Shown piece by piece: positions 1 through 64,000 of a stretch of DNA of 64,000 bases; position 1 is the first letter of the stretch, and the number at the start of each line of letters is the position of its first letter. The notes beneath the pieces were generated by a model. That model ran no database searches, was not told where the DNA came from, and saw only the letters and a program-made list of their open reading frames with translations. This DNA comes from Phycisphaera sp. (lineage in GTDB: Bacteria; Planctomycetota; Phycisphaerae; Phycisphaerales; SM1A02), in assembly GCA_016124975.1 (NCBI GenBank), contig WGMP01000036.1, positions 1 through 64,000 on the forward strand, written 5' to 3'. The position numbers were made by a program, and so were the translations under genes.

Positions 1-25
1 CCCCCCCCCCCCCCCCCCCCCCCCC
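1..25. other. Homopolymer run of 25 C at the window edge
   Basis: The first 25 bases are all C, followed at once by ordinary mixed sequence. No comparable run occurs elsewhere in the window. The likeliest explanation is a contig end or a base-calling artefact, not a biological element. Confidence 0.6.
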
Positions 26-291
26 TGTCAAGGAGCCATCATCAAAAGGGGGAAATCCTGCTCGCGCGTGACCCATATTGATTGATTCCGCGCAGACGAC
101 TTGAATGCTCGCCTATCGACGCAACAAGCGCTTGCGAAACGGAGGCCAAGCGAGGCTCGGACGCAGTCCGCGGAGCGGTCTGCTTCCGCCGTCGACGCCG
201 TCGGGCGTCGTCCGCGCCAAAGTGAACGAAAGCGGCGCGCCGAGGCAGAGCCCCAGCGCGCCGCGGGTCGCACATGCTCATGGACGCGGCC
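26..291. other. Intergenic stretch, no gene supported
   Basis: This stretch lies beyond the 3' end of the thioredoxin-fold gene. The first 100 bases are poorer in GC than the rest of the window. The short open frames here are arginine-rich shadows without recognisable motifs. I see no clear hairpin plus T-tract that would serve as a terminator. Confidence 0.4.
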
Positions 292-1590
292 CTACTTCGC
301 GCCATTCGCCAGCAGCTCGTCGACCGCGGCGCGGATGGCGTCCTTGTCGGAGGGATGCAGGCCTGCCTTCGCGACCTTGCCGTCCTGGTCGAGGATCGCG
401 ACGAAGGGAATGCCTCGGATCCCGAAGTCGGGGTTGAAGACATCCTGCTTTGTGATCGCCATCGTCCAGTTGACCTCCATGTCGGCCATGTAGGCGAGAA
501 GCTCGGACTTCTCCTTCGCGGGGTCGCCCTCGCAGTCGACCTGCGGGCGCTTGCGGTGGGCGACCATGCCCTGCAGGCTCGTGAGGCCGACGATCTCGAC
601 CTTGTCCTCGGGGTAGTCCTTTCGCATCTGGGCGATCTGCGGGAAGCTTGCCACGCAGGGCCCACACCAGGTGGCCCAGAAGTCGAGCACCACGACCTTG
701 CCCTTCAGGTCCTCGAGCGTGCTCCACGGCGTGCTGCCGTCCGTGCGGCGCACCCAGTCGAAATCGAGCGGCGGGCAGGCGAAGCCCACCAGTTCGCCGC
801 GGCCGGCGGCGCCCTTCATGTACTTCTGCGCGCGCTCGAGCATCTTCTGCTCGCGGCCCTCGGCGGTCGCGGCGCGCGCGTCGATCGCGCCGAGCACCGT
901 GGCGCGCAGCGCGTCGACCTCGTTCTTGGGAAGCGCCTTGGCGGCGAGGCCCATGTAGCTCTCTGCCGACACGAGGAGCCCGACGGGCGCGTCGGCCGAG
1001 AAGACGGCGCCGATCGCGGCGATCGCCGCGGCGTGCTTCTTCAGGCTTTCCTCTGGGCACATCGAGAGGACCTCAAGCGCCATCGCGCCGTCCTCGCCGC
1101 GAATCCCTTCCTGGAGCGCGGGGTGCGCGAGGATGCGCTCGGCCATCGCGCCGAGATCGGCGGAATCGCGCATGGCGAGCGCAGCGGACTGGACGGCCGC
1201 GCGGAAGCCGGCGGCGGTCGGCTCGGCGGCCTGCTTCGCGCGCAGTTCGATCATCGTCGCGCGTGCCTTCGGCGACATGCCGACGAGCGGATCGATGGCC
1301 GCGAGCCGCTCCTCGTCGAGCGTCGCGAGGTCGAGATCGGCAAGCGCCGCGTCGGCCTGCGCCGCGACATCGGCCTGGATCGCCTTCATCTCCTCGGGGG
1401 ACGGATCGGTGACACTTGCGTACTTCTCGCTGAGCGACTCGAAGAGCTTCGCGACGCGCTGCTGGAGTTCCTCGGCGCTCGGCGGGGTGACGGGCGCCGC
1501 GGCGGCTGGCTCCGCCTGCGGCACGGCCGCGGAGAGCGCGAGAGGCGAGAGCGGGAACGACGAGAGCGCGAGCGCGGCGAGCGAGAGCAT
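292..1590 (-). CDS. Secreted TlpA/ResA-like thioredoxin-fold protein
   Basis: The predicted protein has 432 residues and begins with a short hydrophobic signal segment (about residues 1-22). A long alanine/glutamate-rich helical region follows (about 30-260). The C-terminal third is a TlpA/ResA-type thioredoxin domain with the redox motif FWATWCGPCVASFPQI near residue 310. Proteins of this type act outside the cytoplasmic membrane as thiol-disulfide reductases, for example in cytochrome maturation or repair of extracytoplasmic cysteines. The helical N-terminal region is specific to this protein and of unknown function. A GGAG sequence lies 7 bases upstream of the chosen ATG. No cytochrome-biogenesis genes are adjacent, so the partner is unknown. 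Confidence 0.85.
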   Translation of the reverse strand: MLSLAALALSSFPLSPLALSAAVPQAEPAAAAPVTPPSAEELQQRVAKLFESLSEKYASVTDPSPEEMKAIQADVAAQADAALADLDLATLDEERLAAIDPLVGMSPKARATMIELRAKQAAEPTAAGFRAAVQSAALAMRDSADLGAMAERILAHPALQEGIRGEDGAMALEVLSMCPEESLKKHAAAIAAIGAVFSADAPVGLLVSAESYMGLAAKALPKNEVDALRATVLGAIDARAATAEGREQKMLERAQKYMKGAAGRGELVGFACPPLDFDWVRRTDGSTPWSTLEDLKGKVVVLDFWATWCGPCVASFPQIAQMRKDYPEDKVEIVGLTSLQGMVAHRKRPQVDCEGDPAKEKSELLAYMADMEVNWTMAITKQDVFNPDFGIRGIPFVAILDQDGKVAKAGLHPSDKDAIRAAVDELLANGAK

Positions 1591-1643
1591 GGAGATCTCC
1601 TGGAGGAGCGTTCACGGTACATCAGGTCGTGCGGTCGCGAAAG

Positions 1644-2456
1644 TCACTTTGCGGCGGACGCGGCCGCGTCGACGGGAGCCTGCGCCTGCCGCGCGGCTTC
1701 CGCAGCGATCCCCGCCCACGCCTTCGCCGCCTCCTCGAGCATCCGCTCGAACGCCATGCGCTCTGCGCGGAGGCGAGCGTCCTCGACAGCCTGCTCGCTC
1801 GTCCACGCGCTTGCGACCTGGTCATCCGACGCGCTTCCCTCGGCCGCGCCGTAGCAGAATCCCGTGCGGACATCGAAGAAGGCGATGCTGGCGGTCGAGC
1901 CGACGACCGCGTTCCTGGTCGGCGCGAGGCCGAGCGTCAGGAGCCCGAGCGGGCCGATGTCGCGGTCGTCGACGCGAAAGTCGGTGTCGACCGTGTAGAG
2001 CGCGAGGATGTCGGCGCGCAGCGTGGCGGCGCCCTCGCGGAGCGCGCCGAGCGCGTCGTCCGAAGGCGGAACGAGGATCGGCGAGAGCCGCGCGACGCCG
2101 CGCACCGCGGGCCAGCCCGCGATCGCTGCTGCGTCCGTGTCGCGCTCGAGAACGCCCGCGCCGACAAGCGCGAGCGAGCCGCGGTTGACGCCCGACGAGC
2201 CGTGGGACCTGTAGCCACGCGCCTGGACGCGCGCGAAGGCGACGCCCGCGGGCCACTGCGCCGCAGGCAAGACCTGCATGCGCGCCGCGACGGCGGGATC
2301 GGCGACGGCGCCATCGGCCGCCTGCGCGCCCTCGCTGGCGAGCGCCATCAGCGGCGCAGGCCCGCCTGGAGTCACATAGTGCGAGGCGCAGCCGCCGAGC
2401 AGGAACATCGAGAGGGAGCCCACAAGAGACGCTCTGAGGATTCGGTGACGCTGCAT
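1644..2456 (-). CDS. Hypothetical lipoprotein
   Basis: The chosen start gives a 270-residue protein beginning MQRHRILRASLVG, with a hydrophobic segment and a lipobox-like LLGGCAS near residue 22, so it is probably lipidated and anchored in the outer membrane or periplasm. A longer reading starts at 2498, but the upstream 14 residues would displace the signal peptide from the N-terminus. The mature part contains FYDVRTG-like strands ending in FFDVRTGFCYGAAEG, which resembles lipoproteins that report on stress or envelope proteins, but I do not recognise a named family. The C-terminus is alanine-rich and helical. It is codirectional with the downstream thioredoxin-fold gene, 53 bases away. Confidence 0.7.
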   Translation of the reverse strand: MQRHRILRASLVGSLSMFLLGGCASHYVTPGGPAPLMALASEGAQAADGAVADPAVAARMQVLPAAQWPAGVAFARVQARGYRSHGSSGVNRGSLALVGAGVLERDTDAAAIAGWPAVRGVARLSPILVPPSDDALGALREGAATLRADILALYTVDTDFRVDDRDIGPLGLLTLGLAPTRNAVVGSTASIAFFDVRTGFCYGAAEGSASDDQVASAWTSEQAVEDARLRAERMAFERMLEEAAKAWAGIAAEAARQAQAPVDAAASAAK

Positions 2457-2657
2457 GGATGTCTCGCTCGGAAGTGCACGGCCGTTCGCCGCCCGCACCG
2501 TCGCAGGCGGCGAGCGTGCCTCGACGCCCGAGCCGATGCGTGCATTCCCGAAAAAGAAAGCATCCGGCGACGCGGGTCGCCGGATGCGGGACTTTTTCTC
2601 TGGAGCGCCCTCGGCATCGCGCGATTCGCTCGCCCGATGCGCGTCTCCACCGCGGGT

Positions 2658-4208
<1,551 letters not shown>

Positions 4209-4293
4209 GTGTGTCTCGGAAAGCGTTTGCGTTGGCCCTTCCTGGGGCGCGGTCTCTGCCGCGGGTCCGCCGACGATCGGCAGGCCACGGCCT

Positions 4294-4315
4294 TTCATCC
4301 TTATATGCGGATGAA
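4294..4315 (-). promoter_or_regulatory. Palindrome in the ahcY leader, candidate operator
   Basis: TTCATCC and GGATGAA form a perfect 7-bp inverted repeat with an 8-base A/T-rich spacer (TTATATGC). It lies 86 bases upstream of the chosen ahcY start. Read on the ahcY strand the spacer gives GCATATAA, so a -10-like TATAAG overlaps the right arm. A dimeric helix-turn-helix repressor binding here would block the promoter. The ArsR-type regulator encoded at 5190-6131 is the obvious candidate, but that link is inference. Confidence 0.5.
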
Positions 4316-4416
4316 CGGGAGGATAGCCGCCGCACGCGTGGGGATCAAGGGACGGGAGCCGGAGTTTTGCCCCTGGCGCAGCCCTCCGAAGAGCGAGGCC
4401 GCGCTATCTTTGGCGC

Positions 4417-5088
4417 ATGCTGCATCGAACCCTGCTTGCCTGCGCCTTCGCGGCGCTCGTCACCCTCGCCGCTGCGTCCGCCCCCGTCGGTCCCGCCGCC
4501 CCCGCGGCCCCCGAGGCGGCGTCCGACTACTCGGGAGATCCCTTCCCGCTCGACACCTGCCCCGTCGCGGGCGAGAAACTCGGGAAGGACGCCGTCACGG
4601 TCGTCCTCGAGGGGATGAAGGACACGAAGCTGAACGGCACGCAGGTGAAGTTCTGCTGCGCGAAGTGCGCGGAGGCTTTCAAGGCCGACCCCGCGAAGTA
4701 CACGAGCAAGATGAACGAGGCGATCGTGAAGGCCGCGGGCGAGTACCCGATCAAGGCCTGCATCGTGATGACGGACGAGGTCGTCGACGCGGACGCGAAG
4801 ATCGTCGTCCACCACAACCGCGTCTACCGCCTCTGCTGCAAGAAGTGCGTCACACGCTTCGAGCGCGACCCCGCGAAGTATGTGAAGGAGTTCGAGGCCC
4901 GCGTCGTCGAGGCGCAGAAGCCCGCCTACAAGGCGACCGCCTGCCCCGTGAGCGGCAAGCCCCTCGGCGATGGCGCGGTCGACCTGGTGCTGAAGGACCG
5001 CCTCGTGCGCGTCTGCTGCCCCGGCTGCGTCGGCCCCGTCAAGGCCGACCCCGCGGCCGCGTTTGCCAAGATCGACGCGGCGAAGTGA
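4417..5088 (+). CDS. Secreted protein with three YHS/TRASH-like metal-binding repeats
   Basis: The 223-residue protein has a clear signal peptide (MLHRTLLACAFAALVTLAAASA). Three consecutive modules follow, each with a TCPVxGxxLG-type cysteine early and a paired-cysteine motif later: FCCAKC near residue 88, LCCKKC near 140 and VCCPGC near 205. In the second module the first cysteine lies in KACIVM. Such modules are typical of YHS and TRASH domains, which bind heavy-metal ions, often copper, and are exported or attached to metal transporters. FxxDPAKY repeats after each cysteine pair. No transporter is adjacent, so the metal and partner are unknown. A terminator follows at 5140. Confidence 0.8.
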   Translation: MLHRTLLACAFAALVTLAAASAPVGPAAPAAPEAASDYSGDPFPLDTCPVAGEKLGKDAVTVVLEGMKDTKLNGTQVKFCCAKCAEAFKADPAKYTSKMNEAIVKAAGEYPIKACIVMTDEVVDADAKIVVHHNRVYRLCCKKCVTRFERDPAKYVKEFEARVVEAQKPAYKATACPVSGKPLGDGAVDLVLKDRLVRVCCPGCVGPVKADPAAAFAKIDAAK

Positions 5089-5139
5089 ACGCGCGCCGCG
5101 CCCGCTCCGAGTGAGCGGCGCCATCGCAAGCACGCCACA

Positions 5140-5170
5140 CGGCCCCGCCTCGCGCGGGGCCGTTTGATTG
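5140..5170. terminator. Intrinsic terminator between convergent genes
   Basis: A perfect 9-bp stem (CGGCCCCGC pairing with GCGGGGCCG, 5-base loop) is followed by GTTTGATT. It lies between the + strand metal-binding gene and the - strand ArsR fusion gene, and could stop transcription from both sides. The T-tract is better for the + direction. Confidence 0.7.
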
Positions 5171-5189
5171 GACGGACTGCGTTGCGGCG

Positions 5190-6131
5190 CTACTTGACGA
5201 GCCGCGCGACGAAGAGCCCTGGGCCCTTCGACTCGATCGCGGGGCGGAGCGGGCGATAGAGCGAGGGCGTGAGCTTCGCGGCGGACGCGAGGGCCCGCAT
5301 GTCGTCCTCGGCGAAGCCGAGGTGCTCGTGGCCCATGGTGGTGCGGTACTCGCTGCGCGCGTGCGCCACCATGTCGATCACGATCACGACGCCGTCCTTC
5401 GCGAGCGCCTTGCGCGCGGCCGCCAGCACCTCTGCGGGCGCAGGCACATGGTGGAGGACAAGCGACAGCACGCACGCGTTGAACTCGCCCGCCTTCGCGG
5501 GAAGATCGACGAGGTCGCCGCGGCGCACCTCGACGTTCGCGAACTCGCGCAGACGCCTGCGCGAGGCCTCGAGCATGGCGGGCTCGCGGTCGATGGCGAC
5601 GACCTTCTTGACGAACGGTGCGAGATCGGCCGCGATCTCTCCCGTGCCGCAGCCGAGGTCGGCGACCGTCCACGCGGCGGGCACGAGGGCGAGGAGCGCC
5701 TCGGAGGCGAAGCGCTCGCCGAAGAGCCCGCGCCGCAGCCCGCTCCATTCGCCGCCGACGCGGCCGAAGAATCCCTTGGCGTCGCCGCCGCGCGCTGCGA
5801 GCACCTCGGTGAGGCGCCTGTCATCGTCTGCGAACGCGGCGTCGTCGCGCAGCGCGCCGCGCAAGAGGTCCCACGCCGCACGCGCCTCCGCGGAGAGCGC
5901 CTCGCGCACGAGCCTGTAGTAGGTCGCGGTGCCTTCCGCGCGCTTCGAGACGAGCCCTGCCTCGAAGAGCGCCTTCAGCTGCCGGCTCATCGTCGACTGC
6001 GGAAGCTGCAGCGCGGCCGCGATCTCGCCGACCGCGAGCTCCTCGCGCGCGAGGATCCGAAGCATGCGCGCCCGCTGCGCGTCGGCGAGCGCGTGAAAGA
6101 TCGGGATGACTGGTTGAGGCTCGCTCGGCAC
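5190..6131 (-). CDS. ArsR-family regulator fused to a SAM-dependent methyltransferase domain
   Basis: The 313-residue protein has two parts. Residues 1-100 form an ArsR-type winged helix (LADAQRARMLRILAREEL, then QLPQSTMSRQLKALFEAGLV as the recognition helix). Residues about 145-310 form a class I methyltransferase with motif I VADLGCGTGEIAADL near residue 155, an acidic loop VAIDREPAML and a post-motif SLVLHHVPAP. ArsR proteins with this C-terminal domain occur near methionine-cycle genes in other bacteria, where SAH or SAM is the likely effector. Whether this domain still methylates something or only senses the ligand cannot be told from sequence. It lies 25 bases downstream of a TPR lipoprotein gene, so it is probably cotranscribed with it and has no separate promoter. 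Confidence 0.85.
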   Translation of the reverse strand: MPSEPQPVIPIFHALADAQRARMLRILAREELAVGEIAAALQLPQSTMSRQLKALFEAGLVSKRAEGTATYYRLVREALSAEARAAWDLLRGALRDDAAFADDDRRLTEVLAARGGDAKGFFGRVGGEWSGLRRGLFGERFASEALLALVPAAWTVADLGCGTGEIAADLAPFVKKVVAIDREPAMLEASRRRLREFANVEVRRGDLVDLPAKAGEFNACVLSLVLHHVPAPAEVLAAARKALAKDGVVIVIDMVAHARSEYRTTMGHEHLGFAEDDMRALASAAKLTPSLYRPLRPAIESKGPGLFVARLVK

Positions 6132-6156
6132 CGTGGGTCGGCCGTTCGCGCGGGGC

Positions 6157-6834
6157 TCACGGCCCGGGAGGAAGTCCCGTCGTGCCCTCGGCGGCGAGTC
6201 CGTACTCGGCGAGCTTCGCGGCGACCGCGGGCGACTCGGGGTCGACCGTGTAGGCCTGGCGAAGGCGACGCGCGGCGGTCTTCGTGTCGCCGAGGCGCTC
6301 TGCGACCTCGACGGCCTTCAGGTAGGGCTCGACGCTCTTGCCGTCCGACAGCAGGATCGCGCCGCGCACCGCTGTGTTCGCGGTGTCGGGGTCGTCCATG
6401 CGCAGGCCGTAGTCCGCGAGAAGGAGAAGGCTCGGGATCGAGCGCTGCAGGTTGCCGCGGTCCTGAAGGAGCTGCACGAGCTTCTGCTTCTCGCCGAGCT
6501 CGAAGTAGACCTCCGCGAGGCCGCGTGCCACTTCCTCGCTCGTCGGGTTCGCGGCGTGCGCCGTCTCGACATGCGTGCGCGCGTCGCGCAGGTTGCCGAG
6601 CTTGGCGAGGCTCACGCCGTAGCGGTACTCGACCTCCCAGTCGCCTGGCGCCTTCTCGAGGATCTCGAGATACGCGGGCGCGGCCTTGTCCCACTGCCCG
6701 TAGCGGAAAGCGTGGTCCGCCTCCGCGCGGGCGGCCACCATGGGCCGACCCGTCGAGCAGGCGGAGAGCGCGAGGAGGGAGCACAGCGCGGCGATGGAAA
6801 AACCCGCGCCGAATCGGGGCTTCAGGGAAGTCAT
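6157..6834 (-). CDS. TPR-repeat lipoprotein
   Basis: The chosen ATG gives 225 residues starting MTSLKPRFGAGFSIAA, with a lipobox LLALSACST near residue 25. The remainder is a set of about four tetratricopeptide-like helical pairs (for example the repeat around YGQWDKAAPAYLEILEKAPGDW, and a final one around RRLRQAYTVDPESPAVAAKL). Such proteins are usually scaffolds at the periplasmic face of the outer membrane. The open frame extends further upstream but that part is arginine-rich and overlaps a better candidate gene on the other strand. The ArsR fusion gene follows closely. Confidence 0.8.
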   Translation of the reverse strand: MTSLKPRFGAGFSIAALCSLLALSACSTGRPMVAARAEADHAFRYGQWDKAAPAYLEILEKAPGDWEVEYRYGVSLAKLGNLRDARTHVETAHAANPTSEEVARGLAEVYFELGEKQKLVQLLQDRGNLQRSIPSLLLLADYGLRMDDPDTANTAVRGAILLSDGKSVEPYLKAVEVAERLGDTKTAARRLRQAYTVDPESPAVAAKLAEYGLAAEGTTGLPPGP

Positions 6835-6909
6835 GGGGCGGATGATACGGCCTTGCGGCGCGCGCGGGCGGGCCGCGCACGCGGGGGGAAAATCGGGGAA
6901 ACTCGGGCC

Positions 6910-7500
6910 GTGGACGCGCATGAACAGCCTGATTCGCCGAGCGAGGGAGAGGCGCGCCCGCCGCAATCCCCTGCGCAGGGCGCGTTTCCGCCCGGCGCCG
7001 CCGCGACCACGCCCCACGCGCCGCTGCGCGTGGCCCTTCCGCCGCTGCGCGTGGCCCTTCCGCCGCTGCGCGTGGCCCTTCCGCCGCTGCGCGTGGCCCT
7101 CGCGCTCCATACGGACGGGCTCGCGGCAGACCACCTCGATCTCTTCATCGGGCCCGACCAGGCCACCGACCCCGATGCGCGGATCGCACGCTCCTATCGT
7201 CTGCCGCTCGAGGCCCGTGCGGGGGATTCGATTCGCGTGGGAAGCCACGATGCCATGGAACTCGAGCCGCACCGAGCGGAATACCTCGCCCTCGCCGGGC
7301 CCCGCGAGCTGTCAGACGGGCGCGGGCGCGTCGAACCCGTCTTCTCAGCGCGCGCGCGGGGCGAAATCGCGGCGAACAGGTTCGACCTCGCGGTCGATCA
7401 CGCGGACGGGCCCCTTCGCCTTCGAGGCGCGCGCGGGCAGGACGGCCGATGGACGGTCGAGGCGCACAGGCATGACGGCGCGGGGACGCGCAGGACTTGA
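6910..7500 (+). CDS. Hypothetical protein with a tandem PLRVALP repeat
   Basis: No family was recognised. I choose this frame because its codons end mostly in G or C and the distal half reads like a folded domain (DHLDLFIGPDQATD, then RVGSHDAMELEPHRAEYLAL). A GTG start at 6910 gives 196 residues, and other starts are possible. Residues about 38-64 consist of four near-identical copies of a 7-residue unit, from a 21-bp DNA repeat. The C-terminal half looks beta-rich, with alternating acidic and hydrophobic residues. It is transcribed towards the DUF456 gene, 39 bases away, and may share its transcript. Divergent overlap is avoided with the lipoprotein gene starting at 6834. Confidence 0.55.
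   Translation: MDAHEQPDSPSEGEARPPQSPAQGAFPPGAAATTPHAPLRVALPPLRVALPPLRVALPPLRVALALHTDGLAADHLDLFIGPDQATDPDARIARSYRLPLEARAGDSIRVGSHDAMELEPHRAEYLALAGPRELSDGRGRVEPVFSARARGEIAANRFDLAVDHADGPLRLRGARGQDGRWTVEAHRHDGAGTRRT
7021..7101 (+). repeat. 21-bp in-frame tandem repeat, nearly four copies
   Basis: The unit CCGCTGCGCGTGGCCCTTCCG is repeated three times exactly, and a fourth copy diverges after 17 bases. A multiple of three bases keeps the reading frame, so copy number could vary between strains without breaking the gene. Confidence 0.9.
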
Positions 7501-7539
7501 TGAGCGAAGAACGGCACAAGTGACCGGAGAACCACGCGC

Positions 7540-8091
7540 GTGAACTATCTCGAGCACCTTCCCATCGGCATCGGCGCGCTCTTCTCGGCGTTCGGCGTGC
7601 TGTGCGTGTTCCTGGTGGTCGTGGGGCTTCCAGGAACCTGGATCCTGATCGCGACCGCGGTCCTGATCGACCTCCTCGACTGGCTGTGGCTTCAGCCCGA
7701 TGCGCCGCTCACCTTCCATCCGCTGACGCTCCTCGCCGCGGTGCTCATCGGACTCGTCGGCGAAATCCTCGAGTTCCTGCTGTCGGCGGCGGGCGCGAAG
7801 AAGTTCGGCGCATCGCCGCGCGGCATGCTCGGCTCGGTCGTGGGCGGCGTCGTTGGCGCGGTCTTCGGCACGGTTCTGATCTGGATTCCCCTGATCGGCA
7901 CGCTCGTCGGCGCGGTGCTCGGCACGGCCACGGGCGCCGTTCTCGGCGAGATGTGGGACGGCCGCACGACGCTGCGCGACTCCGCGAAGCCCGCGTTCGG
8001 CGCGGTGCTCGGGCGCGTGCTCGGCACGCTCTCGAAACTTCCCGTCGCGATCGGCGTCTGGGTGCTGCTCGCGGTGGCGGCGTTCCGCTGA
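7540..8091 (+). CDS. DUF456-family membrane protein
   Basis: The 183-residue protein has about four to five membrane segments and the hallmarks of DUF456: GLPGTWILIA in the first third, LVGEILEFLL, then KKFGASPRGMLGSVVGGVVGAVFG with glycine-rich helices. Function is unknown across the family. The GTG start is preceded by CCGGAGAACC, which contains a Shine-Dalgarno core. It ends 4 bases before the 3' end of the convergent pilB-like gene, so no room remains for a terminator. Confidence 0.88.
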   Translation: MNYLEHLPIGIGALFSAFGVLCVFLVVVGLPGTWILIATAVLIDLLDWLWLQPDAPLTFHPLTLLAAVLIGLVGEILEFLLSAAGAKKFGASPRGMLGSVVGGVVGAVFGTVLIWIPLIGTLVGAVLGTATGAVLGEMWDGRTTLRDSAKPAFGAVLGRVLGTLSKLPVAIGVWVLLAVAAFR

Positions 8092-8095
8092 AGCC

Positions 8096-10078
8096 TCAGC
8101 CGGCTTCCTCGGTCACGCTCATCACTTCCTCGACGGTGGTCTTGCCGAGGCGCACCTTGGCGAACCCGTCCTGGCGAAGCGTGGTCATGCCGCGCTCGAC
8201 GCAGAGCTTGCGGAACTCGACCACGTTCGGGTTCGCCGCGATCTTGTCGCGGAGATAGTCGTCGAGGACGAGCATCTCGTAGATGCCGAGTCGGCCCGAA
8301 TAGCCCGTCTGGCGGCACGCGGGGCAGCCGCGGCCGAGGCGAAGCGTGGAGGCGTCGATTCCGTGCTCGACGAGGAAGTCGTGCATCTCGGGCTCGATCG
8401 GGCGCTCGGCGGCGCACTTCGCGCAGATGCGGCGCACGAGACGCTGCGCGAGCACGCCGTTGAGCGCGGCACCGACGAGGAAGGGCTCGATGCCGATGTT
8501 GATGAGTCGCGTGATCGAGCTCGGGGCGTCGTTCGTGTGCAGCGTCGACAGCACGAGGTGTCCCGTGAGGGCGGCCTGGACGGCGGTGGTCGCCGTCTCT
8601 GCGTCGCGGATCTCGCCGAGCATGACCACATCGGGGTCCTGGCGGAGCAGCGCCTTGAGCGCGGCCGCGAAGGTCATGCCGATCCTGTCGTGGGTCTGGA
8701 TCTGGGTGATCCCCTGCAGGTTGTATTCGATCGGATCTTCCACTGTCGACACATTCATGCGCCGCGTGTCCATCTGGCGGATCGAGGCGTAGAGCGTGGT
8801 CGTCTTGCCGCTGCCCGTCGGGCCCGTGACGAGGAGCACGCCGTGCGGCTTGTCGATCTCGTGCTTCCAGATGCCGAGCGCCTCGGGGCTGAAGCCGAGA
8901 TCGTCGAGCGAGACGCTGATCGAGCGGCTGTCGAGGATTCGCATGACCGTCTTCTCGCCCTTCGGCGTCGGCACGGTCGAGACGCGCAGGTCGAGCTTGC
9001 GGCCGAGGACCGTCGCGCGGATGCGGCCGTCCTGCGGGAGGCGGCGCTCGGCGATGTCGAGGTTCGCCATGATCTTGATGCGGCTCGTGAGCGCGGCGTG
9101 CATCTTGCGCGGCGGCGTCATCATCTCGAAGAGGACGCCGTCGATGCGGAAGCGCACCTTGAGCACCTTCTCGTCGGGCTCGATGTGGATGTCGGAGGCG
9201 CCTTCCTTGAGCGCGGTCTGGATGATGTGGTTGACATAGCGGACGATGGGCGAGCTCTCCGCCTCGCCCTCGAGGTCGCGCTCGTTCACATCCTCCTTCT
9301 CGACGCTGACATCCTCCTCGTCGACGCCCGAGAGGATCTCCTCGAGGTTGACTTCCTCGGCCTGGTGGCGCGCCTCGGCGTCGGAGATTCCTTGGAGCAC
9401 CGCCGCGATGTCGGAGGCGGCCGCGAGGACATGCCGCACGGGGCCCGCGCCGATCCGCTTGCGGATGTCGTCGAGGAGGAACACATCGGCGGGATTCGCC
9501 GTGGCGACGAGCATGCGCCCCGACTCCGCGCGCAGCGGCAGCACGAAGTGGCTGCGGCAGTACTCAAGGCCGAGCTTCGCCACCGCGTGCGCGTCGTACG
9601 ACGACGGGGACTTCGGCTCGAGCACCTCGAAGGGCATTCGCGCGAGCTCCGCGACCACGGCCTGCATGGCGCGCTCGGGAACCCCCTGCTCCCTCAGGAT
9701 GTCGACGAGCCGGCGGCCGGGCGACTGCTTGAGCAAACGGCTTGCGGCGAGGAGCTGCTCGGCGGACGCGATGCCGCGCTCAGCGAGGATCGCCTCGAGC
9801 GTGGCGCTCTCTGTCTTGTGCGCGGCGTCGGGGACATAGAGGTCGCGCATCGCGTCGGCACCGCTTGGTCGCGCGGGAGCGGCGGGCTTTGGCGCGGGGG
9901 CGTTCGCGACGGGCGCGGGCGCTGGAACCGCGGCCGCAGGAAGAGGCGTGGCGGCCGCGGGGACAGGCGCGGGCCGAGCCGTGGACGCAGGCGCATCGCC
10001 CGCGGGCGCCGACGGGTTCTCCGTCGCGATCTTTCCCGTCGCCTTGCGGATGATGTCCTCGAGATCGAATCGTCCCAC
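8096..10078 (-). CDS. Type IV pilus/type II secretion assembly ATPase (PilB/GspE)
   Basis: This cytoplasmic hexameric ATPase powers pilin polymerisation or pseudopilus extension. The 660-residue protein has an alanine/proline-rich linker (about 20-75), a GspE N-terminal domain, and a C-terminal ATPase core. The Walker A sequence GPTGSGKTTTLY is near residue 419. The Asp and His box region DPDVVMLGEIRDAET is near residue 482, with STLHTNDA after it. The family zinc site is visible as CAKC near 553 and CPAC near 583. A GTG start preceded by GAGGAGAAGG fits. It is the last gene of the pilM-N-O-P cluster, 49 bases after pilP, which points to a type IV pilus rather than a secretion role. Confidence 0.93.
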   Translation of the reverse strand: MGRFDLEDIIRKATGKIATENPSAPAGDAPASTARPAPVPAAATPLPAAAVPAPAPVANAPAPKPAAPARPSGADAMRDLYVPDAAHKTESATLEAILAERGIASAEQLLAASRLLKQSPGRRLVDILREQGVPERAMQAVVAELARMPFEVLEPKSPSSYDAHAVAKLGLEYCRSHFVLPLRAESGRMLVATANPADVFLLDDIRKRIGAGPVRHVLAAASDIAAVLQGISDAEARHQAEEVNLEEILSGVDEEDVSVEKEDVNERDLEGEAESSPIVRYVNHIIQTALKEGASDIHIEPDEKVLKVRFRIDGVLFEMMTPPRKMHAALTSRIKIMANLDIAERRLPQDGRIRATVLGRKLDLRVSTVPTPKGEKTVMRILDSRSISVSLDDLGFSPEALGIWKHEIDKPHGVLLVTGPTGSGKTTTLYASIRQMDTRRMNVSTVEDPIEYNLQGITQIQTHDRIGMTFAAALKALLRQDPDVVMLGEIRDAETATTAVQAALTGHLVLSTLHTNDAPSSITRLINIGIEPFLVGAALNGVLAQRLVRRICAKCAAERPIEPEMHDFLVEHGIDASTLRLGRGCPACRQTGYSGRLGIYEMLVLDDYLRDKIAANPNVVEFRKLCVERGMTTLRQDGFAKVRLGKTTVEEVMSVTEEAG

Positions 10079-10127
10079 GGCCTTCTCCTCGTCTGTTTCC
10101 CGCAGCGTGCGCCGCAGGCTTCGGTCG

Positions 10128-10886
10128 CTACTCCTCCGCCGCGAGCTCGAGGCGCAACAGGCGCTCCGCGTTCAGCTCCGCGTTGGCCGCGCGGAGCGTG
10201 ATCGCGTCGAGCGCGACCGAGAGGATCTCGTAGCGCACGGGGTGATCGGGGAACATCACGACCTCGCCCACGCGGTAGACGCCGCCGTTCATGTTCACGA
10301 GGGACGCGGCGGGATTCGCAGCGACGAGCGTCGACTGGATCAGGAAGTCGCGCGCACCCTCGTCGACGAGCGCCTCCCATTCGGAAATGCGGAGCTCGCG
10401 CTCCTGCACGGCGGCGGCCTCAGCCTCGGCGGCCGCGTCGGCTGCGGACGCGGGCTCGGCGGGACGCGCGGGGTCGATCGGAGCCGCCGCTGCGAGAGAC
10501 GGCGCGAAGGGGTTGCGCGTGAGGAGCTTTCGCGGAATTCGCAGTTCGCGAGGCGCCTCGAGGGCGACGGGCTCCGATGCGCCAGCGGATGCCTTCGCGG
10601 CCGACGCGGTGGCGCCGGGCGCACGCTCCTTGAGGAACGACTCGACGAGCTGGCCCGCCTCGGACTGTGTGATCGAGTCGGCGGCACCGAGGCCGATCGC
10701 GCGCATCGACCAGAGGCTCGCCACGGCGGCGATCACCACCGCCAGCAGCACGAGGAAGGCGAAGCCGAAGCGGCGGCGGGTCGAGCCCGTGGTGACCGTG
10801 AAGTCGCCGTGGGCATCATGGTGATGACCTGCAGCGCCGTCGACGGCGCCGATGTCGGCGAGGCCGAGATCGTCGCGCGCGCTCAC
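10128..10886 (-). CDS. PilP-like pilus alignment protein
   Basis: The 252-residue protein has one transmembrane segment (about residues 38-58). A proline/alanine-rich linker follows, then a C-terminal beta domain with LVNMNGGVYRVGEVV and VRYEILSVALDAITLRA. This 'no new assignment of what the pilus is, only coupling' layout matches PilP, which links the inner-membrane PilN-PilO complex to the secretin PilQ. PilP is usually a lipoprotein, whereas this one is anchored by a helix and is longer. The GTG start overlaps the stop codon of pilO by four bases (GTGA), so translation is probably coupled. Assignment rests on position and fold pattern. Confidence 0.7.
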   Translation of the reverse strand: MSARDDLGLADIGAVDGAAGHHHDAHGDFTVTTGSTRRRFGFAFLVLLAVVIAAVASLWSMRAIGLGAADSITQSEAGQLVESFLKERAPGATASAAKASAGASEPVALEAPRELRIPRKLLTRNPFAPSLAAAAPIDPARPAEPASAADAAAEAEAAAVQERELRISEWEALVDEGARDFLIQSTLVAANPAASLVNMNGGVYRVGEVVMFPDHPVRYEILSVALDAITLRAANAELNAERLLRLELAAEE

Positions 10887-11497
10887 TTCGAGCCTCCTGT
10901 CGCTGCGGCTGCTGCGGACGCGGACGCGGCGGATGCGTTGAAGTAGATCGACAGCGTGAGCTCGGCGCGGATCTCCCCCGGCGCTGCATGCGTCGGCTTC
11001 GACTTTCGGTGCGGGTCGGAGCCGAGGCGGGTGATCCGCATGCTCTGCACGCGCGTGATGCGCGGGAGTCCTTCCACCGCGAGGAGGAACTCGTAGTAGC
11101 CGCCGAAGTCACCTTCGACGGTGAGGTTGAGCGGGATCTCCATCGCCGCACCCGCGCTGAGGGGCTTGTCACCCTTCACCGTGCGGACCGAGACGCCCGT
11201 GCGCTGGGCGATGCGGGTGAGTTCCTTGAGGAGGCCGTCAAGCCCCTCCTGGTCGGGAAGCCGCTCGTTGAGCTTGGCGAGCTCGACCTGTCGGTCCTCG
11301 ATCTCGCGGCCGAGGTCGCCGATCTGCGAGTTGAGCTGGCGAAGGCTCGCGAGCCGCGCCTCCTTGTTGCGGATCTCGGCGCGCGCGCTGGCGATTTCCT
11401 CGTTGCGCGGCGCGAACACGAAGACATACGCCGCGACGGGCATGCCGACGAGCGCTCCGAGAAGAAGCGTGCCGAGAAGCTGGCTGCGCGTGCTCAT
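10883..11497 (-). CDS. pilO: PilO-like pilus assembly protein
   Basis: The 204-residue bitopic membrane protein has a transmembrane helix at about residues 8-30. A coiled coil follows (about 33-80, with RNKEARLASLRQLNSQIGDL), then a ferredoxin-like periplasmic domain around LNLTVEGDFGGYYEFLLAVEGLPRITRV. This is the PilO layout. PilO pairs with PilN and aligns the assembly platform. The protein overlaps pilN by four bases upstream and pilP by four bases downstream, an arrangement that points to translational coupling. The C-terminus ends in an alanine-rich tail. Confidence 0.82.
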   Translation of the reverse strand: MSTRSQLLGTLLLGALVGMPVAAYVFVFAPRNEEIASARAEIRNKEARLASLRQLNSQIGDLGREIEDRQVELAKLNERLPDQEGLDGLLKELTRIAQRTGVSVRTVKGDKPLSAGAAMEIPLNLTVEGDFGGYYEFLLAVEGLPRITRVQSMRITRLGSDPHRKSKPTHAAPGEIRAELTLSIYFNASAASASAAAAATGGSK

Positions 11498-12330
11498 GGT
11501 GCATCTCCCTCGGCCGATGCCTGCTTGCGGAGGCCGCCGAGCAGCTGCGTGAGCGTGCCCAGCGCGCCACCTCCGCCGTCGGATGCCGACGCGGTGCGCT
11601 GCGCGTCGGTGATCTCCTTGAAGAGCGCGGGCGTGAGCCAGCGGCGTAGGTCGGCCTGCGGCTCGATCGACATGGACATGCGGAACTGGCTTGCGTCGAG
11701 TCCGTCGATGTCCTTCTCTTCCATCAGCTCGAGCCTCACGCCCGAGAGAATGGGAATGCGCTCGAGCGCGGTCATCCAGCGGCCGACCTCGAGCAGGCTC
11801 GGGGCCGCGCCGACGATGACGATGTTCACCCGACGAACGATTGGCGCGGGGCGCTCGGGCGCGGCCGGCGCGGCGCCCTTCGACTTCGCGGCCTTCTCCT
11901 TCGCGGCCTTCTCCTTGGCCGCCTTCGCCTGCTCCTCGGCGCTTGGCTTCGGAGGCTTGACGATCTCGCTGCGGAGGTCGAGCTCGAGCAGCGTGACGCC
12001 CTCGGGCATCGTGTTGATCAGGAGCGCGAGAAGCGCCGAGCGCGGGACGGGCTCGATGAGGCCGCGAGCGAGCGCGGCCTTCTCGTTCATCTGCGCGCGG
12101 ATCCGCTCGAGATTGCGCATCTCGGCGATCTCCTTCGCGGCCTTTTCGGTGCGCTGCCCGACCGTCTCCTGCAGCGTGCGCACATCGTTCCACTGGCGGT
12201 TCGTGAAGAGGAACGCCGCGAAGATCGCGATGATCATCACGGGAAAGAGCACCGCGGCGATGAGGCCCGTGCGGCGCTCGCGTGTCTCGAGCACGAAGTC
12301 GTCGGGGAGGAAGCTTTGCTCGCTGGGCAT
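11494..12330 (-). CDS. pilN: PilN-like pilus assembly protein
   Basis: The 278-residue protein starts with a cytoplasmic stretch (MPSEQSFLPDDFVLETRERR) that corresponds to the conserved N-terminal peptide by which PilN binds PilM. A transmembrane helix (about 22-44), a coiled coil (45-95) and a periplasmic alpha/beta domain follow. An insertion of lysine/alanine repeats (AAKEKAAKEKAAKSKGAA, about residues 137-155) interrupts the periplasmic part and is unusual. GAGGGAG precedes the ATG. It lies 12 bases after pilM. Confidence 0.82.
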   Translation of the reverse strand: MPSEQSFLPDDFVLETRERRTGLIAAVLFPVMIIAIFAAFLFTNRQWNDVRTLQETVGQRTEKAAKEIAEMRNLERIRAQMNEKAALARGLIEPVPRSALLALLINTMPEGVTLLELDLRSEIVKPPKPSAEEQAKAAKEKAAKEKAAKSKGAAPAAPERPAPIVRRVNIVIVGAAPSLLEVGRWMTALERIPILSGVRLELMEEKDIDGLDASQFRMSMSIEPQADLRRWLTPALFKEITDAQRTASASDGGGGALGTLTQLLGGLRKQASAEGDAP

Positions 12331-12342
12331 GGCGGCTCCCTC

Positions 12343-13455
12343 TCAGAGGTCGGTGGGCGCGCTTGCGAGGCCGCATGCGACGGCCCAGTCCGGATGCGCG
12401 CGTTCTGGCTCGGGCAATCCCTGCGGCGCCGAGCCGATCGGGAGCATTCGCGAGAGCGGATCGCCCGCCTTCGCGGGAAGCCGCAGCGCGGCGGCCAGGG
12501 CCTGGCAGAGCCCGACGTCGCGCGCCTCGCCGCCGAGGAACACCACCCGTCCGACCGTCCAGTCGGGGAAGAGCGCGGCGTGATAGCGAAGGCACATGCA
12601 GAGCTCGTCGGAGAGCATCTCGACGACCTCGCGCGCGACCATCTCGGCGCTGGTTGCGAGGGCCACGGCCTCTCCGTCGGCCTCGGGCGCGTGGGCGCCC
12701 GCGCCGAGCACGCCGTGTTCGAGGCGAAGCCGACGCACCTCCGAGATCGGCGCGCGTCGGGCCTCGGCGATGCGTGCGTCAAACGCGCGGCCCGAGAGCG
12801 GCACGGTCTTCGCGAAGACGAGCTTGCCCTGGTGGCAGATCGCGATCTTGGTCCCGCCGTAGCCGAGGTCCGCGTACATCGTTCCCGTGCGCGCGCTCGA
12901 GTCGGCGCCGTGGAGGTGGTCGAACGCGTGCACGAGCGCCTGGATCTCGGAGTGAACGCCCACGACCCCGAGGCGAACGCGACGGAAGAGCGACACATAG
13001 CGCATCACATCCTCACGCGACATCGCGAGCGCGATCGTCTCGAGCTTCGGCGCGCCGTCGCGCATCGTCTCGCAGACCTTGTTCACGCGTACGACGAGCG
13101 CCGCAGGATCGCAGCCGAGGCCGATCGCGAGCTGCGTGGCCGCGACGCTCTCCGCCTGGTCCCCGTCGGTGGGCGCGAGGCTCAGATGCTTCACCAGGAT
13201 GTGCTGAGAAAGTGGCGCGAGCACGACGCGGTTGCCGCGGAATGCGTTCGCCTTGAGGACGCGCGGGAGTTCGGATGCGACATGGTCGAGCCGCGCCTCG
13301 GGCGGCTTCGCGCGCAGTTCATCCGTGAATGGAATCCATCCCCCGGCGATGGCCTGCGGGCGCTCGCCGAGAGAGACCTGGAGCAGCTTGACCCCGCTCG
13401 AACCGAAGTCGGCGAGCACGGGCGAATGCTGGGAACGGAACAGGCTGAATCCCAC
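12343..13455 (-). CDS. pilM: PilM-like actin-fold pilus assembly protein
   Basis: PilM is an actin/FtsA-like cytoplasmic ATPase that binds the N-terminus of PilN. The 370-residue protein shows the actin-fold phosphate loops: VLADFGSSGVKLLQVS at residue 13 and MYADLGYGGTKIAICHQGKLVF near 190, followed by VVFLGGEARDVGLCQAL near 305. It starts with GTG, preceded by GAGGGAGG six bases upstream. It is the first gene of the pilus operon, which contains no pilQ secretin gene in this window. Confidence 0.85.
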   Translation of the reverse strand: MGFSLFRSQHSPVLADFGSSGVKLLQVSLGERPQAIAGGWIPFTDELRAKPPEARLDHVASELPRVLKANAFRGNRVVLAPLSQHILVKHLSLAPTDGDQAESVAATQLAIGLGCDPAALVVRVNKVCETMRDGAPKLETIALAMSREDVMRYVSLFRRVRLGVVGVHSEIQALVHAFDHLHGADSSARTGTMYADLGYGGTKIAICHQGKLVFAKTVPLSGRAFDARIAEARRAPISEVRRLRLEHGVLGAGAHAPEADGEAVALATSAEMVAREVVEMLSDELCMCLRYHAALFPDWTVGRVVFLGGEARDVGLCQALAAALRLPAKAGDPLSRMLPIGSAPQGLPEPERAHPDWAVACGLASAPTDL

Positions 13456-13500
13456 CAGAAGCCTCCCTCAAGCGTCGCGAGGAGGCGCCGATCGCCCCCT

Positions 13501-13588
13501 GACCTGCCTTGGATCGGCAGGTCGACAGGACGAATTGAGAGGCAAGGCCGAGAAGCGGAAGTCTTCCCGACTTGTCCCCTGAACAAGT
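13501..13588 (-). promoter_or_regulatory. Two hairpins in the pilus-operon leader
   Basis: The 186-base gap between hisS and pilM contains two perfect inverted repeats. GACCTGCC and GGCAGGTC (13501-13523) enclose a 7-base loop. ACTTGT and ACAAGT (13570-13588 region) enclose a 7-base loop. Both would lie in the 5' leader of the pilM mRNA. I cannot match them to a known riboswitch. Protein-binding operators are an alternative. Confidence 0.35.
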
Positions 13589-13641
13589 GAGTCCGAGAAA
13601 GGGCCGCTCCAACCGCGCCCAGCGCAGATGGACGCGGGCGA

Positions 13642-14973
13642 TCACGGGAGCCGGAGCGTGCGCGGGGTCGCGAGGATCTCTGCGAGCGCGGCGACGCGTT
13701 GCGTGCCCGCGTCGAGATCCTTCACCGCGATCTGTCCGTCGGCGAGCTCGGCGCCGAGGATCACGGCGAGGCGCGCACGCGCCTTGCCCGCATCGCCGAG
13801 AAGCTTGCCCACGTTCCTCGTCGCCTTCGCGCTCGTGCGCACATGGAGCCCCGCGCGGCGGAGCGTCATGACGAGCTTCGGCAGCTCCGCGTCGGCAAGG
13901 TCGCCGCCCGCCGAGATCACGAAGACATCGGGCCGCGGCAAGAGCGTCGCGCCGTCGTCGGGCAGGAGCTTGCGGTCGCGCAGCGCGTTCGCGAGGACGA
14001 CATCGCCCATGCCGAGTCCGCACGCGGGCATCTTCGGGCCGCCGAAGAGCTCGACGAGGCCGTCGTATCGGCCGCCGCCCGCGAGTGCGCGCTCGGCGCC
14101 CGAGATCTCGTGGAACTCGAACACCGTGCCCGTGTAGTAGGCGAGCCCGCGCACGATGCCGACATCGACCGTCATCCACTCGAGGATCCCGACGCGCGCG
14201 GCGGCGGCGCGCACGTCGTCGAGCGCCGCGAACTCGTCGGCGGAGATGCCGATCTTCGCGGCGAGGTCCGCAAGCGCCGCTGCGAGCGGCTGCGTGGCGC
14301 GCGCCGCGACGTCGAAGCGCGCGAGGGCATCGGCCGAGAGGCCGAGCGCGCCTGCGCGAAGCGCGAATTCGTCAGGCTTCAGCTTGTCGCGGCGATCGAG
14401 AAGCGTCATCGCGTCGGCGGTCTTGTCGGCGGCGACGCCGAGCGCTGCAAGCATGCGCGCGATCGCGACGCGGTGCGACACGCGCACCTGGACGTCGCGC
14501 GGCGTCAGGCCGAGGCGCTCGAGCGCGAGGATGCCGCAGGCGATGACATCGACATCATGGGGCGCACCCTCGACGCCCGCGATGTCGATGTTCCACTGGT
14601 AGAACTCGCGCAGGCGCCCGCGCTGCGGCCTTTCGGCGCGGAACATCGAGGGAATCGCGAACCACTTGACGGGCACGGGCAGCGCCCCGCCGCGCGCTGC
14701 GATCATGCGCGCGAGCGTCGGGGTGAACTCGGGTCGCAGCGCGTAGTCGTTCTCGCCGCCCGCGCGGCGGAACGAGAAGAGCTCGTTCACGATGCTTTCG
14801 CCCGACTTCGCGGTGTAGAGCTCGAGGTGCTCGAAGGTGGGCCCGTCGACCTCGTCGAAGCCGCAGTCGATCGACGCCGACCGCCACGCCGCCTCGATGT
14901 GCCGCCGCACGGCGAGGTCGGAGGGATAGAAGTCGCGCGTGCCCTTCGGCGCCTGGAACGAGTGCGTGCCCAT
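13642..14973 (-). CDS. hisS: Histidyl-tRNA synthetase
   Basis: HisS charges tRNA-His with histidine. The 443-residue protein carries the class II motifs: GTRDFYPSD at the N-terminus, FRAERPQRGRLREFYQWNIDI as motif 2, the histidine-specific LAYYTGTVFEFHE, and GGGRYDGLVELFGG preceding motif 3. The C-terminal 95 residues form the anticodon-binding domain (PDVFVISAGGDLAD onwards). The start at 14973 removes an upstream arginine-rich extension not found in the family. It is transcribed towards pilM but separated from it by 186 bases. Confidence 0.96.
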   Translation of the reverse strand: MGTHSFQAPKGTRDFYPSDLAVRRHIEAAWRSASIDCGFDEVDGPTFEHLELYTAKSGESIVNELFSFRRAGGENDYALRPEFTPTLARMIAARGGALPVPVKWFAIPSMFRAERPQRGRLREFYQWNIDIAGVEGAPHDVDVIACGILALERLGLTPRDVQVRVSHRVAIARMLAALGVAADKTADAMTLLDRRDKLKPDEFALRAGALGLSADALARFDVAARATQPLAAALADLAAKIGISADEFAALDDVRAAAARVGILEWMTVDVGIVRGLAYYTGTVFEFHEISGAERALAGGGRYDGLVELFGGPKMPACGLGMGDVVLANALRDRKLLPDDGATLLPRPDVFVISAGGDLADAELPKLVMTLRRAGLHVRTSAKATRNVGKLLGDAGKARARLAVILGAELADGQIAVKDLDAGTQRVAALAEILATPRTLRLP

Positions 14974-15227
14974 AGAGCGGAAAGCGTATCGGGTGCGATC
15001 GGTGCCGCTTGGTGGACGCGCGGTACCCGCGTGGACCCGCCAGTCACCCGACACGGCCGGACGCGCGCCGTAAACCTCTATGCAGAATAACGTTGCGGAT
15101 CACGGACGACGGTGCCGGGTACCAACCGTTCGGTACCCGCATGTACCCGCTAGGTACCCGGCACCGCTTGGAATGCCGCACCAGCCGCACTGGTCGGACG
15201 CCGAGTGCAGCCGCGCTCGAGCTGAAT
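14974..15227. other. Intergenic stretch with GTACCC repeats
   Basis: This is the hisS upstream region. Several copies of a GGTACCCGC/GGACCCGC-type word occur (15022, 15131, 15143, 15153). A 13-bp inverted repeat within it is listed separately. No open frame here has recognisable content. Confidence 0.5.
15111..15165. repeat. 13-bp inverted repeat with internal GTACCC words
   Basis: GGTGCCGGGTACC (15111-15123) and its exact reverse complement (15153-15165) enclose 29 bases that themselves hold GGTACCC and GTACCC. The arm resembles the GGTGCCTGGCAC words near 47.4 kb, so both may belong to one REP-like family. Confidence 0.75.
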
Positions 15228-15989
15228 TCACCGCACCGCGGGCGCGCAGCTTGCGTCGAGGTCGGGCTTGGTCGTCCACCGGCGCTTGGCGTCGGGCTTC
15301 TCGATCTTCTTGCGGAGGACGACCGTGTTGTCGAGGTCGAGGTCCGAGGTCCAGATCCACTTCGCGGTCTTGAAGTCGTGCTGGTAGAACGGCTCCTTCG
15401 GCTGGATGCGCTCCTCGGCGTACTCGACGGCGTTGTCCCACTTCGAGTCGTCGAAGTCGACCGCGTACCAGCGCTCGGGCAGTTCCTCGGTGCGCACCTT
15501 GGGGTTCGCGGTGTCGCGTTCGATCGGGCCGTGGAAGAAGCACTTCGCCTTCCACGAGGCGTCGGTGACGGTGCCGTCCGCGAACTTCAGGATGAAGCCG
15601 CCGTCGCCGATCGCGTTGCCGTACTCGCAGCCTGTCTTCGGGTCGGCGTTGTCCTTCGCGAGCACGGCGATCGTCATCGGATACTCGGGCAGCAGGTCGA
15701 TCGCGACCACGTTGTGCGGCAGGAAGTCGATCGAGTCGACGGCGACGAGCCTGCCGTTCACGTACATCGCGAACCAGTTGTCGGCGTACATCGCGCCCTT
15801 GATGGTGTCGCTCATCGCAGGCTTGACGATGCCGCCCTGCCCCGGCGGCGGCTTGCGGTTCGCGCCGCGGCCGCCGCCGCCCTGCTTGCGCGGGGCGTCC
15901 TGATTGCGTGGAGCGTCCTGCATCGCCAGCGCGACGGACGCGAGAAGGACCATCGGAACCGCGATCAACAGCTGCTTCTTCATGCGCAT
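15228..15989 (-). CDS. Secreted galactose-binding-like domain protein
   Basis: The start at 15989 (MRMKKQLLIAVP) gives 253 residues with a cleavable signal peptide ending near ASVALA. A glycine/proline-rich linker follows (about 30-52). The rest reads like a beta-sandwich carbohydrate-binding module, as seen next to glycosidases and esterases: MYADNWFAMYVNGRLV, NVVAIDLLPEY and WYAVDFDDSKWDNAVEYA, with the final KAKWIWTSDLDLDNTVVLRKKI typical of the sugar-binding fold. No catalytic residues are evident. It begins one base after the stop codon of the YHYH fusion gene, so it is the last member of that transcription unit. Confidence 0.72.
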   Translation of the reverse strand: MRMKKQLLIAVPMVLLASVALAMQDAPRNQDAPRKQGGGGRGANRKPPPGQGGIVKPAMSDTIKGAMYADNWFAMYVNGRLVAVDSIDFLPHNVVAIDLLPEYPMTIAVLAKDNADPKTGCEYGNAIGDGGFILKFADGTVTDASWKAKCFFHGPIERDTANPKVRTEELPERWYAVDFDDSKWDNAVEYAEERIQPKEPFYQHDFKTAKWIWTSDLDLDNTVVLRKKIEKPDAKRRWTTKPDLDASCAPAVR

Positions 15990-15990
15990 C

Positions 15991-18900
15991 TCACTTTCGC
16001 TCGGCCGTGGCCGCGCGCGGCTTGATCTCATAGGAATCGACGATCGCGCCGTTGACCTCGGGCTTGCCGCCCTGGCCGCCGCGCCGCGCGCGTCCGCCGC
16101 CAGCCGCCGCATCGGCGTCGGAGAGCGCGGTGCGCACGAACTCGACCTTCGCGGTGCCGTCGGCCGCCATGTTCACCCGCAGGTGGCCGGGGCTTCCGTG
16201 AAGCGTGCCCGAGGCGTAGCCGTACTCCTCTGCGCTGCGCGTGTTTCCAGCGAGGTTGCCCGGCTGGGGCACGCACTGGTAGTGGATGCCGTCGAGCGTC
16301 GAGTGCACATAGAGATGGTCGTGGCCGTGAAACACAGCCGACACGCCATGCTTCACGAGCAACTGGTGGATCGGCATCGGCCAGCCCGCGCGACTCGACG
16401 CGAAGCCGTCGCTACCGTCTGCGTTCTTGCCGCCCCACTCGAAGAACGGCGCGCTCTCGACGCCGCCGCGCGACGCAGAGCCGCCGATGCCGCCGACGAG
16501 ATGGTGGATGAAGACGAACTTCTGCTTCGCCTTCGACTTGGCAAGCGTCTCCGCAAGCCAGTCGTATTGCACGCGGCCGAGCGTGCTCGACCAACTCGAG
16601 TCGACGGGCGCAAGCTTCTCGACATTCGGGCCGCCGCCCGCGCCGCCGCCGCGCTGCTCGCCCGCGCCGTCCGCATCGCGTGCACCGCGGCCACCGCCCG
16701 GCCCCCCGCCACCGCCGCGGCTCCGCTCGGTCGTCGACCAGAATGGATCGAGCACTACGATGAGTGCATCGCCCCACTCGAACGCGTAGTAGTTCGCGCC
16801 GCGCGCGTCCTTCATCGCCGTCGCGCCCGTATAGGTCGTGCCGTCGATCACAGGCGCGGGGAAGCGCTTGACGCGCTCATTGTACGACCACTCGCCGATG
16901 CCGCGCCCCGCGCTCCCCTTCTCGCCGTCGTGGTTGCCAAGCACCATGAAGAGCGGCATCGAGTGGCACGCGAGGCCGAAGTAGTAGCGCTGCGCGTCGT
17001 ACTGCGGAAGCGAACGCTCGTAGTCCTGCCCGCGCTTGTCGGTCATGAAGGTGTCGCCGAGATCGACGAAGAAGTCGGGCTTCGCAGCCACCATGTTGGC
17101 GAGGGTCTGCTCGTAGGCCTTCGGCGTGACGCCTTGGTCGAGATGCGAGTCGGCCTGGATCACGAACGCGAACGGCGCGCCCGCAGCGCGCGGCGTATGG
17201 AAGCCGCGCTCTTCTCCACGCATGGGCTGTTCGCCTTCCTTCGGCCACCACACGAAGCGATAGGCGTAGGCGGTGTTCGGCGAGAGCCCGGCGAGCGCGA
17301 TGCTCGTGGGAACGCCCGCCTTCATCGCGACCTTCGCGGTCGTCTCGCGCGTGTCGCTGCCCGCACGCGCGAACTCGATCGCGCCGACGCGATCGGTCGA
17401 CGCACGCACGCTCGCAGTGATGCCGGTCGCCGTCGGCTGCGCGAGGATGATCTCGTGGTCGGTCGCAGGAACCTCCGTCTTGAACGCGGTCATGCGCTCG
17501 AGGAGGCCGCGGTCGTTGCCCTGGCCCTCGCCCTGCTGCGCTGCGTCACCTCGGTCACCGCCCCGACCACCGCCTTGACCGCCGCCTTGACCACCACCTT
17601 GGCCGCCGCCTTGGCCACCGCCCTGTCCGCCGCCCTGTCCACGCCGCCCGCGTGGGCGCTGTTCATCGCCGCCCGCGCCCGCGCCGCCACCGCCGCGGCC
17701 TTCGGGTCCGCCCTCGCCCGTGCGTGCGTAGCGCAGCGGAAGTTCCGCGGTCCCAAGCGTGGTCGACTTGATCGCGTCGAGCAGTTGCGCGCGCGTCGCG
17801 CCCTTCTCGAGCTTCGGCGCTGCGGAGAGCGCGAACACCGTCACGACGTATTCCTTCTCGCCGCGGCCCTGCGAGCACGGCGGCGCGTACTCCGCGCGGC
17901 GGTTCACGGTGTTCTGGCCCCACGAGCCGACGCTGCGCGCGCCGGCGTCCATGCCCTTCGCATCGGCGGGGATGTCCCACACGACCATGTAGACATGCTC
18001 GCCGCCCTCGGGCGGAATGTGGTGCATCGAGACCGCGATGCTCTTCGTGCCAGCGGGAAGCCCGCGCCATGCGAGTGGCGGCGAGATCGAATCGCCATCG
18101 CAGGTGTACTTCGGATCGAGAAGCCCGCTCGCGAGGACACCCGCCGACTCAAGCACGAGTCCTGACTTCGGCGCGCCGCCTTCGCCGCGGCGAGGGCGAT
18201 CGTTCGGACGCTCACGCGGCGGCGGCTCAGCACCTCGGCCGCCACGCTGGCCACCGCCGCCGCGCGGCGCGCCGTCCTGCCCGCCGCGCGCACGCGGCGT
18301 GTACTCCTCGGTGCGCTTCGAGCCGTCGGGATCGACGAACTCGAAGATCGCCCTCCCGTTCGGCTCGAGACGGTAGTTCACCTTCGATACGGCGCCCGAG
18401 ACCTCGTAGGTGAGCGACCACGCCTTGTCGCCCGTCTGCTCGAAGCCCGTGATCCGTGCGCCGCGCAGCGGCGGCAGCGAAGGCCGCACGGGATTCGCAT
18501 GCGCCTGCGGCACGACCTCGTTCTCGGGGCCTTCGCCCGAGACCTCGACCTTTCCGCGCATGCCGCCGTTGATGTACGGGAAGGTCTTCGACGAGTGGTA
18601 GTGATACGACCGCGTGCCGCCGCCGAAGCCTTCGCCCTTCGGAACCTCGCAGAAGTGGCCGTTCAGTTCGTCGAGCGGCTCGTGCGAGCCGTGCGGACAC
18701 GCGAGGTCCTCGCCCTTCTTCGCCTTCGGGTCGAACAGTCCGTAGATCGGGAATCCATCGAGCGCGTACGCGATCGGACTGCCCTTGCCCACGATCTTCT
18801 CGAGCGCAAGCGGTGCCGCGTGGTAGTGGTAGTCGTCGGCGCGGCCGCAGTGACCGCCGAACTCGTCGAGCTCGCCGATGAGGAAGCTGTCGCGGCCGCC

Positions 18901-19509
18901 GTTGTTGAGCGCGTTGAAGATCGGAATGCCGTTGGCCGCGAGCGCGACGGCGCCCTTCCGCAGGTTCGTCTTGCCGGGAAGCGGCTTGTCGGCGAGCTCG
19001 GGCTTCAGCGGGATCTGCCACGCGTTCGCGCCCGTGTAGTTCTGCGGCAACGGCACCTGCTGCTGCCAGGCGGTGATGCCCACCATCATCTTCGTCTCGA
19101 GCGGCGCATGCGGCAGGCCATCCGACTCGACGTAGAGCCAGCGCTCGTCGAAGCGCGTCTTCACGAAGGGCGCGAACTTGTCGAAGATCACGGCTTGTGG
19201 CGGCTTCGATGCGACGGCCTGCGCCACGCGCTCCTCGTTGATGGCGCGGATCGACGCGAGGCGCGCGTCGGCCTCGGCGCGGTCGGCGCCCGCGAGATCG
19301 GCGAGCGCAATCGTCTCGAGCCCGCCCAATGCGGTCGCGATCGCGACCTTGCCCGAGCGCGCGAACACGAACGAGCCTTCGACGCGCTCGCCGGTGCGGG
19401 CGTTTGTCCACGCGCGGCTCGACGCGTGGTCGAACTCATCAGGCGGATGGGCGAACGAGACTGCGGCGCACGCGAGCGCCGCCGAGCATGCGAGGACGAG
19501 ACGATTCAC
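15991..19509 (-). CDS. Secreted YHYH / PEBP-like / metallophosphoesterase fusion protein
   Basis: This 1172-residue protein combines domains normally found in separate proteins. After a signal peptide, a short region resembling a SLA1/SHD1-type stretch precedes a YHYH domain (about 140-330: DDYHYHAAP near 228, [10 protein letters not shown], and [19 protein letters not shown] near 301). Next is a PEBP (YbhB/Raf-kinase-inhibitor-like) domain (about 460-600: [12 protein letters not shown], then [10 protein letters not shown]). A GQGG-rich repeat linker lies near 620-650. The last part is a purple-acid-phosphatase-like beta domain and a calcineurin-type phosphoesterase with QADSHLD (790), DLGDTF (816), LGNHDG (859), HHLVGG (1001) and HGHDHLY (1060), the metal ligands of the family. 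It overlaps the sulfatase stop by four bases. It probably hydrolyses extracellular phosphate esters, and the YHYH and PEBP parts have unknown roles. Confidence 0.85.
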
Positions 19510-21128
19510 GCGCCACCTCCCTGGTTCGGCTTGTTCCTGCCGCCACCGCCTTCGCCGCGACCAGCGCCGCCACCACCACCGCCGCCGCCGCCGCGCCTCG
19601 GGCGATCGGCTGGACGCTGCCCGTCCGCAGGCTTCTCCGCAGCGGGCTTGTCGTCCGTCGCGCCACCCTTCGGCGCGGGCGTCGCCATCGGCGCCTTGAT
19701 CGCCTTGAGATACGCGTCGAGCTTCGCCTCGAGTTCCTTCACGCGCTCGGGCATCGAGGCGGCGAGGTCGTTCGACTCGGCGCGGTCCTTCGCGATGTCG
19801 TAGAGCTTGACCGTGCCTGCGTCATAGTTGCGCACGAGCTTGTGCTCGCCGAGATAGATCGCGCTCGCGGGCCCGCCGTTGTTGAGGTCGTAGTGCGGGA
19901 AGTGGATCACGATCTCCTCGCGCGTGCGCGCGACCGTGCCCTTGCCTGCGTTCTCGCCCGAACTCTTGATGACAGGCACGAGGCTTCCGCCCTCGACCGC
20001 CGTCTGCGCGTCGGGGTCGGCGGCCTTCTCGATGGGCTTCCCCGCGAGATCGCGCATCGTCGGCACGAGGTCCATGCCTGTCGCACGCACGCGGCTCACG
20101 ACTCCCGCCGGCACACCAGGTCCGACGACGATGAACGGCACGCGGATGCCGCCTTCGCTGACGCTGCCCTTCGCGCCGCTGAACGGCGGGTTCGCGGAGT
20201 TGCGGCCTCCGCGGCCACCGCCGCTGCCGCCGCCACCACCCTGCGCGCCGTGGTCGGCGCTGAAGAAGATGTAGGTGTTGTCGTCGATCCCCATCTCCTT
20301 CAGCGCGGCGCGCACGCGGCCGATCTGCTGGTCGACGAGGTGCTGCCCCGCGATCGCACCCATCGGCTTGCCGCTGACGCCCGAGACGAGCGACTTCGCG
20401 AAGGCCAGCGACTCGGGCGTCGCCTCTTCCTCGCTGCCGAAGCCGTAGTGCGAGATCTGCACATAGAAGGGCTTGCCCGCCTTCACGGCCTCGCGCATGA
20501 AGGCGATGCCCTTGTCGGTGATGACGGTCGCCTGCTTCGGATTCGGCGCGACGCCGCGCTCGGGGCCCTGGTTCGAGTTCGGGCCGTCCGATGCGTCGAA
20601 GCCGTTCGCCTTCGGATCGGCGCGGCCCGCGTGCCACTTGCCGAAGTGCGCGCTCGTGTAGCCGAGTTCCTTCAGCCATTCCGCAGTGGTCTTCACGCCC
20701 TTCGGGATGTACTCCTCGACCTCGGGCGGCACCATCTTCATCAGCGTGTAGCCCTCGCCGTTGCCCTGCTCGCGGCGGCTGTTGCCGCCTTCGTTCTGGT
20801 AGGTCATGTGCAGCTTCGCGGGCGAGATGCCCGTGACGAAGCTCGCGCGCGAAGGCGTGCAGCGCGGGCACGACGCGTAGAAGTCGCTGAAGCGCATGCC
20901 TTCGGCGGCCATCGTCTCGAGGTTGGGCGTCAGGCCCTTAGGCCGCGCGTGCGACGGCGGCACGCCGTCCATGTCGACCGAGATGCTCGACCATCCCGTG
21001 GCCTCTGCCTGAATGAAGATGAAGTTCGGCTGCGACGTGGCTGCGGGCTTCGCGAGAGGAGGCGTCGGCGAAGCCTGGAGCGCGGCAAGCGAGAGCAAGG
21101 CGGCAAGTGCGGAAGCGAGTGGCTGCAT
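19506..21128 (-). CDS. Divergent secreted sulfatase (alkaline-phosphatase superfamily)
   Basis: The 540-residue protein has a signal peptide and the arylsulfatase signature [11 protein letters not shown], whose cysteine would be converted to formylglycine (near residue 88). HFGKWHAG, the usual second signature, is present near 165, and FFSADHGAQ supplies the later metal-binding residues. The normal N-terminal metal motif (DDxG after the first strand) is replaced by [11 protein letters not shown], so two expected aspartates are missing or shifted. The C-terminus ends in a glycine/arginine-rich tail similar in composition to the linker of the neighbouring fusion protein. The ATG directly follows the stop of the anti-sigma-like gene. 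Confidence 0.88.
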
Positions 21129-22091
21129 TCAGTCCTCTTCGATGACAACGCGCGAGGCGTCGTGGTGGAAGGCGTGGGTGAAGAACTCGCGCGCAAGCGG
21201 CGCGTCGTCGACGAGTTCGAACTCGACCGTGCGCGGCCCGCCGCGCGCCTGCGGCAGGTTCTCGAGGCGGATCGCGCGGAGAAGCGCGGTCGACTCTTCG
21301 TAGGCGAGCTCGATGCGCTTGGGGCCGCCGCGCGCGTCGCTTCGGCGCACGCCCACGATGCGCGCGAGCGCACCAGCGTTCGCCGCGGGCCTCAGCGTGA
21401 GTTCATAGGACCTCGCGAGCTCGGCGAGATCCGCGTGCGGATCGATGAAGGCGATCCCCTGCTGGCTGCCCGGAAGCGCGCCGCTGAAGCGACGCGGGTC
21501 GCGCGACACGCGCACCACGCCCTTGGGCGGAACGATCCACGCGCGTGCGCCGTCGCTCCCCGTCAGCACTTCGTCGCCGTCCGCGTCGAGGCGCGCGAGC
21601 ACATACTCGCCGCGGCCGCGCACGTAGAGGATCGCGCCGTCGATCGATGGCGCAGGCCGTCCACCGCGCTTGACGACCGGCGCCGTCTGCGACGCGCCGA
21701 CCGCGCGCAGGAAGTAGGTGCGGTCGCCCGACTTCGCTGACGCGACGAGCCGCGCCACGATCTCCGCAGCCGACGCCTCGGGCGTCGTGCGCAGCGAGAA
21801 CCAGCCGAGAAGCGCGAGGATCGCGAGCATGGCCGCGACGGCGGACACGCGCCGGAACCGCGCGAGCGTCTGCGTGCGGCGCGCGACGGCGCGGCCCGCG
21901 GCGGCGGCGTTCATCTCGCGCTCGAGGGCGTCGTGCAGCATCGCGAGGCGCGCGAACTGCGCGGCGCGCGCGGGGTCGCGGGCGATCGCCTCGGAGAGGC
22001 GCGCGCCGTCGTCCGTGGAGATGTCGCCGTCGAGCGCCGCGTTTGCCAGGCGCACGAAGTCCGCGTCGTCGACCGGCGTTGCGTCGCTCAT
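21129..22091 (-). CDS. Membrane anti-sigma-like factor (FecR-type layout)
   Basis: The 320-residue protein has an N-terminal cytoplasmic region (about 1-80) with a conserved segment ARLSEAIARDPARAAQFARLAMLHDALEREM that is typical of planctomycete anti-sigma factors. A single transmembrane helix follows (about 86-102, AAMLAILALLGWF). The extracytoplasmic part is a MucB/LolA-like beta-rich domain of about 210 residues. It overlaps the preceding ECF sigma factor gene by four bases, and the sulfatase gene follows with no gap. It probably holds the sigma factor at the membrane until an outside signal is sensed. The signal is unknown. Confidence 0.8.
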   Translation of the reverse strand: MSDATPVDDADFVRLANAALDGDISTDDGARLSEAIARDPARAAQFARLAMLHDALEREMNAAAAGRAVARRTQTLARFRRVSAVAAMLAILALLGWFSLRTTPEASAAEIVARLVASAKSGDRTYFLRAVGASQTAPVVKRGGRPAPSIDGAILYVRGRGEYVLARLDADGDEVLTGSDGARAWIVPPKGVVRVSRDPRRFSGALPGSQQGIAFIDPHADLAELARSYELTLRPAANAGALARIVGVRRSDARGGPKRIELAYEESTALLRAIRLENLPQARGGPRTVEFELVDDAPLAREFFTHAFHHDASRVVIEED

Positions 22092-22645
22092 CGCGCGCCC
22101 TCCGCCGCCAGGCGTTCCTCGATGCAGGCGCGCAGCTCATCGCGCACGCGCTGCAGGGCCTTCGACACGGTGTTCGGCTGCATGCCGAGCGCCGACGCGA
22201 TGCGCGCGGGCGAAAGATCCGTGCGGTAGCGGAGATCGCAGATCTCGCGCGGGCGGCCATCGAGTCGGCGCAGGCACTCGGCGAGGTGCGAGAGCCGCGC
22301 GCGTTCGTCCTCGCTCACCTCGGCGACGGCGGCCACGAGCGCGTGCTCGGCCCCGTCCGAGAGTTGCGTCGGGAATCGCCCCCGCCGACGGCGCGCGTTC
22401 GCGACCTCGTTGCGCGCAATCCCGAGCGCCCACGGTAGGAACGGCCGCGAGGCGTCGTAGCCCCCTGAACCCTTCGAACCCCCGGACCCCTTCGAGTCAT
22501 CGAACCCCTCCAGAACCGCAAGCGCGACATCCTGAAGGACCTCGTCACGCACGGCGCGGTCGCCGACCAGCGCAAACACGAACGCCGACACCGCAGGCTG
22601 TGCCTGGGTCCAGAGGGCGAAGGCCTGTCGGGTGCGCGGGTCCAT
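22088..22645 (-). CDS. ECF-type RNA polymerase sigma factor
   Basis: The start at 22645 gives 185 residues. Region 2 spans about 5-90, with FLPWALGIARNEVANARRRRGR as its core. Region 4 spans about 125-180, with LRYRTDLSPARIASALGMQPNTVSKALQRVRDELR as the helix-turn-helix. Region 2 carries a DSKGSGGSKGSGG insertion (about residue 50), a short in-frame tandem duplication not expected in this family. The gene heads an operon with its presumed anti-sigma factor, a sulfatase and two exported proteins. Confidence 0.9.
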   Translation of the reverse strand: MDPRTRQAFALWTQAQPAVSAFVFALVGDRAVRDEVLQDVALAVLEGFDDSKGSGGSKGSGGYDASRPFLPWALGIARNEVANARRRRGRFPTQLSDGAEHALVAAVAEVSEDERARLSHLAECLRRLDGRPREICDLRYRTDLSPARIASALGMQPNTVSKALQRVRDELRACIEERLAAEGAR

Positions 22646-22751
22646 GCGGGAGGTATTCCCGCAGAACGCGCGACCATGACAGCGATTGGAGGCGAATCCT
22701 CGAGATTTTCGATCGTGTCGGCAGGTTTGCGCCGCCACCGTCTCGTTCGGA

Positions 22752-23765
22752 TCACCCTCCGACGCCTGCGCCCCGCCCTCCGCGGGCGGTCCCGAGCTGC
22801 CGCATGACCGCGTGCGCCACAGCGTCGGCCCCGTCGAGTGCAAGCGACCGCTCCGCGGCGTCGCGCGCCTCGTCACGCCGCTCGAGCATGAGAAGCGTCA
22901 TGGCGAGGTTCGCCCAGGCGGCGGCGCTGCGCTCGTCGAGTTCGACCGCGCGGCGCGCCGCGACCTCCGAGCCCGCGAAGTCGCCGCGCTCGCCGCGGAT
23001 GCGCGTGAGCTCGACCCACGACCACTTCGACCTCGGGTCCATGCGCACCGCCTCGAGGAACGCGCGCTCGGCGGCGTCGGGCTTCTTGAGAAGCCGCGAG
23101 AGCATTCCAGAGACATGCCAGCCCTTCGCAACGCAGGTGAACGGTTCACCGAGAAGCGTGGCGACCGTGGCCTCGATCTCCTTGAGCCGCGCGAAGATCC
23201 GCGCGGCGCGTCGCTCCTCGCCTGCTCGGAAACCGCCCCCGATCTCGCGCTCGATCTTCAGGAGCTCGCGGCCGAAGAGGGCGAACTGGCCGAGCGCGGC
23301 CGCGGTGCGGTCATCGCTCGAATCCTGTCCCGCCTCGACGGCCACGAGCTGTGGGTTCGCGCGATTCGCCTCGGCCTGCGCACGACACTGCTCGATCGTC
23401 TGCTCGAGGAACTGGCGGACCACCTCGCTCTTCCGCCACTCGTCGAACACGGCCCAGTCCTCCTCGCTCCAGCCGATCGGAGGCTCGGTGCAGTCGAGGC
23501 GCCTTCCCGTCAGCAGAACCGAGTCCTCCCCGTAGTGCTCGGCGATGAGGATGTACCGCGCCATCTCCTCAGGCGACTGCGGCACGGGCGCGTGCACGAT
23601 GGAGCAGATGATGTCCTGATCGCGCTCGAACGGCGGCGCGTTGATCGCAAAGTTGGGCGTCTCGAACCAGAAGTGCCCTTCGGGGCACGGAAACCAAGGC
23701 CGCCCCGGCTCGAAGATGTGCCCCGCGATGATCCCGGCCAACCGACCACTTGGTAACAGCGGCAT
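22752..23765 (-). CDS. TPR-containing hypothetical protein
   Basis: The start at 23765 is preceded by GGAGAAGAG at good spacing and gives 337 residues. The first half (about 1-190) is acidic and contains CPEGHFWFETPNFAINAPPFERDQD and several tryptophans, with a pair of cysteines near residue 27 (PCPEGH) and a CSIVH motif near 54. It may be a CpXC-like domain (Cys-Pro-x-Gly-His), but that is tentative. The second half has three TPR-like units, including WVELTRIRGERGDFAGSEVAARRAVEL. The protein has no signal peptide. It ends 107 bases before the sigma factor gene. Confidence 0.65.
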   Translation of the reverse strand: MPLLPSGRLAGIIAGHIFEPGRPWFPCPEGHFWFETPNFAINAPPFERDQDIICSIVHAPVPQSPEEMARYILIAEHYGEDSVLLTGRRLDCTEPPIGWSEEDWAVFDEWRKSEVVRQFLEQTIEQCRAQAEANRANPQLVAVEAGQDSSDDRTAAALGQFALFGRELLKIEREIGGGFRAGEERRAARIFARLKEIEATVATLLGEPFTCVAKGWHVSGMLSRLLKKPDAAERAFLEAVRMDPRSKWSWVELTRIRGERGDFAGSEVAARRAVELDERSAAAWANLAMTLLMLERRDEARDAAERSLALDGADAVAHAVMRQLGTARGGRGAGVGG

Positions 23766-23853
23766 CTCTTCTCCTTCTTGATTGTGCTTCGTCCCACTAC
23801 TGCTTCCGTCCACTTCTTCCGTCTGCCATCGAGGCGACCATCGTAGGCGCGCC

Positions 23854-23914
23854 CGAAGACGCGACGGAAGCCATGCGCGAAGACGCGACGAAAGCCACGC
23901 GCGAAGCCGCGCAG
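23854..23914. repeat. 24-bp tandem repeat upstream of the TPR gene
   Basis: CGAAGACGCGACGGAAGCCATGCG is followed by a copy with two changes and by a 13-base partial third copy. It lies in the 190-base gap between the TPR gene start and the mutase gene end and is in no supported protein. Confidence 0.7.
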
Positions 23915-23955
23915 AGCCCACTCGAAGACGGAGGACGCTCAGGTCGCGAGCGGGC

Positions 23956-25638
23956 TCACCACTCGGGCCCGCCCGAGTAGCGGCCGTAGACATCGGCCAT
24001 TGCCTGCACCTGTTCACCCAGCGTGCAGCGCGCGAGGCTTGCGGCGACGAGCGCGGGCATCACGTTCTCGCCCTTGCGCGCGGCGGTGCGGATCGCGTCG
24101 AGCGAGTTCTTCACGTCGAGCGGCGAGCGCGCGGCGCGCATCTTCGCGAGGCGCGCGTTCTGCTCGGTCTCGACGGTGTGCGGGATCTCGAGGATGTCGA
24201 CTTGCTTTTCGTCGTTCCCCTCGGTGTAGGCGTTCATGCCGACCACGATGCGGTCGCCCGCCTCCATCTCCTGGCCGAAGCGGTAGCTCGCCTCTGCGAT
24301 CTGGCGGCGGAAGTAGCCCTTGTTGATTCCCGCGACCACGCCGCCCATGTCATCGACTTCCTTGATGATGGCGTTCGCGTCCTTCTCCATCTGGTCGGTG
24401 AGCGCCTCGACGAACCACGAGCCGCCAAGCGGGTCGACCGTGCGATGGACTCCCGACTCGTGCGCGATGATCTGCTGCGTGCGGAGCGCGACGCGCACGG
24501 CCTGCTCGGTGGGAAGGCCGAGGGTCTCGTCCATCGAGTCGGTGTGGAGGCTCTGGCAGCCGCCGAGGACACCCGCCATCGCCTGGAGCGCCACGCGGAC
24601 GATGTTGTTGAGCGGCTGCTGCTCGGTGAGCGAGCAGCCCGCGGTCTGGACATGCGTGCGCATGAGGAGCGAGCGCTCGTTCTTCGCGCCGTAGCGGTCC
24701 TTCATCGCCTTCGCCCAGATGCGGCGCGCGGCGCGGAGCTTGCAGATCTCCTCGAAGAACTCGTTGTGGCTGTTGAAGAAGAACGAGAGACGCGGGCCAA
24801 AGCTGTCGACATCGAGGCCGCGCTTCATGCACTCCTCGACATACTCCATGCCGTCGCGCAGGGTGAACGCAAGCTCCTGCGTGGCGGTGGAGCCCGCCTC
24901 GCGGATGTGGTAGCCCGAGATCGACACCGAGTTCCACTTCGGCAGGTGCTGCGCGGCGAACTCGATCGTGTCGACCACGAGCTTCACGCTCGCCTCGGGC
25001 GGATAGATGAACTCGTTCTGCGCGTGGAACTCCTTGAGGATGTCGTTCTGGAGCGTGCCGCCGAGCTTGTCCCAGCCGATGTTGCGCTCCTTCGCGTGCG
25101 CGAGGTACATGCCCCAGATCACAGCCGCGGGCGCGTTGATCGTCTGCGAGACGGTGACCTCGCCGACGGGGATGTCGGCGTAGAGGCGGTGCATGTCCTC
25201 GATCGAGGCGATGGCGACGCCGCAGCGGCCGACCTCACCCGCTGACAGCGGGTCGTCGGAGTCGCGGCCCATGAGGGTCGGGAGGTCGAAGGCGGTCGAG
25301 AGGCCGGTGTTCGCCTTGGTGCCCTTCGCGTTCGCGAGGAGGTACTTGAAGCGCTGGTTGGTGTCGTCGGCCGAGCCGAAGCCCGCGAACTGGCGCATGG
25401 TCCAGAGGCGCGACCGATACATCGTCTTGTGGACGCCGCGCGTGAAGGGGTACTGGCCGGGCTCGCCGATCCGCGGGTGGGCCTTGGTCGGGTCGGCGGG
25501 GTCGTGGGTGAGGACGGTGTCGGGTCCATAGCGCTCGCCGACGACATAGCCGGAGATGGTGACGGTCTCGGGGTCGACCTTCGAACCATCTGCATGGGAG
25601 GGCGTGGCGGACGGGGCCGTCGGATGGGCGTTGGACAT
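23956..25638 (-). CDS. Methylmalonyl-CoA mutase, catalytic (large) subunit
   Basis: The enzyme interconverts (R)-methylmalonyl-CoA and succinyl-CoA with adenosylcobalamin, linking propionyl-CoA to the TCA cycle. The 560-residue protein is the substrate-binding TIM barrel: TMRQFAGFGSADDTNQRFKYLL near residue 80, ISGYHIREAGSTATQELAFTL near 240, SFFFNSHNEFFEEI and LPTEQAVRVALRTQQII. The C-terminal cobalamin-binding domain of the long form is absent, so a separate small B12-binding subunit must exist elsewhere. A related acyl-CoA mutase (isobutyryl- or ethylmalonyl-CoA) cannot be excluded. A prpC-like gene and a prpB gene occur in the same window. Confidence 0.9.
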   Translation of the reverse strand: MSNAHPTAPSATPSHADGSKVDPETVTISGYVVGERYGPDTVLTHDPADPTKAHPRIGEPGQYPFTRGVHKTMYRSRLWTMRQFAGFGSADDTNQRFKYLLANAKGTKANTGLSTAFDLPTLMGRDSDDPLSAGEVGRCGVAIASIEDMHRLYADIPVGEVTVSQTINAPAAVIWGMYLAHAKERNIGWDKLGGTLQNDILKEFHAQNEFIYPPEASVKLVVDTIEFAAQHLPKWNSVSISGYHIREAGSTATQELAFTLRDGMEYVEECMKRGLDVDSFGPRLSFFFNSHNEFFEEICKLRAARRIWAKAMKDRYGAKNERSLLMRTHVQTAGCSLTEQQPLNNIVRVALQAMAGVLGGCQSLHTDSMDETLGLPTEQAVRVALRTQQIIAHESGVHRTVDPLGGSWFVEALTDQMEKDANAIIKEVDDMGGVVAGINKGYFRRQIAEASYRFGQEMEAGDRIVVGMNAYTEGNDEKQVDILEIPHTVETEQNARLAKMRAARSPLDVKNSLDAIRTAARKGENVMPALVAASLARCTLGEQVQAMADVYGRYSGGPEW

Positions 25639-25743
25639 AGGCCGAGCATGGTATCGCAGGCTTGGCCGCGGTCGCTTCCTCGGGATCGCGGTGCGAGGCG
25701 CTCCCTCGCGAAGCGCGCTTGGGACGAGGCGTTTTCGGCAATA

Positions 25744-28700
25744 ATGCCCGATATGTCAGACCAGATCCGCGCGGAGGAGACCCTCGACCCCAACGCGAGC
25801 GCAGGAGCCGCTCCTGCGGAAGACGCCCGCATGGCCGATCTTCGCTTCGACGCAGCCGCGACGACCTCGGCTTCGCTCGAGCTGAACGCCGTCCCGTGCG
25901 TCACGGCGATCGAGGTGCACGCCCACGCGCGGCTCGTGGGGACGGTGCTCCGCGTCGCCATCGAGGGCGAGCCGCCCGAGACGGCGACGGTCCTTTCGCG
26001 CGGCCTCGAGACGATCGACGCAGGAACCTCGCTCGCCGTCGACGCGCTCGGACTCGAGCTTCCCGTCGGTCTTCTCCGCCGCTCGAACGAGCGCGAGCCG
26101 ATCGACCTCGTCGCCACGCTCATCGACGCCGCGCACGACGGACGCGTGCTCACCTCCGCGCGACATCGTCTCGTGGTCGTGCCCGCGTCGCACTGGTGCG
26201 GCACGCAGAACACCTGCGAGTCGCTTGCGGCGTTCGTGACGCCGAACACGCCCGCGATCGCGGAGATCCTGCGCGATGTCTCGGCGCGCATGCTCAGGTC
26301 GACGGGGAGCGGTGCGCTCGACGGCTATCTCTCGGGAAGCCCGGAGCGGGCGCAGCGGCTCGCGGAGGCCTGCTACGACGCGCTGACCGCGCGCGGAATC
26401 ACCTACATCGCCGCACAGCCGAGCTTCGAGACGGCGGGCCAGAAGGTGCGAACGATCGCGGAGGTCCTCGCCGACGGCATGGGGAACTGCCTCGATCTCT
26501 CCGTCGCGCTCGCGGCGCTTCTCGAGGCATGCGGCCTCTGGCCCATGCTCGCGCTCGGCGACGGACACGCGGTCGTCGCCTTCGCGACGATCGACTCCCA
26601 CTTCCCCGATGCGCTGCAGCTCGGCCCGTCGCGCCTCGTGAACAGGCTCGATCTCGGCGAGGTCCGCGTGCTGGAGGCCACCTCCGCGTGCGGCGGCGCC
26701 AGCGGTTTCGGCGGATCGCTCGCCGCGGGCGAGCAATGGCTCCGCACGGCGACCGACGGCGTCCTCGTGGTCGATGTCCGCGCCTCGCGCCGCGCGGGCT
26801 TCCACCCTCTTCCGGAGCGCCTCGAGCGCCGCGCACGCCGCGCGGCGGCGGGACAGATCGCCGCGCCCGACGACGACTGGAAGGTCGTGCAGCCCGCGGG
26901 CCTTCCGCCGCTTCCGAAGCCGAGGCTCTCGCCGCGCGAACAGCGCCTCGAGTCGTGGCGTAGGAAGCTCCTCGACCTCACGCTGCGCAACAGGCTCTTG
27001 AACGACCGAGACAACGCGGGCGTGCCGCTGTTCGCCGAAGGCGACGACGCGATCGCGCTCCTCGAGGACACGCTGTGGAACGAGACCCCGATGGTGCTGC
27101 GCGCGCGCGGCGCCATGCGCGACATGGCCCCCGGCGACGTCGCGGACGAGATCAGGTCGCGCACGCTCCGCTCGACGCTCGAGGACGACGAGCTCTTCAA
27201 GCGCGCGACGAAGGCGTTCCGCGACGCGCGCAGCTCGATCGAGGAGACGGGCGCGCGCTCCCTCTTCGTCGCCATCGGCTTCCTCGAATACACCGTCGAG
27301 CAGCGCAAGGACCCGCTGCGCGCGCCGCTCGTGCTCGTGCCCGTCGAGCTCGAGCGCATCTCGCGCGCGGAGGGTTTCCGCGTGCGCCCCGTTGCGGAGG
27401 ACACCGTGCCGAACGCGGCGCTCGTCGAGTCGCTGCGCGCGTCGCTCGGCGTCGACATCGGCGCTTCGGCAGGGCTCGGCAGCGCCCTCGTCGAGGACGA
27501 GCACGGGCTCGACATCCGTGCGATCCTGACCCGCGTGCGGCAGGCCGTGAAGGACATGCCCCGCGCACGCGTCCTTCCGATCGCGAAGCTCGGCAACTAC
27601 TCCTTCAAGAAGCTGCCGCTCTACGAGGAGATGCGCGCCCGCGGCGGCGCGCTCGGCGACCACCCGATCGTGGGCACGCTCCTCGACCGCTCCTGCGCGC
27701 GCGAACTCCGCGGCGCCACGCTCGTTCCGCCGTCCGCGGTCGATGACGCTGCGCCGTTCGCGGCCGTGCGGCTGCCGCTTCCCGCCGACAGCTCGCAGAT
27801 CGCGGCGATCGCGTCCGCCACGAACGGCGCGACCTTCGTGCTGCAGGGCCCGCCTGGGACGGGCAAGAGCCAGACGATCACGAACCTCCTCTCCGACTGC
27901 CTCGCGCGCGGGAAGCGCGTTCTCTTCATCGCGGAGAAGAGCGCGGCGCTCGGCGTCGTGAGCGACCGCCTGCGCAAGTCGGGCCTCGGCGCGTTTGCGC
28001 TCGACCTTCACGCCGACCACGCGACGAAGACGAGCTTCGTGTCGCAGGTGAAGGCGGCGCTCGAGGAACTCGACGCGCGCGCCGCCCCGAACGCGCGGCA
28101 GTTCGCGTCGGTCGCGACCAAGGCCGACGCGCCGCGCCTCAGGCTGCGCGCATCATGCGACGCCCTTCACGCGGAGGGGAAGTCTGGCCTCTCGGTCCAC
28201 GACGCGATCAACCGCGTCTTCGCGGCCCGCCCCGACGCGCCGCGCGCGGCGCTTCCCGAGGGCGCGCTCGACGCCGCGGTTCGCGCGGAGATGTCGGCCG
28301 ACGACATTGCGAGCGCGCTCGACGCGACCGCGAGGCTTGCGGAGGCCTCGCGCGCGCTGCCCGACGACGCAGCGCGCGCGCACGAAGGCCTCTCGCCGAC
28401 CTCCGTCATCTCGTCCGAAGCGGCGCTCGAGGCCGCGCGGCTCGCGCGCGCCGCGCTCGATGCGCTGGCGTCGGCGCAGCGCGCAGGCGACGCGCTCGCC
28501 TCGACGCTCGGACTTTCTCCACGCGCCACGCGGAGCGACCTTGCGGCGGCCGCGGCGTTCGCCGAGTCGCTCGACGCAGGCCCGCGCGCGGCGTCCGTGC
28601 TGGCTGAGATCGCCCTCTCGGCCGACCACGCCACGCGGCTCGACCGGCTGGCGCACGCGGTCGAGGTCTGCGAGCGCGGCGCGCGCGCCGCGGCCGAGAA

Positions 28701-31026
28701 CGACGCGCGCTTCGACCGCGCCGTGCTCTCGCTTCCGCTCGCGCAGTTCGCGGGCGACCTGCGTGCGGCGCGCGAGAAGTTCATCCTCGTCCGCTGGCTC
28801 ACCGCGCGCAGGGTGCGCGGCGCGCTCGCGCGGAGCTCGCGGCAGCCGCCGCCGGGCGCGCTCGACGCGCTGCTCGGCGAGGTCGAGCGTCTTGTCGCGG
28901 CGCATGGCGAGATCAAGGCGGGCGAGTCGGCCGCGCGCGAGCTCGCGCCCTTCGCAGACGCAGCGGGCGCCGTCGACTTCGCGGCAGCGCGCGCCGCGAT
29001 CGAGCGCGCGCGCACCGCCGCGCGCCGCGCACGCACGCACTTCCCGCGCGAGCTCGCGTCGCTTGCCGCGCATGTTCCGGCGCAGGTCGCGTCGGGGGCG
29101 ATTCCGCCGCAGGCGAAGGCCGCGCGGGAGACTGCGGAGGCGCTTGCGCAGGCGCTCGCAGCGCTCGACGCGACGATCCATGCAGCAGGTGCGTTCGATG
29201 GAACCGCCGCCCGTGAATCCACCGCGCTCGCCACCGTTCGCGAGCGACTCGAGCGCCTCGCCGCGCACGCCGCGAGCCTCCCTGCGTGGAGCGCATTCAC
29301 CGCCGCGCGGCTCGACGCGACCGCGCTCGGCCTCGCGCCCGTCGCCGATGCGCTCGCTTCAGGTGCGCTCGACCCCGAGCATGCGGAGTCCGCCGTCGAG
29401 GCCGAGCTCCTCGCAGCGTGGGTGCGCCTGAGGTTGCGCGGAGAGCCCGCGCTCGCCGAGTGCGCGAGCGACCGCGCCGAAGCGCTCCGCCGCGGATTCC
29501 TCGAGGCGGTCGCGCTCTACCGCAAGGGCGCGCCCGATGCGGTCGCCGTCGCGGTGCGCGACCGCGCGCGCGCCGCGCTCGAGGCCGCCGACGCAGACCC
29601 CGCGATGCGCCAGGCCTCGCGCATCGTGAACGAGCTCCGCGCGCTCACCACGATCCGCCGCCCGATCCGCCGCGTCATGGGCGAGGCGGCGCCCGCGCTC
29701 GCCGCGCTGAAGCCGCTCGTCCTCGCAAGCCCGCTCTCGGCCGCCACGCTGCTTCCGCCCGACTTCCCGCCGTTCGACCTCGTCGTCTTCGACGAGGCGT
29801 CGCAGGTCCCCGTGTGGGACGCGGCCTGCGCGATCGCGCGCGGCGCGGCCGCGGTCATCGTCGGCGACTCGAAGCAGCTTCCCCCGACGAACTTCTTCGA
29901 CCGCAAGGATTCGGGGGAGTCGAACGACACCGAGGCCGCGCTCGCCGACGCGCTCGAGCCGCTCGAGAGCGTGCTCGAGGAGGCGATCGCGTCGGGAATC
30001 CCGCAGCAGAGCCTGCTCTGGCACTACCGCTCCCGCGACGAGCGGCTCATCGAGTTCTCGAACCGCCGCAGTTACGGCGGGCGACTGCAGACCTTCCCCG
30101 CCGCGCACCGCGCGCACCCGAACCTCGGCGTCGAGTTCCGCTTCGTCGGCGGCGTCTACGACCGAGCGGGCACCGCGACGAACCGTGCCGAGGCCGAGGC
30201 GGTCGTCGCCGAGATGGCGCGCCGCCTCACCGATGCGGACGCGTGCAGCGCCAACCGCTCGATCGGCGTCGTGACCTTCAGCGTGGCGCAGCAGACGCTC
30301 GTCCAGGACCTCTTCGACGAGGCGCTCGACCGCGACGCGGCGCTGCGCGAAGGCGTGGCAGAGGCGGCGAGGTTCGGCGACCCTGTCTTCATCAAGAACC
30401 TCGAGAACGTGCAGGGCGACGAGCGCGCCACCATGCTCTTCTCGATCTGCTATGGCCGCGACGCGTCGGGCTCGATCTACCACAACTTCGGCCCGCTGAA
30501 CCTCTCGGGCGGCGAGCGGCGGCTCAATGTCGCGGTCACGCGCGCCCGCGAGAAGGTTGTGATCTTCTCGTCGATCCGCGCGAGCGACCTCGACCCGAAG
30601 AAGTGCATCTCGAAGGGCGCGCAGGACCTCCGCGACTACCTCGCGTTCGCAGAGCTCGGCACCGTGCCGAGCGCACGCGACGAGGCAGGCCCGCAGCGCG
30701 CGCTCGACACCGAGCCCGTGGAGCTTGCGATCGCCCGCGCGCTCGAGGCGCGCGGATGGAAGGTCGACCTCCATGTCGGCCGCTCGCGCGACTTCCGCGT
30801 CAGCCTCGCGGTCGCGGATCCCGCCACGCCCGACCGCTGGACGCTCGGCGTCGAGCTCGACGGCGTCTTCCACCGCGCGGCGCCGACGGTGATCGACCGC
30901 GAGAGCGTCCGCCACGGAGTCCTCGAGGGACTCGGCTGGAGGACGATCCGAGTCAGTTCGGTCGACGCGCTGCGCGACCTCGCGAAGACGGTCGACCGCA
31001 TCGACGCGGCCGCGCGCGGCGCCTGA
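25744..31026 (+). CDS. DUF4011-type SF1 helicase with Vsr-like nuclease and transglutaminase-like domain
   Basis: This 1760-residue protein has no close neighbours of related function. Residues about 1-200 form a beta-rich region. A transglutaminase-like domain follows, with GNCLDLSVALAALL near 247 and the histidine of LGDGHAVVAF near 273. The DUF4011 core begins near 403 (ESWRRKLLDLTLRNRLLN). The helicase has Walker A GPPGTGKSQTITNLL near 702, Walker B VFDEASQVPVWD near 1349, VGDSKQLPPTNFF near 1373, and late motifs NVQGDER (1555) and NVAVTRAREK (1596). The last 100 residues match a Vsr/MTES_1575-type nuclease (GVELDGVFH near 1702, then RESVRHGVLEGLGWRTIRV). Proteins with DUF4011, helicase and Vsr domains have been reported among anti-phage defence genes. 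A DNA-processing or defence role is inferred here. Confidence 0.88.
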   Translation: MPDMSDQIRAEETLDPNASAGAAPAEDARMADLRFDAAATTSASLELNAVPCVTAIEVHAHARLVGTVLRVAIEGEPPETATVLSRGLETIDAGTSLAVDALGLELPVGLLRRSNEREPIDLVATLIDAAHDGRVLTSARHRLVVVPASHWCGTQNTCESLAAFVTPNTPAIAEILRDVSARMLRSTGSGALDGYLSGSPERAQRLAEACYDALTARGITYIAAQPSFETAGQKVRTIAEVLADGMGNCLDLSVALAALLEACGLWPMLALGDGHAVVAFATIDSHFPDALQLGPSRLVNRLDLGEVRVLEATSACGGASGFGGSLAAGEQWLRTATDGVLVVDVRASRRAGFHPLPERLERRARRAAAGQIAAPDDDWKVVQPAGLPPLPKPRLSPREQRLESWRRKLLDLTLRNRLLNDRDNAGVPLFAEGDDAIALLEDTLWNETPMVLRARGAMRDMAPGDVADEIRSRTLRSTLEDDELFKRATKAFRDARSSIEETGARSLFVAIGFLEYTVEQRKDPLRAPLVLVPVELERISRAEGFRVRPVAEDTVPNAALVESLRASLGVDIGASAGLGSALVEDEHGLDIRAILTRVRQAVKDMPRARVLPIAKLGNYSFKKLPLYEEMRARGGALGDHPIVGTLLDRSCARELRGATLVPPSAVDDAAPFAAVRLPLPADSSQIAAIASATNGATFVLQGPPGTGKSQTITNLLSDCLARGKRVLFIAEKSAALGVVSDRLRKSGLGAFALDLHADHATKTSFVSQVKAALEELDARAAPNARQFASVATKADAPRLRLRASCDALHAEGKSGLSVHDAINRVFAARPDAPRAALPEGALDAAVRAEMSADDIASALDATARLAEASRALPDDAARAHEGLSPTSVISSEAALEAARLARAALDALASAQRAGDALASTLGLSPRATRSDLAAAAAFAESLDAGPRAASVLAEIALSADHATRLDRLAHAVEVCERGARAAAENDARFDRAVLSLPLAQFAGDLRAAREKFILVRWLTARRVRGALARSSRQPPPGALDALLGEVERLVAAHGEIKAGESAARELAPFADAAGAVDFAAARAAIERARTAARRARTHFPRELASLAAHVPAQVASGAIPPQAKAARETAEALAQALAALDATIHAAGAFDGTAARESTALATVRERLERLAAHAASLPAWSAFTAARLDATALGLAPVADALASGALDPEHAESAVEAELLAAWVRLRLRGEPALAECASDRAEALRRGFLEAVALYRKGAPDAVAVAVRDRARAALEAADADPAMRQASRIVNELRALTTIRRPIRRVMGEAAPALAALKPLVLASPLSAATLLPPDFPPFDLVVFDEASQVPVWDAACAIARGAAAVIVGDSKQLPPTNFFDRKDSGESNDTEAALADALEPLESVLEEAIASGIPQQSLLWHYRSRDERLIEFSNRRSYGGRLQTFPAAHRAHPNLGVEFRFVGGVYDRAGTATNRAEAEAVVAEMARRLTDADACSANRSIGVVTFSVAQQTLVQDLFDEALDRDAALREGVAEAARFGDPVFIKNLENVQGDERATMLFSICYGRDASGSIYHNFGPLNLSGGERRLNVAVTRAREKVVIFSSIRASDLDPKKCISKGAQDLRDYLAFAELGTVPSARDEAGPQRALDTEPVELAIARALEARGWKVDLHVGRSRDFRVSLAVADPATPDRWTLGVELDGVFHRAAPTVIDRESVRHGVLEGLGWRTIRVSSVDALRDLAKTVDRIDAAARGA

Positions 31027-31044
31027 GCGCGCCACGCGAACTGC

Positions 31045-31908
31045 TCACTTCGCGGGATACTCGTACACGCCGCGCCCCGTCTTGTCGCCGAGCCGACCCG
31101 CCTGCACCAGCTGCCTGAGCAGCGGGCACGGGAAGAACTTCGGGTTCCCGAGCTCCTTGTGGAGCACCATCATGATGTCGTGGCAGACATCGAGGCCGAT
31201 GAAGTCGGCGAGGCGCAGCGGACCCATCGGGAAGTTGCAGCCGAGGAGCATGATCTGATCGATGTCCTCGGGCTTCGCGACGCCTTCCATCCACGCGTAG
31301 AACGCCTCGTTGATCATCGGCATCAGCACGCGGTTCGACACGAAGCCCGCGCGGTCGTTCGCAGGGACGGGGGTCTTCCCCATCGCCTTCGAAAGCTCGA
31401 TCGTGCGCGCGGTGGTCTCCTCGCTCGTCGCGATCCCCTTGATCACCTCGACGAGCTTCATGATCGGCACGGGGTTGAAGAAGTGCATGCCGATCACGCG
31501 CGGCGCGTCCTTGCCGACCGAGCTCGCGATGTCGGTGATCGAGATGCTCGAGGTGTTCGTCGCAAGGACGACATCCTCGCGGAAGGTCGCCTGCATCTCC
31601 TTGAAGATCTTCTTCTTGAGCTCCGCGTTCTCGGTGGCCGCCTCGACCACCCAGTCGGCCGACTTCGCGTCGGCCATCGCCGTGCAGTAGCTGATGCGCT
31701 TCATCGCGGCATCGGCGTCGGCCTGCTGCATCTTGCCCTTCTCGACGAGGCGCGCGAGGCTCTTCGCGTGCCCCGCCTTCGCCTTGTCGAGCGCGGCCTG
31801 GCTCACGTCGATCTGGATCGCGCCGAACCCTGTCTGCGCGGCGGTGAGGGCGATGCCGGAACCCATGGTTCCCGCTCCGATGACGGCGATGGTCTTGACG
31901 TTCGACAT
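31045..31908 (-). CDS. 3-hydroxybutyryl-CoA dehydrogenase (3-hydroxyacyl-CoA dehydrogenase)
   Basis: The 287-residue NAD(P)-dependent enzyme oxidises or forms 3-hydroxyacyl-CoA in fatty acid or butyrate/PHB metabolism. It has the Rossmann start AVIGAGTMGSGIA, the family motif MHFFNPVPIMKLVEVI containing the catalytic histidine (near residue 140), and NRVLMPMINEAFYAW followed by MLLGCNFPMGPLRLADFIGLD in the C-terminal domain. The length is normal for the single-function type. It lies just after the convergent helicase gene and is followed by the prpC-like gene. Which chain length it uses cannot be told. Confidence 0.93.
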   Translation of the reverse strand: MSNVKTIAVIGAGTMGSGIALTAAQTGFGAIQIDVSQAALDKAKAGHAKSLARLVEKGKMQQADADAAMKRISYCTAMADAKSADWVVEAATENAELKKKIFKEMQATFREDVVLATNTSSISITDIASSVGKDAPRVIGMHFFNPVPIMKLVEVIKGIATSEETTARTIELSKAMGKTPVPANDRAGFVSNRVLMPMINEAFYAWMEGVAKPEDIDQIMLLGCNFPMGPLRLADFIGLDVCHDIMMVLHKELGNPKFFPCPLLRQLVQAGRLGDKTGRGVYEYPAK

Positions 31909-32012
31909 GGGAAGGAAGGTATCAGTTCAAGCGTCATGGGCGACGCGGCCACCTTGGACACGCCACCGTACAGAGCACCAAAGGCAGCGCCCGAGCGCCA
32001 AAGGCGCACCCG

Positions 32013-32050
32013 AGCAGCAAAGGAAGCCGCCGCAGCGGCGACCGCTCAAA
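32013..32050 (-). repeat. Copy of the dispersed GCCGC-palindrome repeat
   Basis: The core AGCCGCCGCAGCGGCGACCG lies in the 142-base gap between the dehydrogenase start and the prpC-like gene end, directly next to the latter's stop codon. On that strand it gives a short G/C stem followed by TTCCTTTG, which resembles an intrinsic terminator. Further copies occur at 34.5, 44.9, 56.4 and 63.5 kb. Confidence 0.8.
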
Positions 32051-33211
32051 CTACGCATTCCACTTGAGGCTCATCGGCCCCGTGTAGTTCGCGAGCGGGC
32101 GGATGATGCGGTTGTTCGCGTGCTGCTCCATGATGTGCGCGCACCAGCCCGTGATGCGGCTCGCCACGAAGATCGGCGTGTACTGCGGCACGGGGATTCC
32201 CATGATGAAGTAGGTCATGCCGCAGGGGAAGTCCACGTTCGGGTGGATGTTCTTGTCGCGCAGCATGATCGCCTGCACCTCGTCGCCCATGTCGAACCAC
32301 TTCTTCGAGCTCGGCCCCTGCTTCTCGGCGAGCTTGAGGCCCCAGCGGCGCAGGATGCCCGCGCGGTGGTCGCCGTTCTTGTAGACGCGGTGGCCGAAGC
32401 CCATCAGCTTGCGCTTCTCGGCGAAGGCGCGCTGCATCCATGCGTCGACGGTCATCTTGCCACCCGCGCAGTCGCGGTCGATGTCCTTGAGCATCTCCAT
32501 CGCCATCTCGTTGGCGCCGCCATGGAGCGGGCCCTTCAGCGCGCCGATGCCGCCGCAGACCGCGCTGTGCATGTCGGTCTCGGTCGAGGCGATCGTGCGG
32601 CACGAGAAGGTCGACGCGTTGAAGTCGTGCTCGGCGTAGAGGACGAGCGACACGTCCATGATCTTCGCCGCGAGTTCGTCGGGCTTCTGGCCGCTCATCA
32701 TCCAGAGGAGGTTCGCCGAGTGGCCGAGCGACGCGTCGGGCGCGACGGGCGCCTTGCCATCGAGCGTCATCTGGCACGCGCCGATGATCGACGGGATCTG
32801 CGCGAGGAGGCGCTTCGCCTTGCGGAGACCTGCGGCGGGCGAGTTGTCTTCGCAGTCGGGGTCGAGGTGCGAGAGAAGCGACACACCCGAGCGCAGGATC
32901 GACATCGGGTGGGCCTTCGGGCTTTCCTTCGCGATGCGGACGACCGCGTCGCGCACGCTCGCGGGAATCGCGCGCATGGAGGCGATCTCGGCCTTGAACG
33001 CGGCGAGTTCCGCCGACGACGGCTTGTGGCCGACGAGGAGAAGGTGCGCCACCTCCTCGAAGGTCGCGTTCTCCGCGAGGTCCGCGATCTCGTAGCCGCG
33101 ATAGATGAGCTCGGTCTGGGTGACGGCGCAGATCGAGGTGTCGCCGACGGTCTGGCCGGCAAGGCCACGGGTGTCGACGGGCTTCGGGGCGGGGGCGGAT
33201 GCGGTGCTCAT
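32051..33211 (-). CDS. Citrate synthase family enzyme, probably 2-methylcitrate synthase type
   Basis: The 386-residue enzyme condenses an acyl-CoA with oxaloacetate. It shows RGYEIADLAENATFEEVAHLLL at the start, catalytic histidines in LHGGANE (near residue 224) and GFGHRVYKNGDHRA (near 270), and the aspartate in VDFPCG (near 325). The short length and the start fit the Gram-positive/PrpC-type branch, not the long E. coli GltA type. A methylisocitrate lyase gene seven kilobases away supports a methylcitrate role, but the family does not let me separate it from ordinary citrate synthase. Confidence 0.88.
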   Translation of the reverse strand: MSTASAPAPKPVDTRGLAGQTVGDTSICAVTQTELIYRGYEIADLAENATFEEVAHLLLVGHKPSSAELAAFKAEIASMRAIPASVRDAVVRIAKESPKAHPMSILRSGVSLLSHLDPDCEDNSPAAGLRKAKRLLAQIPSIIGACQMTLDGKAPVAPDASLGHSANLLWMMSGQKPDELAAKIMDVSLVLYAEHDFNASTFSCRTIASTETDMHSAVCGGIGALKGPLHGGANEMAMEMLKDIDRDCAGGKMTVDAWMQRAFAEKRKLMGFGHRVYKNGDHRAGILRRWGLKLAEKQGPSSKKWFDMGDEVQAIMLRDKNIHPNVDFPCGMTYFIMGIPVPQYTPIFVASRITGWCAHIMEQHANNRIIRPLANYTGPMSLKWNA

Positions 33212-33316
33212 CTGTGGTCTCTCCGGCGATGCGGGCTGGCGGCGAAGGCGCCGCGAAGGAAGACGAAGAGTCTACACAGGCAGCGGCTGCGGTGATGGCG
33301 GAGGTACAGTGAAGAA

Positions 33317-33994
33317 ATGCTCCGTGGATACCTCGCCCATCGACTGATCCCGCTCTTCTTCCTCGCCGCTGCGGCGGCCCTGCCGATCGGGTGCGCCGCG
33401 ACCGCGGGTCGAACGGGGCCCGCAGCGGGCGGCGCGGCTGCTCCGAGCGGTGTCGCGGAGGTCGCGGCCCGCCTGACGGGGTCGTTCTCGAGCGAGGCGC
33501 AGTCGAAGTCGGATCCCGAGTTCCTCGATGTGCGGCTGCACATGGCGCGCATCTGGGATTCACGGACGGATGGTCCGTGGATCTATGTCGAGCAGGCGAT
33601 GGCGACCGCACCCGACAGGCCGTATCGGCAGCGCGTCTACAGGCTCGTCGAGCGCGCGGACAAGACCGTCGAGAGCGTGGTCTATGAACTCGCGAACCCG
33701 GCCGAGCGCGTGGGTGCGTGGCGCGATCCTTCGCGGTTCGACGCGGACTCGCCCGAGTCGCTGGTGCTGCGTGCGGGGTGCTCCATCGTGCTCGAGCGCG
33801 CGGGCGAAGCGTGGGTCGGCTCGACGAGCGACCAAGGCTGCGAGAGTTCGTTGCGCGGCGCGCGCTATGCGACGAGCGAGGTGGTGCTCTTCGACGGCGG
33901 GCTCGACACCTGGGATCGCGGCTTCGACGCGGCGGGCAGCCAGGTCTGGGGCGCGACCAAGGGCGCCTACCAGTTCCGCCGCGTGGCGGAGTGA
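33317..33994 (+). CDS. CpcT/CpeT-like lipoprotein
   Basis: The 225-residue protein starts with a hydrophobic signal and a lipobox-like PIGCAAT near residue 25. The rest matches the CpcT/CpeT chromophore-lyase family pattern: a LTGSFSS start, DVRLHMARIWDSRTDGPWIYVEQAMA, then PYRQRVYRLV, and VVLFDGGLDTWDRGFDAAGSQVWGATKGAYQFRR at the end. In cyanobacteria these proteins attach bilins to phycobiliproteins. Nothing else in the window points to photosynthesis, so a different ligand is likely. It is divergent from the prpC-like gene with a 105-base gap. Confidence 0.8.
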   Translation: MLRGYLAHRLIPLFFLAAAAALPIGCAATAGRTGPAAGGAAAPSGVAEVAARLTGSFSSEAQSKSDPEFLDVRLHMARIWDSRTDGPWIYVEQAMATAPDRPYRQRVYRLVERADKTVESVVYELANPAERVGAWRDPSRFDADSPESLVLRAGCSIVLERAGEAWVGSTSDQGCESSLRGARYATSEVVLFDGGLDTWDRGFDAAGSQVWGATKGAYQFRRVAE

Positions 33995-33999
33995 ACGCT

Positions 34000-34492
34000 G
34001 TCGACGGCTGACATCATCCGTTCCTTGGACCTTGTCCAAGGGCACCCGTGCGTGTCGTGTCGCACGGCTCAAACCCTCGGAGTCGCCAACCACGGGTGCC
34101 CGTGGACGAAGTCCACGGAACGACGCGCGTCGGAGTCGACGGCTGACATCATCCGTTCCTTGGACTTTGTCCAAGGGCACCCGTGCGGGTCGTGTCGGAC
34201 GATTCAGACCGTCAGAGTCGCCAACCACGGGCGCCCGGGGACGAAGTCCCCGGAACGACACGCGTCGGAGTCGACGGCTGACATCATCCGTTCCTTGGAC
34301 TTTGTCCAAGGGCACCCGTGCGTGTCGTGTCGCGCGATTCAGACCGTCGGAGTCGCCAACCACGGGTGCCCGTGGACGAAGTCCACGGAACGCCACGCGT
34401 CGGAGTCAACGGCTGACATCATCCGTTCCTTGGACTTTGTCCAAGGGCACCCGTGCGTGTCGTGTCGAACGATTCAGATCGTCGGAGTCGCC
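34000..34492. repeat. 135-bp tandem repeats with paired hairpins, about 3.6 copies
   Basis: The word GGCTGACATCATCCG recurs at 34006, 34141, 34276 and 34411, a fixed period of 135 bases. Each unit holds a stem of CTTGGAC/GTCCAAG and a stem of CGTGGAC/GTCCACG. The flanks CGTTCC and GGGCACCCGTG of the first pair with CACGGGTGCCC and GGAACG of the second. In unit two the second stem becomes GGGGAC/GTCCCC, with both arms changed together. A divergent relative lies at 63.6 kb. Confidence 0.9.
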
Positions 34493-34510
34493 CAGCCCCC
34501 CCCGCATCAT

Positions 34511-34580
34511 CAGCACCAAAGGGAGCAGCCGCAGCTGCGACCGCTCAAGAAGGAAGCAGCCGCAGCTGCGACCGCTCAAA
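34511..34580 (-). repeat. Two adjacent copies of the GCCGC-palindrome repeat
   Basis: Both copies use a GCAGCCGCAGCTGCGACCGC core. Compared with the other loci, the stem has changed on both arms and remains self-complementary. They lie between the 135-bp tandem array and the terminator at 34594. Confidence 0.8.
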
Positions 34581-34593
34581 CCACCCGACCGCT

Positions 34594-34628
34594 AAAAAAG
34601 GCAACGCGCCCGAGCGTCCTCGAGCGCG
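34594..34628 (-). terminator. Strong intrinsic terminator of a leftward transcript
   Basis: CGCGCTCGAG pairs with CTCGGGCGCG (one G-U pair, four-base loop) and is followed on the minus strand by TTGCC and six T. No protein gene lies immediately upstream on the same strand, so it marks the 3' end of a separate RNA. Confidence 0.8.
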
Positions 34629-34795
34629 TGCGTGTGAGCGGCAGGTTCCCTTTCCGCCGTTCACGGGCTTTCCGGTCTAGAGCCGGATCGCCGTCCCTTT
34701 TTACCTCCGCCCGCCTTCAGGTCCCTCAACCCGAAGGCATGCGAATCGCGGGCGGTCCCTAAGTCGCCCGCGGTCGAAGTGAATCGACCTCCTCA
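34594..34795 (-). ncRNA. Candidate structured non-coding RNA
   Basis: About 200 bases upstream of the terminator form several stems on the minus strand: CCGCCCGC with GCGGGCGG enclosing CCTTC/GAAGG, then CCGG...CCGG around a TCTAGA-type loop, and GTGA.CGGC with GCCG.TCAC. No open frame in the region is convincing. The size would suit a 6S-like or regulatory RNA. I compared it by eye with 6S RNA, SRP RNA, RNase P RNA and tmRNA signatures and found no match. The 5' end is a guess from the first stem. Confidence 0.35.
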
Positions 34796-35141
34796 TTCTC
34801 ACTCAGGAATGGGGGCGAGGCGAGAGAAGAGGACCAAAATTGGTCGAAATTGGTGGGATGGGGGCAAAGTCCATCGGCGTCTCGGCTTACGGATTCGCCC
34901 GTGACCGCTTATGGGGTCTCGGCGAGGGTCTTCGCGAGGGTCTTCGCGACTCGAACCCCACCGTGTGGCGAGGCGCGAGGTTCGTGCCAGCCGACATCGC
35001 CACCCGCTCCCGCCGAGGGCCACAAACACCGCCCAATCGCACGCGATCGCCGAAATTCCACGCGGATCATTGGCCGATCCGGGCGTACCTTCCCACTGCA
35101 CTGTACTGCGCCGCCGTCGCGCCCCCCTCGGAACCCCGCCG
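34796..35141. other. Upstream region with small palindromes
   Basis: This stretch precedes the DUF1570 gene. It contains GACCAA-AA-TTGGTC (34832-34845) and a repeated CGAGGGTCTTCG near 34920. GGTCGA-AGTGAA-TCGACC (34772-34789) lies at its border with the ncRNA. These could be operators or parts of promoters for the flanking transcripts. I see no gene here. Confidence 0.4.
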
Positions 35142-36545
35142 ATGCCACGAGACCCTCGCGCCAAGTCCATCGCCAGCGTCGCCACCCTGCTCGCGCTCGC
35201 CCTCGGGGCGGCAGCGGCACCTGCAACGGCAACTGCTGCCCCGGCCCCCCGCGCACCCCAGACCGCGGCCGAGCCGACCACGCCAGAAGGCGCCGCGAGC
35301 GCCTGGTACGGGCGGGCGGGCCGCGAGCAGCGCTCAAAGCACTACCGCATCCTCAGCGACCTGTCGCCCGAGGAGACGCGGCTGTATGGCAAGCACCTCG
35401 ACTTGATGTACGAGGAGTACTCGCGACGCATGGCGGGCATTCCCCAGCAGGCGCCCGAGATTCCCTTCGTCCTGATGTTCGCAACGCAGGCCGACTACCT
35501 CGCCGTCATGCGCTCGACCTACGGGATCAACGCCATGGGCAGCGGCGGCATGTTCTTCATCACGCCGCGCGGGGCGGCGCTCGCCTTCTTCGTCGAGTCG
35601 CTCCCGCAGACGCGCGTCTTCCATGTCATCCAGCACGAGGGGTTCCACCAGTATGCGCACAGCCGCTTCGCGGGGCGCCTGCCGATCTGGGTCAACGAGG
35701 GCCTCGCTGAGTTCTTCGGCGAGGCGATCGTGGTCGACGGACGCGTCATCGTCGGGCAGGCGAGCCCACGCGCCGTGACGAGCGTGAAGGACGCCATCGA
35801 CCGCGGCACGACCGTCGACTTCCTCCGCATGCTGACCATGACGACCGACCAGTGGAACGGCAATGTCCGCGCCGGAAACGCGGGCATCCAGTACCTCCAG
35901 GCGTGGTCGATGGTGCAGTTCCTCGGCTGGGCCGAGGGCGGGCGATACCAGCGGCCGTTCGAGGCGTATCTCAGGCTCCTGCACGGCGGCATGCCGAGCG
36001 ACCGCGCCTTCGTCCAGGCCTTCGGGACGGGCGATCTGGCGTCGTTCGAGCGCGCGTGGAAGGCATGGGCGAAGGAGATGGTTCCGTCTGCGTTCAGCGT
36101 GGCGGCGATGCGGATCACCTTCCTCGCGGAAGGCCTCGCGCTCCTCTCAAACGAGGGCGTCTCTGTCTCCTCCATCGAGGAACTCGTGTCAGAGCTCCGC
36201 GATCGTCGATTCGCGATCGAGGTGACGGTGCACGGCCGCACCGAGAGGATCGAGGCGGACGAGTCCGTGCTCGACATCCCGCAGGACGCCCTCGCGGAGG
36301 AGAAGCCCGTGTTCGACCTGATTCCCGCGAAGGACGCGCGGCGCCGGGTGGGGCCGAACACCTCCGACCTTCCGCCGCCGACCCCCGCCGTGGTGACGAC
36401 GCGCGGGCTCGAGCCGCGGGAACTCGTCCTTTCGTGGCGTCGCCTCGGGAAGAATGGCGGGTTCGAGTACGAGCTCCTGTCGCCGAAGGCAGCCCCCAGG
36501 GCGCCGCGAAGGCCGAAGGTCCAGGAAGACCGCGCGGCGCCGTGA
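35142..36545 (+). CDS. DUF1570 (peptidase MA-like) exported protein
   Basis: The 467-residue protein begins with a signal peptide (SIASVATLLALALGAAAA near residue 10). A metalloprotease-like segment contains HEGFHQYAHSRFAG (an HExxH motif, near residue 165) and WVNEGLAEFFGE downstream, where the glutamate would be the third zinc ligand. This is the layout of DUF1570/peptidase-MA-like proteins, which are frequent in Planctomycetota. Activity has not been shown for the family. The C-terminal 110 residues form a separate region ending in PRAPRRPKVQEDRAAP. The ATG is not preceded by a clear Shine-Dalgarno sequence. Confidence 0.82.
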   Translation: MPRDPRAKSIASVATLLALALGAAAAPATATAAPAPRAPQTAAEPTTPEGAASAWYGRAGREQRSKHYRILSDLSPEETRLYGKHLDLMYEEYSRRMAGIPQQAPEIPFVLMFATQADYLAVMRSTYGINAMGSGGMFFITPRGAALAFFVESLPQTRVFHVIQHEGFHQYAHSRFAGRLPIWVNEGLAEFFGEAIVVDGRVIVGQASPRAVTSVKDAIDRGTTVDFLRMLTMTTDQWNGNVRAGNAGIQYLQAWSMVQFLGWAEGGRYQRPFEAYLRLLHGGMPSDRAFVQAFGTGDLASFERAWKAWAKEMVPSAFSVAAMRITFLAEGLALLSNEGVSVSSIEELVSELRDRRFAIEVTVHGRTERIEADESVLDIPQDALAEEKPVFDLIPAKDARRRVGPNTSDLPPPTPAVVTTRGLEPRELVLSWRRLGKNGGFEYELLSPKAAPRAPRRPKVQEDRAAP

Positions 36546-36646
36546 ACGGGCGCGGAGCGCCCGTCTCGCGGCGTTCCGCGGAATCTTGCGGTGAAACCCC
36601 GCCGACGGCGCTCCCAACCGCCGCGCCCATGACCACAATCGCGCCC

Positions 36647-37438
36647 ATGCATCAGGTTGACACGAGCTTCCTCCGACGGCTGCGCGCGCGCGACGAGCGC
36701 GCGTGGTTCGAGCTGTGGCAGGCCTTCGGCCCCGTGGTGCGCGGAATGCTGGCGCGTTGGGGCAACGGACGGCTCGGCGAGGAGACGCTGCGCGACCTCA
36801 CGCAGGACACGCTCGCGGCGCTCTCCGACTCGATCGAGCGCTTCGACCCGCAGCGCGGCGTGCGCTTCTCGACCTGGCTCCTCGCGATCGCCCGCCATGT
36901 CCTCGGCGACGAGATGGACCGCCGCTATGCGCAGAAGCGCGGCGGCGGCAAGCGCGGCGCGAGCCTCGACGACTCGTGGATGGGCCAGTCGCGCGAGCCC
37001 GCTCCCGACGCGGAGTACGAGCGCCGCATCCTCGGCGCGAAGATCCACGCCGCGATCCGCGCAGCGCAGCGGCGCTCGGACTTCGTGCACTTCGAGGCCT
37101 ACCGCATGCGCGTCCTCGAGTCGAAGCAGGGTCGCGAGATCGGCCTCCTGCTCGGCGTGAGCGAGCCGACCGTCACGCGCCACTGCCAGCGCGTGCGCGA
37201 GGCGCTGCGCGAGGAGCTCGCGGTCGCGATCGAACAGTGGAGCTACACCGACGACGAGCGCTCGGAGCCGAGCCGCGCGGGCCTCGCGGCCGAGGACGCG
37301 GGCTTCGACGAGGCGCTCGGAGAGATCTGGCGCACGCAGGAGGAGCTCGTCGCTCGGGACCTCGTCGAGCGGAGCGCCACCGCGCGGCGCGGCCATGACG
37401 ATCCGCAACGCCCTGGAAAGGCCGATGCAGGGCATTGA
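36647..37438 (+). CDS. ECF-like RNA polymerase sigma factor
   Basis: The 263-residue protein shows region 2 with FLRRLRARDERAWFELWQAFG and RFDPQRGVRFSTWLLAIARHVLGDEMDRRY, then region 4 with EIGLLLGVSEPTVTRHCQRVREALREEL. About 60 extra residues follow region 4. An upstream ATG at 36629 in the same frame is also possible, and neither has a strong ribosome binding site. The 3' end overlaps the kinase gene start. Sigma factors encoded next to a Ser/Thr kinase are typical of planctomycetes, and the kinase may control this sigma factor. No anti-sigma factor gene is present. Confidence 0.85.
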   Translation: MHQVDTSFLRRLRARDERAWFELWQAFGPVVRGMLARWGNGRLGEETLRDLTQDTLAALSDSIERFDPQRGVRFSTWLLAIARHVLGDEMDRRYAQKRGGGKRGASLDDSWMGQSREPAPDAEYERRILGAKIHAAIRAAQRRSDFVHFEAYRMRVLESKQGREIGLLLGVSEPTVTRHCQRVREALREELAVAIEQWSYTDDERSEPSRAGLAAEDAGFDEALGEIWRTQEELVARDLVERSATARRGHDDPQRPGKADAGH

Positions 37439-39044
37439 GTGGATCCTCCTCTTCCTCGGGGTCATCGCGTTTGCGGTGACGCTTGTCGCTGCGGGCATCG
37501 TGCTCGGCCGCATCGGCGTCGCCACCGCGACGCTCCTCACGCACATCGGTCGCACGCTCGCGAAGCTCGGCGGCGATCTCGTCCGCGCGATCGGCGGACT
37601 CGTCGTCGCAGTCGCGCTTCTTCCCATCGCGCTCGCGCGGCTCATCATCCTCAAGCCCTCGCAGGCGCTCGGGGCGCTTGCCTCGGCGGGGCGCGAGGCG
37701 CGCACGGCGGCGCTCGCGCTCGCAAGCGCGCTCCTCGTGCGCCCGCTCGAGCTCATCGGCTTCGGCGCGCTCGTCCGCCATGTCCGTCGCAGGCTTCCCG
37801 CAGCGATGTCGGCGCCTTCGGACGGGCGCGGATCGGGCGCAGGCGCGGGCGCCGAGTTCGAGGGCTACGAGATCCTGCGCGAGCTCGCGCGCGGCGGCTC
37901 AGGTGCGCGGCTCTTCGTGGCCGAACCCGACGCGCGCACGCGCCGCCGCATCGGCCTCGCCTCGGGTGCTGTCGTGATCAAGAGCTTCGACTTCGACGAC
38001 GGCACGCACGCGGCCGACATGGTGCGCGAGGGCCGCTCGCTCGACGCGGCGCGCAAGCTCGGGCTCGTCCTCGACCACGAGGCCGCGGAGCGACGCTTCT
38101 GGTATGTCATGCGCTACTACGAGGGTCTCGACCTCGGCCGCTTCGTGCGAAGCATGCATGAGGCCGCGGGCGAACTCGGCGCGGCCGACCTCGACACCGA
38201 GCGGATCGTGCTCGTCGCGTCGCTCGTGCGCGACATCGTCGCCACGCTGCGCGACTGGCACGCGTCGGGCCTCTGGCACAAGGACATCAAGCCTGAGAAC
38301 GCCATCGTGCACGAGGGGCGCGCCACGCTCGTCGACCTCGGGCTTGTGACGCCGCTTGCGTCGCACATGACGCTGACGACGCACGGAACCGAGTACTTCC
38401 GCGACCCCGAGCTCGTGCGGCAGGCGCTGCGCGGCGCGCGCGTGTCGGAGGTCGATGCGGCGCGCTTCGACCTCTACGGCGCGGGCGCGGTGCTCTACTT
38501 CGTGCTCGAGGGGACCTTCCCCGCGCACGGCGTCCTAAGCGGATTCCGCAAGCAGAGCCCCGCGTGCCTCCAGTGGATCGCGCGCCGGGCCATGGCCGAC
38601 TTCGACCGCCGGTACGCGAACGCCGAGGAGATGCTCGCGGACCTCGATCGCGCGCTTCTCGGCGGCGATCCGTGGGCGGTGCGGCCCGCGGACCTTCCGT
38701 CGATGCGCGGCGGCGCAGAGGAGAGCGAGGATGGCCGCTCCGAGGAGGCGCGCTTCCTTGCGACGACCATGCGCGGCGCGCCCGCGCCCGTCGCGATTCC
38801 CGCTGCGCCGCCTGACGCGACGCTCCTCGCTGTGCCACGCGTGCGCGTGACCAACTGGTGGACGGGCGCCTACGAGGTCGTCTCGGTGCGGCCGCTGCCT
38901 GCGGGGCTGCCCGCGGCGTCGAGCCGAGGGCTCGGCGTCGCGATCGCCGTGCTCGTCGTCGCTGTGCTGGCGTTGGCCGCGGTCATCGGCTACTGGATCG
39001 CGAACTCCGCCTCGAGCGGAGGCTTGATGCGATTCGCGCTCTGA
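37425..39044 (+). CDS. Membrane Ser/Thr protein kinase
   Basis: The chosen start (MQGIEWILLFLGVIAF, preceded by GGAAAGG) gives 539 residues; an upstream ATG at 37395 would lengthen the overlap with the sigma factor gene. Two or more N-terminal membrane segments (about 4-90) precede a kinase domain (about 145-410). The catalytic loop is HKDIKPEN near residue 285, so the common HRD arginine is lysine. The DFG motif is DLG in LVDLGLVTP near 303. The ATP lysine is probably in AVVIKSFDF. The regulatory region ends with one membrane helix (about 505-525). The gene overlaps the sigma factor gene by 14 bases, which indicates a functional pair. Confidence 0.85.
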   Translation: MQGIEWILLFLGVIAFAVTLVAAGIVLGRIGVATATLLTHIGRTLAKLGGDLVRAIGGLVVAVALLPIALARLIILKPSQALGALASAGREARTAALALASALLVRPLELIGFGALVRHVRRRLPAAMSAPSDGRGSGAGAGAEFEGYEILRELARGGSGARLFVAEPDARTRRRIGLASGAVVIKSFDFDDGTHAADMVREGRSLDAARKLGLVLDHEAAERRFWYVMRYYEGLDLGRFVRSMHEAAGELGAADLDTERIVLVASLVRDIVATLRDWHASGLWHKDIKPENAIVHEGRATLVDLGLVTPLASHMTLTTHGTEYFRDPELVRQALRGARVSEVDAARFDLYGAGAVLYFVLEGTFPAHGVLSGFRKQSPACLQWIARRAMADFDRRYANAEEMLADLDRALLGGDPWAVRPADLPSMRGGAEESEDGRSEEARFLATTMRGAPAPVAIPAAPPDATLLAVPRVRVTNWWTGAYEVVSVRPLPAGLPAASSRGLGVAIAVLVVAVLALAAVIGYWIANSASSGGLMRFAL

Positions 39045-39047
39045 GCG

Positions 39048-39911
39048 TCAGCCGCGCGGGAAGTCCCATTCCTTGCCGGGCGTGTAGGCCAGCAGCTCGT
39101 AGAGCTCCTTGCGCGACTGCATGCGCGGGAGCGACGGCTCGAAGCCGCCGTCCCTCGCAAGAGCGGCGAGGCCTTCGTCGACCGCCTTCATCGCCATGCG
39201 CATGAGCGAGAGCGGATAGATCACGATCGACACGCCGAGCGCGCGGAACTCATCGCGCGTGAGGTGCTTCGTCTTCCCGAACTCGGTCATGTTCGCGAGC
39301 GTCGCGCCGGGCGAGGCCTTCATGAAGCGCGCGAACTCGTCGCCGTCGTGCAGGCCCTCTGGGAAGATGACATCGGCGCCCGCCTCGCGGTAGAGGTTCG
39401 CGCGCGCGACCATGTCGTCGAAGCCCGTGACATGGCGCGCGTCGGTGCGCGCGATGATGACGAAGTCGGGGGAGACACGGTGCTTCGCCATCGCGGCGAC
39501 CTTGTCGGCCATCGCCTGCGCGCCCACGAGGTCCTTGCCGTCGAGGTGGCCGCAGCGCTTCGGGAAGACCTGGTCCTCGAGGTGGAGCGCCGCTGCGCCC
39601 GCGCGCTCGTACTCGACCACAGTGCGCACGCAGCACTCGACCTCGCCGTAGCCCGTGTCGGCGTCGGCGATGACGGGAAGCCCCGAGGCGTCCGTGATCT
39701 CTCGGATCGTGCGGCACATCTCGGTCAGCGTGATGAGCCCGATGTCGGGGTAGCCGGCCACATTCGCCGTGGCGCCGCCCGAGATGTAGGTGGCCTCGAA
39801 GCCCGCACGGGCGACGGCGCGCGCGACGAGCGCGTTGAAGGCGCCTGGGACGAAGACGGTGCCGCGCGCCATCGCGTCGCGCAGCGTGCGGCCTGGATCG
39901 GTCGACTTCAT
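39048..39911 (-). CDS. prpB: Methylisocitrate lyase (PrpB)
   Basis: The enzyme splits 2-methylisocitrate into pyruvate and succinate, the last step of the methylcitrate cycle. The 287-residue protein belongs to the isocitrate lyase/PEP mutase family. It shows FVPGAFNALVARAVARAGF, ISGGATANVAGYPD, VIADADTGYGE (metal-binding aspartates near residue 85), the lyase signature KRCGHLDGKDLV (catalytic cysteine near 120), and VIIARTDAR. The start at 39911 agrees with the family length. It faces the kinase gene with 3 bases between the two ends. Confidence 0.9.
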   Translation of the reverse strand: MKSTDPGRTLRDAMARGTVFVPGAFNALVARAVARAGFEATYISGGATANVAGYPDIGLITLTEMCRTIREITDASGLPVIADADTGYGEVECCVRTVVEYERAGAAALHLEDQVFPKRCGHLDGKDLVGAQAMADKVAAMAKHRVSPDFVIIARTDARHVTGFDDMVARANLYREAGADVIFPEGLHDGDEFARFMKASPGATLANMTEFGKTKHLTRDEFRALGVSIVIYPLSLMRMAMKAVDEGLAALARDGGFEPSLPRMQSRKELYELLAYTPGKEWDFPRG

Positions 39912-39953
39912 GCGCGGAATGTAGCGGAACGCGCGCACGCGCCTCGGTGCGCG

Positions 39954-41492
39954 TCAGGCGTAGGACTTCTCGATCGATGCGCCCGGGTAGTACCGCGCGA
40001 GGATCGCGCTCGCCTTGGCGCCCTTCTTCGCCATCGCCTCTGCGCCGTACTGGCACATGCCGACGCCGTGGCCGTGCCCGCGTCCGCTGACGAAGAGCTC
40101 GCGGCCGCGCACGAGGGGTTCGAAGTACGCGCTCTTGACGCGCTCCCTCGAGGGGCGCATGCCGCTTGGCGCCGCGGGGTCTGCGTTGAGGCCCCAGCGC
40201 AGGCGCTCGGCGAGCACCTGGTGGAGCGCGCCCTTCGCGTCGGTGATGGTGTAGGCGACGGGGCGCCCCGCGCGGTTCCGCTCCGCGATCTCGATGCGGC
40301 GGATCCCCTCGAGCGAGAAGAGCGAGGCGTAGCCTTCTGCGCGCGCCCACGCGGGAAGCGTGCGCCCGAGCGCCTGCGCGTCAAGCGAGAGCTGCCATCG
40401 GTATGTCGGGCTCCACGAGCAGCAGTCGGCGGCGTCGGGGCGCTCGACGCGCAGGGGCTCGATGTCGTGGATGACCGACGACGAGATCGCGTCGCGCGCG
40501 GCGGCGCGGGCGCCACCGCAGCAGCTCGAGTAGTAGGCGGGCACGACCCGCGCGGAGTAGAGCAGCACCTGCCCACGCGTCGCGTTCACGGCGTCGGCGC
40601 TGCGACGGTGCTTCGTCGCTCCGATCCACGCCTGCCCCGCCTCGCCTGCGACCGTGTCGAAGTGCCTGCGCGTGCGCCACATCGCCATCTCGCAGAGCGC
40701 CCAGCTGCGCGCGGCGATGGCCTGCGCCTGGTGCGTGGCCACGCCCCACGAGTTGAAGAGCTCCTTGGCGATGACCCCGGGGAGGTACTCCTCCATCGGA
40801 AGTTCGTGCACCACATCGGCGGTGGCGAACTCGGGTGTCGCAGTGGTCGCGGTCGTCGGGGCCGTCGGGGTCCCCGCGGTCGTCGGTGGAGTGGCCGCGG
40901 TCCGCTGCGCGGGCCTTGGCACGAGACGGATGATCCCAGGCCACTCGCTTCCGAAGGCGGTGAGTCGCCTTGGTTCGCCGCGCAGCGAGGAGATCTCGAG
41001 GACGGCCATCGGCGGCAACGCCACCGCACGCGCATCGCGCGTCTTCGCGGCCTCGCGCACGCGCCAGCCCTCTCTGGTCCAAGTGAACTCGACGGGGCAC
41101 TGCGCGATCACGCCCGGCCTTCCCGACCCGGGCTCGACGATCCAGACGTTCGATCCAGGGCCGCGGATCTCGACCGATGGCGCCTCGGAGGTGAGGCTCC
41201 CCGTGCGAATCCTGATCGCGGGCTCCGATGAGGGCGGCGCGGGGCGCTCGACGGGCTCTGGCCTCGGCTTCGGGGTCTCGGCCTTGGAAGGTGCGGGCTT
41301 CTGCGCGTCGCTGCCCTCTGAAGCCCGCTTCGGCTCGCCCGCCATGCGGTCGGTCGACGCCGCATCGCCTGGCGCGCGGCGCATCCCCTGCGGCTTCTGG
41401 CAGCTCCCAACGACGGCAACCGCGCCCGCGGCGACAGCCGCCGAGGCGATGAGCACGGTACGACGCCGACGATCAAAGGCCTGCGGTTCCAT
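39954..41492 (-). CDS. SpoIID/LytB-domain exported protein
   Basis: The 512-residue protein starts with a hydrophobic segment ending at VVGSCQKP, which resembles a lipobox. A proline/alanine/threonine-rich linker (about 60-120) and beta-rich region precede the SpoIID domain (about 270-505). Key motifs are LPMEEYLPGVIAKELFNSWG, THQAQAIAARSWAL, and the terminal GRGHGHGVGMCQYGAEAMAKKG. SpoIID proteins cleave peptidoglycan glycan strands or activate amidases. A CCGG motif (YYSSCCGG) adds cysteines not found in the sporulation enzyme. No sporulation genes are nearby. The start at 41492 is chosen because the upstream reading is arginine-rich. Confidence 0.85.
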   Translation of the reverse strand: MEPQAFDRRRRTVLIASAAVAAGAVAVVGSCQKPQGMRRAPGDAASTDRMAGEPKRASEGSDAQKPAPSKAETPKPRPEPVERPAPPSSEPAIRIRTGSLTSEAPSVEIRGPGSNVWIVEPGSGRPGVIAQCPVEFTWTREGWRVREAAKTRDARAVALPPMAVLEISSLRGEPRRLTAFGSEWPGIIRLVPRPAQRTAATPPTTAGTPTAPTTATTATPEFATADVVHELPMEEYLPGVIAKELFNSWGVATHQAQAIAARSWALCEMAMWRTRRHFDTVAGEAGQAWIGATKHRRSADAVNATRGQVLLYSARVVPAYYSSCCGGARAAARDAISSSVIHDIEPLRVERPDAADCCSWSPTYRWQLSLDAQALGRTLPAWARAEGYASLFSLEGIRRIEIAERNRAGRPVAYTITDAKGALHQVLAERLRWGLNADPAAPSGMRPSRERVKSAYFEPLVRGRELFVSGRGHGHGVGMCQYGAEAMAKKGAKASAILARYYPGASIEKSYA

Positions 41493-41582
41493 GCAGCACT
41501 CCCTTGACGGCGGGACGCGAAATGCGTTCCACCAGAGTCGCCCCGCTGCGCACGCCCGGCGCGTGCGCATCGGCGGGATCGC

Positions 41583-42500
41583 TTACGAAAGCTGGCGCAG
41601 CGTGAGACCGTGCTGACCGAGCCGCTCGCGGATCTCGTGCAGGCTCGTCGCGCCGAAGTTCTTCACGCCCATGAGCTCGGCCTCGGTGCGCGAGGCGAGC
41701 TCGCCGATCGTGTTGATGTTGAGCAGCTGCAGCGCCTTGCGGGCGCGCACCGAGAGATCGAGCGACGAGATCGGCTTGTTGAGGACCGCCTCGGGCACGA
41801 TCGCCTTGAGCTCCTCAAGGATGTCCTTGCGGATGCCGCCTCGGTTGCCCGTCTCGAGGCCCTGGCCGAGCCGCAGGCCCTTCTGCGAGAGCATGGCCTT
41901 GATCTCGACGAGCGACTGCTCGCCGAAGTTCTTGTAGCTGAGAAGCTCGGCCTCGGTGATCTTGAGGAGATCGCCGAGCGTGCGGATCTGCATCTTCTTG
42001 AGGCAGTTGCGCGCGCGCACGGAGAGCTCGAAGTCGGTGACGGGCGTGTCGAGGATGACATTCGGGCCGCCGAGGACATTGGCCTCGGTCTCGACCTGCA
42101 TGTCCTTGCTCGCCTGCACATCCTTCAGGAAGAGACGCGCGCGAGCATGGTTCGGATCGGTCTCGACGACCTGGAGGAGCAGACGCTCCGCGCGGCCGAG
42201 CTCGTTGCGGTCCTCGAGGATGACGGCGAGGTTGACAAGCGCGTTGAGATGCGGCTTGCGGCAGCTCGTGATCTCGGTGTAGAGCGCCACGGCCTCGTTC
42301 TCCTCGCCGAGGAGATCGAGCGTGTATGCGAGCCGGAAGGTGATCTCGGCGTCGTCGGACATCTCTCGCGCCGCGCGGAGCTCGCGCACCGCGCCCTGGC
42401 GATCGCCCGACTTCTCGAGCCGCGCCGCCTCCGTGAGATGACGCTTGACCTGCTCAGGGTTCGCCGCCTTGCCGCCAATCACCGTGTCGAGTCCGCTCAT
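41583..42500 (-). CDS. TPR protein with two RNA polymerase alpha-CTD-like domains
   Basis: The 305-residue protein begins with two to three TPR-like helical pairs (about 18-115, for example AEITFRLAYTLDLLGEENEAVALYTEI). Two copies of an RpoA C-terminal-like module follow. The first (about 143-205) has TDFELSVRARNCLKKMQIRTL and ELLSYKNFGEQSLVEIKAML. The second (about 245-305) has SSLDLSVRARKALQLLNINTI and ELMGVKNFGATSLHEIRERL. In RpoA this module binds UP elements and activators. No RpoA N-terminal domain is present, so the protein is not the polymerase subunit itself. It may bind DNA or ribosomal protein operon elements, but the function is unknown. Confidence 0.85.
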   Translation of the reverse strand: MSGLDTVIGGKAANPEQVKRHLTEAARLEKSGDRQGAVRELRAAREMSDDAEITFRLAYTLDLLGEENEAVALYTEITSCRKPHLNALVNLAVILEDRNELGRAERLLLQVVETDPNHARARLFLKDVQASKDMQVETEANVLGGPNVILDTPVTDFELSVRARNCLKKMQIRTLGDLLKITEAELLSYKNFGEQSLVEIKAMLSQKGLRLGQGLETGNRGGIRKDILEELKAIVPEAVLNKPISSLDLSVRARKALQLLNINTIGELASRTEAELMGVKNFGATSLHEIRERLGQHGLTLRQLS

Positions 42501-42648
42501 CGTCGTGTGTCTTTCCGGGAGTACCCTGTCGCGTGCGTCCGCAGAGACCGTTCTGCGCGACGCCGAAGGGGTGCGAGTGTAGCCGCTTCGCGCGGACTTT
42601 CGCGCGGGGCGCCTCCGCGAGCGGCCTATAACCCCCGAGGGCTCACCC

Positions 42649-43398
42649 ATGACGACAGACCCCTTCCGACAGATCTTCTGGCAGACCTGGCGCGACCTCG
42701 TGTTCGTGCACTGGGAGGTCGACGCCGCCGCGATCGACGCGCTGCTGCCGCGCGAGCTCGAGCCCGACCTCTTCGGCGGAAGGGCGTTCATCGCGCTCGT
42801 CCCCTTTCGCATGACGGGGATCCGCGCGGTGTGGCTTCCCCCGATTCCAGGCACGGACCGCACGCTCGAAACGAATGTGCGCACCTATGTCAGGCGGCGC
42901 GGCGCGGGCGCCGAGGCGATCCCCGCCGTATGGTTCTTCAGCCTCGAGGCGGAGTCGACGCTCGCGGTGAAGGTCGCGCGGTCGATGTACGGGCTCCCCT
43001 ACTTCAAGGCTTCGATGCGCTATGCGCGCGAGCTGCGGTGCGAAGGTGTGGAGAGCGCTCGCGCGGAGAGCACGCGGCTCTGGCCTGAACCGGCTCCCGC
43101 GAGATCGCTCGTCGAGGCGGACTTCGACCATGCGGCGCCGTTCGCAGAGGCCGCGGCAGGCACGCTCGAGCACTTCCTCGTCGAACGCTACGCGCTCTAC
43201 GCACGGCACCGCGGGCGGCTCACGCACGCGGTCGTCCGCCACAGCCCCTACCGCATCCGCGCGGGCGTGCTGCGCGCGGTCGACGCGGGGCTGGTCGAGG
43301 CCGCCGGCGTGCCGAGGCCGCGCGCGGACCTCGCAGCGCTCGTCCATCAGGCGCAGGATGTCACCGTGCGCATCGGCGCCCCGCGCGTGGTCGAGTGA
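42649..43398 (+). CDS. DUF2071 (YqjF-like) protein
   Basis: The 249-residue protein matches DUF2071, which adopts an acetoacetate-decarboxylase-like fold: MTTDPFRQIFWQTWRDLVFVHWEV, LFGGRAFIALVPFRMTGIRAVWLPP, NVRTYVRRRG and RSMYGLPYFKASMRY. The catalytic lysine of true decarboxylases is not evident. Its cellular role is unknown. A CTATAA element lies 22 bases upstream of the ATG and could be the -10 box of a short-leader promoter. It is divergent from the TPR/alpha-CTD gene and convergent with the MATE gene, 11 bases apart. Confidence 0.82.
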   Translation: MTTDPFRQIFWQTWRDLVFVHWEVDAAAIDALLPRELEPDLFGGRAFIALVPFRMTGIRAVWLPPIPGTDRTLETNVRTYVRRRGAGAEAIPAVWFFSLEAESTLAVKVARSMYGLPYFKASMRYARELRCEGVESARAESTRLWPEPAPARSLVEADFDHAAPFAEAAAGTLEHFLVERYALYARHRGRLTHAVVRHSPYRIRAGVLRAVDAGLVEAAGVPRPRADLAALVHQAQDVTVRIGAPRVVE

Positions 43399-43409
43399 CG
43401 CCCCGCGCT

Positions 43410-44816
43410 TCAACGATCGAGGAGATGCAGGCGCTTCCATCCGCCGCGCTCGAAGCGAATCGCAAGCACGATGCCGAGGATCGCGATGTAGGCGGTGGCC
43501 GCGATCCACGGCCCCGTCGACTCGAGCTGCGGCGCGAGGCGCGTCATCGCATAGCCGCCTCCCACGATCACGCCCCAGGAGAGGACGACGGTCAGGACAC
43601 CTGGGAACACCGTGTCGCCCGCGCCGCGCAGCGCACCCGTGTAGACGATGCCGATCGCGTCGAGGGTCTGGAAGACCGCTGCGCAGATGAAGATCGTGGC
43701 GCCGATCGCGCGGATCTCGGCCGCGAGGTCGGGCGGCGTCGCGTCGTCGATGAAGACACCCGTGAGCTCGTGTCGGAAGAGGACGAACGCAATGGCGCAG
43801 AGGGTCATCCACGCCACGCCGATCGCGACGGCCGCGTGCGCCGAGCGCGCGGCGCGCGCGTGGTCGCCCTCGCCGATGTGTTTGCCGACGAGGCTCGTCG
43901 CTGCGGTCGAGAGGCCGACCGCTGGCATGAAGGACATGTGGACGAAGCGCATCGCGGCCCAGCCGGCCGTCATGTGCGCGCTGCCGAAACTGCCCGCGAG
44001 CACGGTCATGAAGATGGCCCAGCAGACCATCTCGTTTCCGAACTGGAGCCCTGCGGGCCAGCCGAGGCGGAGGATGTCACGCATCGCGGCGAAGTCGGGC
44101 CGCCACGCGCGGCGGATGGCGAGGGTGTCGTTCAGCCTTCGCGAGAGGAACACGACGAGCGGCACGAGCGCCTCGACGGTCGAGCCGATCGCCGTGCCGA
44201 TCGCGGCGCCGATGAGCCCGAGCTCGGGTGCGCCCGGAACACCGGGCAGGCCGAGCTCGGGCAGCCCGCGCTCCCCGTAGATGAGCGCGTAGTTTCCGAG
44301 GATGTTCGCGATGTTGCCCGCGATCGCCGCCACCGTCACGACCTTCGGGCGCTGGAGCCCGAAGAAGAAGTTGGCGAGCGCCTTCGCGCCGACCGTGACG
44401 ATTCCAGCGCCAAGGAGGATCTGCGCATAGGCGGTCTCCATCTCGACGAGGCGCGGCTCGTGGCCCATCGCCTCGAAGGCGTGGCCGATGGCGAATGCAT
44501 AGGGGACAAGCACCACGAGCCAGAACCCGAGCGCAAGCCAGAGGCCCGCCCACCCGTAGCGCGCGATCTCGTCGGTTCGGCCTGCACCGACCCGCTGCGA
44601 GACGAGCGTGTTCACAAGCGTCAGGACGCCGAAGCCAAAGGAGATGGCGACCCAGCTCCATGCGCCGCCGTTTCCCTGCGCCGCGACCTCAAGCGGGCCG
44701 ATCACCGACACCATGAGGCTGTCGACGAACTGCATCAGCGTGTAGCTGAGCATCGTGACGACGGTGGGCCACGCCTGGCCCCAGACCTCACGGATGTCGG
44801 TGCGCGTGGCGAGCAT
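43410..44816 (-). CDS. MATE-family multidrug/cation efflux transporter
   Basis: The 468-residue membrane protein has about 12 hydrophobic helices in two similar halves. The first contains TMLSYTLMQFVDSLMVSVIG and GFGVLTLVNTLVSQRVGAGR, and the second contains FGSAHMTAGWAAMRFVHMSFMPAVGLSTAATSLVGKHIGEGDHARA, which is the second-half counterpart. These repeats define MATE antiporters, which export drugs or metabolites in exchange for H+ or Na+. The substrate is unknown. No regulator is adjacent. Confidence 0.9.
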   Translation of the reverse strand: MLATRTDIREVWGQAWPTVVTMLSYTLMQFVDSLMVSVIGPLEVAAQGNGGAWSWVAISFGFGVLTLVNTLVSQRVGAGRTDEIARYGWAGLWLALGFWLVVLVPYAFAIGHAFEAMGHEPRLVEMETAYAQILLGAGIVTVGAKALANFFFGLQRPKVVTVAAIAGNIANILGNYALIYGERGLPELGLPGVPGAPELGLIGAAIGTAIGSTVEALVPLVVFLSRRLNDTLAIRRAWRPDFAAMRDILRLGWPAGLQFGNEMVCWAIFMTVLAGSFGSAHMTAGWAAMRFVHMSFMPAVGLSTAATSLVGKHIGEGDHARAARSAHAAVAIGVAWMTLCAIAFVLFRHELTGVFIDDATPPDLAAEIRAIGATIFICAAVFQTLDAIGIVYTGALRGAGDTVFPGVLTVVLSWGVIVGGGYAMTRLAPQLESTGPWIAATAYIAILGIVLAIRFERGGWKRLHLLDR

Positions 44817-44893
44817 GGGCGCGCAGGGTAGGCGGAGCGGCTTGAACGCGTGCGCGACGGGGAAGGCGCGCGTGCGCGCGCGGCGAGGATGCG

Positions 44894-44932
44894 CAGCACC
44901 AAAGGGAGCCGCCGCAGCGGCGACCGCTCAAG
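44894..44932 (-). repeat. Copy of the dispersed GCCGC-palindrome repeat
   Basis: The core AGCCGCCGCAGCGGCGACCG lies 12 bases downstream of the nuoG-like stop codon (on its strand) and before the start of the MATE gene. The same words CAGCACCAAAGG and GACCGCTCAAG flank it as at the other loci. Confidence 0.85.
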
Positions 44933-44944
44933 ACCGCCCGCCGC

Positions 44945-46606
44945 TCAGATCTCGACGAGGACCATGTCGCTCTCGACCGACGCCGACGACTCGGGCGCGT
45001 GGTGCGCGCTCGTCATCGACTCGAGACCCGCGACCTTCGCCATCTCTGCGCGCGTCGTCGCGGCGTCGTAGCGCGCGGCAGGCTTGCCCGCGCGCGCCGC
45101 GACGAGGTCAAGCGCGATCTGCGCCTCGCTCTTCGCGAACTCGACGGGCTCGATCGCCTGCTCGAAGCCCTGCAGTCGATTCGTGGCGTTCTCGAACGAG
45201 CCCGCCTTCTCGACCCAGGTGGCGCCGGGAAGCACGACCGTCGCCATCTCGGTGACGGCGTTCGGCAGCGTGTCGATCGCGACGACCGTGGCGACCTGCT
45301 TGAGCGCGGACGCCATCGACGGCGTCACCCAGTTGCTCGGATAGTTGCCCGTCACGAGCGCGGCGCCGTACTGGCCGCTCGCGAGCGCCTGCTCGAAGCC
45401 CTGGGCGTTCGCGACGGGCCTTCCGCCCGCGAGCGCCTCGAGCACGCGGCGCACGCCGCGCGCGTTCGGCGCCTTCTCGGCGCGAATCGTGAAGCCACCC
45501 GGGAAGGTCTTGTCCTGGCCCTGCACGGGCACGGGGCCGAGCGCGAGCAGCGCGTCTGGGTCGACCGAGAGCGCATAGCGCGCGAGGTGGTATGCGTCTT
45601 CGCACGAGAGCATCGGGCTCACGAGGAGCGCAAGATGCTTCTTCGCGACCGTGCGCAGCGCCGTCATGGCGCTGTCGACGGCGGCCACCGCCGTCTGCCA
45701 CGCCTCGACCGGCTTCAGCGGGTCGAAGGCGTCGCGGCCCTTCACGGACGGCAGCGTGAGGCGCGCGTCCGAGTGCACGAACTTCCAGCCGTAGCGCACT
45801 TCGTCGGTGATCCACCACTTGTTGACGGCGTCGTTGGCGCGCGGCTTCACGCGGTAGACCTGGCCGTCGTTGTGCTCGACCGAGATGTTGTCGCCCGACG
45901 CGGTGAGCCCGTCGATCGACGGGGTCTTCTTGAGGAACCACACGCGCTGCTGGAAGAGGAAGTCCTTGTCGAGGAGGGCGCCGACGGGGCAGAGGTCGAC
46001 CACATTGCCCGAAAGCTCGTTGTCGAGCGCCATGCCCGGGAAGACATCGATCTGCTCGGTCGAGCCGCGGCCGTCGACCATCAGCTCGTTCGTGCCCGTC
46101 ACCTCGCGGGTGAAGCGCACGCAGCGGGTGCACATGATGCAGCGGTCGCTGTAGAGGAGGACATGCGGGCCGACATCCTTCTTCGGCTGCTTGTTCTTCG
46201 CCTCGGTGAAGCGGCTCTGGCCGCGGCCGTACTGGTAGGAGTAGTCCTGCAGGTGGCACTCGCCCGCCTGGTCGCACACCGGGCAGTCGACCGGGTGGTT
46301 GATGAGCAGGAACTCCATGACCGCCTTCTGGTTGGCGACGGCCTTGGGGCTGTCGGTGTAGACGACCATGCCGTCGGCGGCCGCCTGCTGGCAGGTCGGC
46401 ACGAGCTTCGGGAACGGCTCGAGCTTGCCCGAACGGGGGTTCGGCGCCCAGACCTCGCCGAGGCAGATGCGGCAGTTCGCGACCACCGAGAGGCCCGGGT
46501 GGTAGCAGTAGTGCGGGATCTCGACCTCATGGTCGAGGGCCGCCTGGATGATGGTCTGGCCGGGCTTGAAGGAGTACTTCTTGCCGTTGATCGTGAGCTC
46601 TGGCAT
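44945..46606 (-). CDS. nuoG: NADH-quinone oxidoreductase subunit G (NuoG) or related FeS subunit
   Basis: NuoG is the FeS-rich peripheral arm subunit of complex I, passing electrons from NuoF to the quinone site. The 553-residue protein has an N-terminal 2Fe-2S ferredoxin domain (HYCYHPGLSVVANCRICLGEV with CQQ at residue 72), the His-Cys domain DCPVCDQAGECHLQDYSYQYG, and a 4Fe-4S site CIMCTRCVRFTREVTG plus a distal cysteine in VVDLCPVGALLDKDF. The molybdopterin-like domain follows in shortened form (about 270-545). The other nuo genes are absent here, so the subunit is encoded away from the main complex I cluster, or belongs to a related dehydrogenase. Confidence 0.85.
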   Translation of the reverse strand: MPELTINGKKYSFKPGQTIIQAALDHEVEIPHYCYHPGLSVVANCRICLGEVWAPNPRSGKLEPFPKLVPTCQQAAADGMVVYTDSPKAVANQKAVMEFLLINHPVDCPVCDQAGECHLQDYSYQYGRGQSRFTEAKNKQPKKDVGPHVLLYSDRCIMCTRCVRFTREVTGTNELMVDGRGSTEQIDVFPGMALDNELSGNVVDLCPVGALLDKDFLFQQRVWFLKKTPSIDGLTASGDNISVEHNDGQVYRVKPRANDAVNKWWITDEVRYGWKFVHSDARLTLPSVKGRDAFDPLKPVEAWQTAVAAVDSAMTALRTVAKKHLALLVSPMLSCEDAYHLARYALSVDPDALLALGPVPVQGQDKTFPGGFTIRAEKAPNARGVRRVLEALAGGRPVANAQGFEQALASGQYGAALVTGNYPSNWVTPSMASALKQVATVVAIDTLPNAVTEMATVVLPGATWVEKAGSFENATNRLQGFEQAIEPVEFAKSEAQIALDLVAARAGKPAARYDAATTRAEMAKVAGLESMTSAHHAPESSASVESDMVLVEI

Positions 46607-46675
46607 GGAAGGGGCAATGTAGCCGAAGCCCCCCGTGGTGGTGGCGGCGCGGTGGCGCGTGGCTGGGCCGACCGT

Positions 46676-47356
46676 TCAGCGGTCCGACGCACCCGCGGGA
46701 AGGGTCGCGAAGAGGATCTTGATCCGCCCCGCTTCGCACTCGATCGCGCGGACCTCGACGAAGCGCCCGTCGGAGAGCCTGAAGCGGCGGTCGGGGTGGC
46801 GCGCCTCGAGGCGGCCGAGTTCCTCGCGGAACGCTCCCGCCGAATCGAAGGCGGCGAGGGAGAGCGGCACAGGAAGCCGACCGATCCGCGCGTGGTCGAC
46901 GGTCGCTTCAAGTCGCTCGCCCGCTTCGGTCAGTTCGAGCGGCACGCGCACGGTGCCGACGAGGCCGAGGACGCGTGGCCCGATGGGCGACTCGACGACG
47001 ATCGCGCCCGCTTCCGAACCGACGCGCACCTCGGCCGCGCGCGCGAACGGCGCGAACTCTGGGTCGTGCGCCGCCCATTTCGGAAGCCGCGTCGCGAGCC
47101 ATGCGTTGATGTCGGCAGGGTCGATGGCGATGGCCCACGACTCCCCTGCCGGGTCGCGCACCTTGGTGACCGCCGCAACCAGCGCCTGCTCGAGCGCCTC
47201 GCCGCGCGTCACGGCATCCTCGGGCAGCGTCGGGCGCCCCGCGGGCGGCACGAACGCGAGCACGATGGCCGCGAGAAGCCCCCCCGCCGCGACCGCGCGC
47301 ACGACGCGGCCGAGCCGCGGCTTGCAGGGCGGGCATGGTTGCGGCTCGGCGCTCAC
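46676..47356 (-). CDS. Membrane-anchored hypothetical protein
   Basis: No family was recognised. The GTG at 47356 gives 226 residues beginning VSAEPQPCPPCKPRLGR, with one CxxC pair (CPPC) and a single transmembrane helix at about 27-46. The exported part is mixed alpha/beta (WAIAIDPADINAWLATRLPKW, then VRVPLELTEAGERLEATVDHARIG). An upstream ATG at 47446 would add residues encoded in a REP-like repeat and is less likely. The N-terminal coding DNA belongs to a duplicated segment. It starts 69 bases after the nuoG ATG in the upstream direction, so both may be read together. Confidence 0.65.
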   Translation of the reverse strand: MSAEPQPCPPCKPRLGRVVRAVAAGGLLAAIVLAFVPPAGRPTLPEDAVTRGEALEQALVAAVTKVRDPAGESWAIAIDPADINAWLATRLPKWAAHDPEFAPFARAAEVRVGSEAGAIVVESPIGPRVLGLVGTVRVPLELTEAGERLEATVDHARIGRLPVPLSLAAFDSAGAFREELGRLEARHPDRRFRLSDGRFVEVRAIECEAGRIKILFATLPAGASDR

Positions 47357-47579
47357 GCGGCGAAAGGTACGCGGAAACGGTGCCTGGCACGTGCCAGGAG
47401 GTGCCTGGCACCAGACGGCACGTGCCGGGCACTGGCCGAGCGGCACTGGGCGGGCATGGTTGCGTCTCAGCGCTCACGCCACGAAACTTCAGCGGAGACG
47501 GCGCCTCGGAAACGGCGGAAACGGTGCCTGGCACGTGCCGCGAGGTGCCGGGCACCAGACGGCACGTGCTTGGCACTGG
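47330..47579. repeat. Imperfect tandem duplication with GGTGCC-type palindromes
   Basis: A segment starting GGCGGGCATGGTTGCG occurs at 47330 and again at 47449. Both copies end in a cluster of GGTGCCTGGCACGTGCC and GGCACGTGC words that fold back on each other. The first copy includes the 5' end of the membrane-protein gene. The second copy has diverged and carries an extra 25 bases. Confidence 0.85.
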
Positions 47580-47601
47580 ACCGTCCCGGACCGTTGAAGC
47601 A

Positions 47602-47633
47602 CGACGGGCCCCGCGCACGCGCGGGGCCCGTCG
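47602..47633. terminator. Stem-loop downstream of surface protein gene
   Basis: A perfect 14-bp stem (CGACGGGCCCCGCG with its complement) has a four-base loop. It lies 29 bases after the end of the first sorted surface protein gene. There is no real T-tract, so it may stop transcription weakly or protect the mRNA 3' end. Confidence 0.65.
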
Positions 47634-47661
47634 GTTGGATCGAGAGGTGGAACGCTCGGCC

Positions 47662-48462
47662 TCAGCGACGGCGACGCGCGCCGACAAGACCAGCCGCGCC
47701 GAGAAGCGCGAGCGCGCCCGGCGCGGGGACGGTGACCACGACATCGGTGTTGCCCGCGCCGCGGATCGACATCGTGAAGGTGTCGCCGAGCGTGCCGACC
47801 GCGTTGCCGCCCACATTCGAGTAGAGGATCGGCATCGCGGTCAGGTCGAAGAGCAGCTGGTACGACTCGTTCGCGGCCTGATAGAAGCCGCGGAAGGCGT
47901 AGTCGCCGCCCACGGGCCCGCTCGGGAGGCTCGTGAAGACCCCGGGCCCCGAGAAGACGATCAGCGTCGACGGCGTGAAGTTCGTGACGTAGAACTGGGT
48001 GTTGAAGTCGCCCGCGGACGCGAAGGCGGTCGAGCTCACCTTGCCGTCGGTCCCGCCGACGGACGAGGCCGCGGCGTAGCTGTCGTTGCCGACATCGAAG
48101 CGGACGATGCCTGCCCCGCCTCCCACGACTCCAGCGCCGCTGATGCGGCGGATGCCGACGCCGAGGATGCGGTTCCCGTTGGCGAACGCGCCCGTCGAGT
48201 AGGTGCCCGCCGCGAGGTTCGCGCTGCCCGCGGGGCTCCCCGTCACGGTGTTCCCGTCGAACGAGAACAGGGTGGTGTAGACCTCGTAGACATTGTCCGT
48301 GCTGCCGCCGCCGTAGAGCCCGAGCGTGGTCGAGGTGCCGTTCAGCTGCCAGCCGTTCCAGGAGAGGCCGCCGTTGATGTCGACGGTGCTGGCCGATGCC
48401 GCGGCTGCGAGCGCAAGCGCCGCGGCGAGCGAGAGGGTTCCGATGGTGTTCGTGGTCTTCAT
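47662..48462 (-). CDS. Sorted surface protein, PEP-CTERM-like, paralogue 1
   Basis: The 266-residue protein has a signal peptide (MKTTNTIGTLSLAAALALA...ASA), the family start STVDINGGLSWNGWQL, a beta-rich middle and the C-terminal tail VPAPGALALLGAAGLVGARRRR. The tail has the layout of PEP-CTERM signals: a Pro-containing motif, a membrane helix and an arginine cluster, recognised by an exosortase-type enzyme. It is the most divergent of the four paralogues, sharing mainly both ends. The presumed role is a secreted, surface-bound or matrix protein. No exosortase gene is in the window. Confidence 0.85.
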   Translation of the reverse strand: MKTTNTIGTLSLAAALALAAAASASTVDINGGLSWNGWQLNGTSTTLGLYGGGSTDNVYEVYTTLFSFDGNTVTGSPAGSANLAAGTYSTGAFANGNRILGVGIRRISGAGVVGGGAGIVRFDVGNDSYAAASSVGGTDGKVSSTAFASAGDFNTQFYVTNFTPSTLIVFSGPGVFTSLPSGPVGGDYAFRGFYQAANESYQLLFDLTAMPILYSNVGGNAVGTLGDTFTMSIRGAGNTDVVVTVPAPGALALLGAAGLVGARRRR

Positions 48463-48715
48463 GTGTTCATCCAACCTTCGTGATGGCGGCGCGGGCGCGG
48501 CCAGATGCTTGCCGTTCCCAGAGATGCCGCTGTCCCGCTCTCGGCGCACTTGGGCCTCGCGCCATGTCAGCATTCCGAACAACTCGATGAATTCGATCGA
48601 AAAGAAGACACGATCGGGTGTAGGTCTCGCCATGCCGCAGCGGACGAAACCATGCAGCTCCCGCACACGCGTTTCAAGCGGGGTTCGCGCCATATGCCCG
48701 CGCACATGCGACAGA
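48463..48715. other. Promoter and leader region of surface protein gene
   Basis: On the minus strand this region contains AAGGTTGG close to the start codon, which may serve as a ribosome binding site. A run of A/T-rich sequence around 48590-48620 (GTCTTCTTTTCGATCGAATTC) may contain the promoter. No protein gene is supported. Confidence 0.4.
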
Positions 48716-48733
48716 CCCCGCGCATGCGCGGGG
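48716..48733. terminator. Stem-loop downstream of paralogue 2
   Basis: CCCCGCGC and GCGCGGGG form a symmetric hairpin 41 bases beyond the end of the second surface protein gene. Its context (ACCCCGCGC then GGGGCCCGTCGATTGG) is shared with the stem downstream of paralogue 1. Confidence 0.6.
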
Positions 48734-48773
48734 CCCGTCGATTGGATCGAGTGGTAGAAGGACCGCTCCGCGT

Positions 48774-49598
48774 TCAGCGGCGGCGACGCGCGCCCGCGAG
48801 ACCCGCGAGGCCGAGGAGCGCGAACGCGCCCGGGGCGGGGACAGGAACCGAGAAGACCTGCTGCGAGAACCCCGCGGAGATGTCCTGCTCCCAGAAGCCG
48901 ACGCGCAGGGTGGAGCCGAAGCTGCCTTCGCCGAAGGTCAGTCCGCCGTTCGAACGGAGGATCGCGTCGATGTTCATCAGGAACTGGACGCGGGTGGAGT
49001 AGAAGCCCGCTCCTCCATCCGCGACCGTGAACGAGCGCACCGGCGTCGGGGCCCAGCCGATCCCGTACGGAATGTCGAAGTTGCTGCCACCGTTCGAGGT
49101 GAAGTCGGTGAAGACCGAGTACTGGCGCACGAGCCCCGCGCCCGCAGAGTTGTTGGTGAACATGTGCGACGACGTGTCGCCGTCATCGGCGGTGTAGACG
49201 CCGTCACCCGCGCCGAAGCTCGACGCGGCCTGGATGTTGACCTCGTCGGTATCGGTGTGGAAGAAGAACTGATTGCCGCGGGACGAGCCCGTGTACTGGA
49301 TGCCCATGCCGATGATGCGGTCGCCAGCCTGCCACGAGCCGCTGAAGAGGCTCGCGGTGTCGTTACCAGTGCCGCTCGCGGTCTGGGACGCATTCAGCAC
49401 GAAAGAAGTGCTGTAGATGTCGTAGGTGCGATTGGTCGCACCCTTGACCCACAGGCCCGAGGTCTGCGAGTTGCCGACGGAGTTCCAGCCGTTCCACGAC
49501 GAGCCGCCGTTGAGGTCGACGACCTGGGCGGAGGCGGTGCCAGCGAGGGCGAGGGCGGCGGTGAGCGAGAGCGATGCGATGGTGGTTGTGGTCTTCAT
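48774..49598 (-). CDS. Sorted surface protein, PEP-CTERM-like, paralogue 2
   Basis: The 274-residue protein begins with a signal peptide, then QVVDLNGGSSWNGWNSVGN and SQTSGLWVKGATNRTYDIYST, which are close to paralogues 3 and 4. The shared segments SGSWQAGDRIIGMGIQYTGSSRG and LMNIDAILRSNGGLTFGEGSFG show common ancestry. The sorting tail is VPVPAPGAFALLGLAGLAGARRRR. GGGAG precedes the ATG. No terminator lies between it and the upstream paralogue 3 (71 bases), so these two may form one transcript. Confidence 0.88.
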   Translation of the reverse strand: MKTTTTIASLSLTAALALAGTASAQVVDLNGGSSWNGWNSVGNSQTSGLWVKGATNRTYDIYSTSFVLNASQTASGTGNDTASLFSGSWQAGDRIIGMGIQYTGSSRGNQFFFHTDTDEVNIQAASSFGAGDGVYTADDGDTSSHMFTNNSAGAGLVRQYSVFTDFTSNGGSNFDIPYGIGWAPTPVRSFTVADGGAGFYSTRVQFLMNIDAILRSNGGLTFGEGSFGSTLRVGFWEQDISAGFSQQVFSVPVPAPGAFALLGLAGLAGARRRR

Positions 49599-49669
49599 GA
49601 CTGTTGCTCCCGAAAGAGGGCCTCAGACGAGTGTGAGTTGCCGTGATGGATGTTCGTTGCGTGGAGCGT

Positions 49670-50581
49670 TCAGCGGCGGCGACGCGCGCCCGCGAGGCCC
49701 GCGAGGCCGAGGAGTGCGAACGCGCCAGGGGCGGGGATCGGGAAGGTCTGGTGGGTGTACTGCGTGCCGTCCCAGCCGGCGGTCTGGTCGCCTTCCCAGA
49801 AGCCGAAGCGGGTGTTCGGACCGAAGTCGCCGTCGCCGAAGGTCAGTCCGCCGTTCGAGCGCAGGATCGCGTCGATGTTGATGAAGAACTGTGCGCTCGT
49901 CATGAGCGTCTGCGAGCCGCTCTCGAGGATCGCGAAGCTGCGCGTCGGGAAGTCGGGGAACGGCGTGGGGCCGTACGCGGGGTCCGCGTTCCACGAGTAC
50001 GGCGCCGTGAAGTTCCCCTCTTGCGGCGTTCCATTCTGGCTGAAGCCGTTCCACACGGCGTAGTGCCGCACCTGCCCGCGGGGGTTTCCGGGCATCGTGG
50101 TCATGTACGACGAGGAGTCGCCGACATCGAAGGTGAGCAGGCCGTCGTTCGCACCGAAGCTCGAGGCGGGGGCGAGGTTGCTCCCGCCCGCATCGCGGTG
50201 GAAGAAGAAGGTCGAGCCGCGCGTGGAGCCCGTGTACTGGACGCCCATGCCGACGATGCGGTCTCCCGCCTGCCATGCGCCCGCGAAGAGGCTCGCCTCG
50301 GTCTCGCCCGTGTAGTCGACGCCGTTGCCCGCCGTGCCGTTCGCGAGGCGATTGCCGCCCACGGTCTGGCTGGCACTGAGCACGAAGTAGGTGCTGTAGA
50401 TGTCGAAGGTGCGGGTCGTCGAGCCCCTCGTCCAGATCCCCGAGGTCTGCGAGTTGCCGACGGAGTTCCAGCCGTTCCAGGAGTTGCCGCCGTTGATGTC
50501 GACGGACTGTGCGGACGCGGTGCCTGCGAGGGCAAGCGATGCGACGAGTGCGAGGCGTCGAAGGGTGTTCGAGGTCTTCAT
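49670..50581 (-). CDS. Sorted surface protein, PEP-CTERM-like, paralogue 3
   Basis: The 303-residue protein shares QSVDINGGNSWNGWNSVGNS, GAWQAGDRIVGMGVQYTGSTRG, VWNGFSQNGTPQEGNFTAPYSW and FINIDAILRSNGGLTFGDGDFG with its neighbours. It ends in IPAPGAFALLGLAGLAGARRRR. Compared with paralogue 2 it holds an extra 29-residue stretch in the middle. The signal peptide is short (MKTSNTLRRLALVASLALAGTASA). It probably heads a two-gene transcript with paralogue 2. Confidence 0.88.
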   Translation of the reverse strand: MKTSNTLRRLALVASLALAGTASAQSVDINGGNSWNGWNSVGNSQTSGIWTRGSTTRTFDIYSTYFVLSASQTVGGNRLANGTAGNGVDYTGETEASLFAGAWQAGDRIVGMGVQYTGSTRGSTFFFHRDAGGSNLAPASSFGANDGLLTFDVGDSSSYMTTMPGNPRGQVRHYAVWNGFSQNGTPQEGNFTAPYSWNADPAYGPTPFPDFPTRSFAILESGSQTLMTSAQFFINIDAILRSNGGLTFGDGDFGPNTRFGFWEGDQTAGWDGTQYTHQTFPIPAPGAFALLGLAGLAGARRRR

Positions 50582-50881
50582 GTGGTTCTCGGATCTCTTT
50601 GGGAGAGCTTGGAGGCCTCGGGACTCCGTGTCGGAGCCACCGAAGCGGCCGTGCGTGCGCGGGGCGAAACGCGAGCCCTTTCGAAAGATCAGCGCACTCC
50701 CCGACCCGAACCTGTCACCATTTCAGGGGGCAAGGTGGAAACGACGCGGAGATAGCCAATTCGGGTGATGGCGGTGCGAGCAACGCCAGCCCCCGACCAA
50801 GCATGGGATTCCGCTCGAGGCCCTCCAAATCAGTTTGCCGCGAATCCCTGCGTCGAGCGGTGCGCGGCTTCCGCAAACGCA
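50582..50881. other. Leader region between paralogues 3 and 4
   Basis: This 300-base stretch precedes paralogue 3. The sequence near 50690-50760 is less GC-rich (CACCATTTCAGGGGG, GATAGCCAATTCGGG) and may contain the promoter. No hairpin or gene is seen before the terminator at 50882. Confidence 0.35.
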
Positions 50882-50909
50882 ACAGGCCCCGCGCGCACGC
50901 GGGGCCTGT
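50882..50909. terminator. Stem-loop downstream of paralogue 4
   Basis: ACAGGCCCCGCG pairs with CGCGGGGCCTGT (12 bp, loop CGCA). It lies 32 bases beyond the end of the fourth surface protein gene. A T-tract is missing, as at the other stem-loops of this cluster. Confidence 0.65.
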
Positions 50910-50940
50910 CGGGAATCTGTAGGAGGTCCGAGTCGAGGCC

Positions 50941-51849
50941 TCAGCGGCGACGACGCGCGCCTGCGAGGCCCGCCACGCCGAGGAGCGCGATCGCGCCCGG
51001 GGCGGGGATCGCGAACATCTGGTTCGTCGATCCTGCGCCCGCGGTGATCTGGTCGCCCTCCCAGAAGCCGATCCGCGTGCCTGCCGCGTAGAAGTCGCCG
51101 TCGCCGAAGGTCAGGCCGCCGTTCGAGCGGAGGATCGCGTCGAGGTTGATGAACATCTGCAGGCTCGTTGCGAGGCTCGTCGAGCCCGCGTCGAGGATGG
51201 CGAAGCTGCGAGCGGGCATGGCGAGCGTGGCGCTCTGGCCATAGGGGAAGGTGTAGTTCCCTTCCTCAGGTGAACCGTTCTGGCTGAAGCCGTTCCAGAT
51301 CGAGTATTGCTTGGTGCGGAAGCGATCGGGGTTCCACGACATGCTCGTGATGTAGGACGAGGTGTCGCCGACATCATGGGAGAACTGGCCGTCGGACATG
51401 CCGAAGGCGGTCGCGGGGATGATGTTGTCGCCGTAGGCGTCGACATGGAGATACGCGGTCGTGCCACGCGTCGAGCCCGTGTAGCGGATGCCGACGCCGA
51501 CGATGCGGTCGCCCGCCTGCCACGAGCCTGAGAAGAGGCTCGCGGAGTCGTCGCCCGTGTAGCCGCTGCCGTCGCCGGCCGCGCCGTCCGCAATGCGCGA
51601 GCCGCCGACGGTCTGCGACGCGCTCAGCGTGAACTGCGTGCGGTAGATGTCGAAGGTGCGGGAGGTCGACCCCTGCACCCAGACGCCCGAGGTCTGCGAG
51701 TCGGAGATGAACTGCCATCCGCTCCAGCTGCTGCCGCCGTTGATGTCGACGGTGCTTGCGAAGGCGGAGGCGGAGGCGGTGAGCGCGCAGGACGCGACGA
51801 TGGCGCCGACGCGACGACGCGACGACGGCGCAGGGAAACAACGGGACAT
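50941..51849 (-). CDS. Sorted surface protein, PEP-CTERM-like, paralogue 4
   Basis: The start at 51849 (preceded by GGAGAGAG) gives 302 residues. The signal peptide is longer and more basic than in the others (MSRCFPAPSSRRRVGAIV). The core repeats STVDINGGSSWSGWQFISDS, SQTSGVWVQGSTSRTFDIYRT, AGDRIVGVGIRYTGSTRG and FINLDAILRSNGGLTFGDGDF, and the tail is IPAPGAIALLGVAGLAGARRRR. Its order at the upstream end, together with its divergence, suggests repeated tandem duplication of one ancestral gene. Confidence 0.87.
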   Translation of the reverse strand: MSRCFPAPSSRRRVGAIVASCALTASASAFASTVDINGGSSWSGWQFISDSQTSGVWVQGSTSRTFDIYRTQFTLSASQTVGGSRIADGAAGDGSGYTGDDSASLFSGSWQAGDRIVGVGIRYTGSTRGTTAYLHVDAYGDNIIPATAFGMSDGQFSHDVGDTSSYITSMSWNPDRFRTKQYSIWNGFSQNGSPEEGNYTFPYGQSATLAMPARSFAILDAGSTSLATSLQMFINLDAILRSNGGLTFGDGDFYAAGTRIGFWEGDQITAGAGSTNQMFAIPAPGAIALLGVAGLAGARRRR

Positions 51850-52144
51850 GTCTCTCTCCAGGGTCAAAGATGGGATCGCGGGAAACCGGAACATGCCCGG
51901 ACGCGGAGGGGGCCGCGGCGCGGGCGAGGGAACAGAGGGAAATGTGGCACCAAACCCGCGGAAGTCAGGCCCGCGGCGGGAAAAGGGGGCCGATCGGCAG
52001 AATCGGCGCGGAAATTGGCGCGGGGCGGTTGCCCGCTCGCCCATCGCGCGTCCCTGGTACCCCATCGAGGGACGCGGCGGATGGGGCGTTCGCCCACCGT
52101 CCACCCCGGCAGGGTCTGGCAGGTGGGTGGGAGCGCATCGAGGC
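51850..52144. other. Upstream region of paralogue 4
   Basis: This 295-base stretch lies between paralogue 4 and the end of the ketosynthase gene. A repeated CGGCAGGGTCTGGCAGG occurs near 52108. Both flanking genes read leftwards, so it should hold the terminator of the ketosynthase unit and the promoter of paralogue 4, but neither is obvious. Confidence 0.35.
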
Positions 52145-53473
52145 CTACGCGAACCTGCGGACGACGAGCGTGTCGTTCTGCCCGCCGAAGCCGAAGCTGT
52201 TCGAGAGACAGATGTCGACCTTCGCGGGGCGCGCCGTGTTCGGCACATAGTCGAGGTCGAGGTCCGGGTCGGGCGTCTGGTAGTTGATCGTCGGCGGCAG
52301 CATCCCGTCGCGGATCGCAAGGACGCAGGTCATGAACTCGACGGCGCCCGCGGCCGCGATCAGGTGCCCCATCATGCTCTTGATCGAGCTCATGGGGATG
52401 TCCTTCGCGTTCGGGCCGAAGACGCGCTTCACACCGCGGGTCTCGATCGAGTCATTTTCCTTCGTGCCCGTGCCGTGCGCGCTGATGTAGTCGATCGCGG
52501 CGCGGCCGTCGGCGCGGCGCGCGAGCGGGTCGATCCCCGCCTGCGCAAGCGCCTGGTGCATCGACGCTGCGCCGCCGCGGCCCTCGGGGTGGATGTCGGT
52601 GATGCGGAAGGCGTCCGCGCTCGAGCCGTAGCCGGCGATCTCGGCAAGCGGCTTCGCGCCGCGGGCGAGCGCGTGCTCGAGGCTCTCGATCACGATCATG
52701 CCCGAGCCCTCGCCCATGACGAAGCCGTCGCGGGTCGCATCGAACGGGCGCGAGGCCTTCGTCGGGTCGCCCTTCGATGTGGAGAGCGCCGTGAGTCGGT
52801 TGAAGCCCGTCACGCCGAGCACATGGATCATCGTGTGCGTGCCGCCCGAGATCATCACATCGGCGTCGCCGCGCTTGATCAGGCTGAAGGCCTCGCCGAT
52901 TGCCTGCGTGCTGGCGGCGCAGGCGGTGAGGCAGTTGAGCGCGGGGCCACGCACGCCGAACTCGCGCGCGAGGTGCGCGAGCGGCATGTTCGGCTCCTGC
53001 TCGACCTCGCGCATGCGGTCCATCGCCTTGTGCGCGAACTCCGCCCAGCGCGGGCCGTCGACTTTCTTCGCCTCTGCGTCCCAGCCCGCGAGGTTCGACG
53101 CGGCGTAGTTGTCGAAGTCGAGCACGCCCTCGCCTGCGCCGAGGTAGAGGCCGACGCGCTTGCGGTTCAGGCCCGCGTAGCCATCGAGGCCCGACTGGCG
53201 CCAGGCCTGGCTCGCCGCGCCGAGCGCGAACTGCGAGTTGAGGCCAGCGCTCGTGTGGACCGACGCGTCGCGCACGAAGCGCGCCATGTCGTAGTCCTTC
53301 ACCTGCGCCGCGAAGGTCGTGGGGAAGGTGCGCGCGTCGAAGCGCGTGATCGGGCCCATGCCCGACTCGCTCTTCATGAGCCGCTGCCACACGCTGTCGA
53401 CATCATGGCCAAGCGGCGTGATCCAGCCCATGCCTGTGACGACGACGCGACGGTTGTTCGAGGAGTTGCTCAT
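52145..53473 (-). CDS. Beta-ketoacyl-ACP synthase (FabF/KAS II type), catalytically complete
   Basis: This enzyme extends acyl-ACP with malonyl-ACP. The 442-residue protein keeps the full Cys-His-His triad: CAASTQAIGEA (cysteine near residue 183), SAHGTGTKEND (histidine near 331) and SMMGHLIAAAGAVEF (histidine near 367). The C-terminal GFGGQNDTLVVRRF is also conserved. The start at 53473 avoids an upstream repeat-encoded stretch of prolines and histidines. It lies 75 bases after a degenerate ketosynthase gene, so the two probably form a heterodimer. No ACP or ketoreductase gene is nearby. Confidence 0.92.
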   Translation of the reverse strand: MSNSSNNRRVVVTGMGWITPLGHDVDSVWQRLMKSESGMGPITRFDARTFPTTFAAQVKDYDMARFVRDASVHTSAGLNSQFALGAASQAWRQSGLDGYAGLNRKRVGLYLGAGEGVLDFDNYAASNLAGWDAEAKKVDGPRWAEFAHKAMDRMREVEQEPNMPLAHLAREFGVRGPALNCLTACAASTQAIGEAFSLIKRGDADVMISGGTHTMIHVLGVTGFNRLTALSTSKGDPTKASRPFDATRDGFVMGEGSGMIVIESLEHALARGAKPLAEIAGYGSSADAFRITDIHPEGRGGAASMHQALAQAGIDPLARRADGRAAIDYISAHGTGTKENDSIETRGVKRVFGPNAKDIPMSSIKSMMGHLIAAAGAVEFMTCVLAIRDGMLPPTINYQTPDPDLDLDYVPNTARPAKVDICLSNSFGFGGQNDTLVVRRFA

Positions 53474-53547
53474 CGGTGGTGTCGGCGGTGGTGTCGGCGC
53501 GGTGGTGTCGGCACGGTGGTGTCGGCGCGGTGGTGTCGGCACGGCGG
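53474..53547. repeat. 15-bp-like short tandem repeat between the two ketosynthase genes
   Basis: The word CGGTGGTGTCGGC recurs five times with spacing of 12 to 15 bases, alternating GC and AC. It fills the whole gap between the two ketosynthase genes. Confidence 0.85.
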
Positions 53548-53548
53548 T

Positions 53549-54874
53549 TCAGGCGGGCTTCGAGACGACGACGGCGCTGTTCTGCCCGCCGAGGCTGGGC
53601 GTGCAGACAAGGACATGGCGGAGCGCGTGCGGCGCGCTCGGCGCGGCCCCTGCGAGGAGGCCACCCGTCTCGCGCGCGTTCATGCGCGCGGGCAGGCGCT
53701 GCTCGGTGATGGCGCGGCAGGCGACCGCGACGGCGATCGCGCCGAAGCCGGCGATGGTGGCGCCGATCGAAGGCGCGAGCGTGACAAAAGGCTTCGTGGC
53801 GAGCGCGTCGCCGAAGACCCGCGCGAGCGCGGCGCGCTCGAGTGCGTCGAGCGCTGGAACGCCCGAGCCGAAGGGAATGATCGCGTCGATCTCGGCCGCG
53901 GAGACGGACGCATCGCGGAGCGCCGCGTGGATCGCGTCCGCGAGCGACTCGCCCGTCGCGTCGGGCACGAGGCCGACGGTGTCGTCGCACCAGCTCTGCG
54001 AGGCGCCCGTGCCCGAGAGGACCGCGTGGATGCGCGCGCCGCGGGCCCGCGCGGACTCCTCGGCCTCGAGGACGAGGATGCCGCCGCCCTCGCCGAGGAG
54101 CGTGCCCGAGGCGGACGCATCGAACGGGCGAACCACCGCGGTCGCGTCGTCGGTCGTTCCGCACGGCGCGAAGCGGCCCGCGAGCTCCTGCCTGAGGTAC
54201 GCCATCGGGTTCATCTTGCTGTCGGCGCCGCCCGAGAGGCAGGCGTCGGCCGCGCCGCGCTCGATGACGCGCTGGCTCTCGGCAAGCGAAAGGCCGCTCG
54301 AGGCCTCGTTGCAGGTGATGGTGTTCGACGGGCCCTGGCAGTCGTGGATGATCGTCACATGGCACGCGAGCATGTTGGGGAGGTACTTGAGGAGCCAGAG
54401 CGGCGTCAGCTCCTGCATTCCCTGCTGCCCCCAATGCGCGGGGTCGAAGGCGCCGTTCGCGCCGCGCGAGGTGGCGAGCGCGGCGGTGAGTTCGTCGAGT
54501 TCGGCCGCGATCAGGCCAGCGCCGATGTGGCAGCCGAAGCGGTCGGGCGGGATCGTCGGCGGGTTGTCGGGGTCGGTGCCGCGGGTCGCGAGGCCTGCGT
54601 CCTTGACCGCCATGAGCGCCGCGCCGACCGCGATCTCGATGTCGCGGGCCATCACCTTGGTGGCCTTGCGATAGCTCTTCGGCACGAGTTCCTTCACATC
54701 GAACGAGCCGGGAAGCTCGCCGCCCGACGCGGCGCGGAAGCCCGACGCGTCGAACGCGCGGATCGGCGCAAGCGCGGAGCGCCCATCGCAGAGCGCCCGC
54801 CAGAGTGGATCGATGCCGACCCCGTGGGCTGTGACTGGCCCGAGGCCTGTGATGACGACGCGGCGGCGAGACAT
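53549..54874 (-). CDS. Ketosynthase-like partner lacking both catalytic histidines
   Basis: The 441-residue protein has the thiolase fold of KAS II: MSRRRVVITGLGPVTAHGVGIDPLWRAL, and CNEASSGLSLAES where the active-site cysteine should be (near residue 188). The expected HGTGT is replaced by FGSGV (near 333). The second GHxxxxAG histidine is replaced by SIGATIAGFG (near 373). A cysteine alone cannot decarboxylate malonyl-ACP, so the protein is probably a non-catalytic partner like a chain length factor. It is encoded directly upstream of the active ketosynthase. Related pairs occur in type II polyketide and aryl polyene synthesis, but the product here is unknown. Confidence 0.82.
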   Translation of the reverse strand: MSRRRVVITGLGPVTAHGVGIDPLWRALCDGRSALAPIRAFDASGFRAASGGELPGSFDVKELVPKSYRKATKVMARDIEIAVGAALMAVKDAGLATRGTDPDNPPTIPPDRFGCHIGAGLIAAELDELTAALATSRGANGAFDPAHWGQQGMQELTPLWLLKYLPNMLACHVTIIHDCQGPSNTITCNEASSGLSLAESQRVIERGAADACLSGGADSKMNPMAYLRQELAGRFAPCGTTDDATAVVRPFDASASGTLLGEGGGILVLEAEESARARGARIHAVLSGTGASQSWCDDTVGLVPDATGESLADAIHAALRDASVSAAEIDAIIPFGSGVPALDALERAALARVFGDALATKPFVTLAPSIGATIAGFGAIAVAVACRAITEQRLPARMNARETGGLLAGAAPSAPHALRHVLVCTPSLGGQNSAVVVSKPA

Positions 54875-54920
54875 GGGAGGGTCAGGATAGCCCGAAACGG
54901 CCGGGCGATCAGGGCGCCGT

Positions 54921-56282
54921 TCAGGCCCTGGCGATCAGCATCGCCAGCTCAAGCGCCTGCTCGTAGTTGAGCCGCGGATCGACCTGCGAGCGGTAGGCCC
55001 GCGAGAGGTCGTCGTCGGTCAGGCCGCGCGCGCCGCCCGTGCATTCCGTCACATTCTCGCCGGTCAGCTCGACATGGACGCCCGCGAGCGGCACGCCCTC
55101 GCCGCGGTGGATCTCGATCGCCTGATGCGCCTCCGCGAGGACATGGGCGAACTTGCGCGTCTTGACGCTCTTCCCCGCCCAGGCGCCCGCCGCGGGGACG
55201 ACCGTCTCCGTGTTCCCGTGCATCGGGTCGCACACCCAGACGACCGGCATGCCGGACTCGCGCACGGCTCGGAGGAGCGGCGGAAAGGCGCGGCCGATCC
55301 TGTGCGCGCCGAAGCGCGTCACGAGCACCACGCGACCCTCCTCGCCATCGGGCGACAGCGTGCGCACGGTCGAGAGAAGCGCCTCGACCGTCGTGTCGGG
55401 GCCGACCTTGACGCCGACGGGATTGCGGATGCCGCGGCAGAACTCGAGGTGCGCGCCGTCGGGGGCGCCCGTGCGCACGCCAATCCACGGAAGGTGCGTC
55501 GAGAGGTTGAACCAGCCGTCGCGGCGCGGGACCTGCCGCGTGAGCGCGGACTCGTAGTCGAGGACGAGCAGCTCGTGGCTCGTATAGAAGTCGACGCGCT
55601 GCATCGCGGCGATCGTGCCACCGGCGAGCGTCTCCATGAAGCGCAGGCTCTCGCCGATCGAGTCGACCATGCGCTGGTACTCGGCCGCGAGCGGCGAATG
55701 CCGCACGAACTCGAGGTCCCAGTTCTCGGGGTGGTGGAGATCCGCGAAGCCGCCGTCGACGAGCGAGCGCACGAAGTTCAGGGTCAGCGCGCTGCGCTCG
55801 TAGCCGCGCAGAAGAAGCGTCGGGTCGGGCGCGCGCGCAGCGGCCGTCGGCTCGGGGTGGTTGATGTTGTCGCCGCGATAGGTGGGAAGCTCGACCCCGT
55901 CGATGGTCTCGGTCGCGGCGCTGCGCGGCTTCGCGTACTGCCCCGCGAAGCGGCCGATGCGGGTGATGCGCTTGCGCATCCCGTGCACCAGCACGAGGCT
56001 CATCTGGAGCAGGATTTTCAGCTTCGCGGCGATCGCCGACGAGTTGCAGTCCGCAAAGCTCTCCGCGCAGTCGCCGCCCCACAGGATGAAGCGCTCGCCG
56101 CGCGCAGCCTCCGCAAGCTGCGCCTTGAGGCTCTCGATCTCGTAGCTCGTCACCAACGGCGGCAGCGCCCCCACCTCGGCAAGCACCCGCTCGAGCGCGG
56201 CCCGGTCGGGATAGACCGGCTGCTGCCTGCAGGGGTAGGCGCGCCAGCTCTGCGGAGACCACGCTCGATCGCTCGAAGACAT
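54921..56282 (-). CDS. Class II (plant-type) 3-deoxy-D-arabino-heptulosonate 7-phosphate synthase
   Basis: This enzyme joins phosphoenolpyruvate and erythrose 4-phosphate in the first step of the shikimate pathway. The 453-residue protein carries the class II signatures: WSPQSWRAYPCRQQPVYPD at the start, ILWGGDCAESFADC (metal cysteine near residue 69), RIGRFAGQYAKPRS, YRGDNINHPE, and CDPMHGNTETV near residue 345. It is of normal length. The start at 56282 agrees with the family. No other aromatic biosynthesis gene is adjacent. It is divergent from the DoxX gene across a tRNA. Confidence 0.93.
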   Translation of the reverse strand: MSSSDRAWSPQSWRAYPCRQQPVYPDRAALERVLAEVGALPPLVTSYEIESLKAQLAEAARGERFILWGGDCAESFADCNSSAIAAKLKILLQMSLVLVHGMRKRITRIGRFAGQYAKPRSAATETIDGVELPTYRGDNINHPEPTAAARAPDPTLLLRGYERSALTLNFVRSLVDGGFADLHHPENWDLEFVRHSPLAAEYQRMVDSIGESLRFMETLAGGTIAAMQRVDFYTSHELLVLDYESALTRQVPRRDGWFNLSTHLPWIGVRTGAPDGAHLEFCRGIRNPVGVKVGPDTTVEALLSTVRTLSPDGEEGRVVLVTRFGAHRIGRAFPPLLRAVRESGMPVVWVCDPMHGNTETVVPAAGAWAGKSVKTRKFAHVLAEAHQAIEIHRGEGVPLAGVHVELTGENVTECTGGARGLTDDDLSRAYRSQVDPRLNYEQALELAMLIARA

Positions 56283-56307
56283 GGAGAAAGGGTAGCGATC
56301 GCCACCC

Positions 56308-56450
56308 ACAGCGTCCGCGACCGCTCAAACCACGCGCTCTCCAGCACCAGAGGAAGCCGCCGCAGCGGCGACCGCTCCTACCACGCGGCCGCAGCGGCGA
56401 CCGCTCATACGAAGCACCAAAGGAAGCCGCCGCAGCGGCGACCGCTCAAA
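56308..56450 (-). repeat. Cluster of GCCGC-palindrome repeats
   Basis: Two complete copies (56342-56378 and 56412-56450) and at least two partial copies lie between the DAHP synthase gene start and the tRNA 3' end. All share CAGCGGCGACCGCTC. The full copies carry the AGCACCA-AGGAAGCCGCCG lead. Confidence 0.85.
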
Positions 56451-56453
56451 CAA

Positions 56454-56537
56454 TGCGGGCGACAGGGCTCGAACCTGCACGGGAGTTACCCCACAGGAAC
56501 CTAAATCCTGTGCGTCTGCCAATTCCGCCACGCCCGC
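56454..56537 (-). tRNA. tRNA-Leu (anticodon UAG)
   Basis: The 84-base sequence folds as a class II tRNA with a 7-bp acceptor stem (GCGGGCG with CGCCCGC, discriminator A). The anticodon stem is ACAGGA/TCCTGT with a 7-base loop TTTAGGT, giving UAG, which reads CUA and related leucine codons. The TpsiC arm has GGTTCGAGCC. The long variable arm around TGGGGTAACTCCCG is typical of leucine tRNAs. CCA is not encoded. Confidence 0.93.
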
Positions 56538-56625
56538 ACGAGCCGAGATTGTACGGGCAAGCCTCCTCCTGCCGATTTGGGGGGCATCGTCAGCGGCTCC
56601 CGATCCCGCGCAGAACCCCTCAGCC

Positions 56626-57255
56626 ATGAAGTTCCTCCAGCAGGCATCCTCGAACCTCGTGCCGATCCTCGCGCGGATCCTGCTGTTCCTTGCGTTTGTG
56701 CCGACAGGCTGGCACCACGCCATGGAGCAGACGCTCTTCACGGGCGCCGAAGCCGCCCGCATCCGCGAACTCGGCATCGCGAGCGCGCCGCACGGATTCG
56801 CGGGCGGCACGCAGATGGCCTCGCTCCAGGACACGCCGCCCCTTCCCGCCGTCGCGATGGACGCGCAGGGCGTGCAGGCGCGTTCGCTGCATGAACTCAC
56901 GCTCTTCTTCGACGGGCGCGGTCTGCCGAAGCCCGTGGTCCTCGCCTGGACGGTGACCATCTTCGAACTCATAGGCGGCGCACTCGTCCTGGTCGGGCTC
57001 TTCACGCGGCTCTGGTCGGGAGGACTGGCAATCTGGGCGCTCGGGCTCTTCCTCGTGTCCACGCCCTCGATCGGCGAGGCGTTCGCGTCGTTCTGGAAGC
57101 CGACCGACCCCGCGGCCGCGATGCCGCGCACCCTCGCGCTCGGACAGCTCGGGCTTCTCGTTCTTGCGCTCTGGATCACGGCCTCGGGCGCCGGGCGCTA
57201 CAGCCTCGACGGGCTCATCTTCAAGGGCCGCGGCGGCGGCTCGGACGAAGAGTGA
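56626..57255 (+). CDS. DoxX-family membrane protein
   Basis: The 209-residue protein has four predicted membrane helices. The first (LARILLFLAFVPTGWHHAM) and the third (VVLAWTVTIFELIGGALVLVGLFTRLW) show the DoxX/SURF4-like pattern. Residues 40-90 form an exported loop. DoxX proteins have been linked to redox balance or quinone metabolism, but the function is generally open. The C-terminus ends in a short basic/acidic tail (FKGRGGGSDEE). It stands alone, 218 bases before the VWA operon. Confidence 0.8.
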   Translation: MKFLQQASSNLVPILARILLFLAFVPTGWHHAMEQTLFTGAEAARIRELGIASAPHGFAGGTQMASLQDTPPLPAVAMDAQGVQARSLHELTLFFDGRGLPKPVVLAWTVTIFELIGGALVLVGLFTRLWSGGLAIWALGLFLVSTPSIGEAFASFWKPTDPAAAMPRTLALGQLGLLVLALWITASGAGRYSLDGLIFKGRGGGSDEE

Positions 57256-57473
57256 CCTGCACGCCCGATCGCGCCGCGTGACCGCGCGGACACTTCCCTG
57301 TTCGCGGTTCGAGCGCGCGCGACGCACGGCGCGCCTCGGTGAAAGACCTACACTGCGCCCTCGCGTGGAATCCGCAGCGCAGGCGATGGAGTGCCTGCGC
57401 GGTTCCGCGAAGTGTTCCGCGGGGAGCTCCGCGGGGAAATCCGCGAGAGATCCCCTTCAAGGACGGATGGCCC

Positions 57474-58553
57474 ATGGCGCAGACGGCAAACGCCACGCGG
57501 CATGATTCCCATGCTCCGACCAGGCGCAGGCGAGGCCCGCTTGCGAAGGGCGTGGCGGTGTCGCTGCTCGTGCATGCGGGGATCGCCTCCGCGATCCTTG
57601 GCGCGGCTTGGGGCGTGGCGGTCGTCTCGAAGAGCGCGGACACGCGCGCGCCCATCGTGCTCGTCGCGGACTTCGCCGACCCTGCCCCTGCCCCGCCACG
57701 CGAGCCAGATCGGCCGTCTACAGCGTCTTCGCCTGCTGCTGCGATCGAGCCGGCCATCGCCACCGACGAACTCGCGGCGCGCCTGCGGGCGCTCGAGCAG
57801 ACTTCCGATGCCGCGAACCCAGCGCTCGACGCCATCGCCCGCCGGTTCGGCGCGCTTTCCCCCGCAGGCGAGGGCGCGGGAGAGACCGAGGCGCCGATCG
57901 TCGGGCGCGGCGCGAGCTTCGCGGGGCTTGTCGCGGGCACGGCGACGAGCGTCGCCTATGTCGTCGATGCCTCTGGGTCGATGGCGGGGTCGTTCCCCGC
58001 GATCGTCGACGAGGTCGCGCGCTCGCTCGCGAGGCTCGATCCTTCGCAGCGCTTCACGGTCGTCTGCTTCCGCCGCGACGGCGCCGTGGCGCTCGGAGGC
58101 GACGGAGCGCTTCGGCCCGCGACCGCCGACGCCACGCGCGAGGCGGTGCGGTGGCTTCGCGAGGGCGTGGTGCCGAGCGGACGATCGAGCCCGCTCGAGG
58201 CGCTGCGCGTCGCGCTCCGCTCGGGCGCGGACTGCGTCTTCCTGCTCTCGACGACGGTCACGGGGCCCGGGCGGCACGAGCTCGACCGCGCCGCGCTCCT
58301 CGAGGCGATGGAGGCGCTCAATCCACGCGACCCGCGCAGCGGCGCTCGCCGTGCCACGATCCAGTGCATCCAGTTCCTCGAGGAGGACCCCGGCGGCGCG
58401 CTCTCGGCGCTTGCGGACGCGCACTTCGGCGCGGGCGGGTACAGGTTCATCAGCCGCGGCGACGCGGGCTTCGACGGAGGAGGCTTCGACGAGCCGAGAG
58501 TCGATGAGGCGGAGTTCGAGGGGTCACGCGACGCGCAAGGAAACAGCCCATGA
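57474..58553 (+). CDS. VWA-domain protein with TonB-like N-terminal membrane anchor
   Basis: The 359-residue protein starts with a basic stretch and a transmembrane helix (about residues 25-50, VAVSLLVHAGIASAILGAAW), the layout of TonB-like membrane anchors. A proline-rich linker and a von Willebrand A domain (about 155-320) follow. The MIDAS site DASGS begins at residue 165, and the later aspartate/threonine positions lie in FLLSTTVTG. It overlaps the TolQ gene by four bases. VWA domains next to TolQ/TolR usually mediate metal-dependent protein contacts, and the target is unknown. Upstream, CCGCGGGGAGCTCCGCGG forms a palindrome near 57419. Confidence 0.82.
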   Translation: MAQTANATRHDSHAPTRRRRGPLAKGVAVSLLVHAGIASAILGAAWGVAVVSKSADTRAPIVLVADFADPAPAPPREPDRPSTASSPAAAIEPAIATDELAARLRALEQTSDAANPALDAIARRFGALSPAGEGAGETEAPIVGRGASFAGLVAGTATSVAYVVDASGSMAGSFPAIVDEVARSLARLDPSQRFTVVCFRRDGAVALGGDGALRPATADATREAVRWLREGVVPSGRSSPLEALRVALRSGADCVFLLSTTVTGPGRHELDRAALLEAMEALNPRDPRSGARRATIQCIQFLEEDPGGALSALADAHFGAGGYRFISRGDAGFDGGGFDEPRVDEAEFEGSRDAQGNSP

Positions 58554-59218
58554 ACGGACGGATCTTCTTCTACGCGGCGAACGGCGACGGCTCGATCGAA
58601 TGGATCGGAAGCGCCATGATCTGGGGCCTCATCGCGCTCTCGGTCGTGAACATCGTCCTCATCGCCGCAGCGGCGATCTCGAACAGGCGCAGGGACATGC
58701 TCCCCCCCTCGGAAGCGCAGGAGCTGCGCGCGCTTCTCGCCTCGGGCAGGCGGCGCGACGCCGCGGAGCTGGCGGGCCGCGGCAGGAGCGACCTCGCGCG
58801 CATCGTCTCGCGCACGCTCGACCACGCAGACAGCGGCGCGGAGGCGATGCTGCGGGCGTCGGAGCAGGCCGCGGACGAGATTCTGTCGCATCGCCTCCGT
58901 GCGCTTGAGAAACTCAATGTCATCGGACAGGTCGCGCCGATGATCGGACTCTTCGGCACGATCTACGGCATGATCGTGTCGTTCCAAGGGGTCGCCGCCA
59001 CGGGAGGAGCCGCGGACCCGGGCATCCTCGCGGGCGGCATCGGCACCGCGCTCATCACCACCTTCTGGGGTCTTCTGATCGCGATTCCCGCGCTGAGCGC
59101 GTATGCGCTCGTGCGCAACGGTGCGATCGCCGTGTCCGACGAGACGCTCGCCGCGGTGGACGAGATGGTGTCGCTCCTTCGACCGCGGGGCGCGGCCGAT
59201 GCGGCGCAGGAGGTCTGA
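58550..59218 (+). CDS. MotA/TolQ/ExbB-family proton channel protein
   Basis: The 222-residue inner-membrane protein has one early helix (about 22-45), a cytoplasmic region, and two later helices. The family core is VIGQVAPMIGLFGTIYGMIVSFQGVA (near residue 120) and GTALITTFWGLLIAIPALSAYALV (near 165), which includes the conserved threonine and proline of the channel. With TolR-type partners it converts proton motive force into movement in the envelope. It overlaps the VWA gene and ends 6 bases before the first TolR-type gene. Confidence 0.9.
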   Translation: MNGRIFFYAANGDGSIEWIGSAMIWGLIALSVVNIVLIAAAAISNRRRDMLPPSEAQELRALLASGRRRDAAELAGRGRSDLARIVSRTLDHADSGAEAMLRASEQAADEILSHRLRALEKLNVIGQVAPMIGLFGTIYGMIVSFQGVAATGGAADPGILAGGIGTALITTFWGLLIAIPALSAYALVRNGAIAVSDETLAAVDEMVSLLRPRGAADAAQEV

Positions 59219-59224
59219 ACCACG

Positions 59225-59713
59225 ATGGCGCGCGATCGACGCATCCAGCGCACCACCTCGATCGAGGCGAATCTCACGCCGATGATCGATGTCACCTTCC
59301 TGCTCGTCGTCTTCTTCGCGCTCGTGTCGGGAATCACGAGCCGCGACCAGATCGCGATGCAGCTCGCGCGCGTGCTGCCCGGCGCCGCGGCGAAGCCCGA
59401 CGCAGACGCGCGGTGGGTGCTGCAGGTCGTGCCCGCCGCAGATGGGAAGGCGGACGGATATGCGCTGAACGGCGTCGTCTACTCCGCGGACGCCGATGGC
59501 GCGGAGGGCGTGGCGCGCGCGCTTGCGGAGGGCTATCGCGCGAATCCGCGTCTCGAGGTCCATCTGCGCGCAGACCGAGCCACCGAGTTCCGCTGGGTCG
59601 AGCCCGCGATGCGCGCGGCGACCACCGCGGCGCGGCTCGCGGGCGGCGATGCGCTGCCGCGGCTCAACCTCGTCGTCGAGGAAGCAAGGAGGGCCGCGCG
59701 CGATGGCGCGTGA
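59225..59713 (+). CDS. ExbD/TolR-family protein 1
   Basis: The 162-residue protein begins with a cytoplasmic stretch and one membrane helix containing the key aspartate: LTPMIDVTFLLVVFFALVSG, with aspartate near residue 23. A periplasmic alpha/beta domain follows. In ExbD/TolR this aspartate carries the proton. The gene is followed by a second, different copy that overlaps its end by 11 bases, so the operon supplies two ExbD/TolR-type subunits. Confidence 0.88.
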   Translation: MARDRRIQRTTSIEANLTPMIDVTFLLVVFFALVSGITSRDQIAMQLARVLPGAAAKPDADARWVLQVVPAADGKADGYALNGVVYSADADGAEGVARALAEGYRANPRLEVHLRADRATEFRWVEPAMRAATTAARLAGGDALPRLNLVVEEARRAARDGA

Positions 59714-60221
59714 AGAGCGCGACCACCGCTCACGCATGCGCGACCCGCGCCAGCGCGCGCGCGCGGCGCTGTCGATCACGCCGCTCATCGACGTCGTGTT
59801 CCAGCTGTTGATCTACTTCCTGCTGACGGCGGGATTCGCGGTAAACGAGCGCCACCTGCGCACGGAGCACGCCGCGGAGGCGCCGAACGCGGCGCGCGCG
59901 CAGCTTTTGCTCGAGGAGGAGCCGCTGCGGATCTCGGTCGCCCGCGCTGCGGATGGCGCGGCGATCTCGGTCGACGGCGCGCTCGGGCTCGCGCGCGCGC
60001 GCGGCGCGGAGAGGCCCGAAGACCTCGCTGCGCTCGCGCGCTTCCTTGACGGCGCGCTTCTCGTCGCGGGCGAGCGTGGACGCGAGGGCGGCGCGCTCAC
60101 GGCAGACCATCCCGTGCGCATCCTCGCCGACGGAGATGTGCCGTGGGAGGAAGTCGTGCGTGTCTTCAACACCGTCGTCGGAGCGGGCTATCGCTCGGTC
60201 GCGTTCGGAGGCGCGAGATGA
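59703..60221 (+). CDS. ExbD/TolR-family protein 2
   Basis: The 172-residue protein has the same design as its neighbour: basic N-terminus, helix LSITPLIDVVFQLLIYFLLTAGF with the proton-carrying aspartate near residue 29, and a periplasmic domain (about 50-170). The N-terminus is longer and rich in arginine. It overlaps both the first TolR-type gene and the large exported protein gene, the latter by four bases. The two subunits may form a heterodimer in the complex. Confidence 0.87.
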   Translation: MAREERDHRSRMRDPRQRARAALSITPLIDVVFQLLIYFLLTAGFAVNERHLRTEHAAEAPNAARAQLLLEEEPLRISVARAADGAAISVDGALGLARARGAERPEDLAALARFLDGALLVAGERGREGGALTADHPVRILADGDVPWEEVVRVFNTVVGAGYRSVAFGGAR

Positions 60222-62677
60222 GGTGCGACCAGCCTTCGCTGCGCGGGTGCGCGTCGGTCGCGTGCGTGGCGATTGCCCTTGCGGGAATCGCGGTGCCGAC
60301 CGCGATGGCTGCGCACGCCGCGCCGCACGCCGCGCTGCAGGCGGCGGACGAACTCGTCGGAGACTTCCGTGCGATCCGCGCCGCGGAGGCCGCGATGGAT
60401 CGGGCGCGCATCGAGGAGATCCTGCGGCTTGCGGACGGCAAGCGTCGAGGAGAGCCGCGCGGCCTCGTCGCGGCGCGCGCGTGGAACGCGCTCCAGGCGG
60501 TCGAACTCCGACGCGCCGCGACCACGGCCGCGGCGCTCGTGGCGGCGGAGGACACGATCGAGTCTTCGCGCGACGCGCTGATCGAGAGCCTGCGCGGCGG
60601 CGGCCTCGACGCAGCGCGGGCGCTGCAGGCCGAGCTCGTCCTTGAGTCGGCGGAGGATCTCCTGCTGCGGCGGCTCGCGGCGCCCGCGACGGACGCGATG
60701 CTTGCGGTTGGCCTCCCCCTGGAGGCGGAGCTTGTCGCAGCGACCCGCGTGTCGGCGGCGGTGCGCGCGCGGCTCGTCGATGGCGCGCTCGCGGAGCCAG
60801 GCGACGCGTCGCGCTCGTTCCGCGTGCGCGTCCTTCGCGGGCTTTCGGCGCTGCTTGAGCATGATCTTGCGCGCCTCGCGCAGAAGGAGGACGCGGCGCG
60901 GCCCGCGGGCGATGCCCGCGCGCGGGCGCTCGCCGCGCTCGACGAGGCGGCGGCGTCGGGTGTCGAGGCGCCGCAGGCGCTGAGGGATGTGCTTGCGCTC
61001 GCGCAGGCGAGGTCGTCGAGCGACCCCGTGCGACGCGCAGCGCTTCTTCAGACCGCGGCCGAAAGCGACGACGACGCAACGGCACTCGTCGCGAAGATCG
61101 AGGCGTGGCGCGACGCGGGGCTTTCCGGCGACGCGCCGCGCGCGGGCGCGGGCGCCGAGCTCCTCGCGCAGCTTTCGCTCGCCGCAGAGGTGCGCGCGCG
61201 CGCCGAGGCGGGCGAGGGCGCGGCATCCATCGCGGCTGCGACCGAGCGCTGGATCGACCGCGCCGGGCGTGGCTCGACCGAGGCGGCGGCGCAGCGCATC
61301 GCGGCGGTGCTCGCGACGATTCCCGTCGACGAGACGACTTCGCCCACGCTGGTCGCGCTCCGCGTACTCCTGCCGGCGGGGCGATCGCCCGCGCCGCCGC
61401 GCGAGGCGCTGCTCGCCGCGGCGCGCGACGCACGCGTCGGGCCTGTGGTTGCGATCCGCGTCGCAGAGGCGCTTCTCCGCGCGGGCGATGCGGATGGCGC
61501 GGCGTCGCTCATCCTCGCATCGATCGAGCGGTTCGACGAGCTGCCCGCCGCGCGCGGAGCGCTTGAGATCGCGCTCGAGGTGCGACGCCTGCGCGCGTTG
61601 TCCGCGGTCTCTGTGCGCATGGCTGCAGCGGACGGCGCGATCACGCAAGAGGACGCGGCGCTCGCGGACGCCTTGCGGATTGCCTCGAGCCGCTTCGCGC
61701 GCGATGCGGCAGCGCCGTCCTGGCGGCTCGAGCGCGCGCTCCTCGGGGCAGAAGAGGCTTCAGGTGGGACAGCGCCCTCCGAAGCCGCGGACGCAGCGCC
61801 TCCGTGGCTCGTGCGCGCGCTTGGCGCGCAAGAGGAGATCCGCGCCGCGGACGCAGCGCGTGCGCGCGGCGACATGCAGGTCGCCTTCGCGAGGCTCGAC
61901 GGGGCGCTCGCCCTGCTCGCGCCGGCTGCGGATTCCGTCGCCGCGCACACGCACGCGGAGCGTCGTGTCGCGCTGCGCGCGGCGTGGCGATGGCTCGAGC
62001 TCGCGGCCTCCGACGATGCCCCGCGCGATGCGACGACGGAGGCGCCCGCCGCGCTCGCCCTGCTTGCGACTGCGTCGCCCGCGGTCGGTGCGCACGCGCG
62101 CGCCGTTCTTCCCGCGTTGACTGATCGGGCTGCGCTCGTCCTCGACCTCTTTCCATCGCGAGAGGCCGCTGCGCCCCTCGAGGCAACGCTTCGTTTGCTC
62201 GCAAGACTCGCGGCCGCGACCGCGCACGACGGCGGCGACGACCGCGTGTGCGCGGCGGCGCGCGCGATCGCGGATCTCCTCGCGGGCGAGCACGCGGCGG
62301 CCGAGGAAACCGCGCGTGCGGCGCTCGTGCGCACGGCGGACGACCGCGCGCTCCTCTGGGCGCTCGCGGAGTCGCTGCGACGCGCGGGCACCCGCGAGTC
62401 GCTCGACGAGTCGTTCACGCGCTTCCGCGCGCTTGCGCCCGTTGCACGGGAAGACCGCGACACTTGGTGGTGGCGCGGACAGCTCGGGCAGCTCGAGGTG
62501 CTCGCCGCGTCGATCGGCGAGCGGCAGGCGTCGCGCGCGGATATCGTCGCGCGCGTGAACCAGCTCTCCACGCTCGACCCGGCGCTCGGCGGCGGCGCAC
62601 TCCGCGCTCGCTTCGAGAAGGTGCGCATGCGTGCGGAGGAACCGCGACAGGGCCAATCGACGGGAGAGTCCCCATGA
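60218..62677 (+). CDS. Large exported alanine-rich helical protein
   Basis: The 819-residue protein starts with MRCDQPSLRGCASVACVAIALAGIAVPTAMA, a signal peptide with an internal cysteine. The rest is a nearly continuous array of amphipathic helices with weak TPR-like spacing (for example VGPVVAIRVAEALLRAGDADGAASLILASIERFDEL), rich in alanine and arginine. No catalytic motif is visible. Its place in the TolQ/TolR operon suggests a periplasmic scaffold driven by the proton channel. It shares four-base overlaps with the genes on both sides, as the other members do. Confidence 0.72.
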   Translation: MRCDQPSLRGCASVACVAIALAGIAVPTAMAAHAAPHAALQAADELVGDFRAIRAAEAAMDRARIEEILRLADGKRRGEPRGLVAARAWNALQAVELRRAATTAAALVAAEDTIESSRDALIESLRGGGLDAARALQAELVLESAEDLLLRRLAAPATDAMLAVGLPLEAELVAATRVSAAVRARLVDGALAEPGDASRSFRVRVLRGLSALLEHDLARLAQKEDAARPAGDARARALAALDEAAASGVEAPQALRDVLALAQARSSSDPVRRAALLQTAAESDDDATALVAKIEAWRDAGLSGDAPRAGAGAELLAQLSLAAEVRARAEAGEGAASIAAATERWIDRAGRGSTEAAAQRIAAVLATIPVDETTSPTLVALRVLLPAGRSPAPPREALLAAARDARVGPVVAIRVAEALLRAGDADGAASLILASIERFDELPAARGALEIALEVRRLRALSAVSVRMAAADGAITQEDAALADALRIASSRFARDAAAPSWRLERALLGAEEASGGTAPSEAADAAPPWLVRALGAQEEIRAADAARARGDMQVAFARLDGALALLAPAADSVAAHTHAERRVALRAAWRWLELAASDDAPRDATTEAPAALALLATASPAVGAHARAVLPALTDRAALVLDLFPSREAAAPLEATLRLLARLAAATAHDGGDDRVCAAARAIADLLAGEHAAAEETARAALVRTADDRALLWALAESLRRAGTRESLDESFTRFRALAPVAREDRDTWWWRGQLGQLEVLAASIGERQASRADIVARVNQLSTLDPALGGGALRARFEKVRMRAEEPRQGQSTGESP

Positions 62678-63528
62678 CCGACCAGGATCCGAGGAGCCCG
62701 CGCGACAACGGCGTCGACACCAGCGCGGACCGCGACCGCATCGACCGCTTCGAGGCGGCCTACAACCGCATCGACCGCGAGATGCAGCGGCTGCTGAACA
62801 ACGCGCGCGAAGGCCATCGACGCGGGTTCGCCTCGAGCGTGCGGCAGGTCTGCTCCGAGCGGCGGCATTTCGGGCGCCACCTCGACTTTCTTCTCGAGGC
62901 AGGAGAGCTCCGCAACGCGCTCGTCCACAACCGTTTCGGACACTCGGAGTACATCGCGGTCCCGACCGCCGCGACCGTCACGCAGCTCGAGCGGATCGAC
63001 GAGGAGCTGCGCAAGCCCGTGCAGCTGCGCGCACTCGCCGCGCGCGAGGTCGTGACGGTGTCGATCGACGACCGCGTCGGCCATGTGCTCGCGCTCGTGC
63101 GCGACAAGGGCTTCGTGCGGTTTCCCGTCACGCGCGACGGCAGGATCGTCGCGCTGCTCACGGCGAGCGGCGTCCTCCGCTGGGTCGCCTCGCACGACAT
63201 CGAGGCGTGCGCCGTCTCGGTCGACGGTGCAGTTCCACGCGCGCCCGCGGGTGCGCTCGATGAGCCGGGCCCCACGCGTGGCGGCGAAGGCGAGCGGATC
63301 ATCTGCACGATCGCGGGCGTCCGCGTTGGAGAGGTGCTCGCGCGCGACCACCGCCGCGACGAGTTCGCGATCGTTCCGCGCGACGCCACCGCAGATGCGG
63401 CGCTCTCGCGTTGGACGCACAACCCGCGTCTCGAGGCGATCATCGTGACGGAGAACGGCAAGCCCGACGAGAAGCCACTCGGGATCGCCACGGCGACGGA
63501 CCTCATCAAGCTGCTCGATGCGCGATGA
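62674..63528 (+). CDS. HEPN-like and CBS-domain protein
   Basis: The 284-residue cytoplasmic protein has two parts. Residues about 20-125 are helical and end in GELRNALVHNRF, where R80-N81-x3-H85 fits the RNxxxH pattern of HEPN domains. Two CBS-like motifs follow (about 130-185, RVGHVLALVRDKGFVRFPVTRDGRIVALLT, and 215-284, NPRLEAIIVTENGKPDEKPLGIATATDLIKLL). CBS pairs normally bind adenosine nucleotides and signal energy state. The combination could be a nucleotide-controlled RNase or a protein interaction module. It is the last gene of the VWA-TolQR operon, with a four-base overlap. Confidence 0.72.
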   Translation: MTDQDPRSPRDNGVDTSADRDRIDRFEAAYNRIDREMQRLLNNAREGHRRGFASSVRQVCSERRHFGRHLDFLLEAGELRNALVHNRFGHSEYIAVPTAATVTQLERIDEELRKPVQLRALAAREVVTVSIDDRVGHVLALVRDKGFVRFPVTRDGRIVALLTASGVLRWVASHDIEACAVSVDGAVPRAPAGALDEPGPTRGGEGERIICTIAGVRVGEVLARDHRRDEFAIVPRDATADAALSRWTHNPRLEAIIVTENGKPDEKPLGIATATDLIKLLDAR

Positions 63529-63529
63529 T

Positions 63530-63562
63530 GAGCGGTCGCGGCTGCGGCGGCTTCCTTTGGCG
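63530..63562 (+). repeat. Copy of the GCCGC-palindrome repeat after the CBS gene
   Basis: The sequence GAGCGGTCGCGGCTGCGGCGGCTTCCTTTGG begins two bases after the stop codon. In the other copies the same order (GAGCGGTCG, G/C stem, TTCCTTTG) reads in the direction of the upstream gene. It may serve as this operon's terminator. Confidence 0.8.
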
Positions 63563-63570
63563 TGGATGGC

Positions 63571-63806
63571 ACGCGTCGGAGTCCCCACACATGATTGTCG
63601 TGTCGGACGATTCAATCCGTCGGAGTCCCCAACCAAGTGTGCCAGCAGACTTCAGTCTGCTGAACGACAGCCGTCGGAGTCGAAGGCTGGCCTCATCCGT
63701 GCCGCATGCTGAAGCATGCGGGCACCCCTGATTTTCGTGTCGGGCGATTCAATCCGTCGGAGTCCCCACACATGATTGTCGTGTCGGACGATTCAAGCCG
63801 AACAGC
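63571..63806. repeat. Divergent relative of the 135-bp hairpin repeat
   Basis: The words TGTCGGACGATTCAATCCGTCGGAGTC recur, as in the array at 34 kb. Two hairpins are CAGCAGAC-ttca-GTCTGCTG (63643-63662) and CGCATGC-tgaa-GCATGCG (63703-63720). The stems differ from those at 34 kb in both arms together. Confidence 0.8.
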
Positions 63807-63821
63807 CTTCACGCTGCGCCG

Positions 63822-64000
63822 TCAGCCGAAGCGGTCGCGGATCCTGTCGCGCAGGTCGTCGAGCTTCGACAGCCTGTCGCGCTTCTCTCCGTCGAAGAGG
63901 CCGAGCTGCCCCGGCGCGTCGGTCACCTTGCTCGCGGAGAATCCGCACAGGCGCACCGCGCGCCACTCGCGCCGCGCGAAGCTCGCCAGCAGTTCGCGTG
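63822..64000 (-). CDS. DNA polymerase IV (DinB-type Y-family polymerase), C-terminal part
   Basis: Only the last 58 residues are in the window, and the gene runs off the right edge. The reverse-strand translation ends RREWRAVRLCGFSASKV, then GQLGLFDGEKRD and KLDDLRDRIRDRFG. This matches the little-finger domain end of DinB-type polymerases, where QLxLF is the sliding-clamp binding motif. DinB copies damaged DNA with low fidelity. A related family member such as ImuB cannot be ruled out from this fragment. Confidence 0.75.
   Translation of the reverse strand, partial: RELLASFARREWRAVRLCGFSASKVTDAPGQLGLFDGEKRDRLSKLDDLRDRIRDRFG

Follow-up and report, generated by a model that had tools for sequence, protein, structure and literature searches.

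Six consecutive genes near one end of the window, the 64,000-nucleotide stretch of Phycisphaera sp. DNA analysed here, raise the question of whether they encode a single machine. We consider it probable, at roughly 0.6, that the products of genes 1-5 form a force transducer that spans the envelope and is driven by protons, and that gene 6 encodes a co-expressed HEPN-like/CBS accessory outside the structure of the machine. The genes and their upstream neighbour are:

56626..57255, + strand: DoxX-family membrane protein (Pfam DoxX, E 2.2e-8), a conserved neighbour not counted in the machine
57474..58553, + strand: gene 1, candidate VWA force-transducer protein, 359 aa (alignments, AlphaFold2 model, Foldseek, S-x3-H control)
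58550..59218, + strand: gene 2, TolQ/ExbB-like proton channel, 222 aa (Pfam MotA_ExbB, 1.5e-24)
59225..59713, + strand: gene 3, ExbD1, TolR/ExbD-like subunit 1, 162 aa (Pfam ExbD, 7.8e-12)
59703..60221, + strand: gene 4, ExbD2, TolR/ExbD-like subunit 2, 172 aa (Pfam ExbD, 4.8e-15)
60218..62677, + strand: gene 5, HEL, large exported helical protein, 819 aa (profile homology, signal-like N-terminus)
62674..63528, + strand: gene 6, HEPN-like and tandem CBS protein, 284 aa (Pfam CBS, 9.1e-13; AlphaFold2 model)

All six open reading frames are real and tightly packed on the same strand. The count of five overlapping genes in the earlier note does not stand: four of the five junctions overlap, by 4, 11, 4 and 4 bases, whereas TolQ and ExbD1 are separated by a 6-base spacer. 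A promoter scan returned no sigma-70-like sites. Three terminator-like sites were observed against 2.0 expected, one of them (63535-63548) just behind the operon. The order DoxX-VWA-TolQ-ExbD-ExbD-HEL-CBS is repeated within the genus up to the limits of the contigs. DoxX precedes the VWA gene in every genus locus that extends that far, and a Pfam DoxX match was found at this place in all four relatives tested (L113, L117, L119, L125).

Forty VWA loci were hand-picked from the class, of which 38 could be evaluated. In 29 of the 38 the whole arrangement VWA-(optional gene)-TolQ-ExbD-ExbD-large protein is present. The genes of the relatives were called by a custom script, and starts and a few small genes may be wrong: only one ExbD was called in L139, the VWA gene of L112 was seen yet not called, and the ExbD gene of L180 is split. 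In L144 the motor is present and the large protein is absent. Since the order recurs in the genus and the cassette is complete in these 29 class loci, the gene set is more than chance. Within the family, matches to the VWA cassette were found in 120 of 151 genomes, mostly without gene 6.

The Pfam matches listed above bear out the TolQ-like channel and the two different TolR types that had been read from the sequence. T137 and T171 of the TolQ-like protein are present in 44/44 aligned sequences, and D22 of ExbD1 in 42/42. ExbD2 and ExbD1 of the window are 22% identical, and the Asp in the TM helix of ExbD2 aligns with D22 of ExbD1 in 20/20 alignment rows.

The VWA protein starts with a basic N-terminus, followed by a single TM helix (about 21-55) that contains S30 and H34 in the spacing S-x3-H, then a linker and a VWA domain (about 147-330). 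The match to Pfam VWA is sub-threshold (0.018), and a PDB sequence search with the VWA profile returned just four beta-lactamase matches (E 0.02-0.1). The fold is shown by prediction: in the AlphaFold2 model (mean pLDDT 79.7) the linker has low confidence and the VWA region is mostly above 90, and Foldseek relates the model to ITIH1 (E 5.6e-9) and to the VWA domain of CMG2 (2.4e-8). The window protein lacks part of the metal site. D165, S167 and S169 are present; S239 and T260, which we take to be the positions of the usual later Thr and Asp, are both variable.

The anchors of TolA and TonB carry the S-x3-H motif. The earlier description of a TonB-like anchored VWA protein is supported by the class-wide alignment, where S30 occurs in 39/41 and H34 in 41/41 rows. 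The motif lies near the N-terminal TM segment in 60 of 67 VWA proteins, compared with 5/259 other proteins of the same loci and 2/166 TolQ/ExbD proteins; three further VWA proteins have no hydrophobic segment above the cut-off. It is absent in 7/67, three of which retain A-x3-H. Only the S and H of the longer motif SHLS are conserved. At the places that, by the spacing in TonB (+7 and +11), presumably correspond to its L and second S, namely positions 41 and 45, Leu is found in 8/41 rows and Ser in none of the 41.

HEL has a signal-like N-terminus, as read from the sequence, and a C-terminal end that is conserved in the genus (RxNRLxxxDxxLGG). The protein of the window has no Pfam match and no TPR match. 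TPR_19 matches 13 of 28 members of its protein family (best 4.7e-17). The genus HEL profile was compared by hhalign with proteins encoded at the same position, with probabilities of 99.8% (family), 96.8% (sister family), 96.1% (order) and 86.2% (class), against 0.2% for a control TPR gene. A single genus HEL HMM recovers only 6/35 same-position proteins at E <0.01. Judged by profile homology, HEL is a diverged member of a class-wide family of TPR-type proteins. A large protein follows the VWA gene or the motor in 34 of the 38 evaluable class loci; thus the exported helical protein does travel with the unit, as the earlier note had it.

The sister family f2 is informative about the pairing of these products. 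Nine of its 11 VWA-bearing genomes examined keep genes 1 and 5 without a dedicated motor. The closest TolQ in these nine reaches E 1.1e-38 at best, compared with 2.0e-66 and 3.7e-64 in the two genomes with the cassette. The VWA and large-protein genes are still adjacent in all nine and are fused into one open reading frame in two, G208 (834 aa) and G211 (844 aa). Because the pair is kept without a dedicated motor and is fused in two genomes, we argue that the VWA and HEL products are direct partners, and that the VWA protein would work together with the large exported protein rather than with the motor alone. In the nine genomes proton drive would therefore be dispensable or come from a paralogous motor.

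Proteins called vWA force transducers were described and modelled, with no function assigned, by Williams-Jones et al. 2025 (Mol Biol Evol, PMC12204202, section 8). According to that paper, many of them carry the SHLS motif and gliding is suggested as their role; no deletion phenotype is reported there. A literature search, thin on subscription papers, yielded no second description of the VWA-motor set and no phenotype. The features of that set recur here: a tolQ-like gene next to two different tolR-like genes, a TM helix in which the His (and Ser) of the motor-binding motif of TolA/TonB is conserved, a C-terminal VWA fold after a low-confidence linker in the model, and an adjacent TPR gene, the last by homology, as the window HEL itself has no TPR match. 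The L and S of SHLS are not conserved in this VWA family; as the paper speaks of "many", SHLS alone does not define membership. Thus genes 1-5 fit the set as described there and the core is not new, which corrects the earlier note, where the six-part set was not recognised as a described system. Compared with the transducers of that paper, the operon here begins with the VWA gene and has the large TPR-type gene at the end of the core, with the HEPN-like/CBS gene behind it; the L and S are not conserved, and nine relatives lack a dedicated motor, two of them with a VWA-TPR-type fusion.

Like Tol-Pal, the set has TolQ and TolR together with a transducer tethered by an S-x3-H helix; unlike it, it has a VWA domain in place of the TolA C-terminal domain and two different TolR types. 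Similarly, it shares an ExbB/ExbD-like motor and the S-x3-H anchor with TonB-ExbB-ExbD, but VWA replaces the TonB C-terminal domain. No Pfam match to TolB, Pal or the C-terminal domains of TolA and TonB, and no cognate receptor, was found among the six proteins, and a separate TonB cluster with a receptor and a TonB_C protein lies elsewhere in the genome, which rules out a canonical TonB or Tol-Pal system. The AglRQS motor of Myxococcus also has one TolQ-like and two TolR-like subunits, and the wider AglRQS/Glt system includes a VWA protein; however, its partner genes differ from those here, and the Myxococcus VWA protein is a surface adhesin. A VWA protein of the Myxococcus gliding system is mentioned in PMC12204202. 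Zorya was ruled out as well: PADLOC gave two weak matches, both to the TolQ-like protein (ZorA, E 0.016; Cas7_IIIh, E 0.42), and no other Zorya component at E up to 1.

The product of gene 6 contains LRNALVHNR at 79-87 and a CBS region at about 121-284, and no signal sequence was seen. R80, N81 and H85 are invariant in 15 aligned rows, and L79, R80, N81 and H85 in seven distant rows; LRNxxxH is unchanged in sequences from Planctomycetota, a Chloroflexota and a Rhodococcus plasmid and in two unverified contigs. The AlphaFold2 model has four helices (16-40, 52-62, 64-87, 99-113) followed by the CBS pair, with the motif (80-85) at the end of helix 3. This agrees with the Rx4-6H motif of HEPN proteins, with a polar residue after R, and with the rule in PMC3710099 that the motif closes the third helix of a domain of four. 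The best Pfam match of the N-domain is HEPN_Cthe2314 (E 0.099, in 1/5 proteins); the 50 Foldseek matches listed for the whole model are CBS-type proteins. A HEPN-type RNase gated by nucleotides is suggested by the LRNxxxH conserved in the helical N-domain, and gene 6 probably encodes an adenine-nucleotide-controlled RNase, where we infer both RNase activity and nucleotide binding. By their description in PMC3710099 and PMC13092281, HEPN-CBS proteins, including DS-11, likewise combine Rx4H with N after R, a helical domain and a CBS pair; unlike those, which are single genes or other fusions, gene 6 ends a motor operon.

Gene 6 was found in 21 of the 151 family genomes, directly behind HEL in 17 of them, over six genera. 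CBS and HEL share 4 or 11 bases in 9 of the 12 genus loci having both. The other four of the 21 genomes have gene 6 either away from the cassette or with none detected next to it. The congener G012 lacks genes 1-5 and keeps gene 6 at the same site, and gene 6 lies about 758 kb (G024) and about 515 kb (G242) from an existing cassette. In G026, a member of another family, no cassette occurs in 19 kb around gene 6. A first impression from 41 relatives and the class sample, that linkage was confined to the genus of the window, was overturned by a denser family search, which added five linked genera. No match to gene 6 was found in 103 of the 120 VWA-positive family genomes, the VWA and CBS searches being taken as the same draw of 151, nor in any of the 40 VWA loci sampled across the class. 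The six-part system as a conserved unit is thereby rejected. The earlier note had allowed for the last two genes being chance neighbours; HEL passes the linkage test across the class, whereas CBS passes it only inside one family. On the CBS tree the linked label needs 4 changes, compared with a shuffled mean of 4.7, and 133/500 shuffles are as low, with G010 labelled linked though its CBS contig ends before HEL; the tree does not decide between gain and loss of linkage. Linkage to HEL occurs on both sides of the long branch that divides the genus from the rest. Gene 6 is thus an accessory restricted to this lineage; it does not belong to the core, and a chance neighbour is unlikely.

Under the force-transducer reading, TolQ-like subunits around an ExbD1/ExbD2 pair would form the inner-membrane motor. 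Like TonB and TolA, the VWA protein would use its S-x3-H helix to dock sideways on the motor, whose strokes would then move the VWA domain in the periplasm. As its direct periplasmic partner, the exported TPR-type protein may pass the force to a target bound to the wall or the outer membrane. Here we infer stoichiometry, proton coupling, the VWA-TPR contact and the target. The job we consider most likely for the machine is envelope maintenance of the Tol-Pal kind. Gene 6 would be cytoplasmic, recruited to the operon end in part of the family, and probably co-expressed rather than structural.

Two alternatives concern gene 6. A functional tie to the motor would likewise be in keeping with its strong linkage in the family: as proposed in the earlier note, gene 6 would couple the motor to the energy state of the cell, with the CBS pair sensing ATP/AMP or another adenine nucleotide and adjusting the activity or synthesis of the motor. 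The overlaps with HEL and the adjacency over six genera speak for such a regulator; its persistence in G012 without the five-gene block, the unlinked copies in G024 and G242, where the cassette is present, the lack of a match in most VWA-positive family genomes and the HEPN-type motif as its most conserved feature make it unlikely. Somewhat more credible, if still doubtful, is that gene 6 is a mere passenger, whose transcription behind HEL is a relic of history and has no functional meaning. Its stand-alone relatives in other phyla, the four family genomes without observed linkage and G026 are in keeping with this, but linkage over six genera and on both sides of the long branch is long-lived for an idle neighbour.

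Two further readings concern the machine itself. Surface adhesion or gliding, as with AglRQS and the Myxococcus adhesin, would account for one TolQ with two TolR-type subunits and a VWA domain, and was suggested by Williams-Jones et al. themselves; however, in this protein the anchor of the VWA domain is in the inner membrane, not at the surface, and the metal site is incomplete in the window, so that we regard this as improbable. Zorya-like defence, with the proton-driven motor as sensor of a disturbed envelope and the HEPN-CBS protein as RNA-cutting effector, recalls the layout of motor plus cytoplasmic nuclease. Full-length gene 6 relatives occur on plasmids, and DS-11 is a validated single-gene anti-phage system according to PMC13092281. 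But the cassette, mostly without gene 6, is present in 120/151 family genomes with DoxX kept upstream, and therefore looks vertical rather than mobile; with the weak PADLOC matches, this leaves the defence reading very unlikely. We think it very unlikely, too, that the envelope or proton-gradient state, read by the motor, gates cytoplasmic RNA cleavage by the HEPN-CBS RNase. If true, this would be a two-compartment sensor-effector that guards against phage or failure of the envelope and arose when a stand-alone nuclease was joined to a housekeeping motor.

The vWA force transducers are a prediction of 2025, and the core is already described in PMC12204202. The new detail here is the f2 genomes that keep or fuse VWA and the large protein without a dedicated motor. 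The loci offer handles that make these transducers testable: one genome without the whole five-gene unit at one site, a sister family without a dedicated motor in which the VWA and TPR-type proteins stay together or fused, and a HEPN-like gene with CBS domains that in one branch is linked to the operon.

All six open reading frames of which the earlier note had written, encoding a VWA protein, a TolQ-like protein, ExbD1, ExbD2, a large exported helical protein (HEL; 60218-62677, + strand) and a HEPN-like protein with tandem CBS domains (CBS, gene 6), are present at the positions claimed. The gene overlaps were observed at four of five junctions (4, 11, 4 and 4 bases), TolQ and ExbD1 being separated by a 6-base gap. 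Clear Pfam matches are seen for TolQ, ExbD (two proteins) and CBS; the Pfam VWA match is below the cut-off, and HEL has no Pfam match. All NCBIfam matches of the six proteins are below the NCBIfam cut-offs, and PADLOC yielded two weak hits. An operon of overlapping genes with a known kind of motor consists of ordinary parts. The window lies in contig C50 of a 3.6-Mb genome (G000; 59 contigs, 97.6% complete). The 19 relatives located in named contigs are almost entirely MAGs, with labels such as Phycisphaerales, Phycisphaerae or Planctomycetota. The same genome contains the following features around and outside the operon:

54921-57255: upstream of the operon, genes for DoxX and for a divergent class-II DAHP synthase (Pfam match in the window); many family loci have similar-looking genes at their upstream end
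63574-63800: 46-nt direct repeat immediately 3' of the operon, present three times (the other two copies 98% and 67% to the first)
L074 (G000:C30:73000-91000), 2081-11764, - strand: second, paralogous VWA operon, in the order VWA, 397 aa, TolQ, ExbD, ExbD, 901 aa, 1021 aa
L073 (G000:C34), 4518-13361: TonB genes in a separate cluster that encodes a TonB-dependent receptor, a TonB_C protein, one ExbD and two proteins of TolQ/ExbB type

The VWA protein of L074 matches Pfam VWA_3 above the cut-off; its 901-aa and 1021-aa proteins have no Pfam match, and neither matches the family HEL profile.

Sequences aligned with the motor proteins retain T137 and T171 of TolQ (44 of 44) and D22 of ExbD1 (42 of 42), which we take to correspond to the pore residues of ExbB/TolQ and ExbD/TolR. 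The aspartate pattern of the ExbD helix is matched by 81 of 87 ExbD calls; of the other six, the aspartate is visible on inspection in four, the fifth begins at this residue and the sixth is a split call. In the AF2 model of the VWA protein, built from 41 sequences, a TM helix is joined through a low-confidence linker to an alpha/beta domain. Foldseek groups this domain with VWA domains (6fpy, 1shu and 4fx5 among them); its top-ranking row is a chain from the entry 'Infectious B19V capsid'. The TM helix carries S30 and H34, the S-x3-H motif of TonB/TolA-type motor binding. Reading frames were allowed to begin as many as 60 codons upstream of the start that was called. Of the 67 VWA proteins that have a hydrophobic N-terminal segment, 60 carry this motif; it occurs in 5 of 259 other proteins from these loci, and in 2 of 166 TolQ/ExbD proteins. 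Three of the seven exceptions keep A-x3-H, and three further VWA proteins have no hydrophobic segment above the threshold. In the alignment H34 is conserved in 41 of 41 rows and S30 in 39. The early MIDAS positions are conserved (D165 41/41, S167 41/41, S169 38/41) and the later ones variable (S239 is S in 14/41, T260 is D in 18/41).

The order DoxX-VWA-TolQ-ExbD1-ExbD2-HEL-CBS is observed, as parts of the unit with CBS and as far as contigs extend, in 13 of 16 genus genomes (the CBS contig of G010 stops short of HEL, and the unit is split over contigs in G002 and G004); a fourteenth, G006, has DoxX through HEL and then the contig end. The VWA profile (A2, E 1e-10) matched 133 of 198 class genomes, where weak matches may reflect VWA-domain similarity alone. 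Forty class loci were picked by score and family spread, hence not at random, seven being from the window's family; L111 and L120 end at contig edges, leaving 38. In 29 of these, VWA, an optional gene, TolQ, ExbD, ExbD and a large protein (703-1227 aa) follow on one strand, counting L139 (one ExbD called), L112 (VWA uncalled, found by the class profile search) and L146 (an intervening 82-aa call). Five have VWA and the large protein without the motor (L118, L121, L124, L125, L126; L121 is a single fused ORF), one the motor without the large protein (L144) and three neither (L136, L145, L150). The optional gene has TPR matches in 4 of 6 cases tested, mostly under the Pfam cut-off. The cassette L122 (6175-11907, G032) carries two VWA and three ExbD genes.

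In profile-profile alignments, the genus HEL profile matched the same-position profiles of the rest of the family (hhalign probability 99.8%), sister family f2 (96.8%), the order (96.1%) and the class (86.2%), whereas the control, a separate TPR gene, gave 0.2% against it; with the f2 profile this control gave 4.2% and with the family profile 20.6%. A plain HMM of genus HEL proteins was weaker, with only 6 of 35 same-position proteins at E 0.01. TPR_19 matches 13 of 28 same-position large proteins (best 4.7e-17). HEL is thus an exported protein of TPR type that evolves fast and whose C-terminal end remains recognisable.

Among the eleven f2 genomes of the class sample with a VWA match, G120 and G223 have the complete cassette (TolQ 2.0e-66 and 3.7e-64). 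In the other nine (G208, G211, G034, G030, G025, G038, G136, G114, G142) the best TolQ is no closer than E 1.1e-38, and in all nine the large protein, whose homology to HEL rests on one f2 group profile and not on individual proteins, adjoins VWA or is fused to it. VWA and the large TPR-type protein form one ORF in G208 (834 aa; L121 8431-10935) and G211 (844 aa; L189 2995-5529). S-x3-H is kept in 8 of 8 motor-less f2 loci with the TM helix in the fetched DNA. Either a paralogous motor serves these proteins, or their TM helix has another role.

For the last gene, to which the earlier note assigned RNxxxH and CBS motifs, the AF2 model has four helices, LRNALVHNR ending the third, and then the CBS pair. 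The end of helix 3 is the position of the Rx4-6H motif in HEPN domains according to PMC3710099; that paper also notes fusions of HEPN with CBS and puts forward RNA degradation under nucleotide control. L79, R80, N81 and H85 are kept in full-length relatives (28-31% identity) on a Chloroflexota and a Rhodococcus plasmid and on two unverified wastewater 'phage' contigs (L192, OR846607.1; L193, OR849199.1); these contigs could represent bacterial DNA or mobile genes. In its described architecture gene 6 resembles DS-11, a single-gene HEPN-CBS anti-phage system requiring both HEPN and CBS residues, according to PMC13092281.

Of the 16 genus genomes, 14 have CBS. In G012 (98% complete), DoxX is followed after 33 bases by CBS (L058 10328-11827); profile searches of this genome gave no VWA or HEL match and no TolQ of the cassette clade (best E 2.8e-33 vs 1e-116 in G000). 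Here the five genes were lost as a block and gene 6 was retained. G008 (82% complete) has neither an HEL nor a CBS match. Among 151 family genomes, the two counts being taken as one draw as the handles suggest, CBS was matched in 21, VWA in 120 and both in 17; 103 VWA-positive genomes have no CBS match. In 17 of the 21, CBS comes directly behind HEL, either overlapping it or at most 144 bases away: nine of the ten genus genomes of the draw and G226, G227, G240, G241, G246, G267, G288 and G293, where G227 and G267 were scored as linked on contigs carrying only the HEL end. The other four are G012 (block lost), G024 and G242 (cassette ~758 and ~515 kb distant, respectively) and G224 (74% complete; no adjoining cassette, no VWA match). 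In G026, of another family, CBS has no cassette within the surrounding 19 kb. In the class sample of 198 genomes, a first-look filter that may overlook distant relatives gave a CBS match in two, G024 and the genome of the window. In the CBS tree, linked rows occur on either side of the long branch separating the genus from the rest.

The earlier note did not recognise the six-part set as a described system. For genes 1-5 this does not hold: they fit the vWA force transducers of Williams-Jones et al. 2025 (PMC12204202, section 8), with the difference that VWA is there worded as downstream. The physiological job of the machine is something we infer. Within the literature searched, what is new is the restricted but retained HEPN-like/CBS accessory, the loss of the five-gene block in one congener, and the loss of the motor with VWA-TPR retention and fusion in the sister family.
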